Source: Thermobifida alba
GTDB taxonomy: Bacteria > Actinomycetota > Actinomycetes > Streptosporangiales > Streptosporangiaceae
Direction: 5' to 3'
Length of the DNA: 64,000 nt
Assembly: GCF_023208015.1 (NCBI RefSeq)
Contig: NZ_CP051627.1
Span: forward strand, 2,294,001-2,358,000
Positions 1 through 64,000 of this stretch are shown here, one piece after another. The notes under the pieces are model-generated. The model made no database searches. It was not told the origin of the DNA and worked only from the letters and a program-made list of their open reading frames with translations. Position 1 is the first letter of the stretch; each line of letters begins with the position of its first letter. The translations under genes and the position numbers were made by a program.

Positions 1-26
1 GGTGAAGATCGCGCCGTGGTAACGGA

Positions 27-659
27 TCATCCCATGCTTGTGGCACGTTGCGCGGCGCCCGGACCGGTCCGGGCCAGCGCACGGCGGCGCATGATGTGCC
101 GCAGCAGGGTGGTCAGCATCTCCTTGCACGACTCGCGGTCACGGGCGTCGCCCAGCACGACGGGCACGTCCGCGGGGAGGTCGACCGCCTCGCGGATCTC
201 CGCGTCGGTGTGGTCCGGGGTGTCCTCGAAGTGGTTCACCGCCACCACGAACGGGATGCCGCGCCGTTCGAAGAAGTCCACCGAGGGGAAGCAGGTCTCC
301 AGCCGCCGGGTGTCGGCGATGACCACCGCGCCCAGCGCCCCCGCGGCCAGCTCGTTCCACATGAACCAGAACCGCTCCTGGCCCGGGGTGCCGAACAGGT
401 ACAGCACCAGCTCGGAGCTGATGGTGATCCGCCCGAAGTCCAGCGCGACCGTGGTCGTGGTCTTGTTCTCCACCCCGGACAGGTCGTCCACGCCCAGACT
501 GGCCTCGGTCATCACCTCCTCGGTGCTGAGCGGGGTGATCTCGCTGACCGAGCCGACCATCGTGGTCTTGCCCGCGCCGAACCCACCCGCGACGAGGATC
601 TTGAGCGTGGTCGGAAGCGTCGAGGCGCCCGTGGGCGCGTCAGAGTCTGCGAATGCCAT
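27..659 (-). CDS. Conservon small GTPase (CvnD-like ATP/GTP-binding protein)
   Basis: A 210-residue Ras-like GTPase of the kind that ends actinobacterial conservons. A P-loop GGFGAGKT lies near residue 25 and a switch II-like motif LFGTPGQERF near residue 89; NHFED near residue 141 may be the guanine-specificity region. In the family these proteins sit at the membrane with a roadblock partner and a sensor kinase and act like a simple G-protein relay. The ATG start lies inside the end of the DUF742 gene (20-bp overlap), so translation is probably coupled. The window edge hides whether a cytochrome P450, often the fifth conservon gene, follows. Family assignment is firm; the signal is unknown. 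Confidence 0.93.
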   Translation of the reverse strand: MAFADSDAPTGASTLPTTLKILVAGGFGAGKTTMVGSVSEITPLSTEEVMTEASLGVDDLSGVENKTTTTVALDFGRITISSELVLYLFGTPGQERFWFMWNELAAGALGAVVIADTRRLETCFPSVDFFERRGIPFVVAVNHFEDTPDHTDAEIREAVDLPADVPVVLGDARDRESCKEMLTTLLRHIMRRRALARTGPGAAQRATSMG

Positions 660-1023
660 CGAGAACCGCCTGGAGTAGGGTCATCTCGGGCGCGTCGGCC
701 CGGGGCATCGGGGCTCGGGCCAGGACGAACCCCTGGGCGACGAGGTCCCCCAGCAGCACCTTGACCACGGTGATGGGCAGGTCCAGGTGGGCGGCGATCT
801 CGGCCACCGACAGCGGAGAACGGCACAGCCGCAGGATCGACAGGTGCTCGGGCTGCAACCGGGAGGTGTCGGCCTCGCGGCGCGAGGCGACGACGACGCT
901 GATCATGTCCAGCCGGCTCTCCGCCGAACGGGTGCGGCCGCCGGTCACCGTGTAGGGACGCACCAGCGGTCCCGCGGCCTCGTCCCACACCGGTCTTCGG
1001 TCTGCGCGGTGGCGGCCGTTCAT
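640..1023 (-). CDS. DUF742 protein (CvnC-like conservon component)
   Basis: 127 residues. The N-terminal part contains VRPYTVTGGRT, a typical DUF742 opening, followed by a winged-helix-like segment (LSVAEIAAHLDLPITVVKVL) and a C-terminal LLQAVLDGIRRL helix. DUF742 proteins are constant members of conservons between the roadblock protein and the GTPase; the winged helix suggests DNA or partner binding, but the biochemical role is poorly known. The ATG overlaps the upstream roadblock stop in an ATGA arrangement. The reading frame stays open upstream, but the ATGA start gives the usual family length. Confidence 0.9.
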   Translation of the reverse strand: MNGRHRADRRPVWDEAAGPLVRPYTVTGGRTRSAESRLDMISVVVASRREADTSRLQPEHLSILRLCRSPLSVAEIAAHLDLPITVVKVLLGDLVAQGFVLARAPMPRADAPEMTLLQAVLDGIRRL

Positions 1024-1442
1024 GACCCGGTCGGTACCCGGTCGGCGGCCTCGGGAAAGCGCGGGGCACTGGTCAGGAACTGTCCGACCTGCTTGATGCG
1101 GGTGTTCATCTCGTAGGCGATCATCCCCACGTCGGCCTGTTCGTCCGCGAGGACGGCCAGGCACGCGCCCTCGCCCGCCGCCGTGACGAACAGGTAGGCG
1201 TGCTCCATCTCCACCACGGTCTGCAGCACCCGGCCGCCCCTGAACTGCCGACTGGTTCCGCGGGCCAGGCTCTGGAAGGCCGACGCGACCGCGGACAGGT
1301 GTTCGCCGTCCTCGTCGGTGAGGTCCCGGGACCTGCCGATGAGCAGACCGTCGGAGGACAGCACGATGGCGTGGTCCACCCCCACGACCCGGTCGACCAT
1401 GTCGTCGAGGAGCCAGTTCAGGTTTTCCGAGGCGTTGCTCAT
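1020..1442 (-). CDS. Roadblock/LC7 domain protein (CvnB-like)
   Basis: A 140-residue roadblock/LC7 protein. After a short helix (NLNWLLDDMV) the fold carries VVGVDHAIVLSSDGLLIG and later LFVTAAGEGACLAVLAD, both typical of prokaryotic roadblock proteins that bind or regulate the neighbouring small GTPase. It follows the sensor kinase after a 181-bp gap and overlaps the DUF742 gene by 4 bp. In the family it is thought to connect kinase and GTPase at the membrane. The start is ATG; the sequence just upstream on the coding strand (GAAGGAATGGGAAGCGG) provides a plausible ribosome site. Confidence 0.92.
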   Translation of the reverse strand: MSNASENLNWLLDDMVDRVVGVDHAIVLSSDGLLIGRSRDLTDEDGEHLSAVASAFQSLARGTSRQFRGGRVLQTVVEMEHAYLFVTAAGEGACLAVLADEQADVGMIAYEMNTRIKQVGQFLTSAPRFPEAADRVPTGS

Positions 1443-1623
1443 CCGCTTCCCATTCCTTCTTCGTGTGAGTTCCTGCGGTTCCGGATCGGTACTTCACCGG
1501 GCCGGGGTCCCTTCCCGGCCCGGTACACGCGGGCGGGTGGCCGGGCCGCGGGCCCGGGCCCGTGTCCGCGGAGCCGGGTGCGGGCCGACGAGGTCTCGAA
1601 CACGTGCCGTCTCACCGGAGCGC

Positions 1624-3843
1624 TTACTCGGTCACGGTCTCGGAGAACCGCGTCGGATCGCTGTCGCGTCCCCTGCGGGTGCCGCGGTGGAAGGCCTCCA
1701 TCATCCGGCGCGCCTCCTCCGGCGAGCGGCGTTCGCCCGCCGGGGCGGGCGGGCTGTCCGGCGGTCCGTCCCCGTCCCGCAGGTGGACGGTGAGATGCGT
1801 CTGCCGACGACGCCGGGGCAGCGGGGGACGGGAGTCCGTGCCGTTGCGGGCCGCGGGGGCCTCCTCGGCGTCCGTGCGCTGCGTGGCGGGGGAACGGTCG
1901 TGCGGCGGTGCAGCGGCCCCCTCGGCCTCCCGCCGGCCGGTGGCGGGGGCCTCCGGGACGGTCTCGGCCACCAGAGTGTTCGGGAGCAGGACGATCGCCT
2001 GGGTCCCCCCGTCCGCCCCGGCGCGCAGCCGCACCTGGATGTCGTGCCTGGCCGCCAAGCGGGCCACCACGAACAGTCCCAGCCGGGCGTTCTCGTCCAG
2101 GGCCACCACGTCGAACTCGGGGACGGCGGCGAGCCGTTCGTTGGCCTCGGCCAGGCCCTCCGCCCCCATGCCCAGGCCCTGGTCCCTGATCTCGACGGCC
2201 ACCCCCCTGGACACCCGCTCGCTGTGCACCTCGACCCGGGTGTGCGGCGGCGAGTACCGGGCGGCGTTCTCCACGAGTTCGGCGAAGAGGTGGATGACGT
2301 CGGCGACGCCCTCCCCGCGCAGCGCCAGGTCCGGCGTCGGGAGCACGGTGACCCTGGCGTAGTCCTCGACCTCGGAGACGGCGCTGCGCAGCACGTCGAC
2401 CAGGGGGACGGGGGCGCGCCACCGCCGCCCCGGCTGCCCCCCGGCCAGGATGATCAGGTTCTCCGCGTTGCGTCGGCCGCGGGTCGCCAGATGGTCCAGC
2501 TGGAAGAGGCGCTCCAGGAGGTCCGGGTCCTCCTCCTCGCGCTCGATCCGGTCCAGCAAGCGCAGTTGGCGCTGGAGCAGCGACTGGTCGCGGTGGGCCA
2601 GGGCCAGGAACACCCGGTTGGCTCCGGAGCGGATCTCGGCCTGTCGGACGGCCGCGGCCACCGCCGTGCGCTGGGCGGTGTTGAACGCGTCCGCGACCTG
2701 GCCGATCTCGTCGCCGCCGTAGTCGAGTCGGCGCGGCTGCGTCCCCAGGTCGACGTCCTCCCCCCGTTCGAGGCGTCGGACGATCTCCGGCAGTTCGGTC
2801 CCGGCCAGGTCCAGGGTGTCGCGGCGCAGCCGGGAGAGTCGGCCGGTGAGTCGGGCCGCGGTCTTGGAGGCGATGCCGTAGGCGAGCGCGCCCGCGAACA
2901 GGGCCAGGATCGACCCGCCGATCGCGGTGGAGAGCACTTGGACGCTGGCCTCCCGGGTCGTGTCGACGGTCGCCCGCGCCTGGGTCTCGGTCATCGCGAC
3001 GAGGCCGGCGTTGACGCTGTCGGCGCCGTCCTCCCAGCCGACCACGGCCGGCGGCAGCGCGGCGGCCTCGGACTCCGCGGCCGGCCGCCAGCCGGCGACC
3101 TGGCCCGCACGGTCGACCATGCTGTCCCACTCGGTGGAGTGGGCCAGGGCCGTGTAGTCCCGGGCGGCGGGTTCGGCCAGGGCCCACCGGAGTTCGTTGA
3201 GCCGCCGCTCCAGTTCGTTGACCAGCCCGGAGAACGCGATCCGGTCGGCCTCGGTGAGCTCACCGGCGGCCCGCGCCCCGGCGATCAGCGCGTCGGCCTG
3301 CGCGAAGGTCTCCTGGGTGCGCATGGTCTGCACGAGGACGCCGCCCGCGGCCACGGCGGCTCCGTCGTCGAACTGCCGGCTGTGCGTCGCGTAGTGGTCG
3401 ATGCCCGCGGCGATGACGGCGCTGTAGCGCCGGTGGCTGTCGGTGCGGTCGGTCCGCCGCGCGGCGACGTCCTCCCGCAGCGTCTCCCGTTCGTTCAGCG
3501 CGGAGCGGAGGTCGGCCTCGGCGAGGTCGTCCTCGGTGAGGCCGACCGCGGTCAGCGCCTCGTCGGCCGCCGTCTGCTGGGCGCGCAGCAGTCCCAGGGC
3601 CTCGGGGGAGGGGTCCCCCAGGTACCGCACGGCGAGTTCGCGCTCCCGCTGCAGTTCCACCAGCGCGGCGTAGAGGCGGATGCCCTCCTCGCTCTGGGCC
3701 GCGGCCGCGCGCAGCGCCAGCGCCTGGGTCACCGTGGCCGCGCTCAACACGGCGAACAGGACGAGAAAGGTGATCGCGGGGATCAGCACGATCTTGTTGA
3801 GCTGTGTTCTGATTCCGCGCCCGGTGCCGTCCGGCCCGCTCAT
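1624..3843 (-). CDS. Conservon sensor histidine kinase (CvnA-like, nitrate/nitrite-sensor type)
   Basis: About 739 residues. There is a transmembrane helix near residues 17-36 (IPAITFLVLFAVLSAATV), a roughly 240-residue extracytoplasmic helical sensor region of the NIT type, a second membrane helix (GGSILALFAGALAYGIA), a HAMP-like linker, a helical region and an ATPase domain with the N-box LFAELVENAARYSPP and a G-box RLGLFVVARLA. The C-terminal 100 residues are charged, Pro-rich and probably disordered. No canonical H-box is obvious, as is usual for CvnA proteins. I chose the ATG at 3843 because GGGGGAGGA lies just upstream; a start 10 codons earlier (3873) is also open. It is first in the conservon. 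Confidence 0.9.
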   Translation of the reverse strand: MSGPDGTGRGIRTQLNKIVLIPAITFLVLFAVLSAATVTQALALRAAAAQSEEGIRLYAALVELQRERELAVRYLGDPSPEALGLLRAQQTAADEALTAVGLTEDDLAEADLRSALNERETLREDVAARRTDRTDSHRRYSAVIAAGIDHYATHSRQFDDGAAVAAGGVLVQTMRTQETFAQADALIAGARAAGELTEADRIAFSGLVNELERRLNELRWALAEPAARDYTALAHSTEWDSMVDRAGQVAGWRPAAESEAAALPPAVVGWEDGADSVNAGLVAMTETQARATVDTTREASVQVLSTAIGGSILALFAGALAYGIASKTAARLTGRLSRLRRDTLDLAGTELPEIVRRLERGEDVDLGTQPRRLDYGGDEIGQVADAFNTAQRTAVAAAVRQAEIRSGANRVFLALAHRDQSLLQRQLRLLDRIEREEEDPDLLERLFQLDHLATRGRRNAENLIILAGGQPGRRWRAPVPLVDVLRSAVSEVEDYARVTVLPTPDLALRGEGVADVIHLFAELVENAARYSPPHTRVEVHSERVSRGVAVEIRDQGLGMGAEGLAEANERLAAVPEFDVVALDENARLGLFVVARLAARHDIQVRLRAGADGGTQAIVLLPNTLVAETVPEAPATGRREAEGAAAPPHDRSPATQRTDAEEAPAARNGTDSRPPLPRRRRQTHLTVHLRDGDGPPDSPPAPAGERRSPEEARRMMEAFHRGTRRGRDSDPTRFSETVTE

Positions 3844-3989
3844 GACGTCCTCCCCCACACCGCGACACGCCAACTACCAGTCGTTATGGCGTTCGTACCG
3901 ACGGTGTCGAGAATGGACGCTACCGGAAACGGAGTCCGGGTGTGGGGGCTTTGGCCAAACCCGTCCCGGTGGGAGGGCCGCCGCCGGGG

Positions 3990-4018
3990 CGCGGGGCGGG
4001 CGGAGCGCCCGCCCCGCG
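3990..4018 (-). terminator. Terminator hairpin downstream of argH
   Basis: A perfect 13-bp GC-rich inverted repeat (arms 3990-4002 and 4006-4018, loop GAG) begins 3 bp after the argH stop. There is no T-run, as is common for actinobacterial terminators. It separates argH from the conservon further downstream. Confidence 0.75.
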
Positions 4019-4021
4019 GGG

Positions 4022-5461
<1,440 letters not shown>

Positions 5462-5497
5462 TTAAACAGTGGGTGGGTCGGTGGTCGGACGGGGACG

Positions 5498-5537
5498 GGC
5501 GCCGCGCACGCTCCGGGGCCGGAGGGTGCGCGGCGCC
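5498..5537 (-). terminator. Hairpin between argG and argH
   Basis: A long nested inverted repeat: 12-bp outer arms (5498-5509 and 5526-5537) with an inner 6-bp palindromic stem (CTCCGG/CCGGAG) separated by one G-G mismatch. It lies between the argG stop and the argH start. It could be a partial terminator or an mRNA processing/stability element. There is no T-run. Confidence 0.55.
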
Positions 5538-5552
5538 GCGTCGTGGGCGCGG

Positions 5553-6752
<1,200 letters not shown>

Positions 6753-6820
6753 GAGTGTTTCTCCTCGTGCAGCAGGACGGGTGCGTGCGCACCCGGTTCG
6801 GTGTGGTCGGTGGGCCTCGG

Positions 6821-7354
6821 CTAGGGCCGCCGGTTGGCGAGCCGCAGCAGTGCCGCGGCGAGCTCCTCGCCGCCCTGGGGGTCCCGGGCGATCACCAGGA
6901 TCGTGTCGTCGCCCGCGATGGTGCCCAGGATGGCGGGGATGTCGGTGTGGTCGATCGCCGAGGCCAGGTACTGGGCTGCTCCCGGCGGTGTGCGGACGAC
7001 GACCATGTTGGCCGAGGCCTCGGCCGAGACCAGCAGGTCCTCGGCCAGTCGGCTCATGCGTGAGTTGGACACCTGCTCCAGGCCCAGGTGGTCGGGGCGG
7101 GCCCGTTGCAGGCGCTCCCCGCCCTCCCCGGGCAGGACGTAGATGAGGCTTCCGTCGACGGTGCGGAGTTTGACCGCGCCCAGTTCGTCCAGGTCCCGCG
7201 AGAGCGTGGCCTGTGTGACCTGCACGCCCTCCTCGGCCAGCAGGCGCGCCAGTTCGCTCTGTGAGCGGACGTCGTACCTGGTCAGCAGTTCGGAGATCTT
7301 GGCGTGCCGGGCTGTCTTGGTGGGCGGTACGGGCTTCGCGCCGTCGACGGTCAT
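6821..7354 (-). CDS. argR: Arginine repressor
   Basis: 177 residues. The N-terminal winged helix ([22 protein letters not shown] followed by [17 protein letters not shown]) binds ARG boxes. The C-terminal domain holds the arginine-binding and hexamerisation residues ([13 protein letters not shown]). It senses arginine and represses arg genes, most likely through the TGCA-rich sites upstream of argC. Its ATG overlaps the argD stop (ATGA), so the repressor is made from the operon it controls, as in many actinobacteria. Confidence 0.97.
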
Positions 7355-8562
7355 CGTCGTCCGTCCTCCTCGGCGTCGCGGGCGGCGGCGGCCAGGATGC
7401 CCGGCAGCGCCCCGGTGAATTCGAGGACCTCGGCGCGGGTGATGGTCAGCGGCGGTGCCAGGCGGACCACGTCGGGGGTGACCGCGTTGACCAGGAACCC
7501 GGCTTCGGCGGCGCGGGTCTGGACGTGGCCGGCCGCCGGGGCGGTCAGCTGGATGCCGCGCCACAGGCCGACGCCGCGCACCCCCGCGAGCAGGGGGTGG
7601 TCGACGGCGCCGATCTCCGCGGCGAGCAGGTCGCCCAGCTCGGTGACCGAGTCGAGCAGGTTGTCCCGCTCGATGGTGTCGAGGACGGCGAGGGCGGCGG
7701 CGGCCGCGACCGGGTTGCCGCCGAACGTGGAGCCGTGGTCGCCCTTGGCGAAGGCCGTGCCGTACCGGCCGAACCCGACGCACGCGCCGATGGGCAGCCC
7801 GCCGCCCAGGCCCTTGGCCAGGGTGAGGACGTCGGGGCGCACCCCCTCGGCCTGGTGGGCGAACCACCGGCCGGTGCGGCCGATGCCGCTCTGGATCTCG
7901 TCCAGGACGAGGGCTGCGCCGGCGGCGTCGCAGATCTCGCGGACCGCGGCCAGGTAGCCCTCGGAGGCCGGCACGACGCCGGCCTCGCCCTGCACGGGTT
8001 CCACGAAGACCGCGACGCACTCGTCGGTGACGGCCTCCCGCAGGGCCTCGACGTCGCCGTGCGGGACGAACCGCACGTCCATCCCGAAGGGGCCGAACGG
8101 GTCGCGGATCGCGGGTTTGCCGGTGAGGGCGAGCGCGCCGGAGGTGCGTCCGTGGAACCCGGCGACGGTGGAGACGTAGTAGGTGCGTTCCGGGCCCGCC
8201 GCGCGGCGGACGAGTTTCAGCGCCGCCTCGTTGGCCTCGGTGCCGGAGTTGGCGAAGAAGACCCGGGCGGGTCCGCCGAGCAGGGCGACGAGCTTCTCGG
8301 CGAGTTCGACCTCCCGCTCGTGCAGGAACAGGTTGCTGGTGTGGGCGATCGCGGCGACCTGCTCGGTGACCGCCCTGACCAGGGCCGGGTGCCCGTGGCC
8401 CAGCGACGACACCGCGATCCCGGCGATGAGGTCGAGGTAGCTCCTGCCGTCGGCGTCGACGACGCGGCAGCCCTCGCCGCGCACCAGGGCGACGGGCGGG
8501 GTGCCGTAGTTGGGCATGAGGACCGCGTCGAAGCGCTTCTGCAGCTGTTCGGTGGTGCTCAC
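7351..8562 (-). CDS. argD: Acetylornithine aminotransferase
   Basis: 403 residues, a class III PLP aminotransferase. It converts N-acetylglutamate semialdehyde to N-acetylornithine using glutamate. [20 protein letters not shown] and [15 protein letters not shown] (the latter with the PLP lysine) are intact. The start is GTG at 8562, overlapping the argB stop by 4 bp (GTGA); the 3' end overlaps argR in the same way. Other omega-aminotransferases share these motifs, but the operon position settles the role. Confidence 0.97.
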
Positions 8563-9463
8563 GCGGCGCCTCCCGCGGCGTTCTCGTCCGGCACGACCAT
8601 GGTGCCGACCCCCTCGTCGGTGAAGATCTCCAGCAGCATCGCGTTGGGCACCCGCCCGTCGAGCACGTGCGCCTGGGGCACGCCGCCGCGGACCGCGCGC
8701 AGGCACGCCTCCATCTTGGGCGCCATGCCCGAGGACAGCTGAGGCAGCAGTTTCTCCAGTTCGTCGGCGCTCAGGCGGCTGATCAGCTCGGAGTTGACCG
8801 GGTAGTCGGCGTAGAGGCCCTCGACGTCGGTGAGCACGATGAGCTTGGCGGCGCCCAGGGCGACGGCCAGGGCCGCGGCCGCGGTGTCGGCGTTGACGTT
8901 GTACACGCCGCCCTGCGCGGACCGGGCGATGCTGGAGATGACGGGGATGCGCCCGTCGTCCAGCAGGCTGCGCACCGCGCCGGGCTGCACCTCGACGACC
9001 TCGCCGACCAGTCCGATGTCGACGGGTTCCCCGTCGATGATGGCGGGTTTGCGTTCGGCGGTGAACAGGTGGGCGTCCTCGCCCGACATGCCCACGGCGA
9101 AGGGGCCGTGCTCGTTGACGAGTCCGACGATCTCGCGGTTGACCTGGCCGACCAGGACCATGCGGACGATCTCCATGGTCTCGGGTGTGGTGACCCGCAG
9201 TCCGGCGGTGAAGGTGCTCTCCACGCCGAGCCGTTGCAGGTGCGCGTTGATCTGCGGGCCGCCGCCGTGCACGACGACCGGGCGCAGCCCGGCGTAGCGC
9301 AGGAACACGATGTTCTCGGCGAAGCGTGTCCGCAGTTCGGGGTCGGTCATCGCGTTGCCGCCGTACTTGACGACGACGGTCTTGCCGTGGAGGGCGCTCA
9401 GCCACGGGAGCGCCTCGATGAGGATGTTCGCCTTGTCCAGGGCGGCCTGGTGGGTTCTGGAGA

Positions 9464-9467
<4 letters not shown>
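8559..9467 (-). CDS. argB: Acetylglutamate kinase
   Basis: 302 residues. It phosphorylates N-acetylglutamate, usually the arginine-feedback step. VVKYGGNAM near residue 33 and [14 protein letters not shown] near residue 69 bind ATP and substrate; [14 protein letters not shown] is the C-terminal nucleotide-site motif. The N-terminal helix (residues 1-25) is the extension found in hexameric arginine-inhibited enzymes. The ATG at 9467 overlaps the argJ stop (ATGA). Confidence 0.97.
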
Positions 9468-11706
<2,239 letters not shown>

Positions 11707-11785
11707 TCAGTGTATAAGACCTCACTCCGGGGTCGCGGGGCGGGGTGCTGCCGCCGGGGGCCGCGGCCGCCCGGCGGTGCCGCGG

Positions 11786-13228
11786 TCAGCGGCCGGCGAG
11801 CCGGGAGGCCAGGCTGGCCAGCGTCGACGTCTCGACGGCCCGGGACGCCTCGCGCCGGTCGGCGCCGCGGTAGAGCCCGTGGACGAGGTGGGTGCCGACC
11901 CAGCGCAGCGGCTCGGGCTCCCAGGCACGCGCCCGGTGGCCCACCCAGGGCAGCCGGGTCAGCGCGGTGCTGCGCCCCAGGACCAGGTCGCGCAGGGTGC
12001 GTCCGGCCAGGTTGGAGGTGGCGACCCCGCTGCCGACGTAGCCTCCGGCCCAGCCCAGACCACTGGACCGGTCCAGGTGCACGGTGGGGCACCAGTCCCG
12101 GGACACGCCCAGGACACCGGACCAGGCGTGGGCCACGGGCGTCTCGCCGGCGGCGGGGAACAGCCGGGTCAGCGCCCGCCACAGCTCCGCGATCGCCTGT
12201 GGCTGGGTGGCGCCGTTGGTGTCGCGTCCCGAGGCGAACCGGTAGGGCACGCCGCGTCCGCCGATGGCGATGCGGTCGTCCGCGGTGCGCTGGGCGTAGA
12301 CGTAGGCGTGCGCGGCGTCGCCGAGGACCTCCCGGCCCTCCCAGCCGATCCGCTTCCACACCTCGGCGCTCAGCGGCTCGGTCACGATCATCGAGGAGTT
12401 CATGGGCAGCCACTGGCGGCGGTAGCCGTTCAGTTCGGCGGTGAACCCCTCCGTGGCGCGGATGACGTACTCGGCCCGCACCGTGCCGTGCTCGGTCACC
12501 GCGCTGGGCCCCTGCTCCCCCTCGCGCGGCCGCAGCTCGGTGACCGCGGTGTCCTCGAAGATGTCCACGCCGAGCGCCTCCACCGCCGCGGCCAGCCCCC
12601 TGGCGAGCTTGGCCGGCTGGATGCGCGCGGCGTGCGGGCAGAACGCCTCGGCCACCGCCCCGTCCACGCGCAGCCGCGGCTCGTGGTCGGGTTCCAGCAG
12701 GTAGTAGTCCTCCGGCCAGTAGCCCCACTCCTGGAGGTAGGCGATCTCCTCCAGCAGGCGGGCCTTCTGCGCCTGGTTGGTGGCCACGATGCGCATGCCG
12801 CCCTTGACGATGTCGGCGTCGATGCCCTCGGCTTCGGCCACCGCGATGACCTCGTCGACCGCGGCCATCATGACCCGCTGCAGGGCGATCATCGCCCCCT
12901 TGCCGTGCGACTTGGCGTAGCGCTCCCGCGAACCGGCGAACTCCGCCGACAGCCAGCCGCCGTTGCGCCCCGACGCACCGAAGCCGGCGAACTCCCGCTC
13001 CAGGACCGCGACGCGCAGGTCGGGCTGCTCCTTCTTGAGGTAGTAGGCGGTCCACAGGCCGGTGTACCCGGCGCCCACGACGCACACGTCGTAGTCGGCG
13101 TCGCCGGGCAGGGCGGCACGGCGTTCCGGCAGGCCCAGTTCGCGGTACCAGAAGGACACTGCTCCGTTGCGGAACTCCTTGGAACGGGGAATGGCGCGCA
13201 TCTCGGCTGCGCTGGCGATCAGTCTCAT
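11786..13228 (-). CDS. FAD-dependent oxidoreductase (DAO / gamma-glutamylputrescine oxidase-like)
   Basis: 480 residues. The dinucleotide-binding motif CVVGAGYTGLWTAYYL lies near residue 49, followed by GASGRNGGWLSAEF, typical of glycine oxidase/PuuB-type amine oxidases. The C-terminal substrate domain ends with GYVGSGVATSNLAGRTL, which closes the FAD site. It probably oxidises an amine or N-methyl amino acid; the substrate cannot be read from sequence. A MarR gene lies 180 bp upstream on the same strand and may control it. The ATG at 13228 has an acceptable upstream purine stretch (GGGGAGGCAGACACCC). Confidence 0.88.
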   Translation of the reverse strand: MRLIASAAEMRAIPRSKEFRNGAVSFWYRELGLPERRAALPGDADYDVCVVGAGYTGLWTAYYLKKEQPDLRVAVLEREFAGFGASGRNGGWLSAEFAGSRERYAKSHGKGAMIALQRVMMAAVDEVIAVAEAEGIDADIVKGGMRIVATNQAQKARLLEEIAYLQEWGYWPEDYYLLEPDHEPRLRVDGAVAEAFCPHAARIQPAKLARGLAAAVEALGVDIFEDTAVTELRPREGEQGPSAVTEHGTVRAEYVIRATEGFTAELNGYRRQWLPMNSSMIVTEPLSAEVWKRIGWEGREVLGDAAHAYVYAQRTADDRIAIGGRGVPYRFASGRDTNGATQPQAIAELWRALTRLFPAAGETPVAHAWSGVLGVSRDWCPTVHLDRSSGLGWAGGYVGSGVATSNLAGRTLRDLVLGRSTALTRLPWVGHRARAWEPEPLRWVGTHLVHGLYRGADRREASRAVETSTLASLASRLAGR

Positions 13229-13408
13229 GGGTGTCTGCCTCCCCGAACACTCCGCGTGGCGCCTGCCCCCGGGTTCAGGCGCTCCTCGTGTCGTGGACGT
13301 CGCCCCGGGTAGCGGAGGGCGGTTGTCCCGAAGAAGGGGAATTGTAGTGGAAGGCCCGGCTCGGGTCCGCAGCCGGTGCCGATTCGGACGCGTCCCGCAC
13401 GGCGGCGG

Positions 13409-13906
13409 TCACCTCTTGTGCTCCGCGGACCGGTGGGCCCGGCGGGAGCTGTCCCGCAGTTTGCGCGCCTGCTCGGCCAGCGCCCGCACCCCGTCGGCGC
13501 CCAGGGGCGCCAGCACGTGCTCCCGCAGCAGCGCCACGTGCCTGGTCCGGGCCTGTTCGGCCAGGGCCAGCCCCTTCTCGGTGAGCGCGGCGTAGGTGAC
13601 CCGGCGGTCCGAGGGACAGGCCTGGCGCTCCAGGTAGCCGTTGCGTTCCAGCCGGTCGGCCAGTTTGGTGAACCCGCCGCTGCTCAGGGAGACCTCCCGG
13701 GCCAGCTGGCTCATCGGCAGGCGGTGCTGCGGGGAGCGCTGCAACCGGATCAGCACCTCGAACCAGGGGCCGGACATGTCCTCCCCGCGGGGGTCGATGC
13801 CCCGGAGCAGGAGCGGGGAGGTCGCCGAGAGCGCCTCGTGAAACAGCCCCCAACAGGTGATCAGATCCTCGTCGGTGATCCTCTCGGCGTCGGCTCTCGT
13901 CCCCAT
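13409..13906 (-). CDS. MarR family transcriptional regulator
   Basis: 165 residues. The winged helix sits at residues 60-110 (LPMSQLAREVSLSSGGFTKLADRLERNGYLER), with the wing DRRVTYAALTEKGLALA just after. MarR proteins are dimers that release DNA on binding a small aromatic or other ligand. GAGGGGG precedes the ATG at 13906. The upstream sequence 13940-13980 is strikingly A/T-rich with TTAG/CTAA repeats and is a likely autoregulated promoter-operator. The target is probably itself and the downstream oxidoreductase. Confidence 0.93.
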   Translation of the reverse strand: MGTRADAERITDEDLITCWGLFHEALSATSPLLLRGIDPRGEDMSGPWFEVLIRLQRSPQHRLPMSQLAREVSLSSGGFTKLADRLERNGYLERQACPSDRRVTYAALTEKGLALAEQARTRHVALLREHVLAPLGADGVRALAEQARKLRDSSRRAHRSAEHKR

Positions 13907-13998
13907 GCGGTCCCCCTCACGGCCGTGCCGACACGGCCGGTTTCATCATATGCAATAAACATCTTCTCAGCTAACTAAATTCTTCCCGGGGGACGGGG

Positions 13999-14035
13999 CC
14001 CGCGTCCGGGAAGGGGAAGCCCTCCCGGACGCGGG
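13999..14035 (-). terminator. Terminator hairpin downstream of the PhyH gene
   Basis: A perfect 13-bp inverted repeat, arms 13999-14011 and 14023-14035 with an 11-nt loop, starts 7 bp past the dioxygenase stop. It isolates that gene from the MarR promoter. Confidence 0.75.
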
Positions 14036-14042
14036 GCGGGGG

Positions 14043-14921
14043 TCAGGGCCGCTGGTTGGGGACGGAGGGGTCGAGCATCCCGGCCCCGTTCAGCTCGTGG
14101 AACAGCGGGGGGTGCCCGGCGTCGCCGCGCCCCCAGTAGTTCAGCGGGTCGGCCCCCTCCCCCAGCAGTTGCCTGCGGACCGGCGAGAGCCGCTCCACCA
14201 GCTCCGCCGGGACCTCGGAGTAGTCGTAGGGGCGCATCCACCGGTAGGTGTAGGCGACGAAGACCGCCTTGCGGGTCACCCGGGAGTGGTTGTCGGTGCG
14301 GGCGTGCCAGATCCTGCGGTCGAAGACGATGGCGTCGCCCGGCTCGGCCGTCAGCTCGACCGCGCCGGGCGGCTCCTCGTCGTAGTCCTCCAGGTTCTGC
14401 GGACGCTGCAGCGTGTTGCTCCGGTGGCTGCCGGGGATGACCGAGAAGTTGCCGCGGCCCGGCTGTGAGGCGCCGGACAGCCAGTAGGAGCACTTCACCG
14501 ACAGCCGCGGCCGGGTCACCGGCGTCTCCACCTCCAGGTTGATCCGGGTGCCGTCCTGGTGCCAGCGCCACCGGCGGGGCCGCGGTCCCGGCAGCGGCGG
14601 GTGCACGTCGGCGTGCGAGTGGAATCCGAAGATGTTCCAGCCGAGGATCCCCCACACCACCGGGAAGGTCGCCGGGTGGTCGAGCAGGTCCAGGAAGGCC
14701 TCGCCCCGCAGCAGGCAGCCCAGCAGGTGCATGTTGCCGTCCGCGTCCAGGCGTCCGGCCCGCTCCTCCTCCGCGTAGAGGCGGTCCACCGCCTCGGTGA
14801 GCCGTGCGACCTCCGCCTGGTCCAGGGCGTTGCGGACCACCAGGAAGCCCTGGCTCTCGAACTGCTCGCGCTGCTGCTGGGTGATCGCGTTGGGCCAACG
14901 CGTCGCGGTGTTGACGGTCAT
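14043..14921 (-). CDS. Phytanoyl-CoA dioxygenase (PhyH) family protein
   Basis: 292 residues. A 2-oxoglutarate/Fe(II) oxygenase: the HxD iron ligands are H121 and D123 in WHQDGTRINLE, the distal His is probably H206 (RRIWHARTDN), and R214 or R217 could bind 2-oxoglutarate. Such enzymes hydroxylate small molecules or secondary metabolites. The product is unknown; there is no ectoine or hopanoid gene beside it. GACGAGGAGCGCG gives a strong ribosome site for the ATG at 14921. It is divergent from the two-component operon that starts at 15113. Confidence 0.87.
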   Translation of the reverse strand: MTVNTATRWPNAITQQQREQFESQGFLVVRNALDQAEVARLTEAVDRLYAEEERAGRLDADGNMHLLGCLLRGEAFLDLLDHPATFPVVWGILGWNIFGFHSHADVHPPLPGPRPRRWRWHQDGTRINLEVETPVTRPRLSVKCSYWLSGASQPGRGNFSVIPGSHRSNTLQRPQNLEDYDEEPPGAVELTAEPGDAIVFDRRIWHARTDNHSRVTRKAVFVAYTYRWMRPYDYSEVPAELVERLSPVRRQLLGEGADPLNYWGRGDAGHPPLFHELNGAGMLDPSVPNQRP

Positions 14922-15100
14922 CGCGCTCCTCGTCTCCGGTGTCGTCGGGCGGTCCCGGACTTTCGACTCCGCCCGGGGTGCACCGCCCACGGTGGACCGC
15001 CTCTGCCCCCCAACGCGTCAGCGGAAGGCACCAGATCCCGCACAATGTCCGGATTCTGCAACAGTCGCCTGCTTCGTCGGCTGCTGTGCCGGCGCGTCGC

Positions 15101-15113
15101 GATAATGGCCCGG
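15101..15113 (+). promoter_or_regulatory. -10 element suggesting a leaderless transcript for the response regulator
   Basis: GATAAT at 15101-15106 lies 6 bp before the GTG at 15113, where a transcript would normally begin. No ribosome site is visible in the bases before this GTG. A leaderless mRNA is the simplest reading, a mode common in actinobacteria. The -35 region is weak. Confidence 0.45.
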
Positions 15114-15787
15114 TGACCGCGGTCCTGTTGGTAGAGGACGCCCCCTCCGCGAGGGTGGGCCTGGAGCTGGCCCTGACCAGGCTCGGCCACTCGGTGACGG
15201 CCCGGGCCACCGGGGAGGAGGCGCTGCAGACGATCCGCTCCCGGCGCCCCGAACTGGTCGTGCTGGACATCATGCTGCCCCGGATGGACGGCCTGGAGGT
15301 GTGCCGCCGCGTCCGGCAGTCCGACGAGCTGCCCATCATCCTGCTCACCGCCCGCGGCGACGACATCGACGTCATCATGGGCCTGGAGGCGGGCGCCGAC
15401 GACTACGTCGTCAAACCCGTCGAGCCGCGCGTGCTGGACGCCCGGATCCGCGCGGTGCTGCGCCGGGCGGAGAACCAGCCGCTGGAGCGGTCCGTCTACG
15501 GCGACCTGGTCGTGGACCGGGCCGCGCTCAGGGTCACCCGCGGCGGCACCGACGTCCACCTGACCCCGACCGAGCTGCGGCTGCTGCTGGAGCTGACCCG
15601 CCACCCCGGCAGGGCACTGAGCCGCCAGCAGCTGCTGCGCGACGTGTGGGAGCACGACTACCTGGGCGACTCCCGCCTCGTCGACGCCTGCATCCAACGC
15701 GTCCGGGCCAAGATCGAACCCGACCCGGCCGCCCCCGTCCTCATCCAGACCGTCCGGGGGTTCGGCTACCGCTTCTCCCCGCCGTGA
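15113..15787 (+). CDS. OmpR-family response regulator
   Basis: 224 residues. The receiver domain opens with AVLLVEDAPSARVG; the phosphorylated Asp is in LVVLDIMLPRMDGLEV near residue 47, and the conserved Thr and Lys are in ILLTARGDD and DDYVVKPVE. The winged-helix output domain spans about residues 125-222 and ends LIQTVRGFGYRF. Its TGA stop overlaps a GTG that begins the kinase gene (GTGA). Together with the kinase and a GerMN-like lipoprotein it resembles MtrAB-LpqB-type or CseABC-type cell-envelope sensing operons. The ligand is unknown. Confidence 0.95.
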   Translation: MTAVLLVEDAPSARVGLELALTRLGHSVTARATGEEALQTIRSRRPELVVLDIMLPRMDGLEVCRRVRQSDELPIILLTARGDDIDVIMGLEAGADDYVVKPVEPRVLDARIRAVLRRAENQPLERSVYGDLVVDRAALRVTRGGTDVHLTPTELRLLLELTRHPGRALSRQQLLRDVWEHDYLGDSRLVDACIQRVRAKIEPDPAAPVLIQTVRGFGYRFSPP

Positions 15788-17248
15788 CCGAATCCGCCCC
15801 CGCCGCCGGCGCGGCCTGTTCTCCCTGCGGCTCCGGCTCGTCAGCGCGTTGACCGTGATGGCACTGGTCTCCACCCTGCTCGCCTCGGGCATCGGCTACG
15901 TCCTGTTCCACCGGGCACTGCTGCAGCAGGCCCAGGACACCGCGCTCGAACAGGTCCGCCAGGTGCTGACGCACCAGGTTCCCCCGGTCCTGGTCAACCC
16001 GGCGCTGGACCCCGGGTCGGTGCCGCAGCAGCCGCTGGAGGAACTCGCCCTGGAGCTGCGCCGCCGCACCCAGGGGCAGGCGCTGGTCCTCGTGGAGGAC
16101 ACGGTGCGCGTGTCCAGCGGCCTGCGCCTCGAAGACGTCCCGGAGGAGCTGCGGGAACTGTCCGAGACGGGCATCGGCTGCCAGCGGGTGATCCTCTCCG
16201 GCCAGCCCTGGCTCGTCGTGGGAGCCCGGGTGCACGTCGCCGGCCCCGACGGCGGCACCCGGCAGAGTCCGCTGCGTGTCTTCGTGTTCGTCAGCCTCTC
16301 CTCCCAGGAGGAGCAGATCTCCCGGTTGCAGACCTCGCTGGCGCAGGCGGGCGGCTGCGCGCTCGTGGCCGCCGTGGTCGTCGGCATCCTGCTGGCCGGC
16401 AGCGTGCTGCGGCCGGTGCGCGCCCTGCGCGACGCCGCGCACCGCCTCGGCGAGGGCGACCTGACCGCCCGCATCGAGGAACGCGGCGGGGACGAACTGG
16501 CCGACCTGGCCCGCACCTTCAACCGCAGCGCCACGGCCCTGCAGGGCAGTGTGGAGGAGCTGCGCCGCCTGGAGAGCCAGGCGCGGCGCTTCGCCGCCGA
16601 CGTCTCCCACGAGCTGCGCACCCCGCTGACCTCGTTGACGGCCCTGTCCGACGTGCTGGAGGACGAGGCACGGCAGATGCGGCCGGACGCGGGGACCGCG
16701 GCGCGCGTCGTCGTCGCGGAGGTCCGCCGGCTGCGCCGCCTGGTGGAGGACCTGTTGGAGATCAGCCGCCTGGACGCGGGGGTGAGCGTCCTCCACCTCG
16801 ACGAGATCGCGGTGGGCGAGGCGCTGCTGGAGTGCGTGCACAGCCGGGGGTGGGCCGGCAGGGTGGAGGTGCGCGCGGCCCCGGGGCTGCGCGCCTCGGT
16901 GGACCCGCGCCGGTTCGACGTCATCCTGTCCAACCTGGTCGGCAACGCCCTGCGGCACGGCGCCCCTCCGGTGACGGTGACCGCCCGGTTGGACGGGCTC
17001 TGCGCCCCCGCGGTCCTGGAGGTGCAGGTGCGCGACCGTGGTCCGGGCATCCCCCGGAGAAGCTCCCGGACATCTTCGAACGCTTCGTCAAGGCCGACAG
17101 CTCCCGCTCCGGCGGCGGAGGCAGCGGGCTCGGCCTGTCCATCGCCCACGCCAACGCCGTCCTCCACGGGGGGAGGCTGACCGTCCACAACGACGGCGGC
17201 GCGGTGTTCACCCTCGTGCTGCCGCAGCCCGCGAAGGAGGACCGATGA
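15784..17248 (+). CDS. Sensor histidine kinase, reading frame broken twice by apparent single-C deletions
   Basis: As sequenced the frame is open only from about 15849 to 17050. The N-terminus starts cleanly at the GTG overlapping the regulator stop but is out of frame with the first membrane helix; adding one C to the run at 15797-15801 gives VTESAPRRRRGLFSLRLRL joined to VSALTVMALVSTLLASGIGY. Near 17054 adding one C restores GIPPEKLPDIFERF and then GGGGSGLGLSIAHANAVL, the G2 box. The corrected protein is about 488 residues: two membrane helices, HAMP, H-box VSHELRTPLTSL, N-box LVGNALRHG. It overlaps the lipoprotein start (ATGA). Either local sequencing error or real decay. Confidence 0.85.
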
Positions 17249-17888
17249 GTCCCGACGACCGTCCCCGCCCCTCCGGGCGCGCCGCCCTGGCGGGGGGAGC
17301 GCTGGCGCTGTGCTGCGCGCTGGCGGCCGGCGGCTGCGGGGTGCGGGAGAGCGGGATCATCGACGCGGGTCCCGCGCCCGTGGCCCGGGGAAGCACCGAC
17401 GCGGGGACACTGATCTACCTGTTCGGCTCCGATGCCCGCCTCACCCCGGTGTGGCGGGACACCGACCCCGCCGACCCCCGGAGGGTGATGGAGCTGCTGT
17501 GGCGGGGCCCCAACTCCGAGGAGCGGGAACGCGGCCTGTGGAGTGCGCTCACCTCCCCGTCCGTGCTGCACCGGGTGGCGGTCGCGGAGTCGGCGGAGGG
17601 GGAGCTGCACGTCCACGCCTCCGCGGCCTCCCTCCCCCGGTCCGCGGAGGAGGCGGCCCCCTTCTCCTCCACTTCTCAACCGGGCCTGCCCGGCGGTCCG
17701 GCGGCACAGGGATCGGCCGCGCCCCCGGACCTCGACGGCGTCCTCCAGGTGATCTGCACCGGCCTGCGCGTCCGGGGTGTGGAGTCGGTGGTCGTGTCGG
17801 GGGCGGACGGACGTACCGGAGCCCCGCGGGCCTGGTGCCGGACGACTGCGACGGCGCGGGCTCCCTGGACTGGGGCGAGGCCGAGTAG
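17245..17888 (+). CDS. GerMN-like lipoprotein, C-terminus frameshifted
   Basis: A signal peptide with lipobox (LAAGGC) is followed by a roughly 130-residue GerMN-like domain (TLIYLFGSDARLTPVWRD ... VMELLWRGPNSEE ... GLWSALTSPSVLHRV). The frame as given runs past 17888 into the downstream terminator; adding one C to the CCCC run near 17824-17827 gives a C-terminus reading PAGLVPDDCDGAGSLDWGE that stops at 17888, exactly before the hairpin. The corrected length is about 214 residues. It is translationally coupled to the kinase gene and probably acts at the cell surface as an accessory sensor, as LpqB does for MtrB. Confidence 0.8.
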
Positions 17889-17890
17889 CG

Positions 17891-17920
17891 GTGGGGGCCG
17901 CCCGAGCGGGCGGCCCCCAC
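17891..17920. terminator. Bidirectional terminator between the lipoprotein gene and pheT
   Basis: A perfect 13-bp stem, arms 17891-17903 and 17908-17920, loop GAGC. It lies between two convergent genes (lipoprotein on plus, pheT on minus) and can serve both. Confidence 0.85.
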
Positions 17921-17945
17921 GTTCACCTGCGGCCGGACGGTCCCG

Positions 17946-20441
17946 CTAGCCGCGCTGCACCGCGCCGGTGCGCTCCGCGGCCGCCGCCACCGCCGCGTCC
18001 CTGACCCTGTTGGTCTCCTCCGCGGTCAGCGTGCGGTCGTCGGCGCGCAGCCGCAGCGCGTAGGCCAGCGACTTGCGCCCCTCCCCCACCTGGTCCCCGG
18101 TGTAGACGTCGAACAGCCGGACGCTCTCCAGCAGTTCCCCGGCCCCCTGGCGCAGGGCCGCCTCGACCTCGGCCGCCGGCACGGACTCGTCCACCACGAG
18201 CGCGACGTCCTGGGTGGCCACCGGGTAGGTGGAGACGCGCGGGGCGGTCGCGACCGTCGCCGCCGCCTCGACCCGGTCCCAGTCGATCTCCAGCGCCGCG
18301 GTCCGCGGCGGCAGCCCGTAGGCCTTGGTCACCCGGGGGTGCAGTTCCCCCGCGTGGCCCACGAGCACGTCGCCGTCGCCGTCCGCCACGTACAGCGCCG
18401 CGCAGCGCCCCGGGTGCCAGGGCGCGTACTGGGCGGCGCGGACCATGAGTTCCACCCCGGCCACGCTCGCCGTCTCACGCGCGGCCTGGACGGCGTCGGC
18501 CCAGGTGGCGTTCTCGCCCTCGCCCCACCAGCCGGACTGCAGCCGCTGGCCGGCCAGCACCGCCGCGACGTGGCGCGGCTGGGCGGGCAGGGCCGCCTCC
18601 AGCGCGGCGCGCTCCTCGGCGGTGGGGGCCCGGTCCACCGCCGGGACCGGGGCCCTGGCGGGAGCCCCGGGCCTGGGGTGGTAGACCAGCCCCATCTCGA
18701 ACAGCGCGACGTCGCCGAAGCCGCGTCCGACGTTGCGGGCCAGGGCCCGGAACAGCCCCGGCAGCAGGGTGGTGCGCAGCAGCGGCTCGTCGTCGTGGAG
18801 CGGGTTGGCCAGGCGTACCGCGGTGCGCCTGGGGTCGTCGTCGGCCAACTGGAGTCCGTCGAGGTCGCGCGTCCCGACGAAGGGGTAGTTGAGCACCTCG
18901 AAGAACCCCCGGTCGGCGAGGGTCCGCCCCACCGCGCGGCGCAGCCGCTGGCCGCGGGTCAGCCCGCGGCCGGCCGGGGCCTGCGGCGGGACGGCCGGGA
19001 TGTTCTCGTAGCCCTCGTTGCGGATGACCTCCTCGGCCAGGTCGTTGGGGTCGGTGAGGTCGGGCCGCCAGCTCGGCGGGGTGACCGAGAGCGTGTCACC
19101 GTCCTGGACGACCTCGCAGCCGACCTGGCGGAGCCGGGCGATCTCGGTCTCCACCGGGTAGTCCACCCCCGCGACCCGGCCCGCGTGCCCCGCCCGCACC
19201 ACGATGGGCTCACGCGGGACGGTCAGGTCGATGTGGGTGACGCCGTCCTCGATGGTCGCCCCGCCCAGCTCGGCGAGCAGGTCGACCGCGCGGGTCGCCG
19301 CGGCGAGCTGGACGGCGGTGTCCACACCGCGTTCGAACCGGCGCGAGGACTCCGAGGACAGCTGGTGGCGGCGCGAGGTGCGCGCGATGTGCGTGTCGGC
19401 GAAGTGCGCGGCCTCGACGAGGATGTCGGTGGAGGTCTCGCTGATCTCGGTGTGCACACCGCCCATGACGCCCGCGATGTTGATCGGCCCCGACTCGTCG
19501 GTGATCAGGATGTCGTCGGGGTCCAGGTCGCGCACCACGTGGTCGAGGGTCTCCAGCTTCTCGCCCTGCCGGGCCAGCCGGACCTCGATCGGGCCGCGCA
19601 GGGTGGCGCGGTCCCAGGCGTGCAGCGGCTGCCCCAGTTCCAGCATCACGTAGTTGGTGACGTCGACCGCCAGCGAGATGGAGCGCACCCCGCACAGGTG
19701 CAGCCGGCGGCGCATCCACAGCGGGCTCGGCGCGTGCGGGTCGAACCCGGTCACGCCGCGCAGCACGTAGCGGGAGCAGATCGTCGGGTCGGCGACGGTC
19801 GCCGGGTAGCCGCCCCCGGTCGTCTCCGGCAGGGGCCGCTGCGCGGGGTCGGTGAAGTCGACGCCGTAGGCGGCGGCGGCCTCGCGGGCCACCCCGCGCA
19901 TCGACAGCGCGTAGCCCCGGTCGGGGGTGACCGCGATGTCCAGCACGGAGTCGCGCAGCCCCAGCAGGTCGTGGGCGTTGGTGCCGGGCTCGGCGAAGCC
20001 CTCGGGCAGCACGATGATGCCCTCGTGGTCCTCCCACAGCCCCAGTTCGCTCGCCGAGCAGATCATGCCCGCCGAGATCCTGCCGTAGGTCTTGCGCGCG
20101 GAGATCGCGAAGCCGCCCGGCAGCACCGCTCCGGGCAGCGACACCACGACCAGGTCGCCCTCGGTGAAGTTGCGGGCCCCGCACACGATCTCCTGCGGCT
20201 CGCCGGTGCCGTTGGCGTCGCCCACGTCCACGGTGCAGAACCGGATGGGCTTCTTGAACCCGGTGAGCTCCTCGATGGTCAGCACCCGGCCCACCACGAT
20301 CGGGCCGGTGATGTCGGCGCCCACCTCCTCGACGGTCTCGACCTCCAGGCCCAGACCGATCAGCTTCTCGGCCACCTCGCGCGCGGTGGCCTCGGCGGGC
20401 AGTGCGACGTACTCGCGCAGCCAGGAAAGCGGAACCCGCAT
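17946..20441 (-). CDS. pheT: Phenylalanine-tRNA ligase beta subunit
   Basis: 831 residues. It forms an alpha2-beta2 enzyme with PheS. The EMAP-type tRNA-binding domain is near residues 40-150, the B3/B4 editing region follows (around residues 210-370), and the C-terminal ferredoxin-fold anticodon-binding domain ([20 protein letters not shown]) is intact. The ATG at 20441 overlaps the pheS stop as TGATG; a GTG one codon upstream (20444) is also possible and has GGAGAT just before it. Confidence 0.97.
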
Positions 20442-21559
20442 CACATCTCCATCCCGAAGGCCGCGGTGAACCGGACGTCACCCTCGACCATGTCGTGCAT
20501 GTCCTTGACCCCGTGGGCGAACATCAGCGTCCGCTCGATGCCCAGGCCGAAGGCCCAGCCGCTGTAGCGTTCGGTGTCCACCCCGGCGGCGGTCAGCACC
20601 CGCGGGTTGACCACGCCGCAGCCGCCGATCTCGATCCAGCCCTCCGAGGAGCAGGTCCGGCAGGGGGCCTCGGGGTTGCCCACGGAGGCGCCCCGGCACA
20701 CGAAGCACTCCATGTCCACCTCGGCGGACGGTTCGGTGAACGGGAAGTACGACGGGCGCATGCGGGTGCGCAGCCCTTCGCCGAACATCCGCTCGACGAA
20801 CACCTGGATCGCGCCGCGCAGGTGCGCCAGCGTGATCCCCTCGTCCACGACCAGCCCCTCCAACTGGTGGAAGACCGGGCTGTGCGTGGCGTCCAGCTCG
20901 TCGGTGCGGAAGGTGCGGCCGGGCACGACCACGTAGACGGGCAGTTCGCGGTCCAGCAGCGCGCGCACCTGCACCGGCGAGGTGTGCGTGCGCAGCACCA
21001 TGCCGGACTCCCCGCCGTCGGGTCCGGCGACGAAGAAGGTGTCCTGCATGGTGCGGGCCGGATGGTCGGGCAGGAAGTTGAGGGCGTCGAAGTTGTACCA
21101 CTCGGCCTCGACCTCCGGCCCCTCGGCCACCTCGAAGCCCATGCCGACGAAGATGTCGGCCATCCGGTCGGCGATGACGGTCAGCGGGTGCCGGGCCCCG
21201 CGGGGGACCCGGTCGTAGGGCAGGGTGACGTCGACGGCCTCCTCGACGAGGACCCGGGCGTCGCGCTCCTCCTCCAGCTGGGCCTGGCGGGCCTTGAGCG
21301 CCTCGGCGACCTCTCGGCGGGCGCCGCCCACGCGCTTGCCCGCGTCGGCCCGCGCCGCGGGCGGCAGCGCGCCGATCTCCCGGTTGGCCAGTGCCAGCGG
21401 CGAGCGGTCCCCGGCGTGCGCGATCCGGACCTCTTTGAGTTCTTCCAGGCTGGAGGCCTTGGCGATGGCGTCGAGCGCCTCGTTGCGCATGCGTGCGACC
21501 TCGTCCGGGTGAAGCGCGTTCACCTCGACCGGGTCGTAGGAGTTGTTGGGTGCAGACAT
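20441..21559 (-). CDS. pheS: Phenylalanine-tRNA ligase alpha subunit
   Basis: 372 residues. An N-terminal coiled coil (residues 10-90) is followed by the class II catalytic core with motif 2 [19 protein letters not shown] and motif 3 [14 protein letters not shown]. Two Cys pairs (CFVCRG and CRTC) near residues 300-320 are typical of the longer actinobacterial form. The ATG at 21559 is the first start compatible with family length. The preceding 120 bp contain a hairpin. Confidence 0.97.
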
Positions 21560-21608
21560 ATGGTGGTTGCCTCGCCGTCCCGCGCGGTCCACGGGACGGA
21601 ATGTCACG

Positions 21609-21633
21609 GCCCACCGCCGTGCGGCGGGTGGGC
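21609..21633 (-). terminator. Hairpin between the PAS kinase gene and pheS
   Basis: Arms 21609-21618 and 21623-21633 (10 bp with a one-base bulge, loop GTGC) lie downstream of the PAS kinase stop and 50 bp before pheS. It could end kinase transcription or attenuate pheS. No Phe-rich leader peptide was found. Confidence 0.5.
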
Positions 21634-21680
21634 ACAAACCGACTGGGAAGTCTCCGCGAAGCCCGCCGCCGCCGAGCCCG

Positions 21681-22772
21681 TCAGACGAACTCGGGCGTGC
21701 CGGCGGGCAGGATAAATCGGAACTCGGCGCCGCCGCTGGGCGCGCGGCCGACCGTGATCGTGCCACCGTGGGCCTCGACCAGGCCCTTGACGATGAACAG
21801 CCCCAGACCGGTGCCTCCGTGGCGCTTGCCGCGCCAGAACTGGCGGAAGACGCGCGTGGCGGCCTCGGGCCTGACGCCCTCGCCCTCGTCGCGCACCGAC
21901 ACGGCTGCTCCTCCCTCGCACGGCTCGATCACTATCGTGACAGTACCAGCGCCGTGCCGCAGTCCATTTTCCACCAAGTTGGCGATGATCTGGTCGATCT
22001 TGTCGATGTCGAGCCACATTTCGGGCAGCGGACCGCGCACGTCCAGGCGGAACCGGTCCTCCGACTCGCCGGAGGCGACCCATCCGGCGATGACCCGGCG
22101 GGCGCGGTCTCCCAGGTCGACGAGCTGTCGCCGCACTTCGAGCCGGCCCGACTGGATGCGGGAGACGTCGAGGAGTTCGGTGATGAGCCGGGTGACCCGG
22201 TCCGCGTCGGCGTTGACGGTCTCCAGCATGAAGATCTTCTGCGTGTCGGTGAGCCTGCCCCACTTGGCCAGCATCGTCGCGGTGAAGCCCTTGACGCTGG
22301 TCAGCGGGGAGCGCAGTTCGTGGGCGACGGTCGAGACCAGGTCGGCGCTGGAGCGTTCCAGGCAGGCCCGGCGGGCCGCGTCGCGCAGGGTCACCACGAG
22401 GCGGACCACGTCGCCGCAGGGTTCCTCCCGTACGTAGCGGGCGGCCATCATGACCTCGCGCCCGTCGGCCAGCAGCAGTCGCCGCTCCGGCTGGCGGGTG
22501 CGGGTGCGCAGCCCCCCGTAGGGGTCGGTGCACTTCCACCAGTCGCGGCCCTCGGGGTCGTGGAGCGGGAGCACGTCGCGGAAGTCCCGGCCGACGGCGG
22601 TGTCCGCCGGCACGCCGGTGAGGCGGGCGGCCATCCGGTTGAACGTGACCACTCTGCCGTGGCGGTCCGCGACCAGTACCCCGTCGGGAAGGTCCTCGGC
22701 TGACAGCAGGGCGTCACACCCGTGGTCACCGACTGCCGACTGGTCGCCACCCACGACCGCCTCCCAAGCCAT
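21681..22772 (-). CDS. Soluble PAS-domain sensor histidine kinase
   Basis: 363 residues without membrane helices. A PAS domain (residues 30-130, PDGVLVADRHGRVVTFNRMA) precedes the dimerisation domain with H-box VAHELRSPLTSVKGF, the N-box LVENGLRHG, and the G boxes EGVRPEAA and GGTGLGLFIVKGL. A kinase at this point between trmH and pheS also occurs in Streptomyces, so the position is conserved even though no partner regulator is adjacent. I chose the ATG at 22772 (GAGAAGG upstream); an in-frame ATG 17 codons earlier is less likely. Confidence 0.9.
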   Translation of the reverse strand: MAWEAVVGGDQSAVGDHGCDALLSAEDLPDGVLVADRHGRVVTFNRMAARLTGVPADTAVGRDFRDVLPLHDPEGRDWWKCTDPYGGLRTRTRQPERRLLLADGREVMMAARYVREEPCGDVVRLVVTLRDAARRACLERSSADLVSTVAHELRSPLTSVKGFTATMLAKWGRLTDTQKIFMLETVNADADRVTRLITELLDVSRIQSGRLEVRRQLVDLGDRARRVIAGWVASGESEDRFRLDVRGPLPEMWLDIDKIDQIIANLVENGLRHGAGTVTIVIEPCEGGAAVSVRDEGEGVRPEAATRVFRQFWRGKRHGGTGLGLFIVKGLVEAHGGTITVGRAPSGGAEFRFILPAGTPEFV

Positions 22773-23156
22773 ATGCGAACCTTCTCGCCGTTCCCCGGAA
22801 ACGGCACAGCCCGTGTTGTGCATCCTCCAGCGTCCGGGGGCCTGCTGCCGGACGCCGCCCCGGAAAGGTCGTCACCCGCCGGTCGTGACGGCCGTGCGCG
22901 AGCCGCGGAGGACGCGGCGGAGTCCCCGGCCTGCACCGTGGGGCTCCGAGATGACGAGCGTAGCGGCACCCCCCGGTGCGCGGGCAAGCCGACGACCTCG
23001 CCGTGCGCCTTCCGGAGGCGGTGGGACGGGGGGAGCATCCGCGGCGGCGGAGCGGTTCACCGGGGAGGAGGTGGTCGAGGGCGCGTGCTACCCGTATCCG
23101 GGATCGTGACGCGTACGGCGCATAACGGGGGGCCGAGGGGGTGCCGCTGCGGGGCT
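22773..23156. other. Non-coding gap between trmH and the PAS kinase gene
   Basis: About 380 bp of GC-rich sequence. Open frames here show no starts with ribosome sites and no recognisable motifs. It probably carries the PAS kinase promoter; nothing specific can be supported. Confidence 0.4.
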
Positions 23157-23981
23157 TCAGACCGGGAGGGTCGAGCTGCGGCGCTGCTCCCTGGCGGTGG
23201 CGTAGAGGCAGACCGCGGCGGCGGTGGCGAGGTTGAGGCTCTCGGCGCTGCCGTAGATGGGGACGCTGACCGCCCCGTCGGTGAGGGCGATGGTCTCCTC
23301 CGGCAGGCCCCACGCCTCGTTGCCGAAGACCCAGGCCACGGGGCCGGCGAGCATTCCGGAGTCGGAGGCGTCGTCCAGGCTGCGCTCTCCCCGGCCGTCC
23401 GCGGCCAGGAGCGTGAGCCCGGCCTGCCGCAGGAAGCGGGCGACCTCGTCGATCCGCACGCCCACGACGACCGGGAGGTGGAAGAGGCTTCCGGCGGAGG
23501 CCCGGACGCACTTGCCGTTGTACGGGTCGACCGAGGCGTCGGTGAAGACGACGGCGTCGGCTCCGGCCGCGTCCGCGGTGCGCAGCACGGTCCCCGCGTT
23601 GCCGGGGTCGCGGACGTGCGACAGGACCACGACGAGCCGGGGCCTGTCCAGCGCGGACAGCGGGACGTCGACGAAGGAGCAGACCGCGAGCAGGCCCTGC
23701 GGGGTGACCGTCTGCGCCAGTTCGCCCATCACGTCCAGGGTGACCCGGTGGACCGGGATCCCCGCCTGTTCCGCGGTGCGGACCAGGGAGCCGTGCCGCT
23801 GCATCGCCTCGGCGGTGGCGTACAGTTCGCGCGCCACCTCGGGGAGGGCGAGCGCCTCGCGCACGGCCTGCGGCCCCTCCGCGAGGAAGCGCCGCTCACG
23901 CTGCCGGAAAGCGCGTTTGGCGAGCCGACGAGCCCCCTTGATCCTGGGGGACCGAATACTCGTGAACTCGTGGCTCGCCAT
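23157..23981 (-). CDS. TrmH/SpoU family RNA 2'-O-methyltransferase
   Basis: 274 residues. The N-terminal substrate-binding domain (RFLAEGPQAVREAL) precedes the SPOUT knot: motif 1 VLSHVRDPGNAGTVLRTADA, motif 2 VAWVFGNEAWGLPEE and motif 3 VPIYGSAESLNLATAAAV are intact. It uses SAM to methylate a ribose in rRNA or tRNA; the exact nucleotide is not readable. It starts 18 bp after the rplT stop, a placement conserved in actinobacteria, and is probably cotranscribed with infC-rpmI-rplT. Confidence 0.94.
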   Translation of the reverse strand: MASHEFTSIRSPRIKGARRLAKRAFRQRERRFLAEGPQAVREALALPEVARELYATAEAMQRHGSLVRTAEQAGIPVHRVTLDVMGELAQTVTPQGLLAVCSFVDVPLSALDRPRLVVVLSHVRDPGNAGTVLRTADAAGADAVVFTDASVDPYNGKCVRASAGSLFHLPVVVGVRIDEVARFLRQAGLTLLAADGRGERSLDDASDSGMLAGPVAWVFGNEAWGLPEETIALTDGAVSVPIYGSAESLNLATAAAVCLYATAREQRRSSTLPV

Positions 23982-23999
23982 CGTCGATCACACCGTCGT

Positions 24000-24377
24000 T
24001 CAGGCCGCGGAGCTGGTGGGCGCCGGAATGGCCTTCTTGGCGGTCTCGACCAGCGCGGCGAAGGTGGGCGCGTCGTTGACCGCCAGTTCGGCGAGCATGC
24101 GGCGGTCCACCTCGATGCCGGCGGCTTTGAGTCCCTGCATGAAACGGTTGTAGGTCAGACCGTTGGCGCGGGCGGCCGCGTTGATGCGCTGGATCCACAG
24201 ACGACGGAACTGGCCCTTGCGGTCCTTGCGGTCGCGGTAGGCGTACGTCATCGAGTGGAGCATCTGCTCCTTGGCCTTGCGGTAGAGGCGCGACCGCTGG
24301 CCGCGGTAGCCGCTGGCGCGTTCGAGAACGACCCGGCGCTTCTTCTTTGCGTTGAGAGACCGCTTCACGCGTGCCAC
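24000..24377 (-). CDS. rplT: 50S ribosomal protein L20
   Basis: 125 residues. The basic N-terminal arm ([20 protein letters not shown]) and the core [17 protein letters not shown] are typical L20. The start is GTG at 24377 with GAGGAG upstream. L20 binds 23S rRNA early in assembly and in many bacteria represses its own operon. Confidence 0.98.
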
Positions 24378-24539
24378 TTGCAACTCCTCGATTGAGACTG
24401 ACGTTCCGGACACACCGTCCGGCGATGACCGCCAGGAGGTTCGGTGAAGACTCCTGGACCGGTGCGGTCTCCACCGCGCGCCCGTGCGCGGCGGGGCCCG
24501 ACAGCCGACGACCGCCTCCCCGGATGCCGGGGGCCCGGT

Positions 24540-24731
24540 CTAGCCGAGCAGCTTCTTGATCCTCTTGGCGTCGGCCGGGGGCAGCTGCGCGTCCGCGCTG
24601 AGGCGCCGGGTGCGCTTGCTCGGCTTGTGCTCCAGCAGGTGGTTCTTGTTGGTGCGGCGACGCATGATCTTGCCGGTGCCGGTGACGCGGAAACGCTTGC
24701 TGGCCCCACTGTGGGATTTGTTCTTCGGCAT
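24540..24731 (-). CDS. rpmI: 50S ribosomal protein L35
   Basis: 63 residues beginning [18 protein letters not shown], with the basic [13 protein letters not shown] segment. Second gene of the infC operon. The 160-bp gap before rplT is longer than usual and GC-rich with imperfect stem-loops. Confidence 0.98.
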
Positions 24732-24820
24732 GCCGCCGTCGCTCCTTTTCGCTTCTCAGTCGGTGTGCCGCCGCCACTGGGCGGCGTGACCACTCCCGCC
24801 GCGCACGAAGAGAGCGGGGT

Positions 24821-24843
24821 GCGCGACCCGTGCGGGGTCGCGC
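24821..24843 (-). terminator. Hairpin between infC and rpmI
   Basis: Arms GCGCGACCC/GGGTCGCGC (24821-24829 and 24835-24843) with a 5-nt loop in the 156-bp gap after infC. Without a T-run it is more likely a partial terminator or processing site within the ribosomal operon than a full stop. Confidence 0.4.
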
Positions 24844-24887
24844 GACCGCGCTCGTCTCAATACGTCAGGCGGATGCCTTCGGCCCTG

Positions 24888-25487
24888 TCAGGCCGAGCCT
24901 TCGGGACCCTGCCCGTGCCCGCCGCGGCTTCTGGAGGCCTGCGCGGCGGCGCGCGCCTCGGCCTTGTGCTCGGCGCGGCGCTTGTGCGGGCCGAGCACCA
25001 TGACCATGTTGCGGCCGTCCTGCTTGGCCTGGGACTCGACCTGACCCAGCTCCTGGACGTCTTCGGCCAGCTTCCGCAGGAGGCGGAACCCCAGCTCCGG
25101 TCGGGACTGCTCGCGACCGCGGAACATGATCGTCACCTTGACCTTGTCCCCGCTCCGGAGGAACCGCTCGACGTGACCCTTCTTGGTCTCGTAGTCGTGC
25201 TGGTCGATCTTCGGGCGGAGCTTGATCTCCTTGATGATCGTGTTCGTCTGGTTCTTGCGCGCCTCACGGGCCTTGACCGCGGACTCGTACTTGAACTTGC
25301 CGTAGTCCATCAGCTTGGCGACCGGCGGGCGGGCGGTCGGCGCGACTTCCACGAGGTCGAGATCGGCCTCCTGGGCCAGGCGCAGAGCGTCGGCCACGGG
25401 AACTATTCCGACCTGTTCCCCGTTGGGGCCGACAAGACGGACCTCGGGCACCCGGATACGGTCGTTGATGCGGGGCTCAGCGCTGAT
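24888..25487 (-). CDS. infC: Translation initiation factor IF-3, apparent AUC start
   Basis: 199 residues from the proposed start. The N-domain ([20 protein letters not shown]), the linker helix and the C-domain (KPKVTI-type: [20 protein letters not shown]) are intact, with a basic, disordered tail. The only strong ribosome site (AGGGAGGGG) lies 5 nt upstream of an ATC codon at 25487, giving ISAEPRIND, where IF-3 proteins normally begin. No ATG, GTG or TTG sits between that site and the conserved N-terminus. IF-3 rejects non-canonical starts, so this allows feedback control as known from the AUU start of E. coli infC. The ATG at 25619 lacks support. Confidence 0.93.
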
Positions 25488-25825
25488 GGGACCCCTCCCT
25501 AAAATTCGTCGGGTTCTCGTTCGGTGCGGGGGTCTCCTGAGTGGCTGTGCGCCGGAACAACGAAACCCCGCCAGCTGGTGCAAGCGGGGTCGAACCACCG
25601 TACGGACGGGACGCCGCAACGGTTTCCCTCATACGGTTTCTATCCGGGACCCGCAGTACCCGTGGGCACTACAGGTGGGAGGCTCGTTCCTCCGCTTGCG
25701 GTCCGGCGCGCGTACATGCACCGGATCAGGTCGTTGCTCACTCTACCAAGAAAACCGGACTGCCGGGAACGCCCTGTCGCCCCGGACGTACCGCCACCGG
25801 ATTCCCCTCACTAGGGAGACAACGC
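25488..25825 (-). promoter_or_regulatory. infC leader with a terminator-like hairpin
   Basis: This 338-bp untranslated region precedes infC. On the coding strand a 7-bp stem ACCCCGC/GCGGGGT (25584-25590 and 25565-25571) is followed by TTCGTTGTT, the most terminator-like structure in the region, about 70 bp before the AUC start. This suggests attenuation ahead of the IF-3 operon. I found no match I can name to a known L20 or IF-3 leader class. Confidence 0.5.
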
Positions 25826-26674
25826 TCACGGCTCCACGTTATTCCCGGCCGCCCGGCGCGCCAACTCGGCCTCACCGGCGACACGCATCGCCTCGACCGG
25901 GGCGGGCCGGCCGGTCATCAGGGTCAGCTGGGCCGCCGCCTGGTGCAGCAGCATGGGGAACCCTCCGATCACGGTGGACCCCGCCCCGGCCGCCGCGGCC
26001 CCCAGCACGGTGGGCCACGGCGCGTAGACGACGTCGAAGACCGCCGCCGAGGAGGCGGCCACCGCCGGGGCCCACCGGTCGGCCGCTCCGGCGGGAACCG
26101 TGGAGACCACCAGGTCCACCCGCAGGTGCTCGTCGATGTCGGCGAGCGGGGCCAGCGCCACCTCGGCCGACATGCGTTCGGCCGCCGCGGCGAGGTCGCC
26201 GGTGCGGGCGAGGTCCCGGGCCAGCACGGTGACCGCACCGGGTTCGGTGGCGCCCAGCCGGCGCACGGCCGCGAGCGCGGACGCGGCGGTCGCGCCCGCG
26301 CCCAGGATGGTCACGGTGTCCAGCCGCCGCACCCCCGCCTCGCGCAGCGCCTCGGTGATCCCGGCCACGTCGGTGTTGTAGGCGTGCCGCCGCCCGTCCC
26401 GGAAGACGATGGTGTTCGCCCCGCCGACCTCGACCGCGGTCTCCTCGACCTCGTCCGCCAGCGTCAACGCGACCTTCTTGAGCGGCATGGTCAGCGACAG
26501 GCCGGCCCAGGAGTCGTCGCACCCGTCGAGGAACGCGGCCAGGCCCCGTTCGTCGCACTCGTGGCGGCCGTAGTGCCACCGGTCCGCGATGCCGAGCGCG
26601 GTGTAGCCCGCCGTGTGCAGCACCGGCGAGAGGGAGTGGGCGATCGGCGAGCCGAGCACGGCCGCACGTTTCAC
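25826..26674 (-). CDS. aroE: Shikimate dehydrogenase family protein
   Basis: 282 residues. The N-terminal shikimate-binding motif LGSPIAHSLSPVLH and SLTMPLKKVAL (catalytic Lys) are intact, as are GGANTIVFRDGR and the NADP-binding ILGAGATAASALAA. It reduces 3-dehydroshikimate. The start is GTG at 26674 behind AGGAGG. The mltG-aroE order is conserved in actinobacteria, with aroE 56 bp downstream of mltG here. Confidence 0.94.
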   Translation of the reverse strand: MKRAAVLGSPIAHSLSPVLHTAGYTALGIADRWHYGRHECDERGLAAFLDGCDDSWAGLSLTMPLKKVALTLADEVEETAVEVGGANTIVFRDGRRHAYNTDVAGITEALREAGVRRLDTVTILGAGATAASALAAVRRLGATEPGAVTVLARDLARTGDLAAAAERMSAEVALAPLADIDEHLRVDLVVSTVPAGAADRWAPAVAASSAAVFDVVYAPWPTVLGAAAAGAGSTVIGGFPMLLHQAAAQLTLMTGRPAPVEAMRVAGEAELARRAAGNNVEP

Positions 26675-26730
26675 GGGTTCCTCCTGCGGGGTCGCCTGCC
26701 GTGGCCGCGGCCCGGCCACGGGGTGGTCGC

Positions 26731-28794
26731 TCAGTTGGCCTGGCTCTGGTTGAACTCCTCGACCAGTTCCCAGAACTCGGCCTCGCTGTCGGTGAACTTG
26801 GTGACGCCGTTCTCGGGGTCGGTGGCCACGAAGAACAGCCACGGCCCCTCCTCCGGGGCGAGCGCGGCCTCGATGGCGTCCTTGCCGGGGCTGACGATGG
26901 GACCGACCGGGAGACCCTCGTGGAAGTAGGTGTCGTAGCCGGTCTCGTCGCCGCGGCACCGGTCCTGCTGCTCCAGGTTGATCGCGATGCCGTACTCGCC
27001 GAGGGCGTAGAAGCAGGTGCTGTCCATCTTGAGGTACATGCCGTCGGCCAGGCGGTTGTAGACGACCCGGGCGATCTTGCCCATGTCCTCCACCTTTCCG
27101 GACTCGGCCTGCACGATCGCGGCGATCGCCATGATCTCGTTCGGGTCGAACCCGGCCTCCTCGGCCCGGCGCTCCAGTTCCACCTCGGTGGCCACCTTCC
27201 GGTACTGGGCCACCATCTTGCGGAGGATCTCGGCTGCCGAGGCGTTGCTGTCGAACTCGTAGGTCTCCGGGAAGAGGTACCCCTCCGGTCCCTGCGTGGC
27301 GTACTCGGGCAGCCCCAGGGCGCCGTGGTCCTCGTAGGCGGCCTGGAACTCCTCCAGCGGGATGCCGGTCTGCTCGGCGAGCCTCTCCAGGATCTGCCCG
27401 GACCGCAGCCCCTCGGGGATCGTCACGTTGAGCGCGATGCGGCTGCCGGGGTCGAGCAGCAGCGCGATGGCCGCCTCCGCGCTCATCTGCATCCGCAGCT
27501 GGTAGGTGCCGGGAACGAAGTTGGCCTCGGAGAACCGGATCTCGTTGGTGAACGCGCGCACGCTGGCGATCACCCCGGCCTCGTGGAGCTTCTCGGCGAT
27601 GGCGGTCCCGGTGTCGCCCTCCTCGATGACGATGCTGACCTCGCCGGTGCCCTCGCCGGAGTAGTCCGGGGGGATGACGTAGGTGCGCAGCAGCAGGTAA
27701 CCGCCGGCGCCGACGGACACCACGAACAGCGTCAGCACGAGCACGGCGCTGACCAGGGCGGCCTTGCTCTTCTTGCGTTTGCGTCTGCTGCTGGCCCGGC
27801 GGCCGGAGGCTCGTCTGCCGCCGCGCCGGCCGCTGCGGGAACGCTGGGGGGGTTCCTCGTCGTCGTCCTCGTCGAACGGCAGCGCGAAGGAGTCGGGGTC
27901 CTCCTCGTCGGGGGTGGTGGCGCGCGTCCGCCGTTCTCTCCTGGGGGGTTCCTCGTCCACCGCCGGGGGGGCGGCGGCGTGCGCCCGGCGTCTCGACCGG
28001 GGCGCCGCGTCCTCGTCGTCGGGGGCGGGAGGACGCGCCCGGCGGCCTCTGGGGGGTGCGTCCCAGTCCCCCTCGTCGAGGACGCGCCTGCGGGAGCCGG
28101 CTCTGCCGGCCCCGTCCTCCGCGTCCGCCGGGGGGCGGTGTTCCCGGGGGACACGGAGCGGATCATCCGACCACGCCTCCTGGTGGCGGAGGCCGTCCCG
28201 GAGGCGGGGGGCGCCCCGGTCCGCCGGATGCGCTGCGCCGTCCTCGGGACCGGCACGGCGTCCCCGGCTGACGGAGGTGTCCGGGGCGACCGTGGGACGG
28301 CCGTGTCCCGCCGTCCCCCACGCCTCGACCGTCTCCGCTCCCGGACCGGACGCCGCCCGGTCCGGGGTCGGGCGGGGGGTGGACGGCCACTCCTCGCTGT
28401 CGGGTTTGCGCCGCCGGCCGCGGGGCCGTTCGAGCAGCGCCTCGGCCTCCGTGGGGGGAAGAGTGAAAGAGCCGGTGTCAGCGGGACCCGGCCGTCTGCG
28501 GCGCCCCCGGGGACGCTCGGCCTCCGCGGGCCGGTCCGTCTCCGTGCCGGAGACGGGGGCTGCGGTCTGCGCCGCTCGGGGGGACGGCCACGCGGTGCTG
28601 TCCGCCCGGGGGGTGTCCACGCGCCGCCGGCGCCCCACGCCGCGCTCGTCCCGGTAGCCGCGCCCGCCGTAGTCGACGGCCGAGGCCCCGGTGCGGGGCG
28701 CCTCGGCCTCCCGGTGGAGCGGCCAGGGATCGGTCAGCGGGTCGGGCCGACGCGCTCGGCGCGGATAGTCGTCATACCGGTCGTTGCCGTTCAT
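26731..28794 (-). CDS. mltG: Endolytic murein transglycosylase MltG
   Basis: 687 residues. Residues 1-340 are charged, low-complexity and probably cytoplasmic and disordered. One membrane helix follows (KAALVSAVLVLTLFVVSVGAGGYLLL), then a LysM-like region and the YceG catalytic domain, with the active-site Glu in AIVQAESGKVEDMGKIARVVYNRL. It cuts nascent glycan strands and so helps set their length. The very long basic/acidic N-terminus is typical of actinobacterial MltG and may bind other division factors. ATGA overlap with ruvX. Confidence 0.95.
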   Translation of the reverse strand: MNGNDRYDDYPRRARRPDPLTDPWPLHREAEAPRTGASAVDYGGRGYRDERGVGRRRRVDTPRADSTAWPSPRAAQTAAPVSGTETDRPAEAERPRGRRRRPGPADTGSFTLPPTEAEALLERPRGRRRKPDSEEWPSTPRPTPDRAASGPGAETVEAWGTAGHGRPTVAPDTSVSRGRRAGPEDGAAHPADRGAPRLRDGLRHQEAWSDDPLRVPREHRPPADAEDGAGRAGSRRRVLDEGDWDAPPRGRRARPPAPDDEDAAPRSRRRAHAAAPPAVDEEPPRRERRTRATTPDEEDPDSFALPFDEDDDEEPPQRSRSGRRGGRRASGRRASSRRKRKKSKAALVSAVLVLTLFVVSVGAGGYLLLRTYVIPPDYSGEGTGEVSIVIEEGDTGTAIAEKLHEAGVIASVRAFTNEIRFSEANFVPGTYQLRMQMSAEAAIALLLDPGSRIALNVTIPEGLRSGQILERLAEQTGIPLEEFQAAYEDHGALGLPEYATQGPEGYLFPETYEFDSNASAAEILRKMVAQYRKVATEVELERRAEEAGFDPNEIMAIAAIVQAESGKVEDMGKIARVVYNRLADGMYLKMDSTCFYALGEYGIAINLEQQDRCRGDETGYDTYFHEGLPVGPIVSPGKDAIEAALAPEEGPWLFFVATDPENGVTKFTDSEAEFWELVEEFNQSQAN

Positions 28795-29270
28795 GGCGTC
28801 CCCTCGACGAGTTCACCGGGAGGCAGTTGGGTACGCCGCTCGGTGTCGAGGGCGTTCTGCAGCAGGACGGTGGCGGCGGCCTGGTCGATGACCGACCGGC
28901 GGGCCCTGCCGCCGCGGGCCCCCCGCCTGCCGTAGCTGGCACCTGTCTGCAACTGCTGCTGCGCGGTCACCGTGGTCAGCCGTTCGTCCACCAGCCGCAC
29001 CGGAACCGGGGCGAGCTTGCGGGCCAGCGTCCGGGCGAAGGCGCGTGCCGCACGCGCGGCACGCCCCTCGGCTCCGGACAGCGACGCCGGATAGCCGACG
29101 ATGACCTCCCGGGCCTCGTACTCAAGCACAAGAGCGGCAATTCTGTCGAGATCCCCCGGCCCCCGGCGGATCGTCTCCACCGGGGTGGCCAGGATGCCGC
29201 TGGGATCACTGCGGGCCACCCCGATACGGGCCGTACCAGGGTCCACCGCGAGCCGCACGCCCGTTCTCAC
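28791..29270 (-). CDS. ruvX: Putative pre-16S rRNA nuclease / Holliday junction resolvase-like YqgF (RuvX)
   Basis: 159 residues with the RNase H-like fold: LAVDPGTARIGVARSD near residue 6 gives the first acidic ligand, VIVGYPASLSG the next strand, VRLVDERLTTVTA another conserved acid, and DQAAATVLLQNAL the C-terminal one. The GTG at 29270 gives family length. The gene sits between alaS and mltG as in most actinobacteria and is coupled to mltG by a 4-bp overlap. Confidence 0.92.
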   Translation of the reverse strand: MRTGVRLAVDPGTARIGVARSDPSGILATPVETIRRGPGDLDRIAALVLEYEAREVIVGYPASLSGAEGRAARAARAFARTLARKLAPVPVRLVDERLTTVTAQQQLQTGASYGRRGARGGRARRSVIDQAAATVLLQNALDTERRTQLPPGELVEGTP

Positions 29271-29355
29271 CGGGGCGCCCCCCGGACCGGGCGGACACCG
29301 GCGTCCGCCGCTCCCGCCACCGTCGGGAACCGGGGCGACGGACGCCGCCCCGCGC

Positions 29356-32025
<2,670 letters not shown>

Positions 32026-32454
32026 GTGATGCCCTCCTGGTGAATAGGACTCCAGTCGACCGGTACGGGTGGACTGAGGTGCCCCGGTCGAGACTCGGCG
32101 CGTGAGCGGATATCAGGCGCCTATGGTAGGTGGGAACGGCCTGTGGAGGTTTCCTGTTCCACGCCGTCCCGGCGGCTCCGTGCTGGAGACACCCTACTGA
32201 CGCCCGGTCGGTGCACTGTCCCGCGGCAACCCCTCCGAAACGGGGAGAATGCGGTCACGCACCGTCCACGTCCAAGGCTACTCTCCGGGTGCGCGACGCA
32301 CAGCAGAATAAGACACGCCCGAAACCGGGGGATCGTGGCGGTTCAGGATCTTAGCGGCCCTCGTCCGGGAGTAACCCACTCGTGATCTTGGCCCCAGGGC
32401 CAGACCCGACGCCGTTTCTGCCCCCAGGGCCCTTCCCCGGCGCGAGGGTACGGG
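32026..32454. promoter_or_regulatory. Non-coding region upstream of alaS, left edge of accessory block
   Basis: About 430 bp without a supported gene. On the minus strand a TACCAT hexamer near 32120-32128, about 100 bp before alaS, could be a -10 element. I saw no T-box-like specifier structure. The region is a junction: alaS is housekeeping, the DUF218 gene beyond is accessory. Confidence 0.4.
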
Positions 32455-33123
32455 TCAGGCTCCGATGAGGCGGCTGGTGAATCCGGCGTCGACGAGTGCC
32501 TGGTAGGCGGCGTGGACGTCGTCGGGCACGTGCTGTTCGACGGCGAAGCCGCGGTCGGGGTACTCGATGACCCGTTGCAGGTCGCCGACCATGGTGTCGA
32601 TGACGAGCCGGTCGTCGCCGATGCCCGCGAGGTAGTCGCGGAAGCCCACCGGTTCGGAGGCGCACACCACGGTGACCTCGGGCCAGACCCGGCGGGTGGT
32701 GGCGTAGGCGCGTCGCTGCATGTAGGGCATGGTCACCAGCATCACCGTGGCCGGGGCCAGGCCCGCCTCGGCCAGCAGTTGTCGGGACAGGGTGATGTTC
32801 TGCCCGGTGTTGGCCGCCCGGGGCTCCACCAGGACGGCCTCGTCGGGCACCCCCAGGTCCAGGACGTGCTCCCGGTAGTGCACGGCCTCGCCCCGGGGAA
32901 ACACCTCGGCGGTGGAGGGGCTGTTGCCGCCGGTGAGCACCATGCGGGCAAAGAATCCGGCCTGGTACAGCTTCGCCGCGCACGCCGCCACGCCCAGGTC
33001 GTGGCAGCCCAGCACGACCGCCACGTCCACCGGCCGCAGCTCATGGCCCATCCGGTGGTAGTCCCAGATCCGCTCGGCCAGGCGGTAGTGCTCATCACTG
33101 ATCGTCGGTGGAGTGTTGGACAT
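32455..33123 (-). CDS. YdcF/DUF218 family protein
   Basis: 222 residues, cytoplasmic (no signal or membrane helix). The DUF218 core is clear: VAVVLGCHDLGV near residue 30, MVLTGGNSPSTAEVFPRGEA and the ANTGQNITLSRQLL motif that forms the putative SAM- or nucleotide-binding site. Activity in this family is not well established. The ATG at 33123 (GAGAGACACC upstream) is preferred to the longer frame, whose first 28 residues are Arg/Thr-rich and unlike the family. It is divergent from the lanthipeptide operon and may or may not belong to it. Confidence 0.85.
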   Translation of the reverse strand: MSNTPPTISDEHYRLAERIWDYHRMGHELRPVDVAVVLGCHDLGVAACAAKLYQAGFFARMVLTGGNSPSTAEVFPRGEAVHYREHVLDLGVPDEAVLVEPRAANTGQNITLSRQLLAEAGLAPATVMLVTMPYMQRRAYATTRRVWPEVTVVCASEPVGFRDYLAGIGDDRLVIDTMVGDLQRVIEYPDRGFAVEQHVPDDVHAAYQALVDAGFTSRLIGA

Positions 33124-33190
33124 TGGTGTCTCTCTGGTCGTGCCTGTGGAGGTCTGCCCCCTTGCCCCTGGGACCGCCCGGGGTGTCCCG

Positions 33191-33256
33191 CTACGGCTCC
33201 GCGGCACGGGCGATACGCTGCCCCAGCGTCTCCGGCCGAGGGGCGGATGCGTCCAT
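33191..33256 (-). CDS. 21-codon upstream ORF with a strong ribosome site
   Basis: Encodes MDASAPRPETLGQRIARAAEP and then stops. GAAGGAG lies 5 nt before its ATG, stronger than the site of the DUF218 gene whose start is 67 bp downstream. It may be a leader peptide, or the surviving start of a truncated gene. No homology is claimed. Confidence 0.35.
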   Translation of the reverse strand: MDASAPRPETLGQRIARAAEP

Positions 33257-33390
33257 GAGCTCTCCTTCGCGTACTGGCCATGGCGAGGACAGCCTACGCA
33301 CCTCTCCGACGCGAGGGGCTGTCACTTTCCTGGTACTCCGGAAGACACCGCGCCACTACTCTCGGCACCCGAAGCCATTCTTTCTGTGGC

Positions 33391-33414
33391 TGACCGGAGT
33401 ATCCGGTCACTCCG
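33391..33414. promoter_or_regulatory. Overlapping inverted repeats upstream of the lanthipeptide operon
   Basis: TGACCGGA-GTA-TCCGGTCA (33391-33409) is a perfect 8-bp inverted repeat with a 3-nt centre, overlapping a second one, CGGAGT-8 nt-ACTCCG (33395-33414). It lies about 95 bp upstream of the methyltransferase start, in the 380-bp divergent promoter region, and is a plausible operator. The regulator is unknown. Confidence 0.5.
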
Positions 33415-33504
33415 CCAATCCGTGCTCGCTCGTATCCCCTATCGCGATCGGACGAACACGCCGCACTCCTACTCAGCCACGACAACCGACGTTGGGAAGA
33501 GTCC

Positions 33505-34767
33505 GTGTCCTCACCACTCCCGCCCACTCCTGAACAGGCGCGCATGGCCATGGTTGACGCCATGGCGGCCGAGCGCGCACGACTCGGCGCACAGCCGCTG
33601 CCACGAGCCGTGGAGGAAGCCCTGCGTGCCGTTCCCCGCGAGGCGTTCCTGCCCGGACTGCCGCTGACCGAGGCCTACGACCCGCACCAGGCGGTGGTGA
33701 CCAGGCGCGACGAGGAGCGGGGCGTGGCGCTCAGTTCGGTGTCGGCGCCCACCATCGTCGCCACCATGTTGGAACGTGCCGACCTGCGTCCCGGGCATCG
33801 GGTGCTGGAGGTCGGTTCCGGTGGCTACAACGCCGCTCTGATTCGCCGTCTGGTCGGCGTGGACGGCCAGGTGGTCTCCATCGACATCGACCCCGAGGTT
33901 GTGACCCGTGCCGAGCGGTGCCTGAAGAGCATCGGCGTCGACGACGTGCACCTGGCGGTCGGCGACGGCGCCCACGGGTTCGCCGCCCGGGCGCCCTTTG
34001 ACCGGATCATTGTGACCGCAGGAGCCTGGGACCTGCCGCCCGCCTGGGAGCAGCAACTCGCCGAGGACGGGGTTCTGGTGGTGCCCATGCGGATTCGGGG
34101 CCTGACCCGCTGCCTGACCCTGCGCCGCGCTCCCGAAGAGGGGTGCTGGGAGGCGGTGGCGGTGGACATGTGCGGGTTCGTGCGGATGCGGGGCCGGGAC
34201 GAGCACTGGGAGGCCATGCCCTGCCTCCACGACGAGGACGGCTGCCAGGTCGCGCTGCGTCTGGAGGACGGCCCCGAAGTGGAGGAGAAGGCCCTGCGTG
34301 AGGCCCTGGCCTGCGAGCCGGTCACTGTCTGGTCGAACGTCGAGGTGGGCGCGGAAGAGCCCACCGACTCCCAGGACCTGTACCTGGCCTCGGTCGCCGA
34401 CCGGTGGGCGCAGTTGACCGCCGAGCGCGGTGCGATCAAAGCCGGACTCGTCAGCCCGATCTCCCGCCTGGGCACCCCGGCCCTGATCAGTGCCGAGGGC
34501 ACCGGCTTCGCCTACCGGACCCTGCGCCGCTGCCCCGGGCGCGCGGACCGGTGGGAGTTCGGCGCGGTCGGCCACGGCCCGCATGCCCGCGCAACCGCCG
34601 AACACCTGGCCCATCTGATCGGTGAGTGGGACCGCGACCACCGCCGCGGCCCCGGCCCCCGCATCACCCTGTTTCCCGCCACCACCCCCGACGACCGCCT
34701 GCCCGGGGGGCGCGTGGTGGACAAACGCCACACCCGCACGGTCCTGACCTGGACCATCACCCCTTAG
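33505..34767 (+). CDS. PIMT-like O-methyltransferase of an FxLD lanthipeptide system
   Basis: 420 residues. The first 215 resemble protein-L-isoaspartate O-methyltransferase: PREAFLP near residue 50, SSVSAPTIVATMLERADL and the SAM motif HRVLEVGSGGYNAALIRRLV, then IDIDPEVVTRAERCL and FDRIIVTAGAWDLPP. The C-terminal 200 residues form the extra domain seen in lanthipeptide-associated members. In the OlvSA type, the enzyme methylates an Asp of the cyclised precursor, which then forms succinimide and isoaspartate. It sits 23 bp upstream of the precursor gene. The start is GTG at 33505 with GGGAAGAG upstream. I recall this family as the FxLD-system methyltransferase; that is from memory. Confidence 0.9.
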   Translation: MSSPLPPTPEQARMAMVDAMAAERARLGAQPLPRAVEEALRAVPREAFLPGLPLTEAYDPHQAVVTRRDEERGVALSSVSAPTIVATMLERADLRPGHRVLEVGSGGYNAALIRRLVGVDGQVVSIDIDPEVVTRAERCLKSIGVDDVHLAVGDGAHGFAARAPFDRIIVTAGAWDLPPAWEQQLAEDGVLVVPMRIRGLTRCLTLRRAPEEGCWEAVAVDMCGFVRMRGRDEHWEAMPCLHDEDGCQVALRLEDGPEVEEKALREALACEPVTVWSNVEVGAEEPTDSQDLYLASVADRWAQLTAERGAIKAGLVSPISRLGTPALISAEGTGFAYRTLRRCPGRADRWEFGAVGHGPHARATAEHLAHLIGEWDRDHRRGPGPRITLFPATTPDDRLPGGRVVDKRHTRTVLTWTITP

Positions 34768-34790
34768 AGAGAGAAAGGAAGGAACAACCA

Positions 34791-34991
34791 GTGAGCACAC
34801 TCACGGTCTCCGACACCCCCGACGGCATGGTCCCGGTGAGCCGGGACCGCCACCCCGCCGGCGACCTGTTCGACCTGGACCTGCGTGTCCACGTGCCGCA
34901 GCAGGGCGAGCCGCTGTGGTCGATGACCAACGACGGATGCGGCAAGACCTGCGAGACGGCCTGCACCCCCAGCTGCACCGACAACGGCTGA
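34791..34991 (+). CDS. FxLD-type class I lanthipeptide precursor
   Basis: 66 residues from a GTG start behind AGGAAGGA. The leader holds FDLD at residues 27-30, the box that LanB enzymes recognise. The C-terminal core (from about residue 44) has four Cys at 50, 54, 58 and 62, each exactly four residues apart, and Ser/Thr at 44, 46, 53, 56, 59, 61 and 63 that can be dehydrated. Asp48-Gly49 lies just before the first Cys, an ideal site for succinimide/isoaspartate formation by the neighbouring methyltransferase. No GG or PxP-type cleavage site is obvious, so the leader/core boundary is not fixed. Confidence 0.92.
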   Translation: MSTLTVSDTPDGMVPVSRDRHPAGDLFDLDLRVHVPQQGEPLWSMTNDGCGKTCETACTPSCTDNG

Positions 34992-35005
34992 GTTCCTCCA
35001 CCGAC

Positions 35006-35035
35006 TCCTGGGCGCCTTCCTCGGGGCGCCCAGGA
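35006..35035 (+). terminator. Attenuator hairpin between precursor and LanB genes
   Basis: A perfect 11-bp stem (35006-35016 and 35025-35035, loop of 8 nt) lies 15 bp after the precursor stop and 27 bp before the LanB start. Such partial terminators let lanthipeptide operons make more precursor than enzyme. There is no T-run. Confidence 0.75.
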
Positions 35036-35062
35036 AGTTCCTGTCCGGAGAAAGGATTCCCG

Positions 35063-38003
35063 GTGTACGCCCCCCTGGAATCGGTGGGCCTGACCCTGCG
35101 CGCCACCACCCGCACCCCCGACACGGAAACCCCCTGGCCTGATCCGGGCACCGCCCCCATCGAGGAGCTGCGCGGTTGGATTCACGACCTCCACACCCGT
35201 GACCACGCCCTGATCGAGGCCCCGGCCGTGGCCAGCCCTTCCCTAGTCCGGCAGTTGGACGCCATCGTCGGCGCCGATGCCGTCGCGGCGAAGAAGGTCC
35301 GCCGGGCTGCTGTCTCCCCTCATGCGCTATCTGCTCCGCTACGGTGGCCGCCCCACTCCTTACGGGCTGTTCGCGGGGGTTGCTCCGCTGACTTCGGGTG
35401 GTCGAACCCGCGTCCGGTGGGGCGAGCACCACCGGGAGACAGCCCAGCCGGCTTCGGCCTGGCTGGCCGTCCGCGCCCGTCACCACCCAGTCCCGGGCTC
35501 CTTCACCACTGTGGTGGCGGCCTCCACCGCTCGTGTCCGGGGCGATCGGCTGGTCCTGTCCCACAAGCCCGGGGCAGACGATCCGCGCCAGGCGGCCGAG
35601 GTGTCGGTACGTCTCACTCCTGCCGTCGCCCTGGTGGTGGAGAACGCCCGAACCCCTGTGCCGCTCGCGGAGCTTCTCCGCATGCTCGGCGACTCCTATC
35701 CCGACGCCGATCCGCGAGAGGCCGCCGCGCTGGTGGACTCCCTCCTGGAGCACCGCATCCTCATCGGCTCCCAGCGGCCTCCCGTCTGGCATCCACGGCC
35801 ACTGGCCCACCTGGCCGACCACGATCCCGGACTGAAAGCGGCCAGTGAACTCCTGGAGTGCCACAACGATCCCGGTACTCCCGCCGGGGAACGCCCCGGC
35901 CTGCGCGGCCAGATCCTGCGGCGGCTACCGGACACCGACACCGAGACGCTGCCGCGGCTGGCGGTGGACACCCGCCTGGACGTGGACCTCGTCCTGCCCC
36001 ACCAGGTCGCCCATGAGACAGCCCGCGCAGCCGGGGTTCTGGCTACGCTGGCCCCACACCCCACCGGCCACCCCGCCTGGATCGACTACCACACCCGTTG
36101 CCTGGAGACCTACGGCCAGGGGACGGTTGTGGGACTGCTCGACCTCACCGGCCCTGCCGGGCTGGGATTCCCACACGGCTACCGGGGCTCACGTCTGTCC
36201 GAACCCGCCCCGGACCGGGGAAACCTCGAACGCTCCCGGATTCTGGTCGCCGCCCTGCACACCGCCGCCCTCCAGGGCCTGTTCGAGATCGACCTGCAAG
36301 ACCCGGCCTGGCAGCACCTGAGCGGTGAGCAGACGGTTCACCCGCCGGTACACGTGGAACTCCGCGCCCAACTGCACGCTGCCACCCCCGAAGCGGTGGA
36401 CGCGGGCGATTTCCGTCTGTGGATCACCGCAGTTTCCCGAGGGGTGGGCACGCTCACCGGCCGGTTCGCCCACCTGGACGGCATGGTTCCCGCTGATCTG
36501 GACCGGGCTCTGCCCACACTCACCGAGAGGGCTGTAACCGTTCAGGTCCTGGCTCCGCCGATGGCCGACACCGCGGCCCATGTGGCCCGTTCCCCCGTGG
36601 TGGCTGCTCACGTACTGGTCATCGACGAACACCCGCCGCCGGCTCCCGGAATCGAAGTCATCAACCCGCGGGAGGTGGGCGTGCGCGTCGACGCCGACCA
36701 CCTGCGGCTGCTGCACCTGCCCACCGAACGCGTGATCGAACCGTTCCTGGCCTCGGCGCTGGAACCGCACCACTACACCCACCCCCTGGCCCGGTTCGTC
36801 ACCGAACTCCCCCGCGCCCGTACCCTGCCCTCTCTGGGGTTCACCTGGCCGTCCGCCGCCAGTGACTGCGTTTTCCTGCCGCGGCTGCGCAGCGGCCGCA
36901 CCGTCGCGGCCCCGGCCCAGTGGCGCGTCACCGCCGAGGACCTGTCCACCGTCCGCTCCCACCCGCCGCTGCCGCAGCGGGTCCAGCTCGTTGAGGGCGA
37001 ACGCTGTCTGCCCCTTGACCTGTCCCGGTCCGCCCACCGTCACCTGCTGGAGACCCACCTGGCACGGTACGGCACCGCGGTCCTCACCGAAGCTCCGGAT
37101 GAGGAGGCGTTCGGCTGGTGCGGCGGCCGCCCCCACGAACTCGTGGTTCCGCTGCGCCGCACCGCAGCCCCTGTCCCGGCTCCTCAGCTCTCGGCCGTTA
37201 CCGCCGTATCCGCCCGTCCGCAGTCGCCGCCGGTGGCGGACCCGCCCGGCACCGGCCCCTGGCTGTCCGTCCACCTGTATACCGGCCCTGACCTGTGCTT
37301 GCTGATCCTGGACCGCCTTCCCGAACTGTGGGATCTTCTGGGAGGGCCTGTCGATTTCTGGTTTGTGCGCTACCGCGACCATGACGGCCCGCATCTGCGG
37401 CTGCGGCTGCGCACCGAAACCAGCCCCGCGGAACCGACCGCTGCCGTGGGCACCTGGGCACGGTCTCTGCACGCCTGCGGCCTGCTGCACTCTCTGAGCC
37501 TGCACACCTATCGGCCCGAGACCGCCCGTTACGGCCACGGTCCCGCGCTGGCCGCCGCCGAGGCTTTCTTCGTCGCCGACAGCCGCGCCGCCCAGACCCA
37601 ACTGGCCTCGGCCGACCATGACCCCACTCGCACCCGTGCCCTGGCCGCGGCCTCCCTTTTACGCCTGGCCGCCGCTGCTGATACCGGCACTACCTGGCTG
37701 CTCGACCATCTGCCCCGCCCAGCCGATCCTGTGGACCGTGCGGCCCGTGCCCTGGCCGCGCGCATCCTCACCCGGCCCGGCAGCTTCTCCCCACCGTTGG
37801 CAGCCGCCTGGGCGGACCGCGACCAGGCCCTCACCGCCTACCTGGCCTGCCTCCCCCGTCCGCGCCAAGTGCTGCCCTCCCTGTTCCACATGCACCACAA
37901 CCGTGTCCGCGGACCCGACCGCGATGACGAACAGCGAGTGCAGGCTTTGGCCCGCGCGGTCGCCCTCACCCGCAGACACACCCGAACAGCCGGGAAACCC
38001 TGA
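35063..38003 (+). CDS. LanB-type lanthipeptide dehydratase, with an apparent +1 C frameshift near the N-terminus
   Basis: The gene starts at GTG 35063 behind GGAGAAAGGA and reads APLESVGLTLRATTRT on to KKVRRAAVS at 35316. There the run CCCC (35316-35319) throws the frame; removing one C continues as LMRYLLRYGGRPTPYGLFAGV, the conserved LanB motif, to the stop at 38003. The corrected length is about 979 residues: the glutamylation domain up to about residue 720, then the C-terminal elimination (SpaB_C/thiopeptide-type) domain (WLSVHLYTG ... FWFVRYRDHDGPHLRLRLR). It uses Glu-tRNA to dehydrate Ser/Thr of the precursor. As sequenced, the protein would be cut after about 110 residues unless ribosomes shift or the base is an error. 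TGATG overlap with LanC. Confidence 0.88.
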
Positions 38004-39220
38004 TGCCGATCCGTGCCGGACGCGCCGCGGCCGCCGCGGCCGCGCGCCTGACCGAGCCCGCCGCCGTGCCCCTAGGTGCTCCTCCCCAGTCCCTGGCGGC
38101 GGGAGCGCTCGGAATCGCGCTCGTGCACATCGAACGCGCCCGCGGCGGCGACGAGGCAGCATGGCGCAGTGCCCATGCCTGGTTGCAGGCTGCGGCCCGC
38201 GACGGCGTGGACGCCACCGACCGGGCCCGCCTCTTCCACGGTGCTCCCGCGCTGGCGGCTGTCCTGGTCTGCGCCGACGACGAAAGCGGACGCTACGCCA
38301 CGGCCCGCAGCACGATGACGCACCATGTCCGTGCCGTGGCCCACCGTCGCCTCGATGCGGCATTTGCCCGCATGGACCGGGGCGCTCTCCCCGTCTTCGG
38401 CGAGTACGACCTCCTCAGCGGCCTGACCGGCATCGGCGCCGTACTGCTGCGCACGGACCCGGCTTCCTCTGCTCTGGAACGGGTGCTGTCCTACCTGGTC
38501 CGACTGACCGAACCGGTCCGTGTCGACGGCTGCCCGCTGCCGGGGTGGTGGGTGGGCCACGCTCCTCATCAGGGCGACCGGACCGGCTTCGCCGGTGGGC
38601 ACGCCAACCTCGGCATGGCACACGGCATCACCGGCCCCCTGGCTCTGCTCTCCCTGGCACTCCAGCAAGGAGCCATCGTCACGGGGCAGGTCGGGGCGAT
38701 CGTCCGCATCTGCGCCTGGCTGGACTCCTGGCAGCAGGACGCTCCCGCTGGGGCTTGGTGGCCCCGCTGGATCACCCGGGACGAGCACCGCGCCCGCCGC
38801 TGCACACAGCCGGGGCCGCTGCGCCCCTCCTGGTGCTACGGCACTCCGGCGATCGCGCGGGCCCAGCAGCTCGCCGCCCTCGCCACCGGAGACCTCGTCA
38901 GGCAGCGCAGGGCCGAGCAGGTTCTCGCCGATTGTCTGAACGATCCGGCCCAACTCGGCCAGATCATCGGCCCCGGCCTGTGCCACGGTTGGGCCGGGGT
39001 GTTCCAGACCGTCTGGCGCACCGCCCGCGACTCGCACACCCCGGTGCTCGCGGACTGCCTGCCGCGCCTCGCCGAACACCTCATCACGTGCGGCGCTTCC
39101 CGGCGAGGCGGGGAGGCCGGGTTCCTGGACGGGGACGCGGGGCTCGCTCTCGCGCTCCGCACCGCCGCACGTCCCGAGCCTCCCGCGTCCGACTGGGACG
39201 CATGCCTGCTGATCCGCTGA
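38003..39220 (+). CDS. LanC-like lanthionine cyclase
   Basis: 405 residues of the double alpha-barrel LanC fold. The zinc ligands are in place: Cys278 (SWCYGTPAIA) and Cys327-His328 (GLCHGWAGVFQ); the GxxHGxxG motif AHGITGPLALLSLAL provides the catalytic His. It adds Cys thiols to dehydrated residues to make the (methyl)lanthionine rings of the preceding precursor. Its ATG overlaps the LanB stop (TGATG). It is the last gene of the operon; no transporter or protease gene follows. Confidence 0.92.
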   Translation: MPIRAGRAAAAAAARLTEPAAVPLGAPPQSLAAGALGIALVHIERARGGDEAAWRSAHAWLQAAARDGVDATDRARLFHGAPALAAVLVCADDESGRYATARSTMTHHVRAVAHRRLDAAFARMDRGALPVFGEYDLLSGLTGIGAVLLRTDPASSALERVLSYLVRLTEPVRVDGCPLPGWWVGHAPHQGDRTGFAGGHANLGMAHGITGPLALLSLALQQGAIVTGQVGAIVRICAWLDSWQQDAPAGAWWPRWITRDEHRARRCTQPGPLRPSWCYGTPAIARAQQLAALATGDLVRQRRAEQVLADCLNDPAQLGQIIGPGLCHGWAGVFQTVWRTARDSHTPVLADCLPRLAEHLITCGASRRGGEAGFLDGDAGLALALRTAARPEPPASDWDACLLIR

Positions 39221-39324
39221 CCGGAGCCTTGACTCCGTCTGCTGGGGCGAGAAAGCGGTGCGGGAGAGTCCCGCCCGGAGGAGTGGAGCGGCGCATGCCC
39301 GCTTCGGTCGGAACGCCGAGTGCC

Positions 39325-39588
39325 CTACAGCGCGCCGCTCGTGGCCGCGCGGAGGAAGGCGTGCCACTCGGCGGCGGGGAAGGTGAGGAACCCGAGACCG
39401 CGCTGCGTGGAGTCGCGGACCGCGACCCGGGCGGGGGTGTCGAGGAGAGGACCCGCTTCGACGCACCTGCCACCGCCGTTGGCGCTGTAGCTGCTGATGT
39501 GCCAGCCGACTTCGACGCAGCTCTTGCCGCCGCTTGGACTGTAGCTGCTGATTCTCCAGTCGAGAACCAAAGTGTCGTCCTGGTTCAT
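39325..39588 (-). CDS. DUF397 protein with a duplicated N-terminal motif
   Basis: 87 residues. Two copies of a W-x-ISSYS-x2-GG-x2-CVE motif lie in tandem (residues 11-28 and 29-46) where DUF397 proteins have one; the C-terminus has the usual VAVRDSTQ and LTFPAAEWHAFL. DUF397 genes are small partners of XRE/DUF5753 regulators in filamentous actinobacteria, often linked to development. Its start overlaps the regulator stop by 4 bp. Confidence 0.88.
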   Translation of the reverse strand: MNQDDTLVLDWRISSYSPSGGKSCVEVGWHISSYSANGGGRCVEAGPLLDTPARVAVRDSTQRGLGFLTFPAAEWHAFLRAATSGAL

Positions 39589-40436
39589 CTCATCTCCTTC
39601 TGGAGTTCCACGATCAACTTGGCCGACTCCTCTGGACTCAGACTGCTCTCTCGAAGACGGTTGTACAGGACGTCGACTCTCTCTGCTTCGTGTGATTCCA
39701 AGTAAACCCCTCCAGCGACTCCCACGGTGTAGGCGACCAAGGGGAACGGGTCTTCCAAGTGGAGCAGGGTGAAACCTCCGTCCGGACTTGCGTGGGCTCC
39801 AGCCGAATAAGGAAGGACTCGAATCTCGATGTTGGACTGTTTCCCACAGACCAGCAGGTGTTGGAGTTGCTCTCTCATCACGTCCCGGCCACCAACGATC
39901 CTGCGCAAAGCTGCCTCGTCCAGGAGAACCTCCAACTCGACCGCCTTCTCACCACGCAGAATCTTCTGGCGTGCCATTCTCAACTCGACGCCCCGCTCGA
40001 TCTGAGCAGCGGAGTCATGGGGATTCACCGCACGCATCCATGCTTCCGCGTACTCCCTCGTCTGCAACAGCCCGTTGACCGGTGTCACCTCGTAGGCGCG
40101 GATATGCCTGGCCCGGCTCTCCAACCACACGTAGTCGACGAACCAGTCGGTGATGTCGTCGGAGTACTTCTCCCACCAGCCGGTCTTGCTGACCTCGCGG
40201 GACAACTGGATCAGCGCGGCGCGCTGGCGCTCCCCCTCCACTCCGTAGAGGTCCATCAGGGCGCGCACCTCCGGTTCCCGGATGGGCAGTGCCCCGGACT
40301 CGAACTTGCTGATCGCGGAGAAGCTGCGCTGGAGGTACTCGGCACTGTCGGTCAGCTTGAGCCCGTTCTGTTCCCGAAGTTCCTTGAGCATCTTGCCCAG
40401 CCACTGCGCCCGCAGCGTCGGCCGCCGTTTGGACAT
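39585..40436 (-). CDS. XRE-family regulator with DUF5753 domain
   Basis: 283 residues. A helix-turn-helix at residues 12-70 (LGKMLKELREQNGLKLTDSAEYLQRS, FSAISKFESG) is followed by the DUF5753 domain (residues 95-270; IRAYEVTPVNGLLQTREYAE, QHLLVCGKQSNIEIRVLPY). Together with the DUF397 gene it forms the common actinobacterial pair. Codon use is more A/T-rich than in neighbouring genes. The upstream tandem repeats are a likely autoregulatory site. It is convergent to the lanthipeptide genes and could be part of the same island, but regulation of them is not shown. Confidence 0.92.
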   Translation of the reverse strand: MSKRRPTLRAQWLGKMLKELREQNGLKLTDSAEYLQRSFSAISKFESGALPIREPEVRALMDLYGVEGERQRAALIQLSREVSKTGWWEKYSDDITDWFVDYVWLESRARHIRAYEVTPVNGLLQTREYAEAWMRAVNPHDSAAQIERGVELRMARQKILRGEKAVELEVLLDEAALRRIVGGRDVMREQLQHLLVCGKQSNIEIRVLPYSAGAHASPDGGFTLLHLEDPFPLVAYTVGVAGGVYLESHEAERVDVLYNRLRESSLSPEESAKLIVELQKEMR

Positions 40437-40461
40437 CCGCTACCCCTTGAGAGAAGTTTGG

Positions 40462-40483
40462 AAAATTTGACCTAAAACTTGAC
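40462..40483 (-). promoter_or_regulatory. Tandem repeat upstream of the XRE regulator gene
   Basis: AAAATTTGAC (40462-40471) and AAAACTTGAC (40474-40483), nine of ten bases alike with a 12-bp period, 26-47 bp before the regulator start. The spacing puts both on nearly the same DNA face, fitting binding by the helix-turn-helix protein. The TTGAC cores could also act as -35 elements for the plus strand. Confidence 0.5.
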
Positions 40484-40580
40484 TTACCCTTGCCCGTGGA
40501 TCACTCTAGCAGTACGTGAAGGAGAGCTCACGAAGAATTACTCAGCGCAGGCCAGAGGCCCGCAAAACAGACAAATAGAA

Positions 40581-40632
40581 CACCGCCCGAAGTGATTCTT
40601 GAGCTTGGAACCCTCAACCACTCCGGGCGGTG
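40581..40632 (+). promoter_or_regulatory. Long imperfect hairpin in the leader of the 119-residue protein gene
   Basis: CACCGCCCG (40581-40589) pairs with CGGGCGGTG (40624-40632), followed inward by AGTG/CACT and TTGAG/CTCAA with small mismatches: about 18 bp of stem over 52 nt. It ends 5 bp before the ribosome site (AGGGAGGAG) of the next gene, so it could be an RNA control element or a large operator. Confidence 0.5.
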
Positions 40633-40653
40633 CCGCAGGGAGGAGAACACCGC

Positions 40654-41013
40654 ATGACCGATGTCCACGCACTCCCCACGCCGATTGTCTCCCAGGCGTG
40701 GCAGGAGGTCGACACCTCCATCGACACCGAGACCCCGCGGCTGCTCTGCGAGGAGCAGTTCGAGCGCTACACCGCCACCGTGGCCGCCCTGCGGGAGGCG
40801 GCCGGTCTGACCGTGCACCACTCCGCCGAGGACCCGGCCTCGCTGCGGGTCTGCCACCCCCGCACCGGCTACACCGTGGAGCTCGACATGCGCGAGGACC
40901 GCAGCGCCGAGTGGTCCCTGGACGCGGGCGACGAGATCCCCGAGAACACCCCCGCCGTCCGGCTCGCCGCCACCATCACCGGCATCCTCAACGGCGCGCC
41001 CCCACGGGGCTGA
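40654..41013 (+). CDS. Uncharacterised 119-residue protein
   Basis: I do not recognise a family. The protein is acidic and soluble, with no signal or membrane helix; the middle (GLTVHHSAEDPASLRVCHPRTG) and YTVELDMREDRSAEWSLDAG look like beta strands. The strong ribosome site AGGGAGGAG fits the ATG at 40654. The gene is divergent from the XRE regulator and convergent with DUF6167. Confidence 0.7.
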   Translation: MTDVHALPTPIVSQAWQEVDTSIDTETPRLLCEEQFERYTATVAALREAAGLTVHHSAEDPASLRVCHPRTGYTVELDMREDRSAEWSLDAGDEIPENTPAVRLAATITGILNGAPPRG

Positions 41014-41032
41014 GGGCTCGCCTCCGATCCCT

Positions 41033-41096
41033 TTGACGATCTTGACGGGAGAGGGCTGCTTCGCGCGGGGAGGCGCCCCTTCCCGTCAAGGTCAAC
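41033..41096. terminator. Bidirectional terminator at the right edge of the lanthipeptide block
   Basis: A long imperfect stem: TTGAC, CTTGACGGGA and GGGC on the left (41033-41056) pair with GCCC, TCCCGTCAAG and GTCAA on the right (41074-41095), interrupted by a 3-base bulge and one mismatch pair. It lies between convergent genes and overlaps the DUF6167 stop codon. Confidence 0.65.
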
Positions 41097-41340
41097 GCCG
41101 GGGCAGTTCCGGGTACGGGTCGGCGGCGTAGCGGCGCAGCAGCTCCTCCTCGTGGGCGCGCGCGGCCTCGGCGACGTCCTCGTTGAGTTCGCGCAGCGCC
41201 TCCCGGTAGGAGGCGACCCGCCGCTCGACGCGGTCGGCGATGCCGCCGGGGCTCCAGGCGCGGGCCGCGCGGGTGGCGCGGTACACCACGTAGCCGCCGA
41301 CCAGGGCGCCGGCCACGAAGGAGACGGTCCTGCCGATCAC
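41092..41340 (-). CDS. DUF6167-type small membrane protein
   Basis: 82 residues. One membrane helix near the N-terminus (VSFVAGALVGGYVVYRATRA) and a charged cytoplasmic helix (RVASYREALRELNEDVAEAA). In actinobacteria this gene follows DUF948 and precedes alaS. The start is GTG at 41340, overlapping the DUF948 stop (GTGA). Function unknown. Confidence 0.82.
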   Translation of the reverse strand: MIGRTVSFVAGALVGGYVVYRATRAARAWSPGGIADRVERRVASYREALRELNEDVAEAARAHEEELLRRYAADPYPELPRR

Positions 41341-41729
41341 GTGCGCTCCCTCCTGCGGCGGGTGCGGATCAGTGCCAGGGTCCTGCGCCGGCCCAGGACC
41401 CGGCGCATCCCGTAGGACAGCGACGCCACCTTGACGAGCGGCCCGGTCACCGCCGAGCGGGTGAGGGCGGTGACCGTGGACACGTCCTCGCTGCTGCTGG
41501 CGAGGTTGGCGGTGATCTCCTCGACCCGGTCGAGGGACCCGTTGGCCCGCTCGACCGTGGCCGCGAGGTCGTCGAGCAGTGGGGCGGTGTGTTCCCGGAA
41601 CTCGGACACGGCCCTGGTGGCCTCGGCCAGCAGGCGGGCGAGCCTGATCAGGGCCACGCACAGGAACACGGCCACCACGGCCCAGACCACGGCCGCGACC
41701 AGGGCCGCGAGTTCTCCTCCGGTGAGCAT
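41337..41729 (-). CDS. DUF948 membrane protein
   Basis: 130 residues. A single N-terminal membrane helix (ALVAAVVWAVVAVFLCVALI) then a heptad-like helix (LLDDLAATVERANGSLDRVEEITANL) and a basic C-terminus. DUF948 proteins are widespread and uncharacterised; in actinobacteria they lie between rarA and alaS. The pair is still there but separated from rarA by 12 kb and from alaS by 9 kb. Confidence 0.85.
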   Translation of the reverse strand: MLTGGELAALVAAVVWAVVAVFLCVALIRLARLLAEATRAVSEFREHTAPLLDDLAATVERANGSLDRVEEITANLASSSEDVSTVTALTRSAVTGPLVKVASLSYGMRRVLGRRRTLALIRTRRRRERT

Positions 41730-42160
41730 GCGGACTCCGCTAGCGCTTGAGGTCGTTGGGGTTGGAAGCGGACCGACCCGGGGTCGGCGAGGACGGCCTC
41801 CGATCGGCGGCCGTACGGCCCGGGAGGTCGGGCCGCCGCCTCAGGAAGAACCGGATTGGGTCTGACACTATCGCGGATTTCCTGTCCACCACGGGACGCG
41901 GCGCGGCGCTTCCCGCGCCGCGTCCCGCCGCCCCGTCCTTCCCGCGTCCCGCACCCGGCGGCGACGCCGCAGGCCAGGCACCTTCGGTAAAGAACTCGCC
42001 ACACGGAGTGGCGTATTTGCTCGGGCGTCCCCAGAGTGGAGGATAAAAACGTCTCAGTCTGACAAGATGACCGAGTTCTCCCGATAATGACGGAAACCAC
42101 CGACTGGCTACTGCTGCGCGTTTCAGCACTTCACCTCGGACTTTTTGAGACAGGACCACA
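41730..42160. other. Divergent promoter region between DUF948 and the pseudokinase operon
   Basis: About 430 bp. Apart from the plus-strand promoter at 42059-42088, I see no gene or strong repeat. The DUF948 promoter must lie here too. Confidence 0.4.
42059..42088 (+). promoter_or_regulatory. Sigma70-type promoter of the pseudokinase gene
   Basis: CTGACA (42059-42064), an 18-bp spacer and GATAAT (42083-42088), about 70 bp before the start codon. A good match for a housekeeping-type promoter in a GC-rich genome. Confidence 0.6.
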
Positions 42161-44077
42161 ATGAGTCGACGTTCCGAACGGACGATTTCCGTTCTGGTCC
42201 CGCCCGACCTGGCTCCCACCGCTCCGGAGGACCCCCGTTCCATCGGCCCGTACGTGCTGGTGGGTCGGCTCGGTGCGACGGAGGCGGGCCACGTGTACGC
42301 CGCGGTGCACCCGGACGTGGAGCCGGAGGTACTGCTGGCGGTCAAGGTCGTACCGCCCTCCCGGGTCGCGGACGAGGCCGCCCGTGCCCGACTGGAACAG
42401 CGGTTGCGCGCGCTGGGCGCCGTGGACGGGCGCTGCTACGTGCCGCCCGTGGCGTTCGACGTCCACGGGACGCCCGCCTGGCTGGCCATGCGCTACTCCC
42501 CCGGCACCCCGCTGGAGCAGTACACGGACCAGCGCGGCCCCATGAGCCTGGGACGGCTCACCGCCCTGGCCGCCGGTCTGGCCGAGGGGCTGTCCGCGCT
42601 GCACTCCCTGGACCTGGCGCACGGCGGCCTCACCCCCGGCAGCGTCCTGCTCAGTTCCGCCGGTCCCCGGCTCCTGGACTGCGCGCTGTCCGGTGAGGCC
42701 GCGGCACCGCCCGGGGCGGCGTCCTGGCTCAGCCCCGAACGGCTGCGGGGCGGGGAGCCCACCCCGGCCTGCGACGTGTTCGCCTGGGGTGCGGTCCTCG
42801 CCTTCGCCGGCACCGGGCGTCCTCCCTTCGGCACCGGGACCCCCGAGGAGATCGCCGAGCGGATCGAGTCGCAGCAGCCCGACCTCGACGGCCTCGCCGA
42901 CGAGATCCGGCCGCTGCTGGAGTCGGCGCTGTCCGCCGACCCCGAACAGCGGCCGGACACCCGCGACCTGGTGCGCTCCGCCATCGACCTGTGGGAGAGC
43001 AGCCTGGGGTCGGTCGGCAGCGAGGCCGGTCCCGGCTCCGGGGTCACCCGCGTGCTGAACCGGGAGTGGCAGGGGATCGTGGAGCCGGCCCTGCTGCCCC
43101 GGGTCGTCCACGTGGACGGCCGCGCCAAGGGCCGCAAGAGCGGACGCCTGTCCCTGACCATGCCCGTGCCCGTGCTCCCGTCCCCGCAGCGGTCGGCTCC
43201 GCCGCCGGCTGCCTCGACCGCGGCCCCGGCCGCCGAGCAGGACGGCGCGGCGGCGCCCCGGGAGGAGGCCGCCGCGGACGGTGCGGCCGAGCAGCGGGAC
43301 GGTGCCGCGGCGCCGGCCGCGGCCGGGTCCGAGACCGCCGCGGCCACCGCCACCGTCGCGGCTTCCACCGCGGTCGCCGAACCGCCGCCTCCCCCGTCGT
43401 CCTCCGCTCCCGCCCCGCCGCCTCCCGCGGCCCCGGCCACGCAGCCTTCCGGCGGTGCGGGCACGGGCGGGCCGAACCGGCGGCTCCTGCTGCTGGCGGG
43501 CGGCGCAGGTGCGGCCCTGCTCCTGGTGGGCGGCCTCGTCTGGGGGGCGGTCTCGCTGCTCGGCGGCGACTCCCCCGAACCGGGGGAGGACACCGCGGCG
43601 TCCGACACCGCGGACGAGGAGACCGTGCAGGCCGACCCGGTGCCCGAGTGGGACACCGGGACCCTCGTGGTGCGTCTCGACAGCTCCAGCGAGGTCAGCC
43701 TGCTGTCCGGCCCGTGGCCCTACACCCCGGTCGAACCCGCCTCCGGGGACGACGCGTTCGCGGGACTCGACGGCGCCGCGCTCACCCCGCAGGAGTGGAG
43801 CGAGGCGTGGGCCCCGGTCGAGGGCGTGGGTCAGCCGCTGGAGGCGCTGATCGCCTCCGACGCCGAGGTGATGTGCGCGCACTTCTGCCTCAACCCCGAC
43901 CAGGTGTACGTCGACGCGGAGGGCCGGGGAACCTACGCGGTCACCGGACGCGACCTGGCCAACTACCTGAGCTGGGGAGACGTGGTCATCGCCGAGGTGA
44001 CCTTCGGCGACCCCGACCCCGAGACCGGCCTCCCGGTGATCACGGGGGCCACGGAGCTGTACCCGCCCGCGGGCTGA
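42161..44077 (+). CDS. Membrane-anchored Ser/Thr pseudokinase
   Basis: 638 residues. Residues 25-290 follow the protein kinase fold: the ATP lysine is K62 (LLAVKVV), but the catalytic HRD is HGG (154-156; LDLAHGGLTPGS) and DFG is DCA (173-175), so phosphotransfer is unlikely. A Pro/Ala/Glu-rich linker (about 345-440) leads to one membrane helix (LLLLAGGAGAALLLVGGLVWGAV, about 446-468) and an outer domain of about 170 residues with two Cys (VMCAHFCLN) that I do not recognise. It probably senses something outside and signals by binding. The start is ATG at 42161 with AGGA upstream. Confidence 0.88.
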   Translation: MSRRSERTISVLVPPDLAPTAPEDPRSIGPYVLVGRLGATEAGHVYAAVHPDVEPEVLLAVKVVPPSRVADEAARARLEQRLRALGAVDGRCYVPPVAFDVHGTPAWLAMRYSPGTPLEQYTDQRGPMSLGRLTALAAGLAEGLSALHSLDLAHGGLTPGSVLLSSAGPRLLDCALSGEAAAPPGAASWLSPERLRGGEPTPACDVFAWGAVLAFAGTGRPPFGTGTPEEIAERIESQQPDLDGLADEIRPLLESALSADPEQRPDTRDLVRSAIDLWESSLGSVGSEAGPGSGVTRVLNREWQGIVEPALLPRVVHVDGRAKGRKSGRLSLTMPVPVLPSPQRSAPPPAASTAAPAAEQDGAAAPREEAAADGAAEQRDGAAAPAAAGSETAAATATVAASTAVAEPPPPPSSSAPAPPPPAAPATQPSGGAGTGGPNRRLLLLAGGAGAALLLVGGLVWGAVSLLGGDSPEPGEDTAASDTADEETVQADPVPEWDTGTLVVRLDSSSEVSLLSGPWPYTPVEPASGDDAFAGLDGAALTPQEWSEAWAPVEGVGQPLEALIASDAEVMCAHFCLNPDQVYVDAEGRGTYAVTGRDLANYLSWGDVVIAEVTFGDPDPETGLPVITGATELYPPAG

Positions 44078-44126
44078 GCAGGGAAACGCGGCCTCGCGTT
44101 CCCGCGGGGGACTTCCCGGCAATCAC

Positions 44127-44155
44127 CGGACAATCCCGGCCCGGGAGCCGATAAT
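44127..44155 (+). promoter_or_regulatory. Promoter-like element before the Ser/Thr kinase gene
   Basis: CGGACA (44127-44132), a 17-bp spacer and GATAAT (44150-44155), 31 bp before the kinase start. It matches the layout and -10 sequence of the promoter at 42059, so the two genes may be co-controlled while each has its own promoter. Confidence 0.5.
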
Positions 44156-44186
44156 CGACGGAGAACCCCCGACCGCAGGAACGTCG

Positions 44187-45836
44187 ATGCCCCACGGTTT
44201 CCCGCCCGACCTGTCCCCCCTTCACCCCGACGACCACGGGATCCGCATCCCCGGGTACCGGATCGTCGGCCGTCTGGGTGAAGGGGGCATGGGCGTCGTC
44301 TACGCCGCGCTGGACGCCCGGAGGCAGCCCGTGGCGTTGAAGCTCATGCGCGCGGAGATGTCCCCGGACATCGGACAGCGGCGCCGGCGGTTCCACTCCG
44401 AGGTGCGGACGCTGCGGCGGGTCCGCGACGAGCACATCGTCCCGCTGCTGGACGCCGGCGTGTCCGGAGGGCGTCCCTGGCTGGCCACCGCCTACGTCCC
44501 GGGGCAGAACCTGCAGCGGTGCGGGAGGCTGTCCGGCCCGCGCCTGCTCCTGCTGGCCCGGGGGGTGGCCCGCGCGCTGCACGCCATCCACCGGGCGGGC
44601 GTCGTGCACCGCGACCTCAAACCCTCCAACGTCATGATCCGCCCCGACGGGGTGCCCGTGGTGCTGGACTTCGGCATCGCGAGGTCGCTGGCCGACACGG
44701 GGCTCACCGGGACCGGCGCGCCGCCGGTCGGCACGGCGGGCACGATCAGTCCGGAACGGTACCGGGGCGTGTCCGCCCCGCCGGCGGACGTCTTCGCCTG
44801 GGGCTGCCTGGTGGTGTTCGCCGCGACCGGACGGCAGCCCTTCTCCGGGTCCTCCCCCGAGGAGGTCATGCACCGGGTGCTGCACGGGCAGCCCGACCTG
44901 CACGGGTTCACCGGTCCGCTGGCGGACCTGGCGGTGCGGGCGATGGCCCGGGACGCCGGGGCGCGTCCCACCGCGCACCAGCTGGTGGAGGCCCTCGGCT
45001 CCGCCGAGGCCCCGGCGCGGTCCGCGCCGCCCCGGAGCGGACGGTCCGCGGGCGACACGGCGACCCTGCTGGTCCTGGAGATGCAGCGGCACCACGACGA
45101 TCCGCTTCCCTGGCTGCGCCGCAACCGGGAGCGCCTGGTCGGCGAGGCGCGGCGGCTGGGGGTCGCGGACCGGGCGCTGCTCGACCTGCTGCACAACCTG
45201 CCGGAGGAGGGGCTCTCCTCCGCCGCGGTGGAGGAGGCCCTCGCCGTCCTCGCCGTCCGGCTCGCCCCGCACGAACGCCCCCGCTACCGGGGCCACCCCG
45301 TCGACGAGGACGGGCTCGTGGCGCTGGCCTGCGGCGGGGCCGCCGAGCAGGCGCTGCTGCGCCGCCTGCTGGGCGAGCGCAGCCTGATCGTCGAACGGTA
45401 CGCGGCCCGGCACCTGTGCCGGCACGGCCTGTGCGTGGGCAAGTACCTCGGCCGGGGCTGCCGGATCCTGCGGCGGCTCCGCTCCGAGGTCGCCGCGGTC
45501 GTGGCGCACACCCGGGAGCCGCTGCGGGAACTGCGCCACCAGATCTGGGCCGAGCACGACGCGCTGGGGCACCCGAGGATCCTGCTGCCCCCGGACCGGG
45601 AGCTGACCGACCGGGTCCACGCGACGGCGCTGCTGGTGCGGCGGCGCAGCAGCGAACTCGACCGGCACCGCGAGGAGGTGCTGGCGCTGCGGTGCCCCAC
45701 CCGGTGGTGGGCCAGTCAGCAGGAGGCGGTGCTGCGGGCCGACCCCAACACGGACCGGGGACTGGCCTGGGTGGTCATCGCCTCGGTCGCCGCGGACACG
45801 GCGCGGCGGTTCGCCGAGGCGGCCGCAGCGGAGTGA
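44187..45836 (+). CDS. Soluble Ser/Thr protein kinase with unknown helical C-terminal domain
   Basis: 549 residues. The kinase is intact: glycine loop GEGGMGVVYA (31-40), K52, HRDLKPSN (141-148), DFG (161-163) and the PVGTAGTISPERYRG activation region. There is no membrane helix or PASTA domain. Residues 320-549 form a helical, Arg/Leu-rich domain with several Cys and His (AARHLCRHGLCVGKYLGRGC) that I cannot name; its RHLCRHG-type repeats are reminiscent of effector-associated adaptors, but this is speculative. It likely phosphorylates partners encoded by the convergent operon. ATG at 44187 behind GCAGGAA. Confidence 0.9.
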   Translation: MPHGFPPDLSPLHPDDHGIRIPGYRIVGRLGEGGMGVVYAALDARRQPVALKLMRAEMSPDIGQRRRRFHSEVRTLRRVRDEHIVPLLDAGVSGGRPWLATAYVPGQNLQRCGRLSGPRLLLLARGVARALHAIHRAGVVHRDLKPSNVMIRPDGVPVVLDFGIARSLADTGLTGTGAPPVGTAGTISPERYRGVSAPPADVFAWGCLVVFAATGRQPFSGSSPEEVMHRVLHGQPDLHGFTGPLADLAVRAMARDAGARPTAHQLVEALGSAEAPARSAPPRSGRSAGDTATLLVLEMQRHHDDPLPWLRRNRERLVGEARRLGVADRALLDLLHNLPEEGLSSAAVEEALAVLAVRLAPHERPRYRGHPVDEDGLVALACGGAAEQALLRRLLGERSLIVERYAARHLCRHGLCVGKYLGRGCRILRRLRSEVAAVVAHTREPLRELRHQIWAEHDALGHPRILLPPDRELTDRVHATALLVRRRSSELDRHREEVLALRCPTRWWASQQEAVLRADPNTDRGLAWVVIASVAADTARRFAEAAAAE

Positions 45837-45841
45837 CCCGG

Positions 45842-45872
45842 GCTCCGCCGCGGTCGACGGCCGCGGCGGAGC
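45842..45872. terminator. Bidirectional terminator between the two convergent operons
   Basis: Perfect 12-bp arms (45842-45853 and 45861-45872) with a 7-nt loop, placed exactly between the kinase stop and the stop of the MotB-like gene. Confidence 0.85.
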
Positions 45873-45877
45873 GGCGC

Positions 45878-46414
45878 TCACTCCAGGAAGAACACCGACA
45901 GCTCGACGGCTCCGGGACTGCCGCCGGTCCACAACTCCCGGTACTTGGCCCCCTCGAACTGGGGGATCTCCGCGACAGCGATCTCGACGACCTCGGCGGC
46001 GAACTCCTTGGCCGCCCCGATCTGCTGGTTGCTGCCGCTGCCGAAGGCGATGACGAAGCCGATCTCCCGCTGCTCGGTCAGGTGCTCGCGGCACTTGTCG
46101 CTGGGTTCGCCGTGGCCGTCGTCGGTGTTGAAGTCGCTGTCGTCCGGGTCGGACAGGATGCGGCCGAGTTCGGCCACGACCCTGTCGGGGTCCACGTCGA
46201 ACCCGTTGCCCAGGCGGACGGTGAACTCGCAGGAGTCGGGGCTCAGCAGCTTCGGCGGGGGAGGCGGCGGGGGTTCGGGCGCTTCTGGGGCGTTCTGGGC
46301 GCTGAGCGAGACGAGGAACAGCACCAGCAGCAGGTCCGCGAAGAGCCATCCCGCCAGGTGGACGGCTGGTGCCCGCCCGTTGGCGGGCCTGCGGCGGCGT
46401 CCGGTCAGGACCAC
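45878..46414 (-). CDS. Small membrane protein with MotB/ZorB-like membrane helix
   Basis: 178 residues. A short basic N-terminus, then one membrane helix with an acidic residue at its start (GWLFADLLLVLFLVSLS; Asp27), the pattern of MotB/ExbD/TolR/ZorB stator subunits where this Asp carries protons. A Pro-rich stretch (EPPPPPPPK) links to an outer domain of about 125 residues (CEFTVRLGNGFDVDPDRV, IGFVIAFGSGSNQQIGAA) that is a distant candidate for an OmpA-like fold. The start is GTG at 46414, overlapping the previous gene by 10 bp. Assignment is by layout and motif, not by a secure family match. Confidence 0.72.
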   Translation of the reverse strand: MVLTGRRRRPANGRAPAVHLAGWLFADLLLVLFLVSLSAQNAPEAPEPPPPPPPKLLSPDSCEFTVRLGNGFDVDPDRVVAELGRILSDPDDSDFNTDDGHGEPSDKCREHLTEQREIGFVIAFGSGSNQQIGAAKEFAAEVVEIAVAEIPQFEGAKYRELWTGGSPGAVELSVFFLE

Positions 46415-47619
46415 GGGTCCTCCTCGCGGCCGCCGTCCGCCTCCCCGTCCCGGCGGTTCGCCACGTCGCGCTGCACTCCCTTGACGAGGAAGCCGAGGTC
46501 GTCGGCGAGGTCGGTGAACTCGTCGAGCGCCTGCCGCAGAGTGCTGCTGGACTGCTCGGTGAAGGCGCCGAGCCGGTCCTGGGCCGCGGCCAGCTCCTCG
46601 GAGACCTTCTCCAGTTTCTCCAGGGCGGCGGCGATGCGGTCCATGGTGTCGACGGCGAACCGCGCCGACTCGGCGGTGCGCTGCTCGACGAGGTCGTTCT
46701 GCTGCCGGAGCAGGTCCAGGGTGTGGCGGGTCTGCTCGCTGAGCCGGTCCTGGCCCTCGACGGTGCTGCGGGTGAGGGCGGTGAGGCTGTCGAGGAGTTC
46801 GGCGGGGGTGCGGGCCTCCCGGACGGCGTCGGCGAGCTGCCCCATCCGGGTCTGCCAGGCGTCCAGCGCGTCGACGAGCTGCTGCCGGGGGTCGCCGGTG
46901 AACGCCTCGGCGATGTCGGCGGCGGCCTGGCGCATGTCGGCGGCGGCCCGGTGCATGCTGTCGGTGGCGGCGCCCAGGGCGTTCTCCATGCCGGCCATCG
47001 CCCTGCGGACCCCCTGGAGGGTCTCGTTGGCGCCGCGGACCTCCGCGCGCACCGAGTCGGGGCGGTCGGGGATCAGGTAGGTGGCCAGGGCCAGCAGCTG
47101 GACGATCTCCTCGCGCTGGCGGCTGCGGTCGCTGAACGCCTCGACCGCTCCCTCCAGGACGTGGACGAGCAGGGTCGCGCCGATGACGCCGAGCAGGAAG
47201 ACGCAGACCCAGGACGCGGTGGTGCTGAGCGGCTCGAACTGGGCGGTTCCGGTGAAGCCGCCCTGCTGCCAGCCGTACAGGAAGTTGGCGCCCTGGGGGG
47301 CCTCGCCGAAGGCGGACAGCACCTGCATGAGCTGGTACCAGGTCCAGAACACGGGGAGGAAGATGAGGACGTCGCGGACTCCGCGCAGCAGCCACAGCAG
47401 CAGGTGCGTCCAGCGCGGCGGGGAGGCGTCGGGCATCAGGGAGTCGGGCGGGTAGGCGGCGGCCAGGTCGGTGCCGGCCAGGCCCGCGCCGCCGTCGGCC
47501 AGGCCGCGCGCGAGCGACCGCAGCAGTTGTGCGCCCGCCGGCGGGGCGGTGCGGGCGTACCGGTCGAGCTGCTCGGCGATGTCGGCCAGGTCGTGGTCAC
47601 GGTCGGTTGACGCGCTCAC
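46405..47619 (-). CDS. Coiled-coil membrane protein (MotA/ZorA-like layout)
   Basis: 404 residues. Two hydrophobic segments, about 70-98 (LLLWLLRGVRDVLIFLPVFWTW) and 133-157 (SWVCVFLLGVIGATLLVHVLEG), then a long cytoplasmic helix/coiled coil to about residue 385 (ALEKLEKVSEELAAAQDRLG). That is the topology expected of a stator subunit with a long tail, as in ZorA, next to a MotB-like partner; MotA itself has four helices, so this may be a reduced or unrelated version. GTG start at 47619 overlapping the GAP1-like stop (GTGA). Confidence 0.75.
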   Translation of the reverse strand: MSASTDRDHDLADIAEQLDRYARTAPPAGAQLLRSLARGLADGGAGLAGTDLAAAYPPDSLMPDASPPRWTHLLLWLLRGVRDVLIFLPVFWTWYQLMQVLSAFGEAPQGANFLYGWQQGGFTGTAQFEPLSTTASWVCVFLLGVIGATLLVHVLEGAVEAFSDRSRQREEIVQLLALATYLIPDRPDSVRAEVRGANETLQGVRRAMAGMENALGAATDSMHRAAADMRQAAADIAEAFTGDPRQQLVDALDAWQTRMGQLADAVREARTPAELLDSLTALTRSTVEGQDRLSEQTRHTLDLLRQQNDLVEQRTAESARFAVDTMDRIAAALEKLEKVSEELAAAQDRLGAFTEQSSSTLRQALDEFTDLADDLGFLVKGVQRDVANRRDGEADGGREEDPWS

Positions 47620-50549
47620 CTGGAGGTCTCCTCAACTGCGGGCGACGGGGAGGCGGGGGTGTCCTGGGGCGGGGCGGAGACGGCGGGGCCGCTCTGTTCG
47701 GGCGGGGAGGACCAGTCGCTCCCGCCGCTCCCGACGACCGCGACCACGACGAGGACGACCACGAGCACGAGGAGGACAGCCAGGAACACGGCGAAGAGCA
47801 GCGTCCGGAGGACGGGGCTGCGGCATCCCCTGCCCTCGCCCACGAAGGTGCTGTCGGTCGGTCCCCGTCCCGGGTGGCCCCACACCCCCCGGCGGTCCCT
47901 CCCGTCCGGGCGGGCCCGCTCCGGTTCCGGTTCTGCCGGTGCGGGCTGCTCGGCCACGTCCTCGTACCACTGGGGGGCGGGCTCGCCGGGGCGGGGCGCG
48001 GCGCCGGTGCCCTCCGCCGCCTGCCGCGGGGTTCGGGGGGCCTCGTCCGGCTCCTCGTCGGTGGACGCGAAGCTCGGGCGGGCGGTGTCGTGGTCGGCTC
48101 CGTCCCGGGCCGTCGGGCGGTGCTGTCGCGCGGTGCTCCCGGAGGAGGCGTACGGCGGCTCCGGGATCGACGGTTCGTCGCGGCCGGGATCGCCGTCCTC
48201 CGCCTCCACGGGGCCGCGGGACGGCAGGGCGAGCGGAGGAGCCGCCTTCTTCGCCCCGGTGCTGCTCCGCGACAGCAGCGACCGCAGCCGTCCGGGCCGC
48301 GTACCGCTGTCGGCGGTGGCGGGCGGCCGTCCGACGATCGTCATGAGGTCGGGCCGGTCCTGGAGGCTCTCCACCATTTCGGGGGAGAACACGCGCCACA
48401 GGCGTTCGGAGGCCGGGGTGTGGGCGCTCTCGGTGCGGGAGACACGGATCAGCGCCAACCGGAAGTAGGCGGGCCGGGGGTACAGTTCCGCCCGCTCCAG
48501 TTCCTCCACCTTCCTCTCGGGGAGGGCGCGGCTGCCGGGAGGCGGGGGCGTGCGCCCGTCGGCCAGCGGCGGCACCTCTCCGCTGGCCAGCCACATCAGG
48601 TCCGCGAAGGCGAGGATGATCTCCTGTCCCGCCTGTCCGTAGCGGTCCCTGCCGCGCAGGGCGTACAGCTCCTCCTGGAAGTGTCCGTGCTCCCGGCACA
48701 TCCGCTGGAAGCCCTCGACCGGCAGCGCGTCGGCGCGCCGCAGTTCGACCAGGGTCTTCACGATCCCGCGGAACTCCCGGAGGGTCGGGGCCCCCGCCAG
48801 CCGGTCCACCAGGTAGGGGAGCGCGCCGTCGAGCAGTGCGGCGGTTTCGCGGTCCGCCAGGAAACCTCTCAGCCTGTACCAGAGCCGCAGGCGCTCCTTG
48901 ACGGAGAGGTACCGGGCCGCCACCGGGAGGAGGGAGGGGAGCAGCCGGTGCGTGTCGACGGCGGCCAGGTCCTCCGGCAACCGGTCGGACAGCCGGGAGT
49001 CGGTCCGGCCGGGGCCCGGGGGGCCGTAGCCGAGTCCGAGCAGGTGCGCGAAGACCGCCTGCCGCCGCTCCGCGGTCTCGTCGGCCAGCGCGTCCAGCAG
49101 GAAGCCCCGCTTCCGCAGCGCGGCGCGCACCTCCGGCCGGTCCTCCGGAAGGTCCGGGTACTCCTGCAGGGCGGCCAGGATCCCGCGGCGGAACTCCCGG
49201 GCCATGACGTCCCCGGTGTGGCTGCCGGCGAGCGTGACCAGGGTCGCGGCGGGGACCCCCAGGCCGGTCAGCAGGTCGCGGACCTCGGCGGTGGACAGCC
49301 GGGCGAGCTGGTGCGCGTGCCACAGCAGCGTGTCGAAGTCGGCGGCGGGGCGGCCGCTGCGGTCGCGCCACAGGTGGCGCACCCGGTCGGTGACCGGGCG
49401 CAGTTGCGCGTGGCGCTCCTCCGGCCGCTCCGGGACGGGAGGGGAGAACACCTGCCTGCCCGCACCGCGCAGGTCGTCGAGGTCGGGGTCGTCCCGCCAG
49501 TCGAGGGCGAGGCCGGCGACCCGGTCCCGCAGCAGCGCGGTGAGGCCCCGGGGGGCGCGGGGCCAGCCTCCCCAGGCCCGGCACAGTTTGGCCAGTTCGT
49601 CGGGGCCCAGCGCGGCGAACTCCTGCCGCGCCCAGCGCAGGGTGTCCTCCTGGGCCAGGTAGCGGCGGGCCGAGGCGTCCCCCTGGAGCGCCCGCAGCAG
49701 CAACCGGTACAGGCCCTCGCGCTGGTAGTGCAGGTCGGACAGGCCGCGCCGGCGCTCCTCCGGGCTGGTTGGGACGGCCCGCGACGGGTCGGCGAGCGCC
49801 CGGTCCACCAGGTAGCCGATGTCGTCGGCCCACTCCTCCAGCGGCGCCCGGCTGGCGGGGGACTTGCGGTACCAGTGGGAGGGCGGGATGTGCAGCCTGG
49901 TCTTCTCCGCGGTGACCGCGATCCGCGGCTGGGCCGACGCCGCCTGGACGTCCCCCTCGACGACCAGGGAGACGTCCAGCAGGCAGGCCAGCGCGTGTCC
50001 GAGGGCGTAGGGGTCGCTGTGCGCCCCGGCGAAGTGGAAGTGGTAGTCGGGGTGGTGCAGCACGTGCCGCAGCAGCGCCGCGACCTCCTGCGGGTCGGCC
50101 CGGCCGGGGACCGTGGACGCGGTGTCCAGGTCCGCGGGGTCGAGCGCGGGCAGGTGCGGGTCGGGCAGCGGTCCGTCCTGGGGGGGCAGCCACCCCGCCC
50201 AGTGCCGCAGGCCGAGGGCGAGCCGGGCGGTCAGCACCTCGTCCGCTCCCAGCAGCGCGTGCACCTGGTGGGAGCCTCTGGAGGAGGTCGGTACCGCGTC
50301 GGCGCGGACGACCACGGCCAGGCCCGGGCGGGACCGCGGGCGCAGCAGGCCGAGCGCGGGGCGGTCGGGGCGCAGCGGCCCGACCAGGTCCCCGTTGTCC
50401 AGCAGGTCGCTCCACCGGGCGAGGTCCCGCTGGTCCGACAGGGACGTTCCCACCGGGCCGACGCCCCGTCCGCCCAGCAGGTGCTGGTCGGTCCAGCGGA
50501 ACACCACCTGGTGGATCCGCGTGTCCCGCTCTCCGCGGGTTGTGCTCAC
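47616..50549 (-). CDS. GAP1-like GTPase-associated protein with C-terminal membrane helix
   Basis: 977 residues. The N-terminus (IHQVVFRWTDQHLLGGRGVGPVGTSL) matches what I recall of the GTPase-associated protein 1 N-terminal domain, followed by a large helical middle region. Residues about 750-905 are low-complexity and charged; one membrane helix follows (LLFAVFLAVLLVLVVVLVVVAVV) with a short Pro/Ser-rich outer tail. In published genomic surveys GAP1 genes travel with TRAFAC double-GTPases in conflict-type systems, and here the GTPase gene lies 11 bp upstream. The start is GTG at 50549 behind AAAGGGGACGGG. Function is inferred from context. Confidence 0.78.
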   Translation of the reverse strand: MSTTRGERDTRIHQVVFRWTDQHLLGGRGVGPVGTSLSDQRDLARWSDLLDNGDLVGPLRPDRPALGLLRPRSRPGLAVVVRADAVPTSSRGSHQVHALLGADEVLTARLALGLRHWAGWLPPQDGPLPDPHLPALDPADLDTASTVPGRADPQEVAALLRHVLHHPDYHFHFAGAHSDPYALGHALACLLDVSLVVEGDVQAASAQPRIAVTAEKTRLHIPPSHWYRKSPASRAPLEEWADDIGYLVDRALADPSRAVPTSPEERRRGLSDLHYQREGLYRLLLRALQGDASARRYLAQEDTLRWARQEFAALGPDELAKLCRAWGGWPRAPRGLTALLRDRVAGLALDWRDDPDLDDLRGAGRQVFSPPVPERPEERHAQLRPVTDRVRHLWRDRSGRPAADFDTLLWHAHQLARLSTAEVRDLLTGLGVPAATLVTLAGSHTGDVMAREFRRGILAALQEYPDLPEDRPEVRAALRKRGFLLDALADETAERRQAVFAHLLGLGYGPPGPGRTDSRLSDRLPEDLAAVDTHRLLPSLLPVAARYLSVKERLRLWYRLRGFLADRETAALLDGALPYLVDRLAGAPTLREFRGIVKTLVELRRADALPVEGFQRMCREHGHFQEELYALRGRDRYGQAGQEIILAFADLMWLASGEVPPLADGRTPPPPGSRALPERKVEELERAELYPRPAYFRLALIRVSRTESAHTPASERLWRVFSPEMVESLQDRPDLMTIVGRPPATADSGTRPGRLRSLLSRSSTGAKKAAPPLALPSRGPVEAEDGDPGRDEPSIPEPPYASSGSTARQHRPTARDGADHDTARPSFASTDEEPDEAPRTPRQAAEGTGAAPRPGEPAPQWYEDVAEQPAPAEPEPERARPDGRDRRGVWGHPGRGPTDSTFVGEGRGCRSPVLRTLLFAVFLAVLLVLVVVLVVVAVVGSGGSDWSSPPEQSGPAVSAPPQDTPASPSPAVEETSR

Positions 50550-50560
50550 CCCGTCCCCTT

Positions 50561-52006
50561 TCACGTCGGCTCGCGCACGCCTCGCACGTAGTCGTGGTTG
50601 ATCGTCTGCGGGTCGATGAGTCCTGTCATGGCGAACAGGGACAGCAGCGGGCGCAGGACGCGCATGTGGCGGAACTTCCGCTTGTTGTAGCGTCCGTCCC
50701 GCTCCTCGCAGCCGGTGGCCGAGGCGAAGTGCAGGGTGGCGTCCTCGAAGGCGTTGACCGGTTGCAGCCACTCCCTGGCGCCGTTGGTCGCGCAGTAGAC
50801 GTAGACGTCCTCGCTCTCCTGGTCGACCGTCTCCAGGTGGAATTCGTCGTCGCGCTCCAGCCACCTGCTGACCCAGTACTCCTCCTGGGCGAGGAGGAGG
50901 TCGGCCTTGGCGAGGACCACGACCGCGGGCTTGGGCAGCGGGTGCTTGCGCTGTCCCGACGCGCGCGCCACCAGCCGCTCGTCCTGGCGGAGCTTGTTGA
51001 TCACGTTGCCGAACCCCGAGGGGTGGAGCAGTCCGCGGCGCTTGCCGTCCCAGCCGTACAGCGACTGGCCGTCCGCGACGAAGATGTAGGCGTCCAGCCC
51101 GTAGATGAACTGGAGGCGGCTGCGTGCCTTGGAGTCCAGGAAGAGCTCCCCGGCCACGTCGAAGAAGCTCACCACGCAGTCGGTCTCCTCGCCGTTCCAG
51201 GTGCTGGTGACCGTGTAGGCCATGCGGAACTCGACGGGGTCGGTCCGGTTGGTGCGGCGCAGGGCGGTGCGCTGGTCGGGGGCGAGGAACCCGGCCACGT
51301 CCTCCCGCTGCATGTAGTGCTCCCACATCTCGGCGAAGGGCTGGACGTACACGCCGAGCGCGGCGAGTTCCTCCTCCTCTTCCTGCAGGCGGTGCAGCAT
51401 CGCCGCCAGCAGGTGCGACTTGCCGGAGCGGGTGGTCCCGATGAGTCCGATGTTGAGGGTGCGGCGGATCTGGCAGTACTCGTAGGGGATGTAGTGCGGT
51501 TCGGACAGTTCGTTCTCGTCCGGCTGGGGGTCGAGGACGGGCCTGGGCTGCGCCCCGGTGGTGCTCTCCCAGTCGTCTCCGTCGTCGGCGTCCTCCGCCA
51601 GCGCGAAGGGGGACCGGGCGGGCTCGTCCTCCGGGTCGTCGAGGTCGATCCCGCCGGAGAAGACGGTCGTGGGGGCACCGTCCCCCGCGCCGGCCGCGAA
51701 GACGGCGGTGGAACCGTCCAGGACGTCGGTGGGGTGGTCGAAGGGGTCGGCGTGGTATCCGGGGTCCGCCTGGCCGGCGGGGTCGAGGCGCGCCTCCCTG
51801 CGGCACTCCAGGTAGGTGTTGCCGCGGTTGTAGGCCGCGACCCCCAGCAGCCCGCGCTGCCGGACCGCGTCGGTGACGTCGCCCTGCACCTCCTGGGTGG
51901 CGATGTCGCGGATCACGCTCCTGGCCCGCGAGGTGTCGATCTGCGCGAGGCAGTACGGGCAGTTCACCGTCGGCGGCAGGTCCGCCGGCCGGCCCGGGTG
52001 GCTCAT
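50561..52006 (-). CDS. TRAFAC-type (double-GTPase family-like) GTPase with N-terminal Cys motif
   Basis: 481 residues. CPYC (16-19) plus Cys68 may bind zinc. A disordered acidic linker (about 75-170) precedes the GTPase: Walker A GTTRSGKS (190-197), switch/Walker B SFFDVAGELFLDS with Asp283, and VVVLAKADLLL as the base-specificity region. The pattern fits the GTPase class I recall as DO-GTPase2 in NTP-dependent conflict systems. ATG at 52006 overlaps the pseudokinase stop (TGATG), so the two proteins are probably made together and interact. No membrane helix. Confidence 0.83.
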   Translation of the reverse strand: MSHPGRPADLPPTVNCPYCLAQIDTSRARSVIRDIATQEVQGDVTDAVRQRGLLGVAAYNRGNTYLECRREARLDPAGQADPGYHADPFDHPTDVLDGSTAVFAAGAGDGAPTTVFSGGIDLDDPEDEPARSPFALAEDADDGDDWESTTGAQPRPVLDPQPDENELSEPHYIPYEYCQIRRTLNIGLIGTTRSGKSHLLAAMLHRLQEEEEELAALGVYVQPFAEMWEHYMQREDVAGFLAPDQRTALRRTNRTDPVEFRMAYTVTSTWNGEETDCVVSFFDVAGELFLDSKARSRLQFIYGLDAYIFVADGQSLYGWDGKRRGLLHPSGFGNVINKLRQDERLVARASGQRKHPLPKPAVVVLAKADLLLAQEEYWVSRWLERDDEFHLETVDQESEDVYVYCATNGAREWLQPVNAFEDATLHFASATGCEERDGRYNKRKFRHMRVLRPLLSLFAMTGLIDPQTINHDYVRGVREPT

Positions 52007-53070
52007 CACAGCATCCTTCCCAGCAGCACCCCGAGGACGGTCGTCGCCACGGCCACGGCGCCGATCGCGAACCAGCGGGTCGTCGTGTCCCACCGGTCGA
52101 GGCGGCCGAGCAGGTGGCGTGCGGCGCGCGCCGCCCCCTCGTCCCACATGACCCGCCACGGCGACCGCGGTGGCAGCTCGTCCGGAATGGACGGGAGCGA
52201 CGGTTCCCGAGGGGGCGGGGGATAGCGTCTGCGGCGTATGTCCTCGTGCTTGGCCCTGAGGCTGCGGAACTTCCGCCGTGCCTCGGCCTCCTCTGCGGTG
52301 TCCTGCCGCTGCGGTACGGGGGCCGTGCCGCTGTCCCCGGTCCTCGGCAGCACCAGGTGGCCGGCCCGTTCCAGGGCCTCGAACGCGTTGATCCGCCGGT
52401 CCTGCGGCTCCAGTGCGGCGGCGAGGAGGTCTCCCAGGCCGGACAGTCGGCTGTTGAGGTCCCGTCGGGCGCTGTGGGACAGGTCGCCGTTGAGGGGGCG
52501 TCCGGTGGCGACGTGGTAGAGCAGCCGGGCCGCGTCGGCGACGTCGGTGCTGCGCTGCCTCCCGTCGGGGTCGCGGCTCGCCCGGTGGTAGCGGGCGAGC
52601 ACCGCCTCGCGCTGGTTCCACAGCAGGCTGGAGGTGTTGACTGCGCCGTGGGCGTAGCCGACGCGGTGCAGGACGGTCAGGGCCTCGTACACGTTGACGG
52701 CGATCTTGCGGATCGCTCTGGGCGGGACCGGCAGGAGGCCGGGGGCCTCCTGGATCGCCGGCTCCAGGTAGAAGATCCCGCCCTTCCCCCTGGGGACGCG
52801 CAGGACGAGTGCGGCCGGGGCGCGGTGGCCGGGGTGCCCCGTGGGGACGTACTCGGCGAGGCTGCGCGGGAACGGTCCACCGGTCCCGCCGATGACGGCG
52901 CCGGTGGCCTGCTCCGCTCTGGCGGCCTCGGCGGCCAGCCGCTCGGCGGATTCGGGGTCGACCGCTTCGATGACCACTTCGGCCCGCCTCGGGTCACCGC
53001 TGTTGTCGGCCCGGAAAGAATAGCGGTAGAAGCCGTCCTCCTGCACCGGCCCGGTGGCGTACTCGGTCAT
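52006..53070 (-). CDS. Divergent pseudokinase with C-terminal membrane anchor
   Basis: 354 residues. A degenerate kinase fold is suggested by VYEALTVLHRVGYAHGAVNTSSLLW, equivalent to the catalytic-loop region with HRD replaced by HGA and no DFG (AVLARYHRA), and by DVADAARLLYHVATGRPL. A charged linker follows and the protein ends in a single membrane helix (WFAIGAVAVATTVLGVLLG). It heads the minus-strand operon and is likely a scaffold or sensor for the GTPase. ATG at 53070 (CAGGAACCACTGG upstream) is preferred; an in-frame start at 53148 is possible. Confidence 0.77.
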   Translation of the reverse strand: MTEYATGPVQEDGFYRYSFRADNSGDPRRAEVVIEAVDPESAERLAAEAARAEQATGAVIGGTGGPFPRSLAEYVPTGHPGHRAPAALVLRVPRGKGGIFYLEPAIQEAPGLLPVPPRAIRKIAVNVYEALTVLHRVGYAHGAVNTSSLLWNQREAVLARYHRASRDPDGRQRSTDVADAARLLYHVATGRPLNGDLSHSARRDLNSRLSGLGDLLAAALEPQDRRINAFEALERAGHLVLPRTGDSGTAPVPQRQDTAEEAEARRKFRSLRAKHEDIRRRRYPPPPREPSLPSIPDELPPRSPWRVMWDEGAARAARHLLGRLDRWDTTTRWFAIGAVAVATTVLGVLLGRML

Positions 53071-53582
53071 CCAGTGGTTCCTGCCCCGTTCAGGTCCGCT
53101 GTCGGGTGTCCGGTGTCGTTCACCCGAAAATTTGCCGCGCGAAACCATAATGGCTCATATCGAACCACCCTATCCCCTTTTTTGGGGATTCATTCGGGAC
53201 AGGTGTCGCCTCTACCGCTCCCCAGCCGTCCACTCGGACAGTCCCCGCCGGCACCCATCGGCGCACCGGTACCACGCGGCAGCCCACCGCACACAATGCG
53301 ATTGTTTTCTCTTTTTTCTCACATTCCGCCGGGCGCCGCCTTTTTCCCGAGTGCGAATACCCCCAAAGCACTCACAATGGGATATTCATCAACCGTGGTC
53401 CGCGCCCACGGCGCGGGGAATGCCGCCTCCGGCCGGATGCACCGGCCCCGGCCCGGCCCCCTTCGGGACGCGGCGGCAGCGCCGACCGCACCGCGCAGGC
53501 CCGCACCGGGACCGGTGCGGTGACCGGTTCCGGTCACCGGGGCGGACCGCCGCGTCGTGCCCCGCCCGGTCCGGCGGACCGG
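53071..53582. promoter_or_regulatory. A/T-rich region upstream of the GTPase operon
   Basis: About 510 bp with no supported gene. Around 53100-53400 the base composition drops sharply, with ATCCCC-T6-GGGGAT (53172-53189) forming a small perfect hairpin about 100 bp before the operon, and T-rich tracts near 53300-53350. It likely holds the operon promoter and marks the junction with rarA. Confidence 0.45.
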
Positions 53583-54908
53583 TCAGTCCGCACCGCCGCG
53601 CAGCACCTCCCTGATCCGCCGCAGCACCTCGCCGAACCGGCGCTCGGCCCCGTGGGTGGTGGGCCGGTAGTACTCGGCGCCGTCCACCTCCTCGGGCAGG
53701 TGCCGCTGGGCGACCACCCCGCCCGGGTGGTCGTGGGGATAGCGGTAGCCGACGCCGTGGCCGAGGTCGGCGGCGCCCCGGTAGTGGCTGTCGCGCAGGT
53801 AGGCGGGGACCGCGCCGAGCCGTCCGGCCCGCACGTCGCCGATGGCCCGGTCGATGGCGGTGATCACCGCGTTGGACTTGGGGGCCAGCGCGATGTGGAT
53901 GACCGCCTGGGCGAGGTTGATGCGCGCCTCGGGCAGGCCGACCAGGTCCACGGCCTGGGCGGCGGCGACCGCGACCTGCAGCGCGGTGGGGTCGGCCATG
54001 CCCACGTCCTCGCTGGCGTGCACCACGAGGCGGCGGGCGATGAAACGCGGGTCCTCCCCCGCCTCGATCATGCGGGCGAGGTAGTGCAGAGCCGCGTCGA
54101 CGTCGCTGCCGCGCATGCTCTTGATGAACGCGCTGACCACGTCGTAGTGCTGGTCGCCGGAGCGGTCGTAGCGCACGGCGGTGCGGTCGGCGGCGCGCTC
54201 CACGTCGGTCACGGTGATCTCGGCGCGCTCCCCCGCGACCAGCGCGGCGGCCTCCAGGTAGGTGAGCGACCGCCGGGCGTCTCCCCCGGCGAGCCGCACC
54301 AGGTGGTCGAGGGCCTCCTCGGTGAGGGTGTGGCGTCCGCCGAGGCCGCGTTCGTCGGTGAGCGCGCGCCGCACGACGGTGCGGATGTCGTCGTCGCCGT
54401 GCGCCTCCAGGGTGAGCAGCAGCGAACGGGACAGCAGCGGGCTGATGACCGAGAAGAACGGGTTCTCGGTGGTCGCGCCGATGAAGCTGACCCAGCGGTT
54501 CTCCACCGACGGCAGCAGGGCGTCCTGCTGGGTCTTGCTGAAGCGGTGCACCTCGTCGACGAACAGCAGCGTGCGCACACCGCGCATGCCGAGTTCCCGG
54601 CGGGCCTCGTCGACCACCGCGCGGATGTCCTTCACCCCGGAGGTGACCGCCGACAGCTCCACGAAGCGCCGCCGGGTGGCCCGGCTGACCACCGTGGCCA
54701 GCGTGGTCTTCCCGGTGCCGGGAGGCCCCCACAGCAGCAGCGACATGGGGGCGTCGTCCTCGACGAGTCGGCGCAGCGGACTGCCCTCGCCGAGCAGGTG
54801 CCGCTGCCCGACCACCTCGTCCAGGGTGCGGGGGCGCATCCGTACCGCCAGCGGCTCCTGGGAGCGGTGGGCCTCGGCTCCGGCGTCGTCGAACAGTGTT
54901 TCGGACAC
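53583..54908 (-). CDS. rarA: Replication-associated recombination protein A (RarA/MgsA-like AAA+ ATPase)
   Basis: 441 residues. Walker [13 protein letters not shown] near residue 60, Walker [13 protein letters not shown], sensor 1 [11 protein letters not shown] and the C-terminal MgsA domain ([27 protein letters not shown]) are intact. It acts at stalled replication forks and resembles clamp-loader subunits. In actinobacteria it lies between aspS and alaS, as here apart from insertions. Confidence 0.96.
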
Positions 54909-54917
54909 GGCTCCAGC

Positions 54918-55598
54918 CTAGTCCGCCGCCCCGTCCGGCTCCGGCGGCGTCTCCCCGCCGCGGCCGGGACCCACCCCGCCGTCCCGGGGGGACCGCCGGG
55001 ACGCCAGGCGCCGCAGCCACCAGGCCGCCAGTCCGATCCCGCCGCCCAGCAGCGCTCCCCCCACGGTGTCGGAGAACCAGTGCACCCCCAGGTACATCCG
55101 GCTCCACGCCATGACCGCGGTGAACGCCGCCCCGACCAGCAGCACGGGAACGCGGATGCGCTCCGGGCAGACGGCCGCGGCGCAGACGACCAGCACCGCG
55201 GCGAACGCGGTGTGCCCGGACGGATAGGCCGCCGTGTCCTCGACCACCAGCCGGTCCAGCGGACGGGGACGGTCCAGCACCCCCTTCGCCAGCGGGACCG
55301 CGACCAGCGACGTGGCCGCCCAGGCGGACGCCACCAGCAGCACCGAGGCCCAGCGGCGCAGCAGCGCCAGCGGCAGCAGCAGCCCCGCCACCGGCAGAGC
55401 GCCCCACGGCCAGGCCCCGAGGCGGTGGAGGAGGACCGCCGCTCCGGTTTCGGAGGGGCTCCGCTCCCCGGAGACCGCCTCGGTGAGCGCGACGTCCCAC
55501 GCGCGCAGGGCGGGCGGGTCCACGTCCACGGTCAGGGGGAGCGCCAGGAGGACGAAGGCGCCCAGCAGCCCGAGCGCCCCCGCCCCGAGCCGTGCCAT
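54918..55598 (-). CDS. PAP2-family membrane phosphatase
   Basis: 226 residues with about five or six membrane helices. The three phosphatase motifs are clear: KGVLDRPRP, YPSGHTAFAAVL and SRMYLGVHWFSDTVGG. It probably dephosphorylates a lipid phosphate or undecaprenyl pyrophosphate. It begins 6 bp after the SpoIIE-type phosphatase gene stop, so the two are likely cotranscribed. ATG at 55598. Confidence 0.9.
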   Translation of the reverse strand: MARLGAGALGLLGAFVLLALPLTVDVDPPALRAWDVALTEAVSGERSPSETGAAVLLHRLGAWPWGALPVAGLLLPLALLRRWASVLLVASAWAATSLVAVPLAKGVLDRPRPLDRLVVEDTAAYPSGHTAFAAVLVVCAAAVCPERIRVPVLLVGAAFTAVMAWSRMYLGVHWFSDTVGGALLGGGIGLAAWWLRRLASRRSPRDGGVGPGRGGETPPEPDGAAD

Positions 55599-55603
55599 CG
55601 GGG

Positions 55604-57622
55604 TCAGCGGACGCGGGCGACGAGGATCGCGATGTCGTCGCCGCGCCCGGCCGGCGCGAGTTCGGCCAGGGCAGTCGCCGCGCCGTGGACGTCGGTGGCC
55701 TTCGCGCTGAGTTCGCTGCCGACCGCGGCCAGACCGTCGTCCATGTTCACCTCCGAGCTCTCCACCAGCCCGTCCGAGCACATCAGCAGGGTGCTTCCCG
55801 GAGGCAGCGAACGGGAGCTGACCGGGTACTTCGCCGCCGAGTCCACCCCGACCGGCGGTCCGGTCTCGGGCTCCCACACCTCGAAGCCCGACTCGGTGGC
55901 CAGCACGACGGGGGGCTGTCCCGCCCAGGCGGCCTGGATCTGTCCCAGGTCGACGTCGATCACCAGGTAGCCGCAGGTGGCGAAGACGATCTCCCCGGTC
56001 TCGGTGAGCAGCCGGTTGGTCTCGGTGAGGACCGTGCCGGGGTCGCTCTGGTTGCTGGCGTAGGCCCGAAACGCCATCCGGATCTGGCCCATGGCCGCGG
56101 CGGCCTCCACCCCGTGGCCCTGGACGTCGCCCACGACCAGGCCGATACGCCGCCCGGGCAGCCTGATGGCGTCGTAGAAGTCGCCGCACACCCGCCAGCC
56201 GGCCCGCGCGGGCAGGTAGCGCACGGCCACGTCCAGTTCGGAGAAGTCCGGGGGCTGCGGGGGCAGCATGCGCTTCTGGACGGCGTCGGCCAGTTCCAGC
56301 TCCGCGCTCTGGCGGTTGACGCGCTGCAGCGCCTGTCCGGCCAGTCCGGCCAGGGTCAGCATGAGGGCGCGCTCGTCCGGGGTGGCGTGGTGGGGCTGCG
56401 TCCAGGCCACCACCCACACCCCCAGGGTCACCTTGGCGTCCCCGAAGACCGGGACGAAGGCCCAGGAGTGGCTCCCGGTCTGCTGGAGCGCCTCCCCCAC
56501 GGCGGGGAACCGCTCCAGGAGTTCGGAGCGGCTCTCGAAGAAGCGCGGCTGCCGGTCGTCGAGGACGGCCCCGGTGGGATGGGAGGCGTCCCGGTGGTCC
56601 CCGGGGTGCAGCCACCTCCCGGAGGCCTCCTCGGCCGCGGGGTGGACGTGTAGCTCGTCCTGGTCCAGCAGCATGACGTGGGCGTCGTCACCGCCGAAGA
56701 TGGGCATGAACTCCCTGCTGAGCAGGTCGGTGACCTCCTGCACCGTGGTGGCGGAGACCAGTTTGGCGGCCAGTTCGTTGACCTGGCGGCCCTGGGCCGC
56801 CTCGATGCGGCGGCGGTCCGCCAGACGGCGGACGAGTTGGACGTGTTCGGTCATGTCGTCGACGACGCCGACGAGGCGGGGGCGCTCCCCACCGACGTAG
56901 GCGGCGCGCGCGTACAGCCACCGCTCGTCGCCCACCTGGTCGAACATGCGGAACCGCTGCTCGTAGTCGCGTCCCTGGTAGGACGTCTCCAGGGCGTCGC
57001 GCAGCCGGGCCACGTCGTCCCGGTGCACCCGGGCCAGGCACTCTTCGAGGGTGCACGCCTCACCGGCGAGCATCCGGCCCAGCGGGGAGGGGCCGAACAG
57101 CTCCGCCAGTCTGCCACTGGTGAGGTCGAGGGACCACAGGGCGGTGTCGGCCTCCCGCAGCCGCAGTTCGGTGACGATGCGCAGGGTCTCCTCGTCGCGG
57201 TTGACGAGGGACAGCTGGATGACGACGCCGACGGCCTCGTCGCCTTCCGGGGCGGGAAGGGGACGGGTCTGCACGACGGTGCGCCGCGACCGGCCCTTCG
57301 CCGTGCGGACCGTCAGGTCGGGCCACGGGCCGGGGGCGGCTCCCCGCAGTGCCCTGCCGTGCTGCTCCCAGGCTCGGCCGTGGTCGTCGGGGGTGAACAG
57401 TTCGGGCCAGGGACGCCCCGCAATCTCGGTGGACGGGTGTCCCAGAAGGGCCGTGAGCGCCTGGTTGGCCAGAAGGACCGCTCCGGTCCGGTCGGCCACG
57501 AGCATCGCTGTGGGAGCGTGCCGGAAGGCTGTGCCCGCCGGGTCGTCCATTCTGGCCACGAGAGCGTCAGTCTTTCCTCCAGAACCGGCGAAGCCGTCCG
57601 TTGTGCCGGTCGATCCGTTCAC
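55604..57622 (-). CDS. PAS-PAS-GAF SpoIIE-type Ser/Thr phosphatase
   Basis: 672 residues, soluble. One PAS domain at about 30-150 (FRHAPTAMLVADRTGAVLLANQALT), a second at about 170-270 (LTSGRLAELFG, VGDERWLYARAAYVGG), a GAF domain at about 285-420, and the PP2C/SpoIIE catalytic domain at the C-terminus (RIGLVVGDVQGHGVEAAAAMGQIR, LLMCSDGLVES). Such proteins dephosphorylate anti-sigma antagonists in partner-switching pathways. No anti-sigma gene is adjacent. GTG start at 57622. An inverted repeat CGTTTC-13 nt-GAAACG (57689-57713) lies upstream. Confidence 0.92.
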   Translation of the reverse strand: MNGSTGTTDGFAGSGGKTDALVARMDDPAGTAFRHAPTAMLVADRTGAVLLANQALTALLGHPSTEIAGRPWPELFTPDDHGRAWEQHGRALRGAAPGPWPDLTVRTAKGRSRRTVVQTRPLPAPEGDEAVGVVIQLSLVNRDEETLRIVTELRLREADTALWSLDLTSGRLAELFGPSPLGRMLAGEACTLEECLARVHRDDVARLRDALETSYQGRDYEQRFRMFDQVGDERWLYARAAYVGGERPRLVGVVDDMTEHVQLVRRLADRRRIEAAQGRQVNELAAKLVSATTVQEVTDLLSREFMPIFGGDDAHVMLLDQDELHVHPAAEEASGRWLHPGDHRDASHPTGAVLDDRQPRFFESRSELLERFPAVGEALQQTGSHSWAFVPVFGDAKVTLGVWVVAWTQPHHATPDERALMLTLAGLAGQALQRVNRQSAELELADAVQKRMLPPQPPDFSELDVAVRYLPARAGWRVCGDFYDAIRLPGRRIGLVVGDVQGHGVEAAAAMGQIRMAFRAYASNQSDPGTVLTETNRLLTETGEIVFATCGYLVIDVDLGQIQAAWAGQPPVVLATESGFEVWEPETGPPVGVDSAAKYPVSSRSLPPGSTLLMCSDGLVESSEVNMDDGLAAVGSELSAKATDVHGAATALAELAPAGRGDDIAILVARVR

Positions 57623-57975
57623 GTAATAGATCTTCCCCGTGTCGTCGCGAATGTCCTGTCCGCACCGGCGGACCCCTCCCGAACATCCGTTTCAGCCCAT
57701 TTTAACGAAACGTCCCCCTTTGTGCAGGTCATCAACCGAGGGGAAACTCTCGCTCCGTCCGGTCGCACGTGGATAATCCGCGTCGGGGGCGGAGGGCCGT
57801 CCCTCCCCGTAATTCACCGCGGTCCGCCCGCTCCGGCGGGTCATTTTTTGCCGAGCCCTTGACCTTTCCATTGCCTGGCCGCAACGGGTTTCTCGGCACA
57901 CCGTCCACAATTCTAGCGGTTCGGCTCCCCCGGCCACCCGCTGCGACGTCGGTTGTTTTCTCCCGGGCATGCGAG
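57623..57975. other. Upstream region of the SpoIIE phosphatase gene
   Basis: About 350 bp without a supported gene. It contains CGTTTC (57689-57694) and GAAACG (57708-57713) as an inverted repeat around an A/T-rich centre, a possible operator or part of the promoter of the phosphatase gene. Confidence 0.35.
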
Positions 57976-58013
57976 GGGGCCCCGCCGCGGCTCCGGAGCC
58001 GCGGCGGGGCCCC
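57976..58013. terminator. Strong 19-bp perfect hairpin
   Basis: A loop-free 38-nt perfect palindrome centred between 57994 and 57995, ending 12 bp after the stop of the septum-formation lipoprotein gene. It is probably its terminator. Confidence 0.8.
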
Positions 58014-58024
58014 TCGGGGATCGG

Positions 58025-58573
58025 TCAGCGAGCGGCGCCTTCGAGCGTCCCGGTGACGTCACCGTTCGGGTCGTAGACGATGCACAGGATCTCGCGGTCG
58101 CCGTTGGCCCAGGACTGGTCGGTCGGGAAGTAGTAGGTGAAGTCGAGCTCGGAGTACTCGTAGGAGGTGCCGACGAAGAGGTTGAATTCGTCGATGCAGA
58201 ACTCGTCGCCGAACTCCTGGATCTCGAACTCCCCGGGATAGGCGCCGTCGGGCATGTCTCCGGCCGCGTAGGCCTCGCCGCCGTGCGGTTCACTGCAGGG
58301 GACGGTCTGGACGGTCGAGACCTCTCCCTCCACCTCGGTCTCCTCGGAGGGAAGGCAGTCTCCGACGCCGATGTCGAAGACGTCCTCCTCGGTGGTCCCG
58401 CTGGGGGTCTCCATCTCGTCGAGGCCCTGCTCCAGGTCCTGGAGGGCCTGGTCCAGGCCGCTTCCCCCGCCGCGCAGGAGCAGTCCGCAGCCGGACAGCG
58501 CGAGGGTGGCAGCGGCGATCGCGGTGGCGGCGGCGGCACGGCCGAGCCCCCACCGGGACGAACCCAGGGTCAT
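58025..58573 (-). CDS. Septum-formation-type lipoprotein
   Basis: 182 residues. Signal peptide with lipobox LALSGC, a short coiled stretch (LDQALQDLEQGLDEME) and a roughly 110-residue domain with four Cys (VGDCLPSEE, VPCSEPHGGEAYA, DEFCIDEFN, EILCIVYDP). The Cys spacing and CSEPHGGE resemble the Septum_form domain (PF13845 as I recall). It is probably attached to the outer face of the cell membrane; its role is not established. ATG at 58573. Confidence 0.8.
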   Translation of the reverse strand: MTLGSSRWGLGRAAAATAIAAATLALSGCGLLLRGGGSGLDQALQDLEQGLDEMETPSGTTEEDVFDIGVGDCLPSEETEVEGEVSTVQTVPCSEPHGGEAYAAGDMPDGAYPGEFEIQEFGDEFCIDEFNLFVGTSYEYSELDFTYYFPTDQSWANGDREILCIVYDPNGDVTGTLEGAAR

Positions 58574-58885
58574 TGAATCTCCACTTTTGTTCAGAACGGG
58601 GGTTGCACACCGACCGGTGGGTGGTGCGGGGCGTCAGGACTTCGGTCTCGCGGGGCCCCACTCCGGTCCCGGGCCACATGCGGGGTCATGGCCGGCCCGG
58701 ACCGCCACGCCAAGTACAGGCGGCGTCTGGTGGAGCGACCCTAACACCCGCTTACGACAGGGGGACGCTGTACGGCACAGCCCACCATTCCGCCCACCGG
58801 TCAACACTTCACCCCGTCCGATCCACCAGCCCCCTCGACAGTTCGAGTGACTTGGATCACACAATTGGGCCGTTCTGGTACGGAT
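58574..58885. other. Upstream region of the lipoprotein gene
   Basis: About 310 bp. No gene supported. The lipoprotein promoter must be here, but I cannot assign its elements. Confidence 0.35.
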
Positions 58886-58914
58886 GAGGGCCCGGACGCA
58901 CGGTCCGGGCCCTC
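58886..58914 (-). terminator. Terminator of the protease-inhibitor gene
   Basis: Perfect 12-bp arms (58886-58897 and 58903-58914), loop GCACG, located 28 bp downstream of the inhibitor stop. Confidence 0.78.
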
Positions 58915-58941
58915 GGGTGCGCTCCTCGGGGGCGGAGCGGA

Positions 58942-59397
58942 TCAGAAGGAGAAGACCCCGTCGGTGCCGACGAACGCCTCACACGAGTTGCCGAAGGTCT
59001 CCCGGTAGGAGACCTTGCGGTTCCCCCAGGTGCCGGTCGCGGTGACGTCCACCGGGTCCACGACCGCGGGGCAGTACACGCCGGGGATCGAGGGCAGGCG
59101 TTCGAAGTAGCCGTTGACCGCGCGCAGCGAGTCGCAGGCCTCCTTCGGGGAGGGGTGAGTGCCGCCGTCGGGGTTGCACGTCAGCGTCACCTCCCTGGTC
59201 CGCGGCGGATTCACGACGTCGTCGCCGGGGTAGGTCCCGAATCCGGGGCTGGGGGCGATGGCGAGCACGAGTTCGGCCTTGACCGGAGGCTGCGGTCCGA
59301 TCACGGGGTCGGCGGCCGCACCGGAGCTGAAGCCGAGAACGGCGCAGGCGGTGGCCGCGAGGAGAGCCAGGGACCGTCGGAGCGTTGTCGTGTGCAT
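58942..59397 (-). CDS. Secreted subtilisin inhibitor (SSI family)
   Basis: 151 residues: a Sec signal peptide (cleaved near residue 29, SSGAAAD) and an SSI domain. Four Cys at 74, 88, 109 and 139 form the two family disulfides. The reactive loop reads CPAV (109-112) where Streptomyces SSI has CPMV, so the P1 residue is Ala111; VDPV and VSYRETFGNSCEAF follow as in SSI. It should inhibit extracellular serine proteases, with a preference for enzymes that accept small P1 residues. ATG at 59397. Confidence 0.92.
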   Translation of the reverse strand: MHTTTLRRSLALLAATACAVLGFSSGAAADPVIGPQPPVKAELVLAIAPSPGFGTYPGDDVVNPPRTREVTLTCNPDGGTHPSPKEACDSLRAVNGYFERLPSIPGVYCPAVVDPVDVTATGTWGNRKVSYRETFGNSCEAFVGTDGVFSF

Positions 59398-59540
59398 GGG
59401 GACCTTTCGCTGGTTCTTCCGGAACACACGGCGCGGGTGCTCCCCACTGGCCGACAGCACGTGCGTCACTGTCGGAAACCAGTCCGCGACGCACGATCAC
59501 TCTAGTGAGCGGAAAAGAGCAAGAAAAGGGGGACGCGACC

Positions 59541-59593
59541 GGAAAAAGCTTTTCCCTCGAACCGTTTCACCGGACGCAGGAAAAACTTTTTCC
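59541..59593. repeat. Two A/T-tract hairpins between aspS and the inhibitor gene
   Basis: GGAAAA-AGC-TTTTCC (59541-59555) and GGAAAAACTTTTTCC (59579-59593) are near-identical small palindromes 23 bp apart in a very GC-rich genome. They lie downstream of the ancestral aspS terminator; the T-tracts could aid transcript release. Confidence 0.5.
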
Positions 59594-59601
59594 GACACGT
59601 T

Positions 59602-59633
59602 CGGGGCGGACGGGACGACGGCCGTCCGCCCCG
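59602..59633 (-). terminator. Probable original aspS terminator
   Basis: 12-bp perfect arms (59602-59613 and 59622-59633) with an 8-nt loop, just past the first copy of the aspS 3' end. Its position suggests it was the aspS terminator before the ThiF islet was placed between. Confidence 0.65.
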
Positions 59634-59650
59634 GCCCCGTCGAGCGGGAC

Positions 59651-59732
59651 GGTCAGGCCCCGGCCTCCTCCGGGACGGCGTCGACGCCCGCCTCCCGGCG
59701 CTGCTCCGCCGTGATCGGGGTGGGCGCGCCCG
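59651..59732. repeat. Copy 1 of an 82-bp direct repeat: duplicated 3' end of aspS
   Basis: Identical over 82 bp to 61139-61220, which encode the last 26 codons and the stop of aspS. Here the sequence is an orphan fragment without the rest of the gene. The pair flanks the ThiF/ubiquitin-like genes like an attachment-site duplication. Confidence 0.9.
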
Positions 59733-59751
59733 CAGCGGACCCCGGACTGCT

Positions 59752-59940
59752 TCATCGCAGCGGTTCTGCTTTCTCACCGACCGCAGGACGGAAAGCCTCC
59801 CGCAGCCCGGCATCGGCCTCCACAGGCATCGCCCGAGCCCCGTGGAGCACGGCTTCCCAGCCGCGGGATGTTCTCGACCGTGTCGAGGGGCAGCAGCGGC
59901 GGATGCACCACGACACCCCTGACCGGCAGGGGATCGGGGC
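59752..59940 (-). pseudogene. Possible degraded reading frame downstream of the ThiF-like gene
   Basis: On the minus strand one frame reads VVVHPPLLPLDTVENIPR and another continues WEAVLHGARAMPVEADAG to a stop at 59752. Joined by a frame change near 59870 they give a plausible protein end. There is no start of its own. I do not recognise the family; it could be the remnant of a third islet gene. Confidence 0.3.
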
Positions 59941-59941
59941 A

Positions 59942-60667
59942 CTATCCGCAGCTCGCACATTCTTCTCGCCTTGGCGAAGGCACGAACCGGAAGTCGCTCT
60001 GGAATCCGGTGAAAGCCAGGACACCGTCTGTCACAGGGCTTCCTGCCCCCGTGGCCAACTTGATGACTTCGTTGGCTCCCAAGACCCCGGCGACACCGGT
60101 CGCAACTCCCACAACCGGCACACTTCCGCCATGCCCCGCAGGCAGGTCCGGGAAGACACATTCGAAACAGGCAGTCCTACCCGGCAGGACAGTCAGCACA
60201 TAACCGTAGTTGTACTGGGCGCTGGCATGCACCATCGGCACTTTGGTCTTCACGCAGTACCTGTTGACGAGCAGCCGCCCAGCCAGGGAGTCTCCCCCCT
60301 CGACAACAACGTCGAATCCGGCCAGCAACGCGTCGATGTTGCCTTCGTCCACCCGCTGCGGCAGTGCTTCAATCGCGACTTCCTCGTTCAGCAGACCCAA
60401 CCTGCGTTTGGCGCACTCAGCCTTGTTGCGACCGATGTCTTCGGTGGTGAAGAGGATCTGCCGATTGAGATTGGACAGCTCGACCCGGTCGAAGTCGATG
60501 ATCCGGATCCGTCCGACACCCGCAGCGACCAGATAGTAGAGGAGTGAGGATTTGACTCCCCCGGCTCCGATGGACACCACACTGGTGGCTCGAAGCCTCC
60601 GCTGTCCTTGAGAGCCGATCTGCGGCATGAGTTCCTGACGGTTGTACCGACTGTCGACGAATCGCAT
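59942..60667 (-). CDS. ThiF/MoeB-like E1 adenylyltransferase
   Basis: 241 residues. RYNRQELMPQIG opens the protein as in MoeB/ThiF; the nucleotide motif is IGAGGVKSSLLYYL (33-46), the substrate motif IIDFDRVELSNLNRQ with Arg69, and two Cys pairs (CFECVF and CASC at the C-terminus) form the zinc site. It should adenylate the C-terminus of a ubiquitin-like sulfur carrier, most likely the small protein encoded 41 bp upstream. Codon use is less GC-biased than in flanking genes, which suggests transfer. Confidence 0.88.
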   Translation of the reverse strand: MRFVDSRYNRQELMPQIGSQGQRRLRATSVVSIGAGGVKSSLLYYLVAAGVGRIRIIDFDRVELSNLNRQILFTTEDIGRNKAECAKRRLGLLNEEVAIEALPQRVDEGNIDALLAGFDVVVEGGDSLAGRLLVNRYCVKTKVPMVHASAQYNYGYVLTVLPGRTACFECVFPDLPAGHGGSVPVVGVATGVAGVLGANEVIKLATGAGSPVTDGVLAFTGFQSDFRFVPSPRREECASCG

Positions 60668-60708
60668 TCCGGCTCCAGAGAGGTGTCGCAGCAGAACCGA
60701 CAGTCAGA

Positions 60709-60987
60709 TCAGCCGTCACAGGGAAGCGCGGCAAGCAGCACCACTTCTCCGGTTTCCGGAATCCGTTGGGTGTGCTCCAGGACCCTGGAACCGACAAGCA
60801 GCCGCGTGGACCGGCGTGGCGTTCCGTCCCGGTGCTGCAGGGCTTCCTGAATCCTCCGGTCGAGTCTGCTGACGTAGTCGATCACGTCAGTGCCCGTCGT
60901 CGTGCGTCCTGTCGGCACGAGGACGGAGTCATCGGCCAGGACCGCTTCGGGGTAACCCCGCAGTCGAACTTTCAACGTCCTGCTCAT
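60709..60987 (-). CDS. Small ubiquitin-like (MoaD/ThiS-like) partner protein, no terminal GG
   Basis: 92 residues. The strand pattern KVRLRGYPEAVLADDSVLVP, helix VIDYVSRLDRRIQEAL and strands RLLVGSRVLEHTQRIPETGEVVLLAALPC fit a beta-grasp fold, and the gene directly precedes the E1. The C-terminus is PCDG rather than the GG needed for adenylation, so it would need trimming or another chemistry. The assignment rests on fold pattern and context. ATG at 60987 with AAGGAGGGCGC upstream. Confidence 0.6.
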   Translation of the reverse strand: MSRTLKVRLRGYPEAVLADDSVLVPTGRTTTGTDVIDYVSRLDRRIQEALQHRDGTPRRSTRLLVGSRVLEHTQRIPETGEVVLLAALPCDG

Positions 60988-61138
60988 GCGCCCTCCTTGG
61001 CTCAGACTAGTCCAGCCTAGGAAAGAGCGCCGTGCTTTGCAGTAGCCCCGAGGACAGGAAAACAAAACCCGAAACCGCTGGGCGAGGAAATCCTAGGGAT
61101 ATCCAGACCCAGCGGTTTCACCTGTTCAAAGGGTTGGG

Positions 61139-61220
61139 GTCAGGCCCCGGCCTCCTCCGGGACGGCGTCGACGCCCGCCTCCCGGCGCTGCTCCGCCGTG
61201 ATCGGGGTGGGCGCGCCCGT
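61139..61220. repeat. Copy 2 of the 82-bp direct repeat, inside aspS
   Basis: The 3' end of the intact aspS gene including its stop codon, identical to 59651-59732. The distance between copies is 1488 bp. Confidence 0.9.
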
Positions 61221-62879
61221 CAGCGGGTCGCCTCCCGAAGCGGTCTTGGGGAAGGCGATGACCTCGCGGATGGTGTGCTGTCCCGCCAGCAGCATGACCA
61301 GGCGGTCCCACCCCACGGCCAAGCCGCCGTGCGGCGGAGGGCCGAACTTGAAGGCCTCCAGCAGGAAGCCGAACTTCGCCTCGGCCTCTGCCTTGCTGAT
61401 GCCCAGCGTCTCGAAGACGCGCTGCTGCATCTCGGCGCGGTGGATACGGATGGAACCCGAAAGCAGCTCGTAGCCGTTCACCACCAGGTCGAAAGCCCTG
61501 GACTTGGCTGTTGCCGGGTCGTCCTGGAAGGTTTCGGCGACCTCCTCCGCCGGAGCGGTGAACGGGTGGTGCACCGCCGCCCACCCTCCTTCGTCGTTCT
61601 TCTCGAACAACGGCATGTCGGTGATCCAGAGCAGCTCCCACGCAGACTGGTCGATCAGGTCGCACCGCCTGCCGATCTCCAGACGAGCCGCGCCCAGCAG
61701 CTCCTGGGAGGCCCTCCGCTCTCCGGCGGCGAAGAAGATCGCGTCCCCGGGCTCGGCACCGACGCGCTCGGCCAGTCCGGCACGCTCCTGCTCGGTCAGG
61801 TTCTTGGCGACTGGGCCGCCCAGGGTCCCGTCCTGCTGCACCAGCACGTAGGCGAGTCCCTTCGCGCCACGCGACCGTGCCCACTCCTGCCAGGCGTCCA
61901 GTTCCCGGCGGCTCTGGGACGCACCGCCCGGCATCACCACCGCCCCCACGTAGGGGGCCTGGAAAACCCGGAAGGGGGTGTGCGCGAAGAACTCGGTGAG
62001 CTCGGTCAGTTCCTGCCCGAAACGCAGGTCGGGCTTGTCGGAGCCGAAACGGTCCATCGCCTCGGCGAACGGCATGCGCCGGAACGGTCGAGGCAGTTCG
62101 ATGCCGCGTATGTCCCGCAGCAGTCGGGTGAACAGCGTCTCGCCGATCGCGAAGAGGTCCTCCTCGTCGACGAAGCTCATCTCGATGTCGATCTGGGTGA
62201 ACTCCGGCTGCCGGTCCGCGCGGAAGTCCTCGTCCCGGAAGCAGCGCGTCAGCTGGTAGTACCGCTCCATGCCGCCCACCATGAGCAGCTGCTTGAACAG
62301 CTGCGGGGACTGCGGCAGGGCGTACCAGTGCCCCGGTTGCAGACGCACCGGCACCAGGAAGTCCCGGGCCCCCTCGGGGGTGGAACGGGTCAGGTACGGC
62401 GTCTCGACGTACACGAAACCGTTCTCGTTCATGACCTGGTGGGCGATGTAGGTCGCCCGGGAGCGGACGCGCAGCGCCTCGGCCGTCTCCGGGCGGCGCA
62501 TGTCCAGGTAGCGGTAGCGCAGCCGGGCCTCCTCGGAGACCTCCTGGGTCCCGTCGAGCGGGAACGGCAGCGGCGCCGCCTCGCTCAGGACCTCGATGCG
62601 GGAGGCGACGACCTCGATCGCGCCGGTGGGGATGTCGGGGTTCTCGTTGCCCTCGGGCCGGACCCGGACCGTACCGGTCACCTTGACGCAGTACTCCGAA
62701 CGGAGGTCGTGGGCGAGTTCGTCCTCGCGGACCACGACCTGGACGACACCTGAGGCGTCACGCAGGTCGAGGAAGACCACTCCGCCGTGGTCGCGGCGGC
62801 GGGCCACCCAGCCCGCCAGGACCACGGTCTCGTCGACGTGTTCGGCGCGTAGCGTGCCCGCCTCGTGTGTGCGGATCAA
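61140..62879 (-). CDS. aspS: Aspartate-tRNA(Asn/Asp) ligase
   Basis: 579 residues. The OB-fold anticodon domain ([23 protein letters not shown]), the class II core with motif 2 ([24 protein letters not shown]) and motif 3 ([13 protein letters not shown]) and the bacterial insertion domain are present. Many actinobacterial AspS enzymes are non-discriminating and feed amidotransferase routes; whether this one is cannot be told. The start is TTG at 62879 behind AAGGAGAA. Its last 26 codons are duplicated 1.5 kb downstream. Confidence 0.97.
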
Positions 62880-62891
62880 CGGGGTTCTCCT

Positions 62892-63029
62892 TCAGCGGTC
62901 TCGGAATGTCGCAGTGGTTGCCTGATGCGTGCGGTCGACCGGCTTCGCGGCCGCGAAGCCGGTGCCGGTATCTCGTCTCCGCGGCGGCTGTGCTCCCGAC
63001 ACCGCATGCGAGGCGATGCTGCTGGTCAT
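62892..63029 (-). CDS. Possible 45-codon ORF upstream of aspS
   Basis: ATG at 63029 to TGA at 62892, encoding an Arg/Thr/Ala-rich peptide; the stop abuts the aspS ribosome site, so translation could be coupled. It contains a perfect 26-nt palindrome (62938-62963) that could instead be a terminator for the upstream hydrolase gene. Weak evidence for coding. Confidence 0.2.
   Translation of the reverse strand: MTSSIASHAVSGAQPPRRRDTGTGFAAAKPVDRTHQATTATFRDR
62938..62963. terminator. Perfect palindrome between the MBL gene and aspS
   Basis: A 26-nt self-complementary sequence centred on GCGGCCGC (62938-62963), 110 bp past the hydrolase stop. It is a likely terminator for the minus-strand hydrolase gene, without a T-run. 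Confidence 0.55.
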
Positions 63030-63074
63030 GGTCTGTTCTTCCGGTCCTTGCGCTGCGCGGGGCGGATGTGGTGC

Positions 63075-63749
63075 CTACAGTCCGCGCAGGAAGGGGTTGG
63101 TGGCGCGTTCGCGGCCGACGGTGGTGCGCGGGCCGTGTCCGGGAAGGACCACGGTGTCGTCCGCGCGGCTCAGGCAGACGCGGGAGAGGCTGCGCAGGAT
63201 CTCCGCGTGGTCGCCGCCGGGGAAGTCGGTGCGGCCGATGGACCCGGCGAACAGCAGGTCGCCGGTGAGCAGCACCTCGGGGGTGTCCCCGGTCGCGGGC
63301 AGCGCATAGACGACCGACCCGGGCGTGTGCCCGGGGGCGTGCGCCACGGTGATCTCCAGGCCCGCCAGGCGCAGGACCTGTCCGTCGGCGACCTCCACCA
63401 CCCGTTCCGGTTCGCGCAACTGCTCGTTGCCGAACAGCGCCGCCAGCTGCGCGGCCAGTCCCGGGTCCACGCCCCGGGCCGGATCGCTCAGCAGCGGGCG
63501 GTCCGCCGCGTGCGCGTACGCCGCGACGTCGTGGGTCCGGCACACCTGGGCGGCCGACCACACGTGGTCGAAGTGGCCGTGGGTGAGCAGGACCGCGGCC
63601 GGGGTCAGCGCGTACTCGTCCAGCAGTTTGGCCACTCCCTCGGCGGCCTGCTGGCCCGGATCGACGATGACGCACTCCGCTTCCGCGGCCGGGGCGACCA
63701 CGTAGCAGTTCGCCGCGAGCGGTCCGGCGGGGAAGTCTGCGATGAGCAC
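63075..63749 (-). CDS. Metallo-beta-lactamase-fold hydrolase (glyoxalase II-like)
   Basis: 224 residues. The metal motif THGHFDH is near residue 52, further ligands are in HAPGHTPGSVVY and TGDLLF, and VLPGHGPRTTVGRE closes the site. Proteins of this type near hisS-aspS in actinobacteria are annotated as MBL-fold hydrolases related to glyoxalase II; the substrate is not proven. GTG at 63749 gives the normal N-terminus (VLIADFPAGPLAANCYVV). The reading frame stays open upstream, but that part shows no start with a ribosome site. Confidence 0.9.
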   Translation of the reverse strand: MLIADFPAGPLAANCYVVAPAAEAECVIVDPGQQAAEGVAKLLDEYALTPAAVLLTHGHFDHVWSAAQVCRTHDVAAYAHAADRPLLSDPARGVDPGLAAQLAALFGNEQLREPERVVEVADGQVLRLAGLEITVAHAPGHTPGSVVYALPATGDTPEVLLTGDLLFAGSIGRTDFPGGDHAEILRSLSRVCLSRADDTVVLPGHGPRTTVGRERATNPFLRGL

Positions 63750-64000
63750 GGTCTGCGCTGACCTCGTTTCCAGAGCGGGGACGCTGTCGGTTACCTCATG
63801 AGCGTACCGACGCGGTGACGGTTGTGGCGACTTGGTACGGCCGGTCGGCGCGGAGCGGGACGGAACCGGCGGGCCGGGCATACCCAGGACTGGTCACTCT
63901 GCTGCCCCAATTCATCACCATTCGGTCACCACGCTGCCCGTGACTCTTTGCCAAACGCCGTGACGGTGTCATATTGGTCCCTGCCCGGACCACGTGTGGC
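63750..64000. other. Window edge, no supported gene
   Basis: About 250 bp upstream of the hydrolase gene. Open frames have no convincing starts or motifs. Probably a promoter region. Confidence 0.4.

Follow-up and report, generated by a model that had tools for sequence, protein, structure and literature searches.

The locus under study lies within a 64,000-nt window of the Thermobifida alba chromosome (NZ_CP051627.1, positions 2,294,001 to 2,358,000), meaning the whole stretch of DNA analysed, to which all coordinates refer. Seven intact frames were found, F and G on the plus strand and A, B, C, D and E on the minus strand, with the following features:

42161..44077, plus strand: F, kinase fold whose copy here has no catalytic Asp; a resident neighbour and probably not a member of the module
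44187..45836, plus strand: G, 549 aa, Ser/Thr kinase, catalytic motifs intact, extended at the C-terminus
45837..45877, both strands: hairpin between two convergent stop codons, bidirectional terminator candidate
45878..46414, minus strand: E, 178 aa, one membrane helix with Asp27, proline-rich linker and alpha/beta domain; candidate B subunit
46405..47619, minus strand: D, 404 aa, helical N-terminus, two membrane helices and long coiled coil; candidate A subunit
47616..50549, minus strand: C, 977 aa, divergent protein of GAP1-N2 type, a single membrane helix at its C-terminus
50561..52006, minus strand: B, 481 aa, TRAFAC-type GTPase of the DO-GTPase2 family
52006..53070, minus strand: A, 354 aa, pseudokinase fold; a hydrophobic stretch at the C-terminus is interpreted as a single membrane helix
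44080..53517: stretch missing from congener G130, the empirical module boundary (blastn of the window against L173)

The convergent arrangement and interlocking of the seven genes, as originally predicted, were confirmed in these frames, with overlaps of 1 nt between A and B (TGATG), 4 nt between C and D (GTGA) and 10 nt between D and E, a spacing of 11 nt between B and C, and a gap of 109 nt between F and G. The start of F had been placed at 42059, and its first ATG is actually at 42161. A gap of 41 nt separates the stop codons of G and E and contains a strong hairpin, with folding energies of -40.8 and -38.5 kcal/mol on the two strands (segment 45831-45885). Since a T-run is absent from this hairpin, the terminator proposed to be shared by G and E is a putative one.

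Comparison with congener G130 by blastn showed 128 nt between the aligned flanks in place of 44080..53517. This congener retains F (81.7% identity over 290 aa) and rarA, while G, E, D, C, B and A are missing. Inside the stretch, the sole match to the congener below E 0.01 was a weak one of 61 nt (44126-44186, 72%, E 8.5e-4), located just upstream of G. Because F and rarA are kept where G and A-E are absent, F was rejected as a component of the system to which the original prediction had assigned it, and the module probably consists of six genes, the A-B-C-D-E operon and the convergent kinase G. The locus occupies one chromosomal site beside rarA in both Thermobifida and Actinorugispora. A PAS/GAF/SpoIIE phosphatase is encoded elsewhere in the window, at 55604-57622.

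Pfam matches over the curated cut-offs were obtained for B, F and G, and for none of A, C, D and E. The proposed set of one live and two dead Ser/Thr kinases agrees with the motifs: G matches Pkinase at 113.3 bits and carries HRDLKPSN and DFG in its translation; F also passes the Pkinase cut-off, with HGG at the HRD position; and A has HGAVNTSS at that position, so that its catalytic Asp is missing. A had no Pfam match at E up to 1 and showed weak matches to MkoA/mad6 kinases (0.001 and 0.007). The HRD pattern was found in 0/22 of the A homologues directly upstream of the GTPase; a kinase-fold gene without it precedes the GTPase in all 22 loci where that gene is present in the sequence. In three loci (L079, L088 and L091), the A homologue is fused in frame to the GTPase.

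The predicted TRAFAC-like GTPase was borne out by B, which passes the cut-off of DO-GTPase2 (PF19993) with 27.5 bits against 27; a relative (L034:7143-8258) reached 43.1 bits. The Walker A motif of B is GTTRSGKS, and pattern searches of the 28 B rows from the census loci described below detected Walker A in 28, a DxxG-like motif in 18 and an xKxD-like motif in 14. One CPYC pair is visible in B, with no ribbon match in Pfam. For C, the predicted GAP1-like character is upheld by a remote match: profile-profile comparison with GAP1-N2 proteins gave a probability of 85 and E 6.2e-6 over 245 columns, consistent with a divergent GAP1-N2 homologue. The C of the window had no GAP1 match in Pfam, and one of 34 aligned C homologues matched PF20013 (E 9.3e-4). 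The strongest hydropathy peak of C lies at 921-939.

D and E had been described as a MotA/MotB-like pair. In the AlphaFold2 model of D, helices 69-105 and 131-163 form blocks at pLDDT 90-96, followed by long helices of lower confidence (whole mean 76.3, pTM 0.48), and two hydropathy peaks were found in 72/78 D rows, in line with the two membrane segments and long coiled coil originally proposed. P89, W94 and W117 are conserved in all 78 rows and T93 in 76, which places a near-invariant Thr and an invariant Pro in the first helix. E is likewise the single-helix protein that had been predicted, with one hydropathy peak in 72/75 rows, LAGWLF and Asp27 in 75/75 aligned rows and an AlphaFold2 mean pLDDT of 87.9.

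Homology to known stators was searched for in both proteins. D has no PF01618 (MotA_ExbB) match in Pfam and no significant sequence or fold match to MotA, ExbB or ZorA; none of these three was among the best 60 of 350 PDB matches, and hhalign of D to MotA gave 0.4. PADLOC ZorA matches to D span only residues 198-388, within the coiled coil and past the membrane helices, and the NCBIfam ZorA model gave E 0.053 at 261-376. D was hence rejected as a MotA, ExbB or ZorA homologue. Known A subunits have more membrane helices than the two of D. With an E limit of 10, the helix-only profile of E retrieved four matches in the PDB, three of which were ExbD, TolR and ExbD (E 0.71-4.9); the best ExbD match of E overall was no better than E 0.24. 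Against the MotB profile the probability was 3.4, with the outer domain aligned instead of the helix, and E was rejected as a MotB homologue. Foldseek placed OmpA-like folds among the weak matches of the outer domain, with unrelated folds ranking above them, so this modelled fold match is not specific. E had no PADLOC match. Pfam scans of 75 E members at E up to 0.1 returned 14 families, with between 1 and 4 members matching any one of them (OmpA_like by one, at 0.032), and these scattered matches led us to reject E as a member of a known Pfam family. Profile comparison thus gave no significant homology of D or E to ExbBD, TolQR or MotAB, and a pattern scan of weak PF01618 regions for ExbD-like partners found nothing.

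What stands of the proposed MotA/MotB-like pair is the stator-like reading of E, whose helix resembles ExbD/TolR in sequence and which may form a putative stator-like pair with D; by analogy, D-E resembles the bacterial 5:2 ion motors as an uncharacterised membrane pair. That D has no significant homologue among the A subunits, and that profile support for E is weak, could also suit a pair unrelated to stators, in which D is a two-helix coiled-coil scaffold, E a wall-binding anchor and Asp27 serves only to pair helices. We consider this doubtful, given the absolute conservation of the helix Asp, the ExbD/TolR identity of three of the four helix-profile matches, the Thr and Pro in the first helix of D and the overlap of the D and E genes.

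A scan of 84,980 species yielded 75 E loci, the tblastn-confirmed subset of 318 pattern matches, a restriction by which distant relatives are missed. D was present in 75/75, and with the start codons chosen by us E overlaps the end of D by 4 nt in 57/75 loci. Based on gene context, 23 loci contained GTPase/GAP1 genes, 38 contained TerY-P-like vWA/PP2C genes and 14 contained neither; these counts are lower bounds, because some of the 14 are cut by contig ends (e.g. L061, L110 and L122). Genes were called with our own GC-frame caller, whose calls are incomplete where the GC content of a locus is lower (L095). Clusters were named from one or a few representatives scanned with Pfam. The E alignment (A4) comprised the window, seven order-search loci and 67 of the 75 scan loci, leaving out second copies (L048, L050 and L051) and long, split or cut members (L104, L106, L110, L120 and L122); at least two of its rows (L055 and L059) are second copies of contigs also present as L034 and L031. 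The D alignment (A5) had 78 rows, from the window, the same seven and 70 of the 75, and the C alignment (A6) had 34 of 43. The helix-only E profile (A10) used 44 of 75 rows and the D membrane profile (A11) 39 of 78; comparison sets were GAP1-N2 (A7, 13 of 20 loci), MotA (A9, 16 of 25) and MotB (A8, 11 of 16 pattern matches). Among 396 genomes of the phylum only that of the window was positive, a figure based on just 9 first-look candidates per listed genome and not used as prevalence. A search of eight genomes for EAD1 (0 matches) was set aside because its control was equally silent.

The order A-B-C-D-E was found in loci from seven actinobacterial families, which agrees with the predicted co-occurrence for these five genes. 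Homologues also occur apart, an outcome that the original prediction had set against itself and that applies here in part: no GTPase/GAP1 gene was found in 52/75 D-E loci (some ending at contig ends), and no D or E in 11/20 stretches around GTPase homologues. Among the 23 GTPase/GAP1 loci, 14 carried EAD1-CHAT and ThiF genes, 13 of these also EAD1-YukD-E2, and the other 9 carried a G-type kinase with intact motif; kinase and EAD1-CHAT/E1 cassette occurred together in 0/23. A genome outside this set (L033) likewise combines D-E with the EAD1 cassette. On the D tree, the G-type-kinase loci group together as a single clade (10 rows including the window, support 98/89), so the exchange of kinase and cassette may have been a single event. 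In the 38 sister-context loci, BrxD was found in 8, a helicase in 8 and an N6 methylase in 7. The vWA motif DxSxS was present in 37/37, a PP2C cluster in 36 loci and a kinase-fold protein in 36; that of L063 had no Pfam match. Several sister-type Streptomyces loci lie near LytR-CpsA-Psr and UDP-glucose dehydrogenase family genes.

Because partner modules are exchanged around it, D-E looks like a constant sensing front end and the kinase like one exchangeable output. The original prediction had taken the opposite direction. On such a reading D-E would be the effector, and its opening as a channel or motor for ions, under the control of kinase, pseudokinase and GTPase, would depolarise the cell. 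The presence of the pair in 75/75 loci, which were found through E, would fit such a shared killer, as would the pore-forming SLATT effectors described for GAP1-N2 systems (PMC7159879). We judge it improbable, since it is the exchanged parts that look effector-like while D-E is invariant: an effector-type caspase-like/E1 cassette stands beside D-E in 14/23 GTPase loci, and BrxD and helicase genes in 8/38 sister-context loci.

A role outside defence, in housekeeping or developmental envelope signalling (cell wall, hyphal growth or sporulation), would account for the chromosomal position at the same rarA-side site in two genera and for the neighbours, LytR-CpsA-Psr and UDP-glucose dehydrogenase, of several Streptomyces sister-type loci. 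It would also fit the results for mobile DNA, with 0/26 pattern matches in viral contigs being relatives and no copy found in plasmids with two E queries. Against it stand the absence of the whole block in a congener, the conflict-type partners (EAD1-CHAT, BrxD and N6 methylase) and the fast evolution of C and A. By plain Nei-Gojobori counting for a single pair of species, uncorrected for codon bias, dN/dS was 0.84 for C, compared with 0.15 for rarA, and 0.25 for the slowly evolving E; a neighbour gene without known link to the module (58942-59469) reached nearly the rate of C, at 0.74. We regard this role as unlikely, and the module probably serves defence or envelope stress.

The composition, order and conservation of the module are observed, as are the lack of the entire block in a congener and the varying partner cassettes. 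For the function, our preferred reading, with a probability of about 0.45, is a conflict or stress-response membrane module in which D-E senses, A, B and C relay, and a kinase or cassette forms the output. D and E would assemble into a stator-like membrane complex, the two helices of D surrounding the helix of E with its Asp, the outer domain of E contacting the cell wall and the coiled coil of D extending into the cytoplasm. This complex would be altered when the wall or membrane is damaged, as by phage entry, and the membrane-held pseudokinase A would signal onward to GTPase B with its partner C, a pair that would set a threshold. The switch would then free the output, kinase G here and the EAD1-caspase/ubiquitin-like cassette in other actinobacteria. 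In the sister branch, D-E would report to the TerY-P-like vWA/PP2C/kinase triad, sometimes beside BrxD, helicase and DNA methylase. A bolder and rather speculative extension is that envelope sensors of a minimal, two-helix stator type make up a new family, founded by D-E and distinct from Zorya, which actinobacteria have wired to at least three signal or output chemistries: pseudokinase/GTPase/GAP1 with a Ser/Thr kinase, the same with caspase/ubiquitin-like conjugation, and a TerY-P-like switch with BREX-type DNA processing.

To our knowledge, Zorya is the only clear example of immunity employing an ion-motor-like pair. Should D-E work like Zorya, motor-like envelope sensing would be a portable front end and not a peculiarity of Zorya, and DO-GTPase/GAP1 systems would gain a concrete candidate input. 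Both questions are testable because the system is of small size, lies on the chromosome and occurs in named strains of Thermobifida, Actinomadura and Streptomyces.

Compared with TerY-P triads (PMC11090510), the sister context holds the same vWA, PP2C and kinase-fold proteins, but a zinc ribbon is not seen in its kinase, as two CxxC motifs were found in 0/36. The locus of the window has no such triad, with no PP2C or vWA gene among the seven proteins or ten scanned neighbours. The FxDxxLVL pattern of the E helix recalls ExbD and TolR (PMC12505986), whereas D and E lack significant profile matches to ExbBD, TolQR and MotAB. Zorya shares a membrane core made of two proteins, an Asp within the B-subunit helix (D24 in ZorB, required for defence), an outer ZorB domain towards peptidoglycan, a long cytoplasmic A-subunit tail and effector genes differing by type (PMC11890865). 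The locus departs from Zorya in that D, with its two membrane helices, does not match MotA_ExbB, that ZorB and OmpA family matches over cut-off are absent for E, and that D-E is linked to GTPase/GAP1/kinase genes; ZorC/D, ZorE and ZorF/G had no PADLOC match among the seven proteins (for G, among the best 25 of 34 matches). By analogy D-E may work like Zorya, a likeness that does not establish Zorya membership. A close described setting is that of the DO-GTPase/GAP1-N2 conflict systems, predicted from genomes by Kaur et al. 2020 (PMC7159879), which share the GTPase of DO-GTPase2 type, a GAP1-N2-related protein downstream of it whose C-terminus holds a membrane helix, a membrane setting, actinobacterial occurrence and a kinase theme. 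Further features of those systems are an FNIII-repeat component, zinc ribbons at the N-terminus of the GTPase and, in the kinase theme, PP2C phosphatase and vWA genes next to the kinase. EAD1 cassettes are part of published conflict systems, and EAD1 with caspase and Ubl/E1/E2 occurs in a sister system (PMC7159879). The words 'mota' and 'tolq' are absent from the main text of that paper, and fn3 was found neither in the seven proteins (Pfam, E up to 1) nor in ten flanking ones (E up to 0.001). The window differs in adding a pseudokinase upstream of the GTPase, fused to it in some relatives, and the D-E pair; judged by gene content, this variant of the GTPase/GAP1 conflict systems, joining a D-E pair and a kinase, appears to be new.

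The seven genes lie in two converging groups, uninterrupted and interlocked as the original prediction had it, with overlaps of 1 nt (A/B), 4 nt (C/D) and 10 nt (D/E). The 41 nt between the stop codons of G and E are filled by a strong hairpin.

42161-44077, forward strand: F, kinase-fold protein, intact frame
44187-45836, forward strand: G, kinase, intact frame
52006-53070, reverse strand: A, pseudokinase-fold protein, intact frame
50561-52006, reverse strand: B, GTPase, intact frame
47616-50549, reverse strand: C, GAP1-like protein, intact frame
46405-47619, reverse strand: D, membrane protein, intact frame
45878-46414, reverse strand: E, membrane protein, intact frame

A congener, G130, was aligned across the region. 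It matched window positions 41116-43254, 43413-44079 and everything from 53517 on; the interval 44080-53517 was unaligned, with 128 nt in its place; the sole exception was a weak match of 61 nt that lies directly upstream of G. F is kept in G130 (81.7% identity over 290 aa, with HGD at the position of the window's HGG), G, E, D, C, B and A are jointly missing, and the whole genome yielded no GTPase homologue at E 1e-10. Because G130 keeps F without G and A to E, the functional unit most likely consists, judging from sequence, of the six genes A to E and G, with F a resident neighbour and not, as had been predicted, a seventh member.

A class I lanthipeptide-type cluster also lies in the window, at 33505-40436, and positions of about 34706-39311 had no match in the fetched G130 stretch. 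This cluster and two further neighbours comprise:

33505-34767: PCMT-like methyltransferase, lanthipeptide-type cluster
35277-38003: LanB, lanthipeptide-type cluster
38003-39220: LanC, lanthipeptide-type cluster
39585-40436: HTH/DUF5753 regulator, lanthipeptide-type cluster
41337-41729: DUF948 protein, near the locus
55604-57622: PAS/GAF/SpoIIE phosphatase, near the locus

The expected TRAFAC-like GTPase was recovered in B, which matches DO-GTPase2 of Pfam barely above threshold (27.5 bits against a cut-off of 27). For its predicted GAP1-like partner, C, Pfam gave no GAP1 match, but a profile of 34 C homologues aligned with a GAP1-N2 profile of 13 proteins (probability 85, E 6.2e-6, 245 columns), and one of the 34 matched PF20013 directly (9.3e-4); on these grounds C is read as a divergent member of the GAP1-N2 family that carries a membrane helix at its C-terminus. 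The GAP1-like gene at L103:6842-8658 is apparently split into two overlapping frames, perhaps by a sequencing error or because the gene is broken. The proposed one live and two dead kinases agree with the motifs, since G (113.3 bits) has both HRD and DFG, and the catalytic Asp is missing from the window genome's copies of A and F. In all 22 loci assessed, the kinase-fold protein that lies upstream of the GTPase had no HRD pattern; 15 of them gave no motif even by a loose pattern, so that "dead" is there read from absence. L079, L088 and L091, of which the last two are close relatives of each other, carry this protein as an in-frame fusion with the GTPase.

D is predicted to have a pair of long membrane helices with a coiled coil after them; two hydropathy peaks were present in 72 of 78 aligned sequences, with P89, W94 and W117 in all 78 and T93 in 76. 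The predicted structure of E (mean pLDDT 87.9) combines a single membrane helix with a proline-rich linker and an alpha/beta domain, and LAGWLF and Asp27 are invariant (75/75). A helix-only profile of E, run against 177,635 distinct PDB sequences with an E limit of 10, gave four matches in all: cytochrome b559 (0.15), ExbD (0.71), TolR (2.9) and ExbD (4.9). In the alignments shown, Asp27 is paired with an Asp of one ExbD match and of TolR, the functional Asp of these proteins; the other ExbD match, its alignment not displayed, has a range that fits the same register. The top two matches of the full-length profile were also ExbD (0.24 and 0.25), and no single ExbD or TolR match of either profile reached significance. 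Foldseek gave no match under 1e-3 for E; its top 20 included OmpA-like domains and the SiiA peptidoglycan-binding domain (probability 0.87-0.99), with unrelated folds ranking above them. The predicted MotA/MotB-like pair thus survives in part: the Asp27 helix of E weakly resembles ExbD/TolR, but E reached a probability of only 3.4 against MotB, aligned outside the helix, and D only 0.4 and 0.5 against MotA profiles. The D membrane part had no match among PDB sequences, and Foldseek gave none better than 0.41 for D. From all this we infer that D-E works in the manner of a stator pair, not that it is one.

Scanning 84,980 bacterial and archaeal species for E returned 75 loci, all with D beside E; in 57, with start codons chosen in the analysis, E starts within D, 4 nt from its end. 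A GTPase and/or GAP1-like gene is present in 23 (both in 22, two GTPase genes in 6), a vWA and/or PP2C gene in 38 (vWA, PP2C and kinase in 35), both contexts in none and neither in 14. On the D tree, a branch supported at 100/98 parts the contexts, one side holding 24 GTPase-context sequences (window included) and 2 others; these 24 come from Nocardiopsidaceae, Thermomonosporaceae, Streptosporangiaceae, Streptomycetaceae, Micromonosporaceae, Pseudonocardiaceae and Catenulisporaceae. Among 20 stretches fetched around B homologues within the window's taxonomic order, D and E were present in 7 and not found in 11, and 2 were cut by a contig end. GTPase/GAP1-like pairs and D-E pairs therefore each occur apart, and together they make up one combination that recurs.

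Of the GTPase loci without D/E (L037-L047), several adjoin a set of three large genes (about 800, 1040 and 780 aa). A third D-E context (L111, L113, L117, L119) has a gene of about 700 aa (L111:5468-7642, no Pfam match) and a convergent kinase that precedes three more conserved genes, c46, c47 and c48. In L087 and L109 (Streptosporangium), the genes next to D-E are a small one, an N6 methylase, a kinase and one encoding 748 aa, and neither the vWA nor the PP2C cluster is represented. The E homologues of L104 and L120 (240 and 234 aa) are longer than most.

A cassette of EAD1-CHAT protease and ThiF (E1-like) genes lies near 14 of the 23 GTPase-context loci, 13 of them additionally with an EAD1-YukD-E2 protein. 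The remaining nine (Thermobifida, Actinorugispora, Actinomadura) have a G-type kinase with intact motif in its place, and no locus has both; L033, from the order search outside the 75, pairs D-E with the cassette. The nine kinase loci and the window form one clade of 10 sequences on the D tree (support 98/89), so the exclusivity may rest on a single event, and the 14 and 9 are not to be counted as independent cases. In the parts of Kaur et al. (PMC7159879) consulted, FtsH ternary systems contain EAD1, caspase-like and Ubl/E1/E2 genes and GAP1-N2 systems show a kinase/PP2C/vWA theme; those parts join no D-E-like pair to either.

The 38 vWA/PP2C loci (among those from L057 to L118; for example L063:8520-13298 and L084:8085-17074) usually read D-E-vWA-PP2C-kinase, with BrxD in 8, a DEAD helicase in 8 and an N6 methylase in 7. 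The vWA protein keeps DxSxS in 37/37. The kinase-fold protein is atypical, and a second CxxC motif was missing from all 36 copies, in contrast to the TerY-P kinase, which carries a zinc ribbon according to the portion of PMC11090510 seen. In the sections consulted of a 2026 BREX survey (PMC12839542), Zorya, MotA, PP2C, stator and GTPase had no match and vWA mentions concerned MoxR systems. D-E with the vWA/PP2C/atypical kinase triad, including the eight loci with BrxD and DEAD helicase, is possibly a second undescribed system.

Relative to T. cellulosilytica, dN/dS was 0.84 for C (top of the module), 0.61 for G and A, 0.60 for D, 0.47 for B and 0.25 for E, compared with 0.15 for rarA, 0.21 for the SpoIIE gene and 0.74 for a flanking gene at 58942, because of which rate alone is no mark of defence. 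The open-access titles, abstract starts and passages searched, bioRxiv preprints not included, held no description of this combination. Gene content and order, the boundary, the invariant Asp, the HRD-less kinase fold ahead of the GTPase and the swapping of partners are direct observations. In a plausible mechanism built on them, D-E would sense the envelope, A, B and C would set a threshold, and G or the cassette would execute the output. The direction from sensor to kinase is suggested by the effector-type nature of the exchanged genes and by analogy with Zorya, in which, from the part of PMC11890865 consulted, ZorAB forms the shared core and one type uses ZorE as its effector module. The locus is grouped with the GTPase/GAP1 conflict systems, as a variant that may operate much as Zorya does, and not with Zorya itself.
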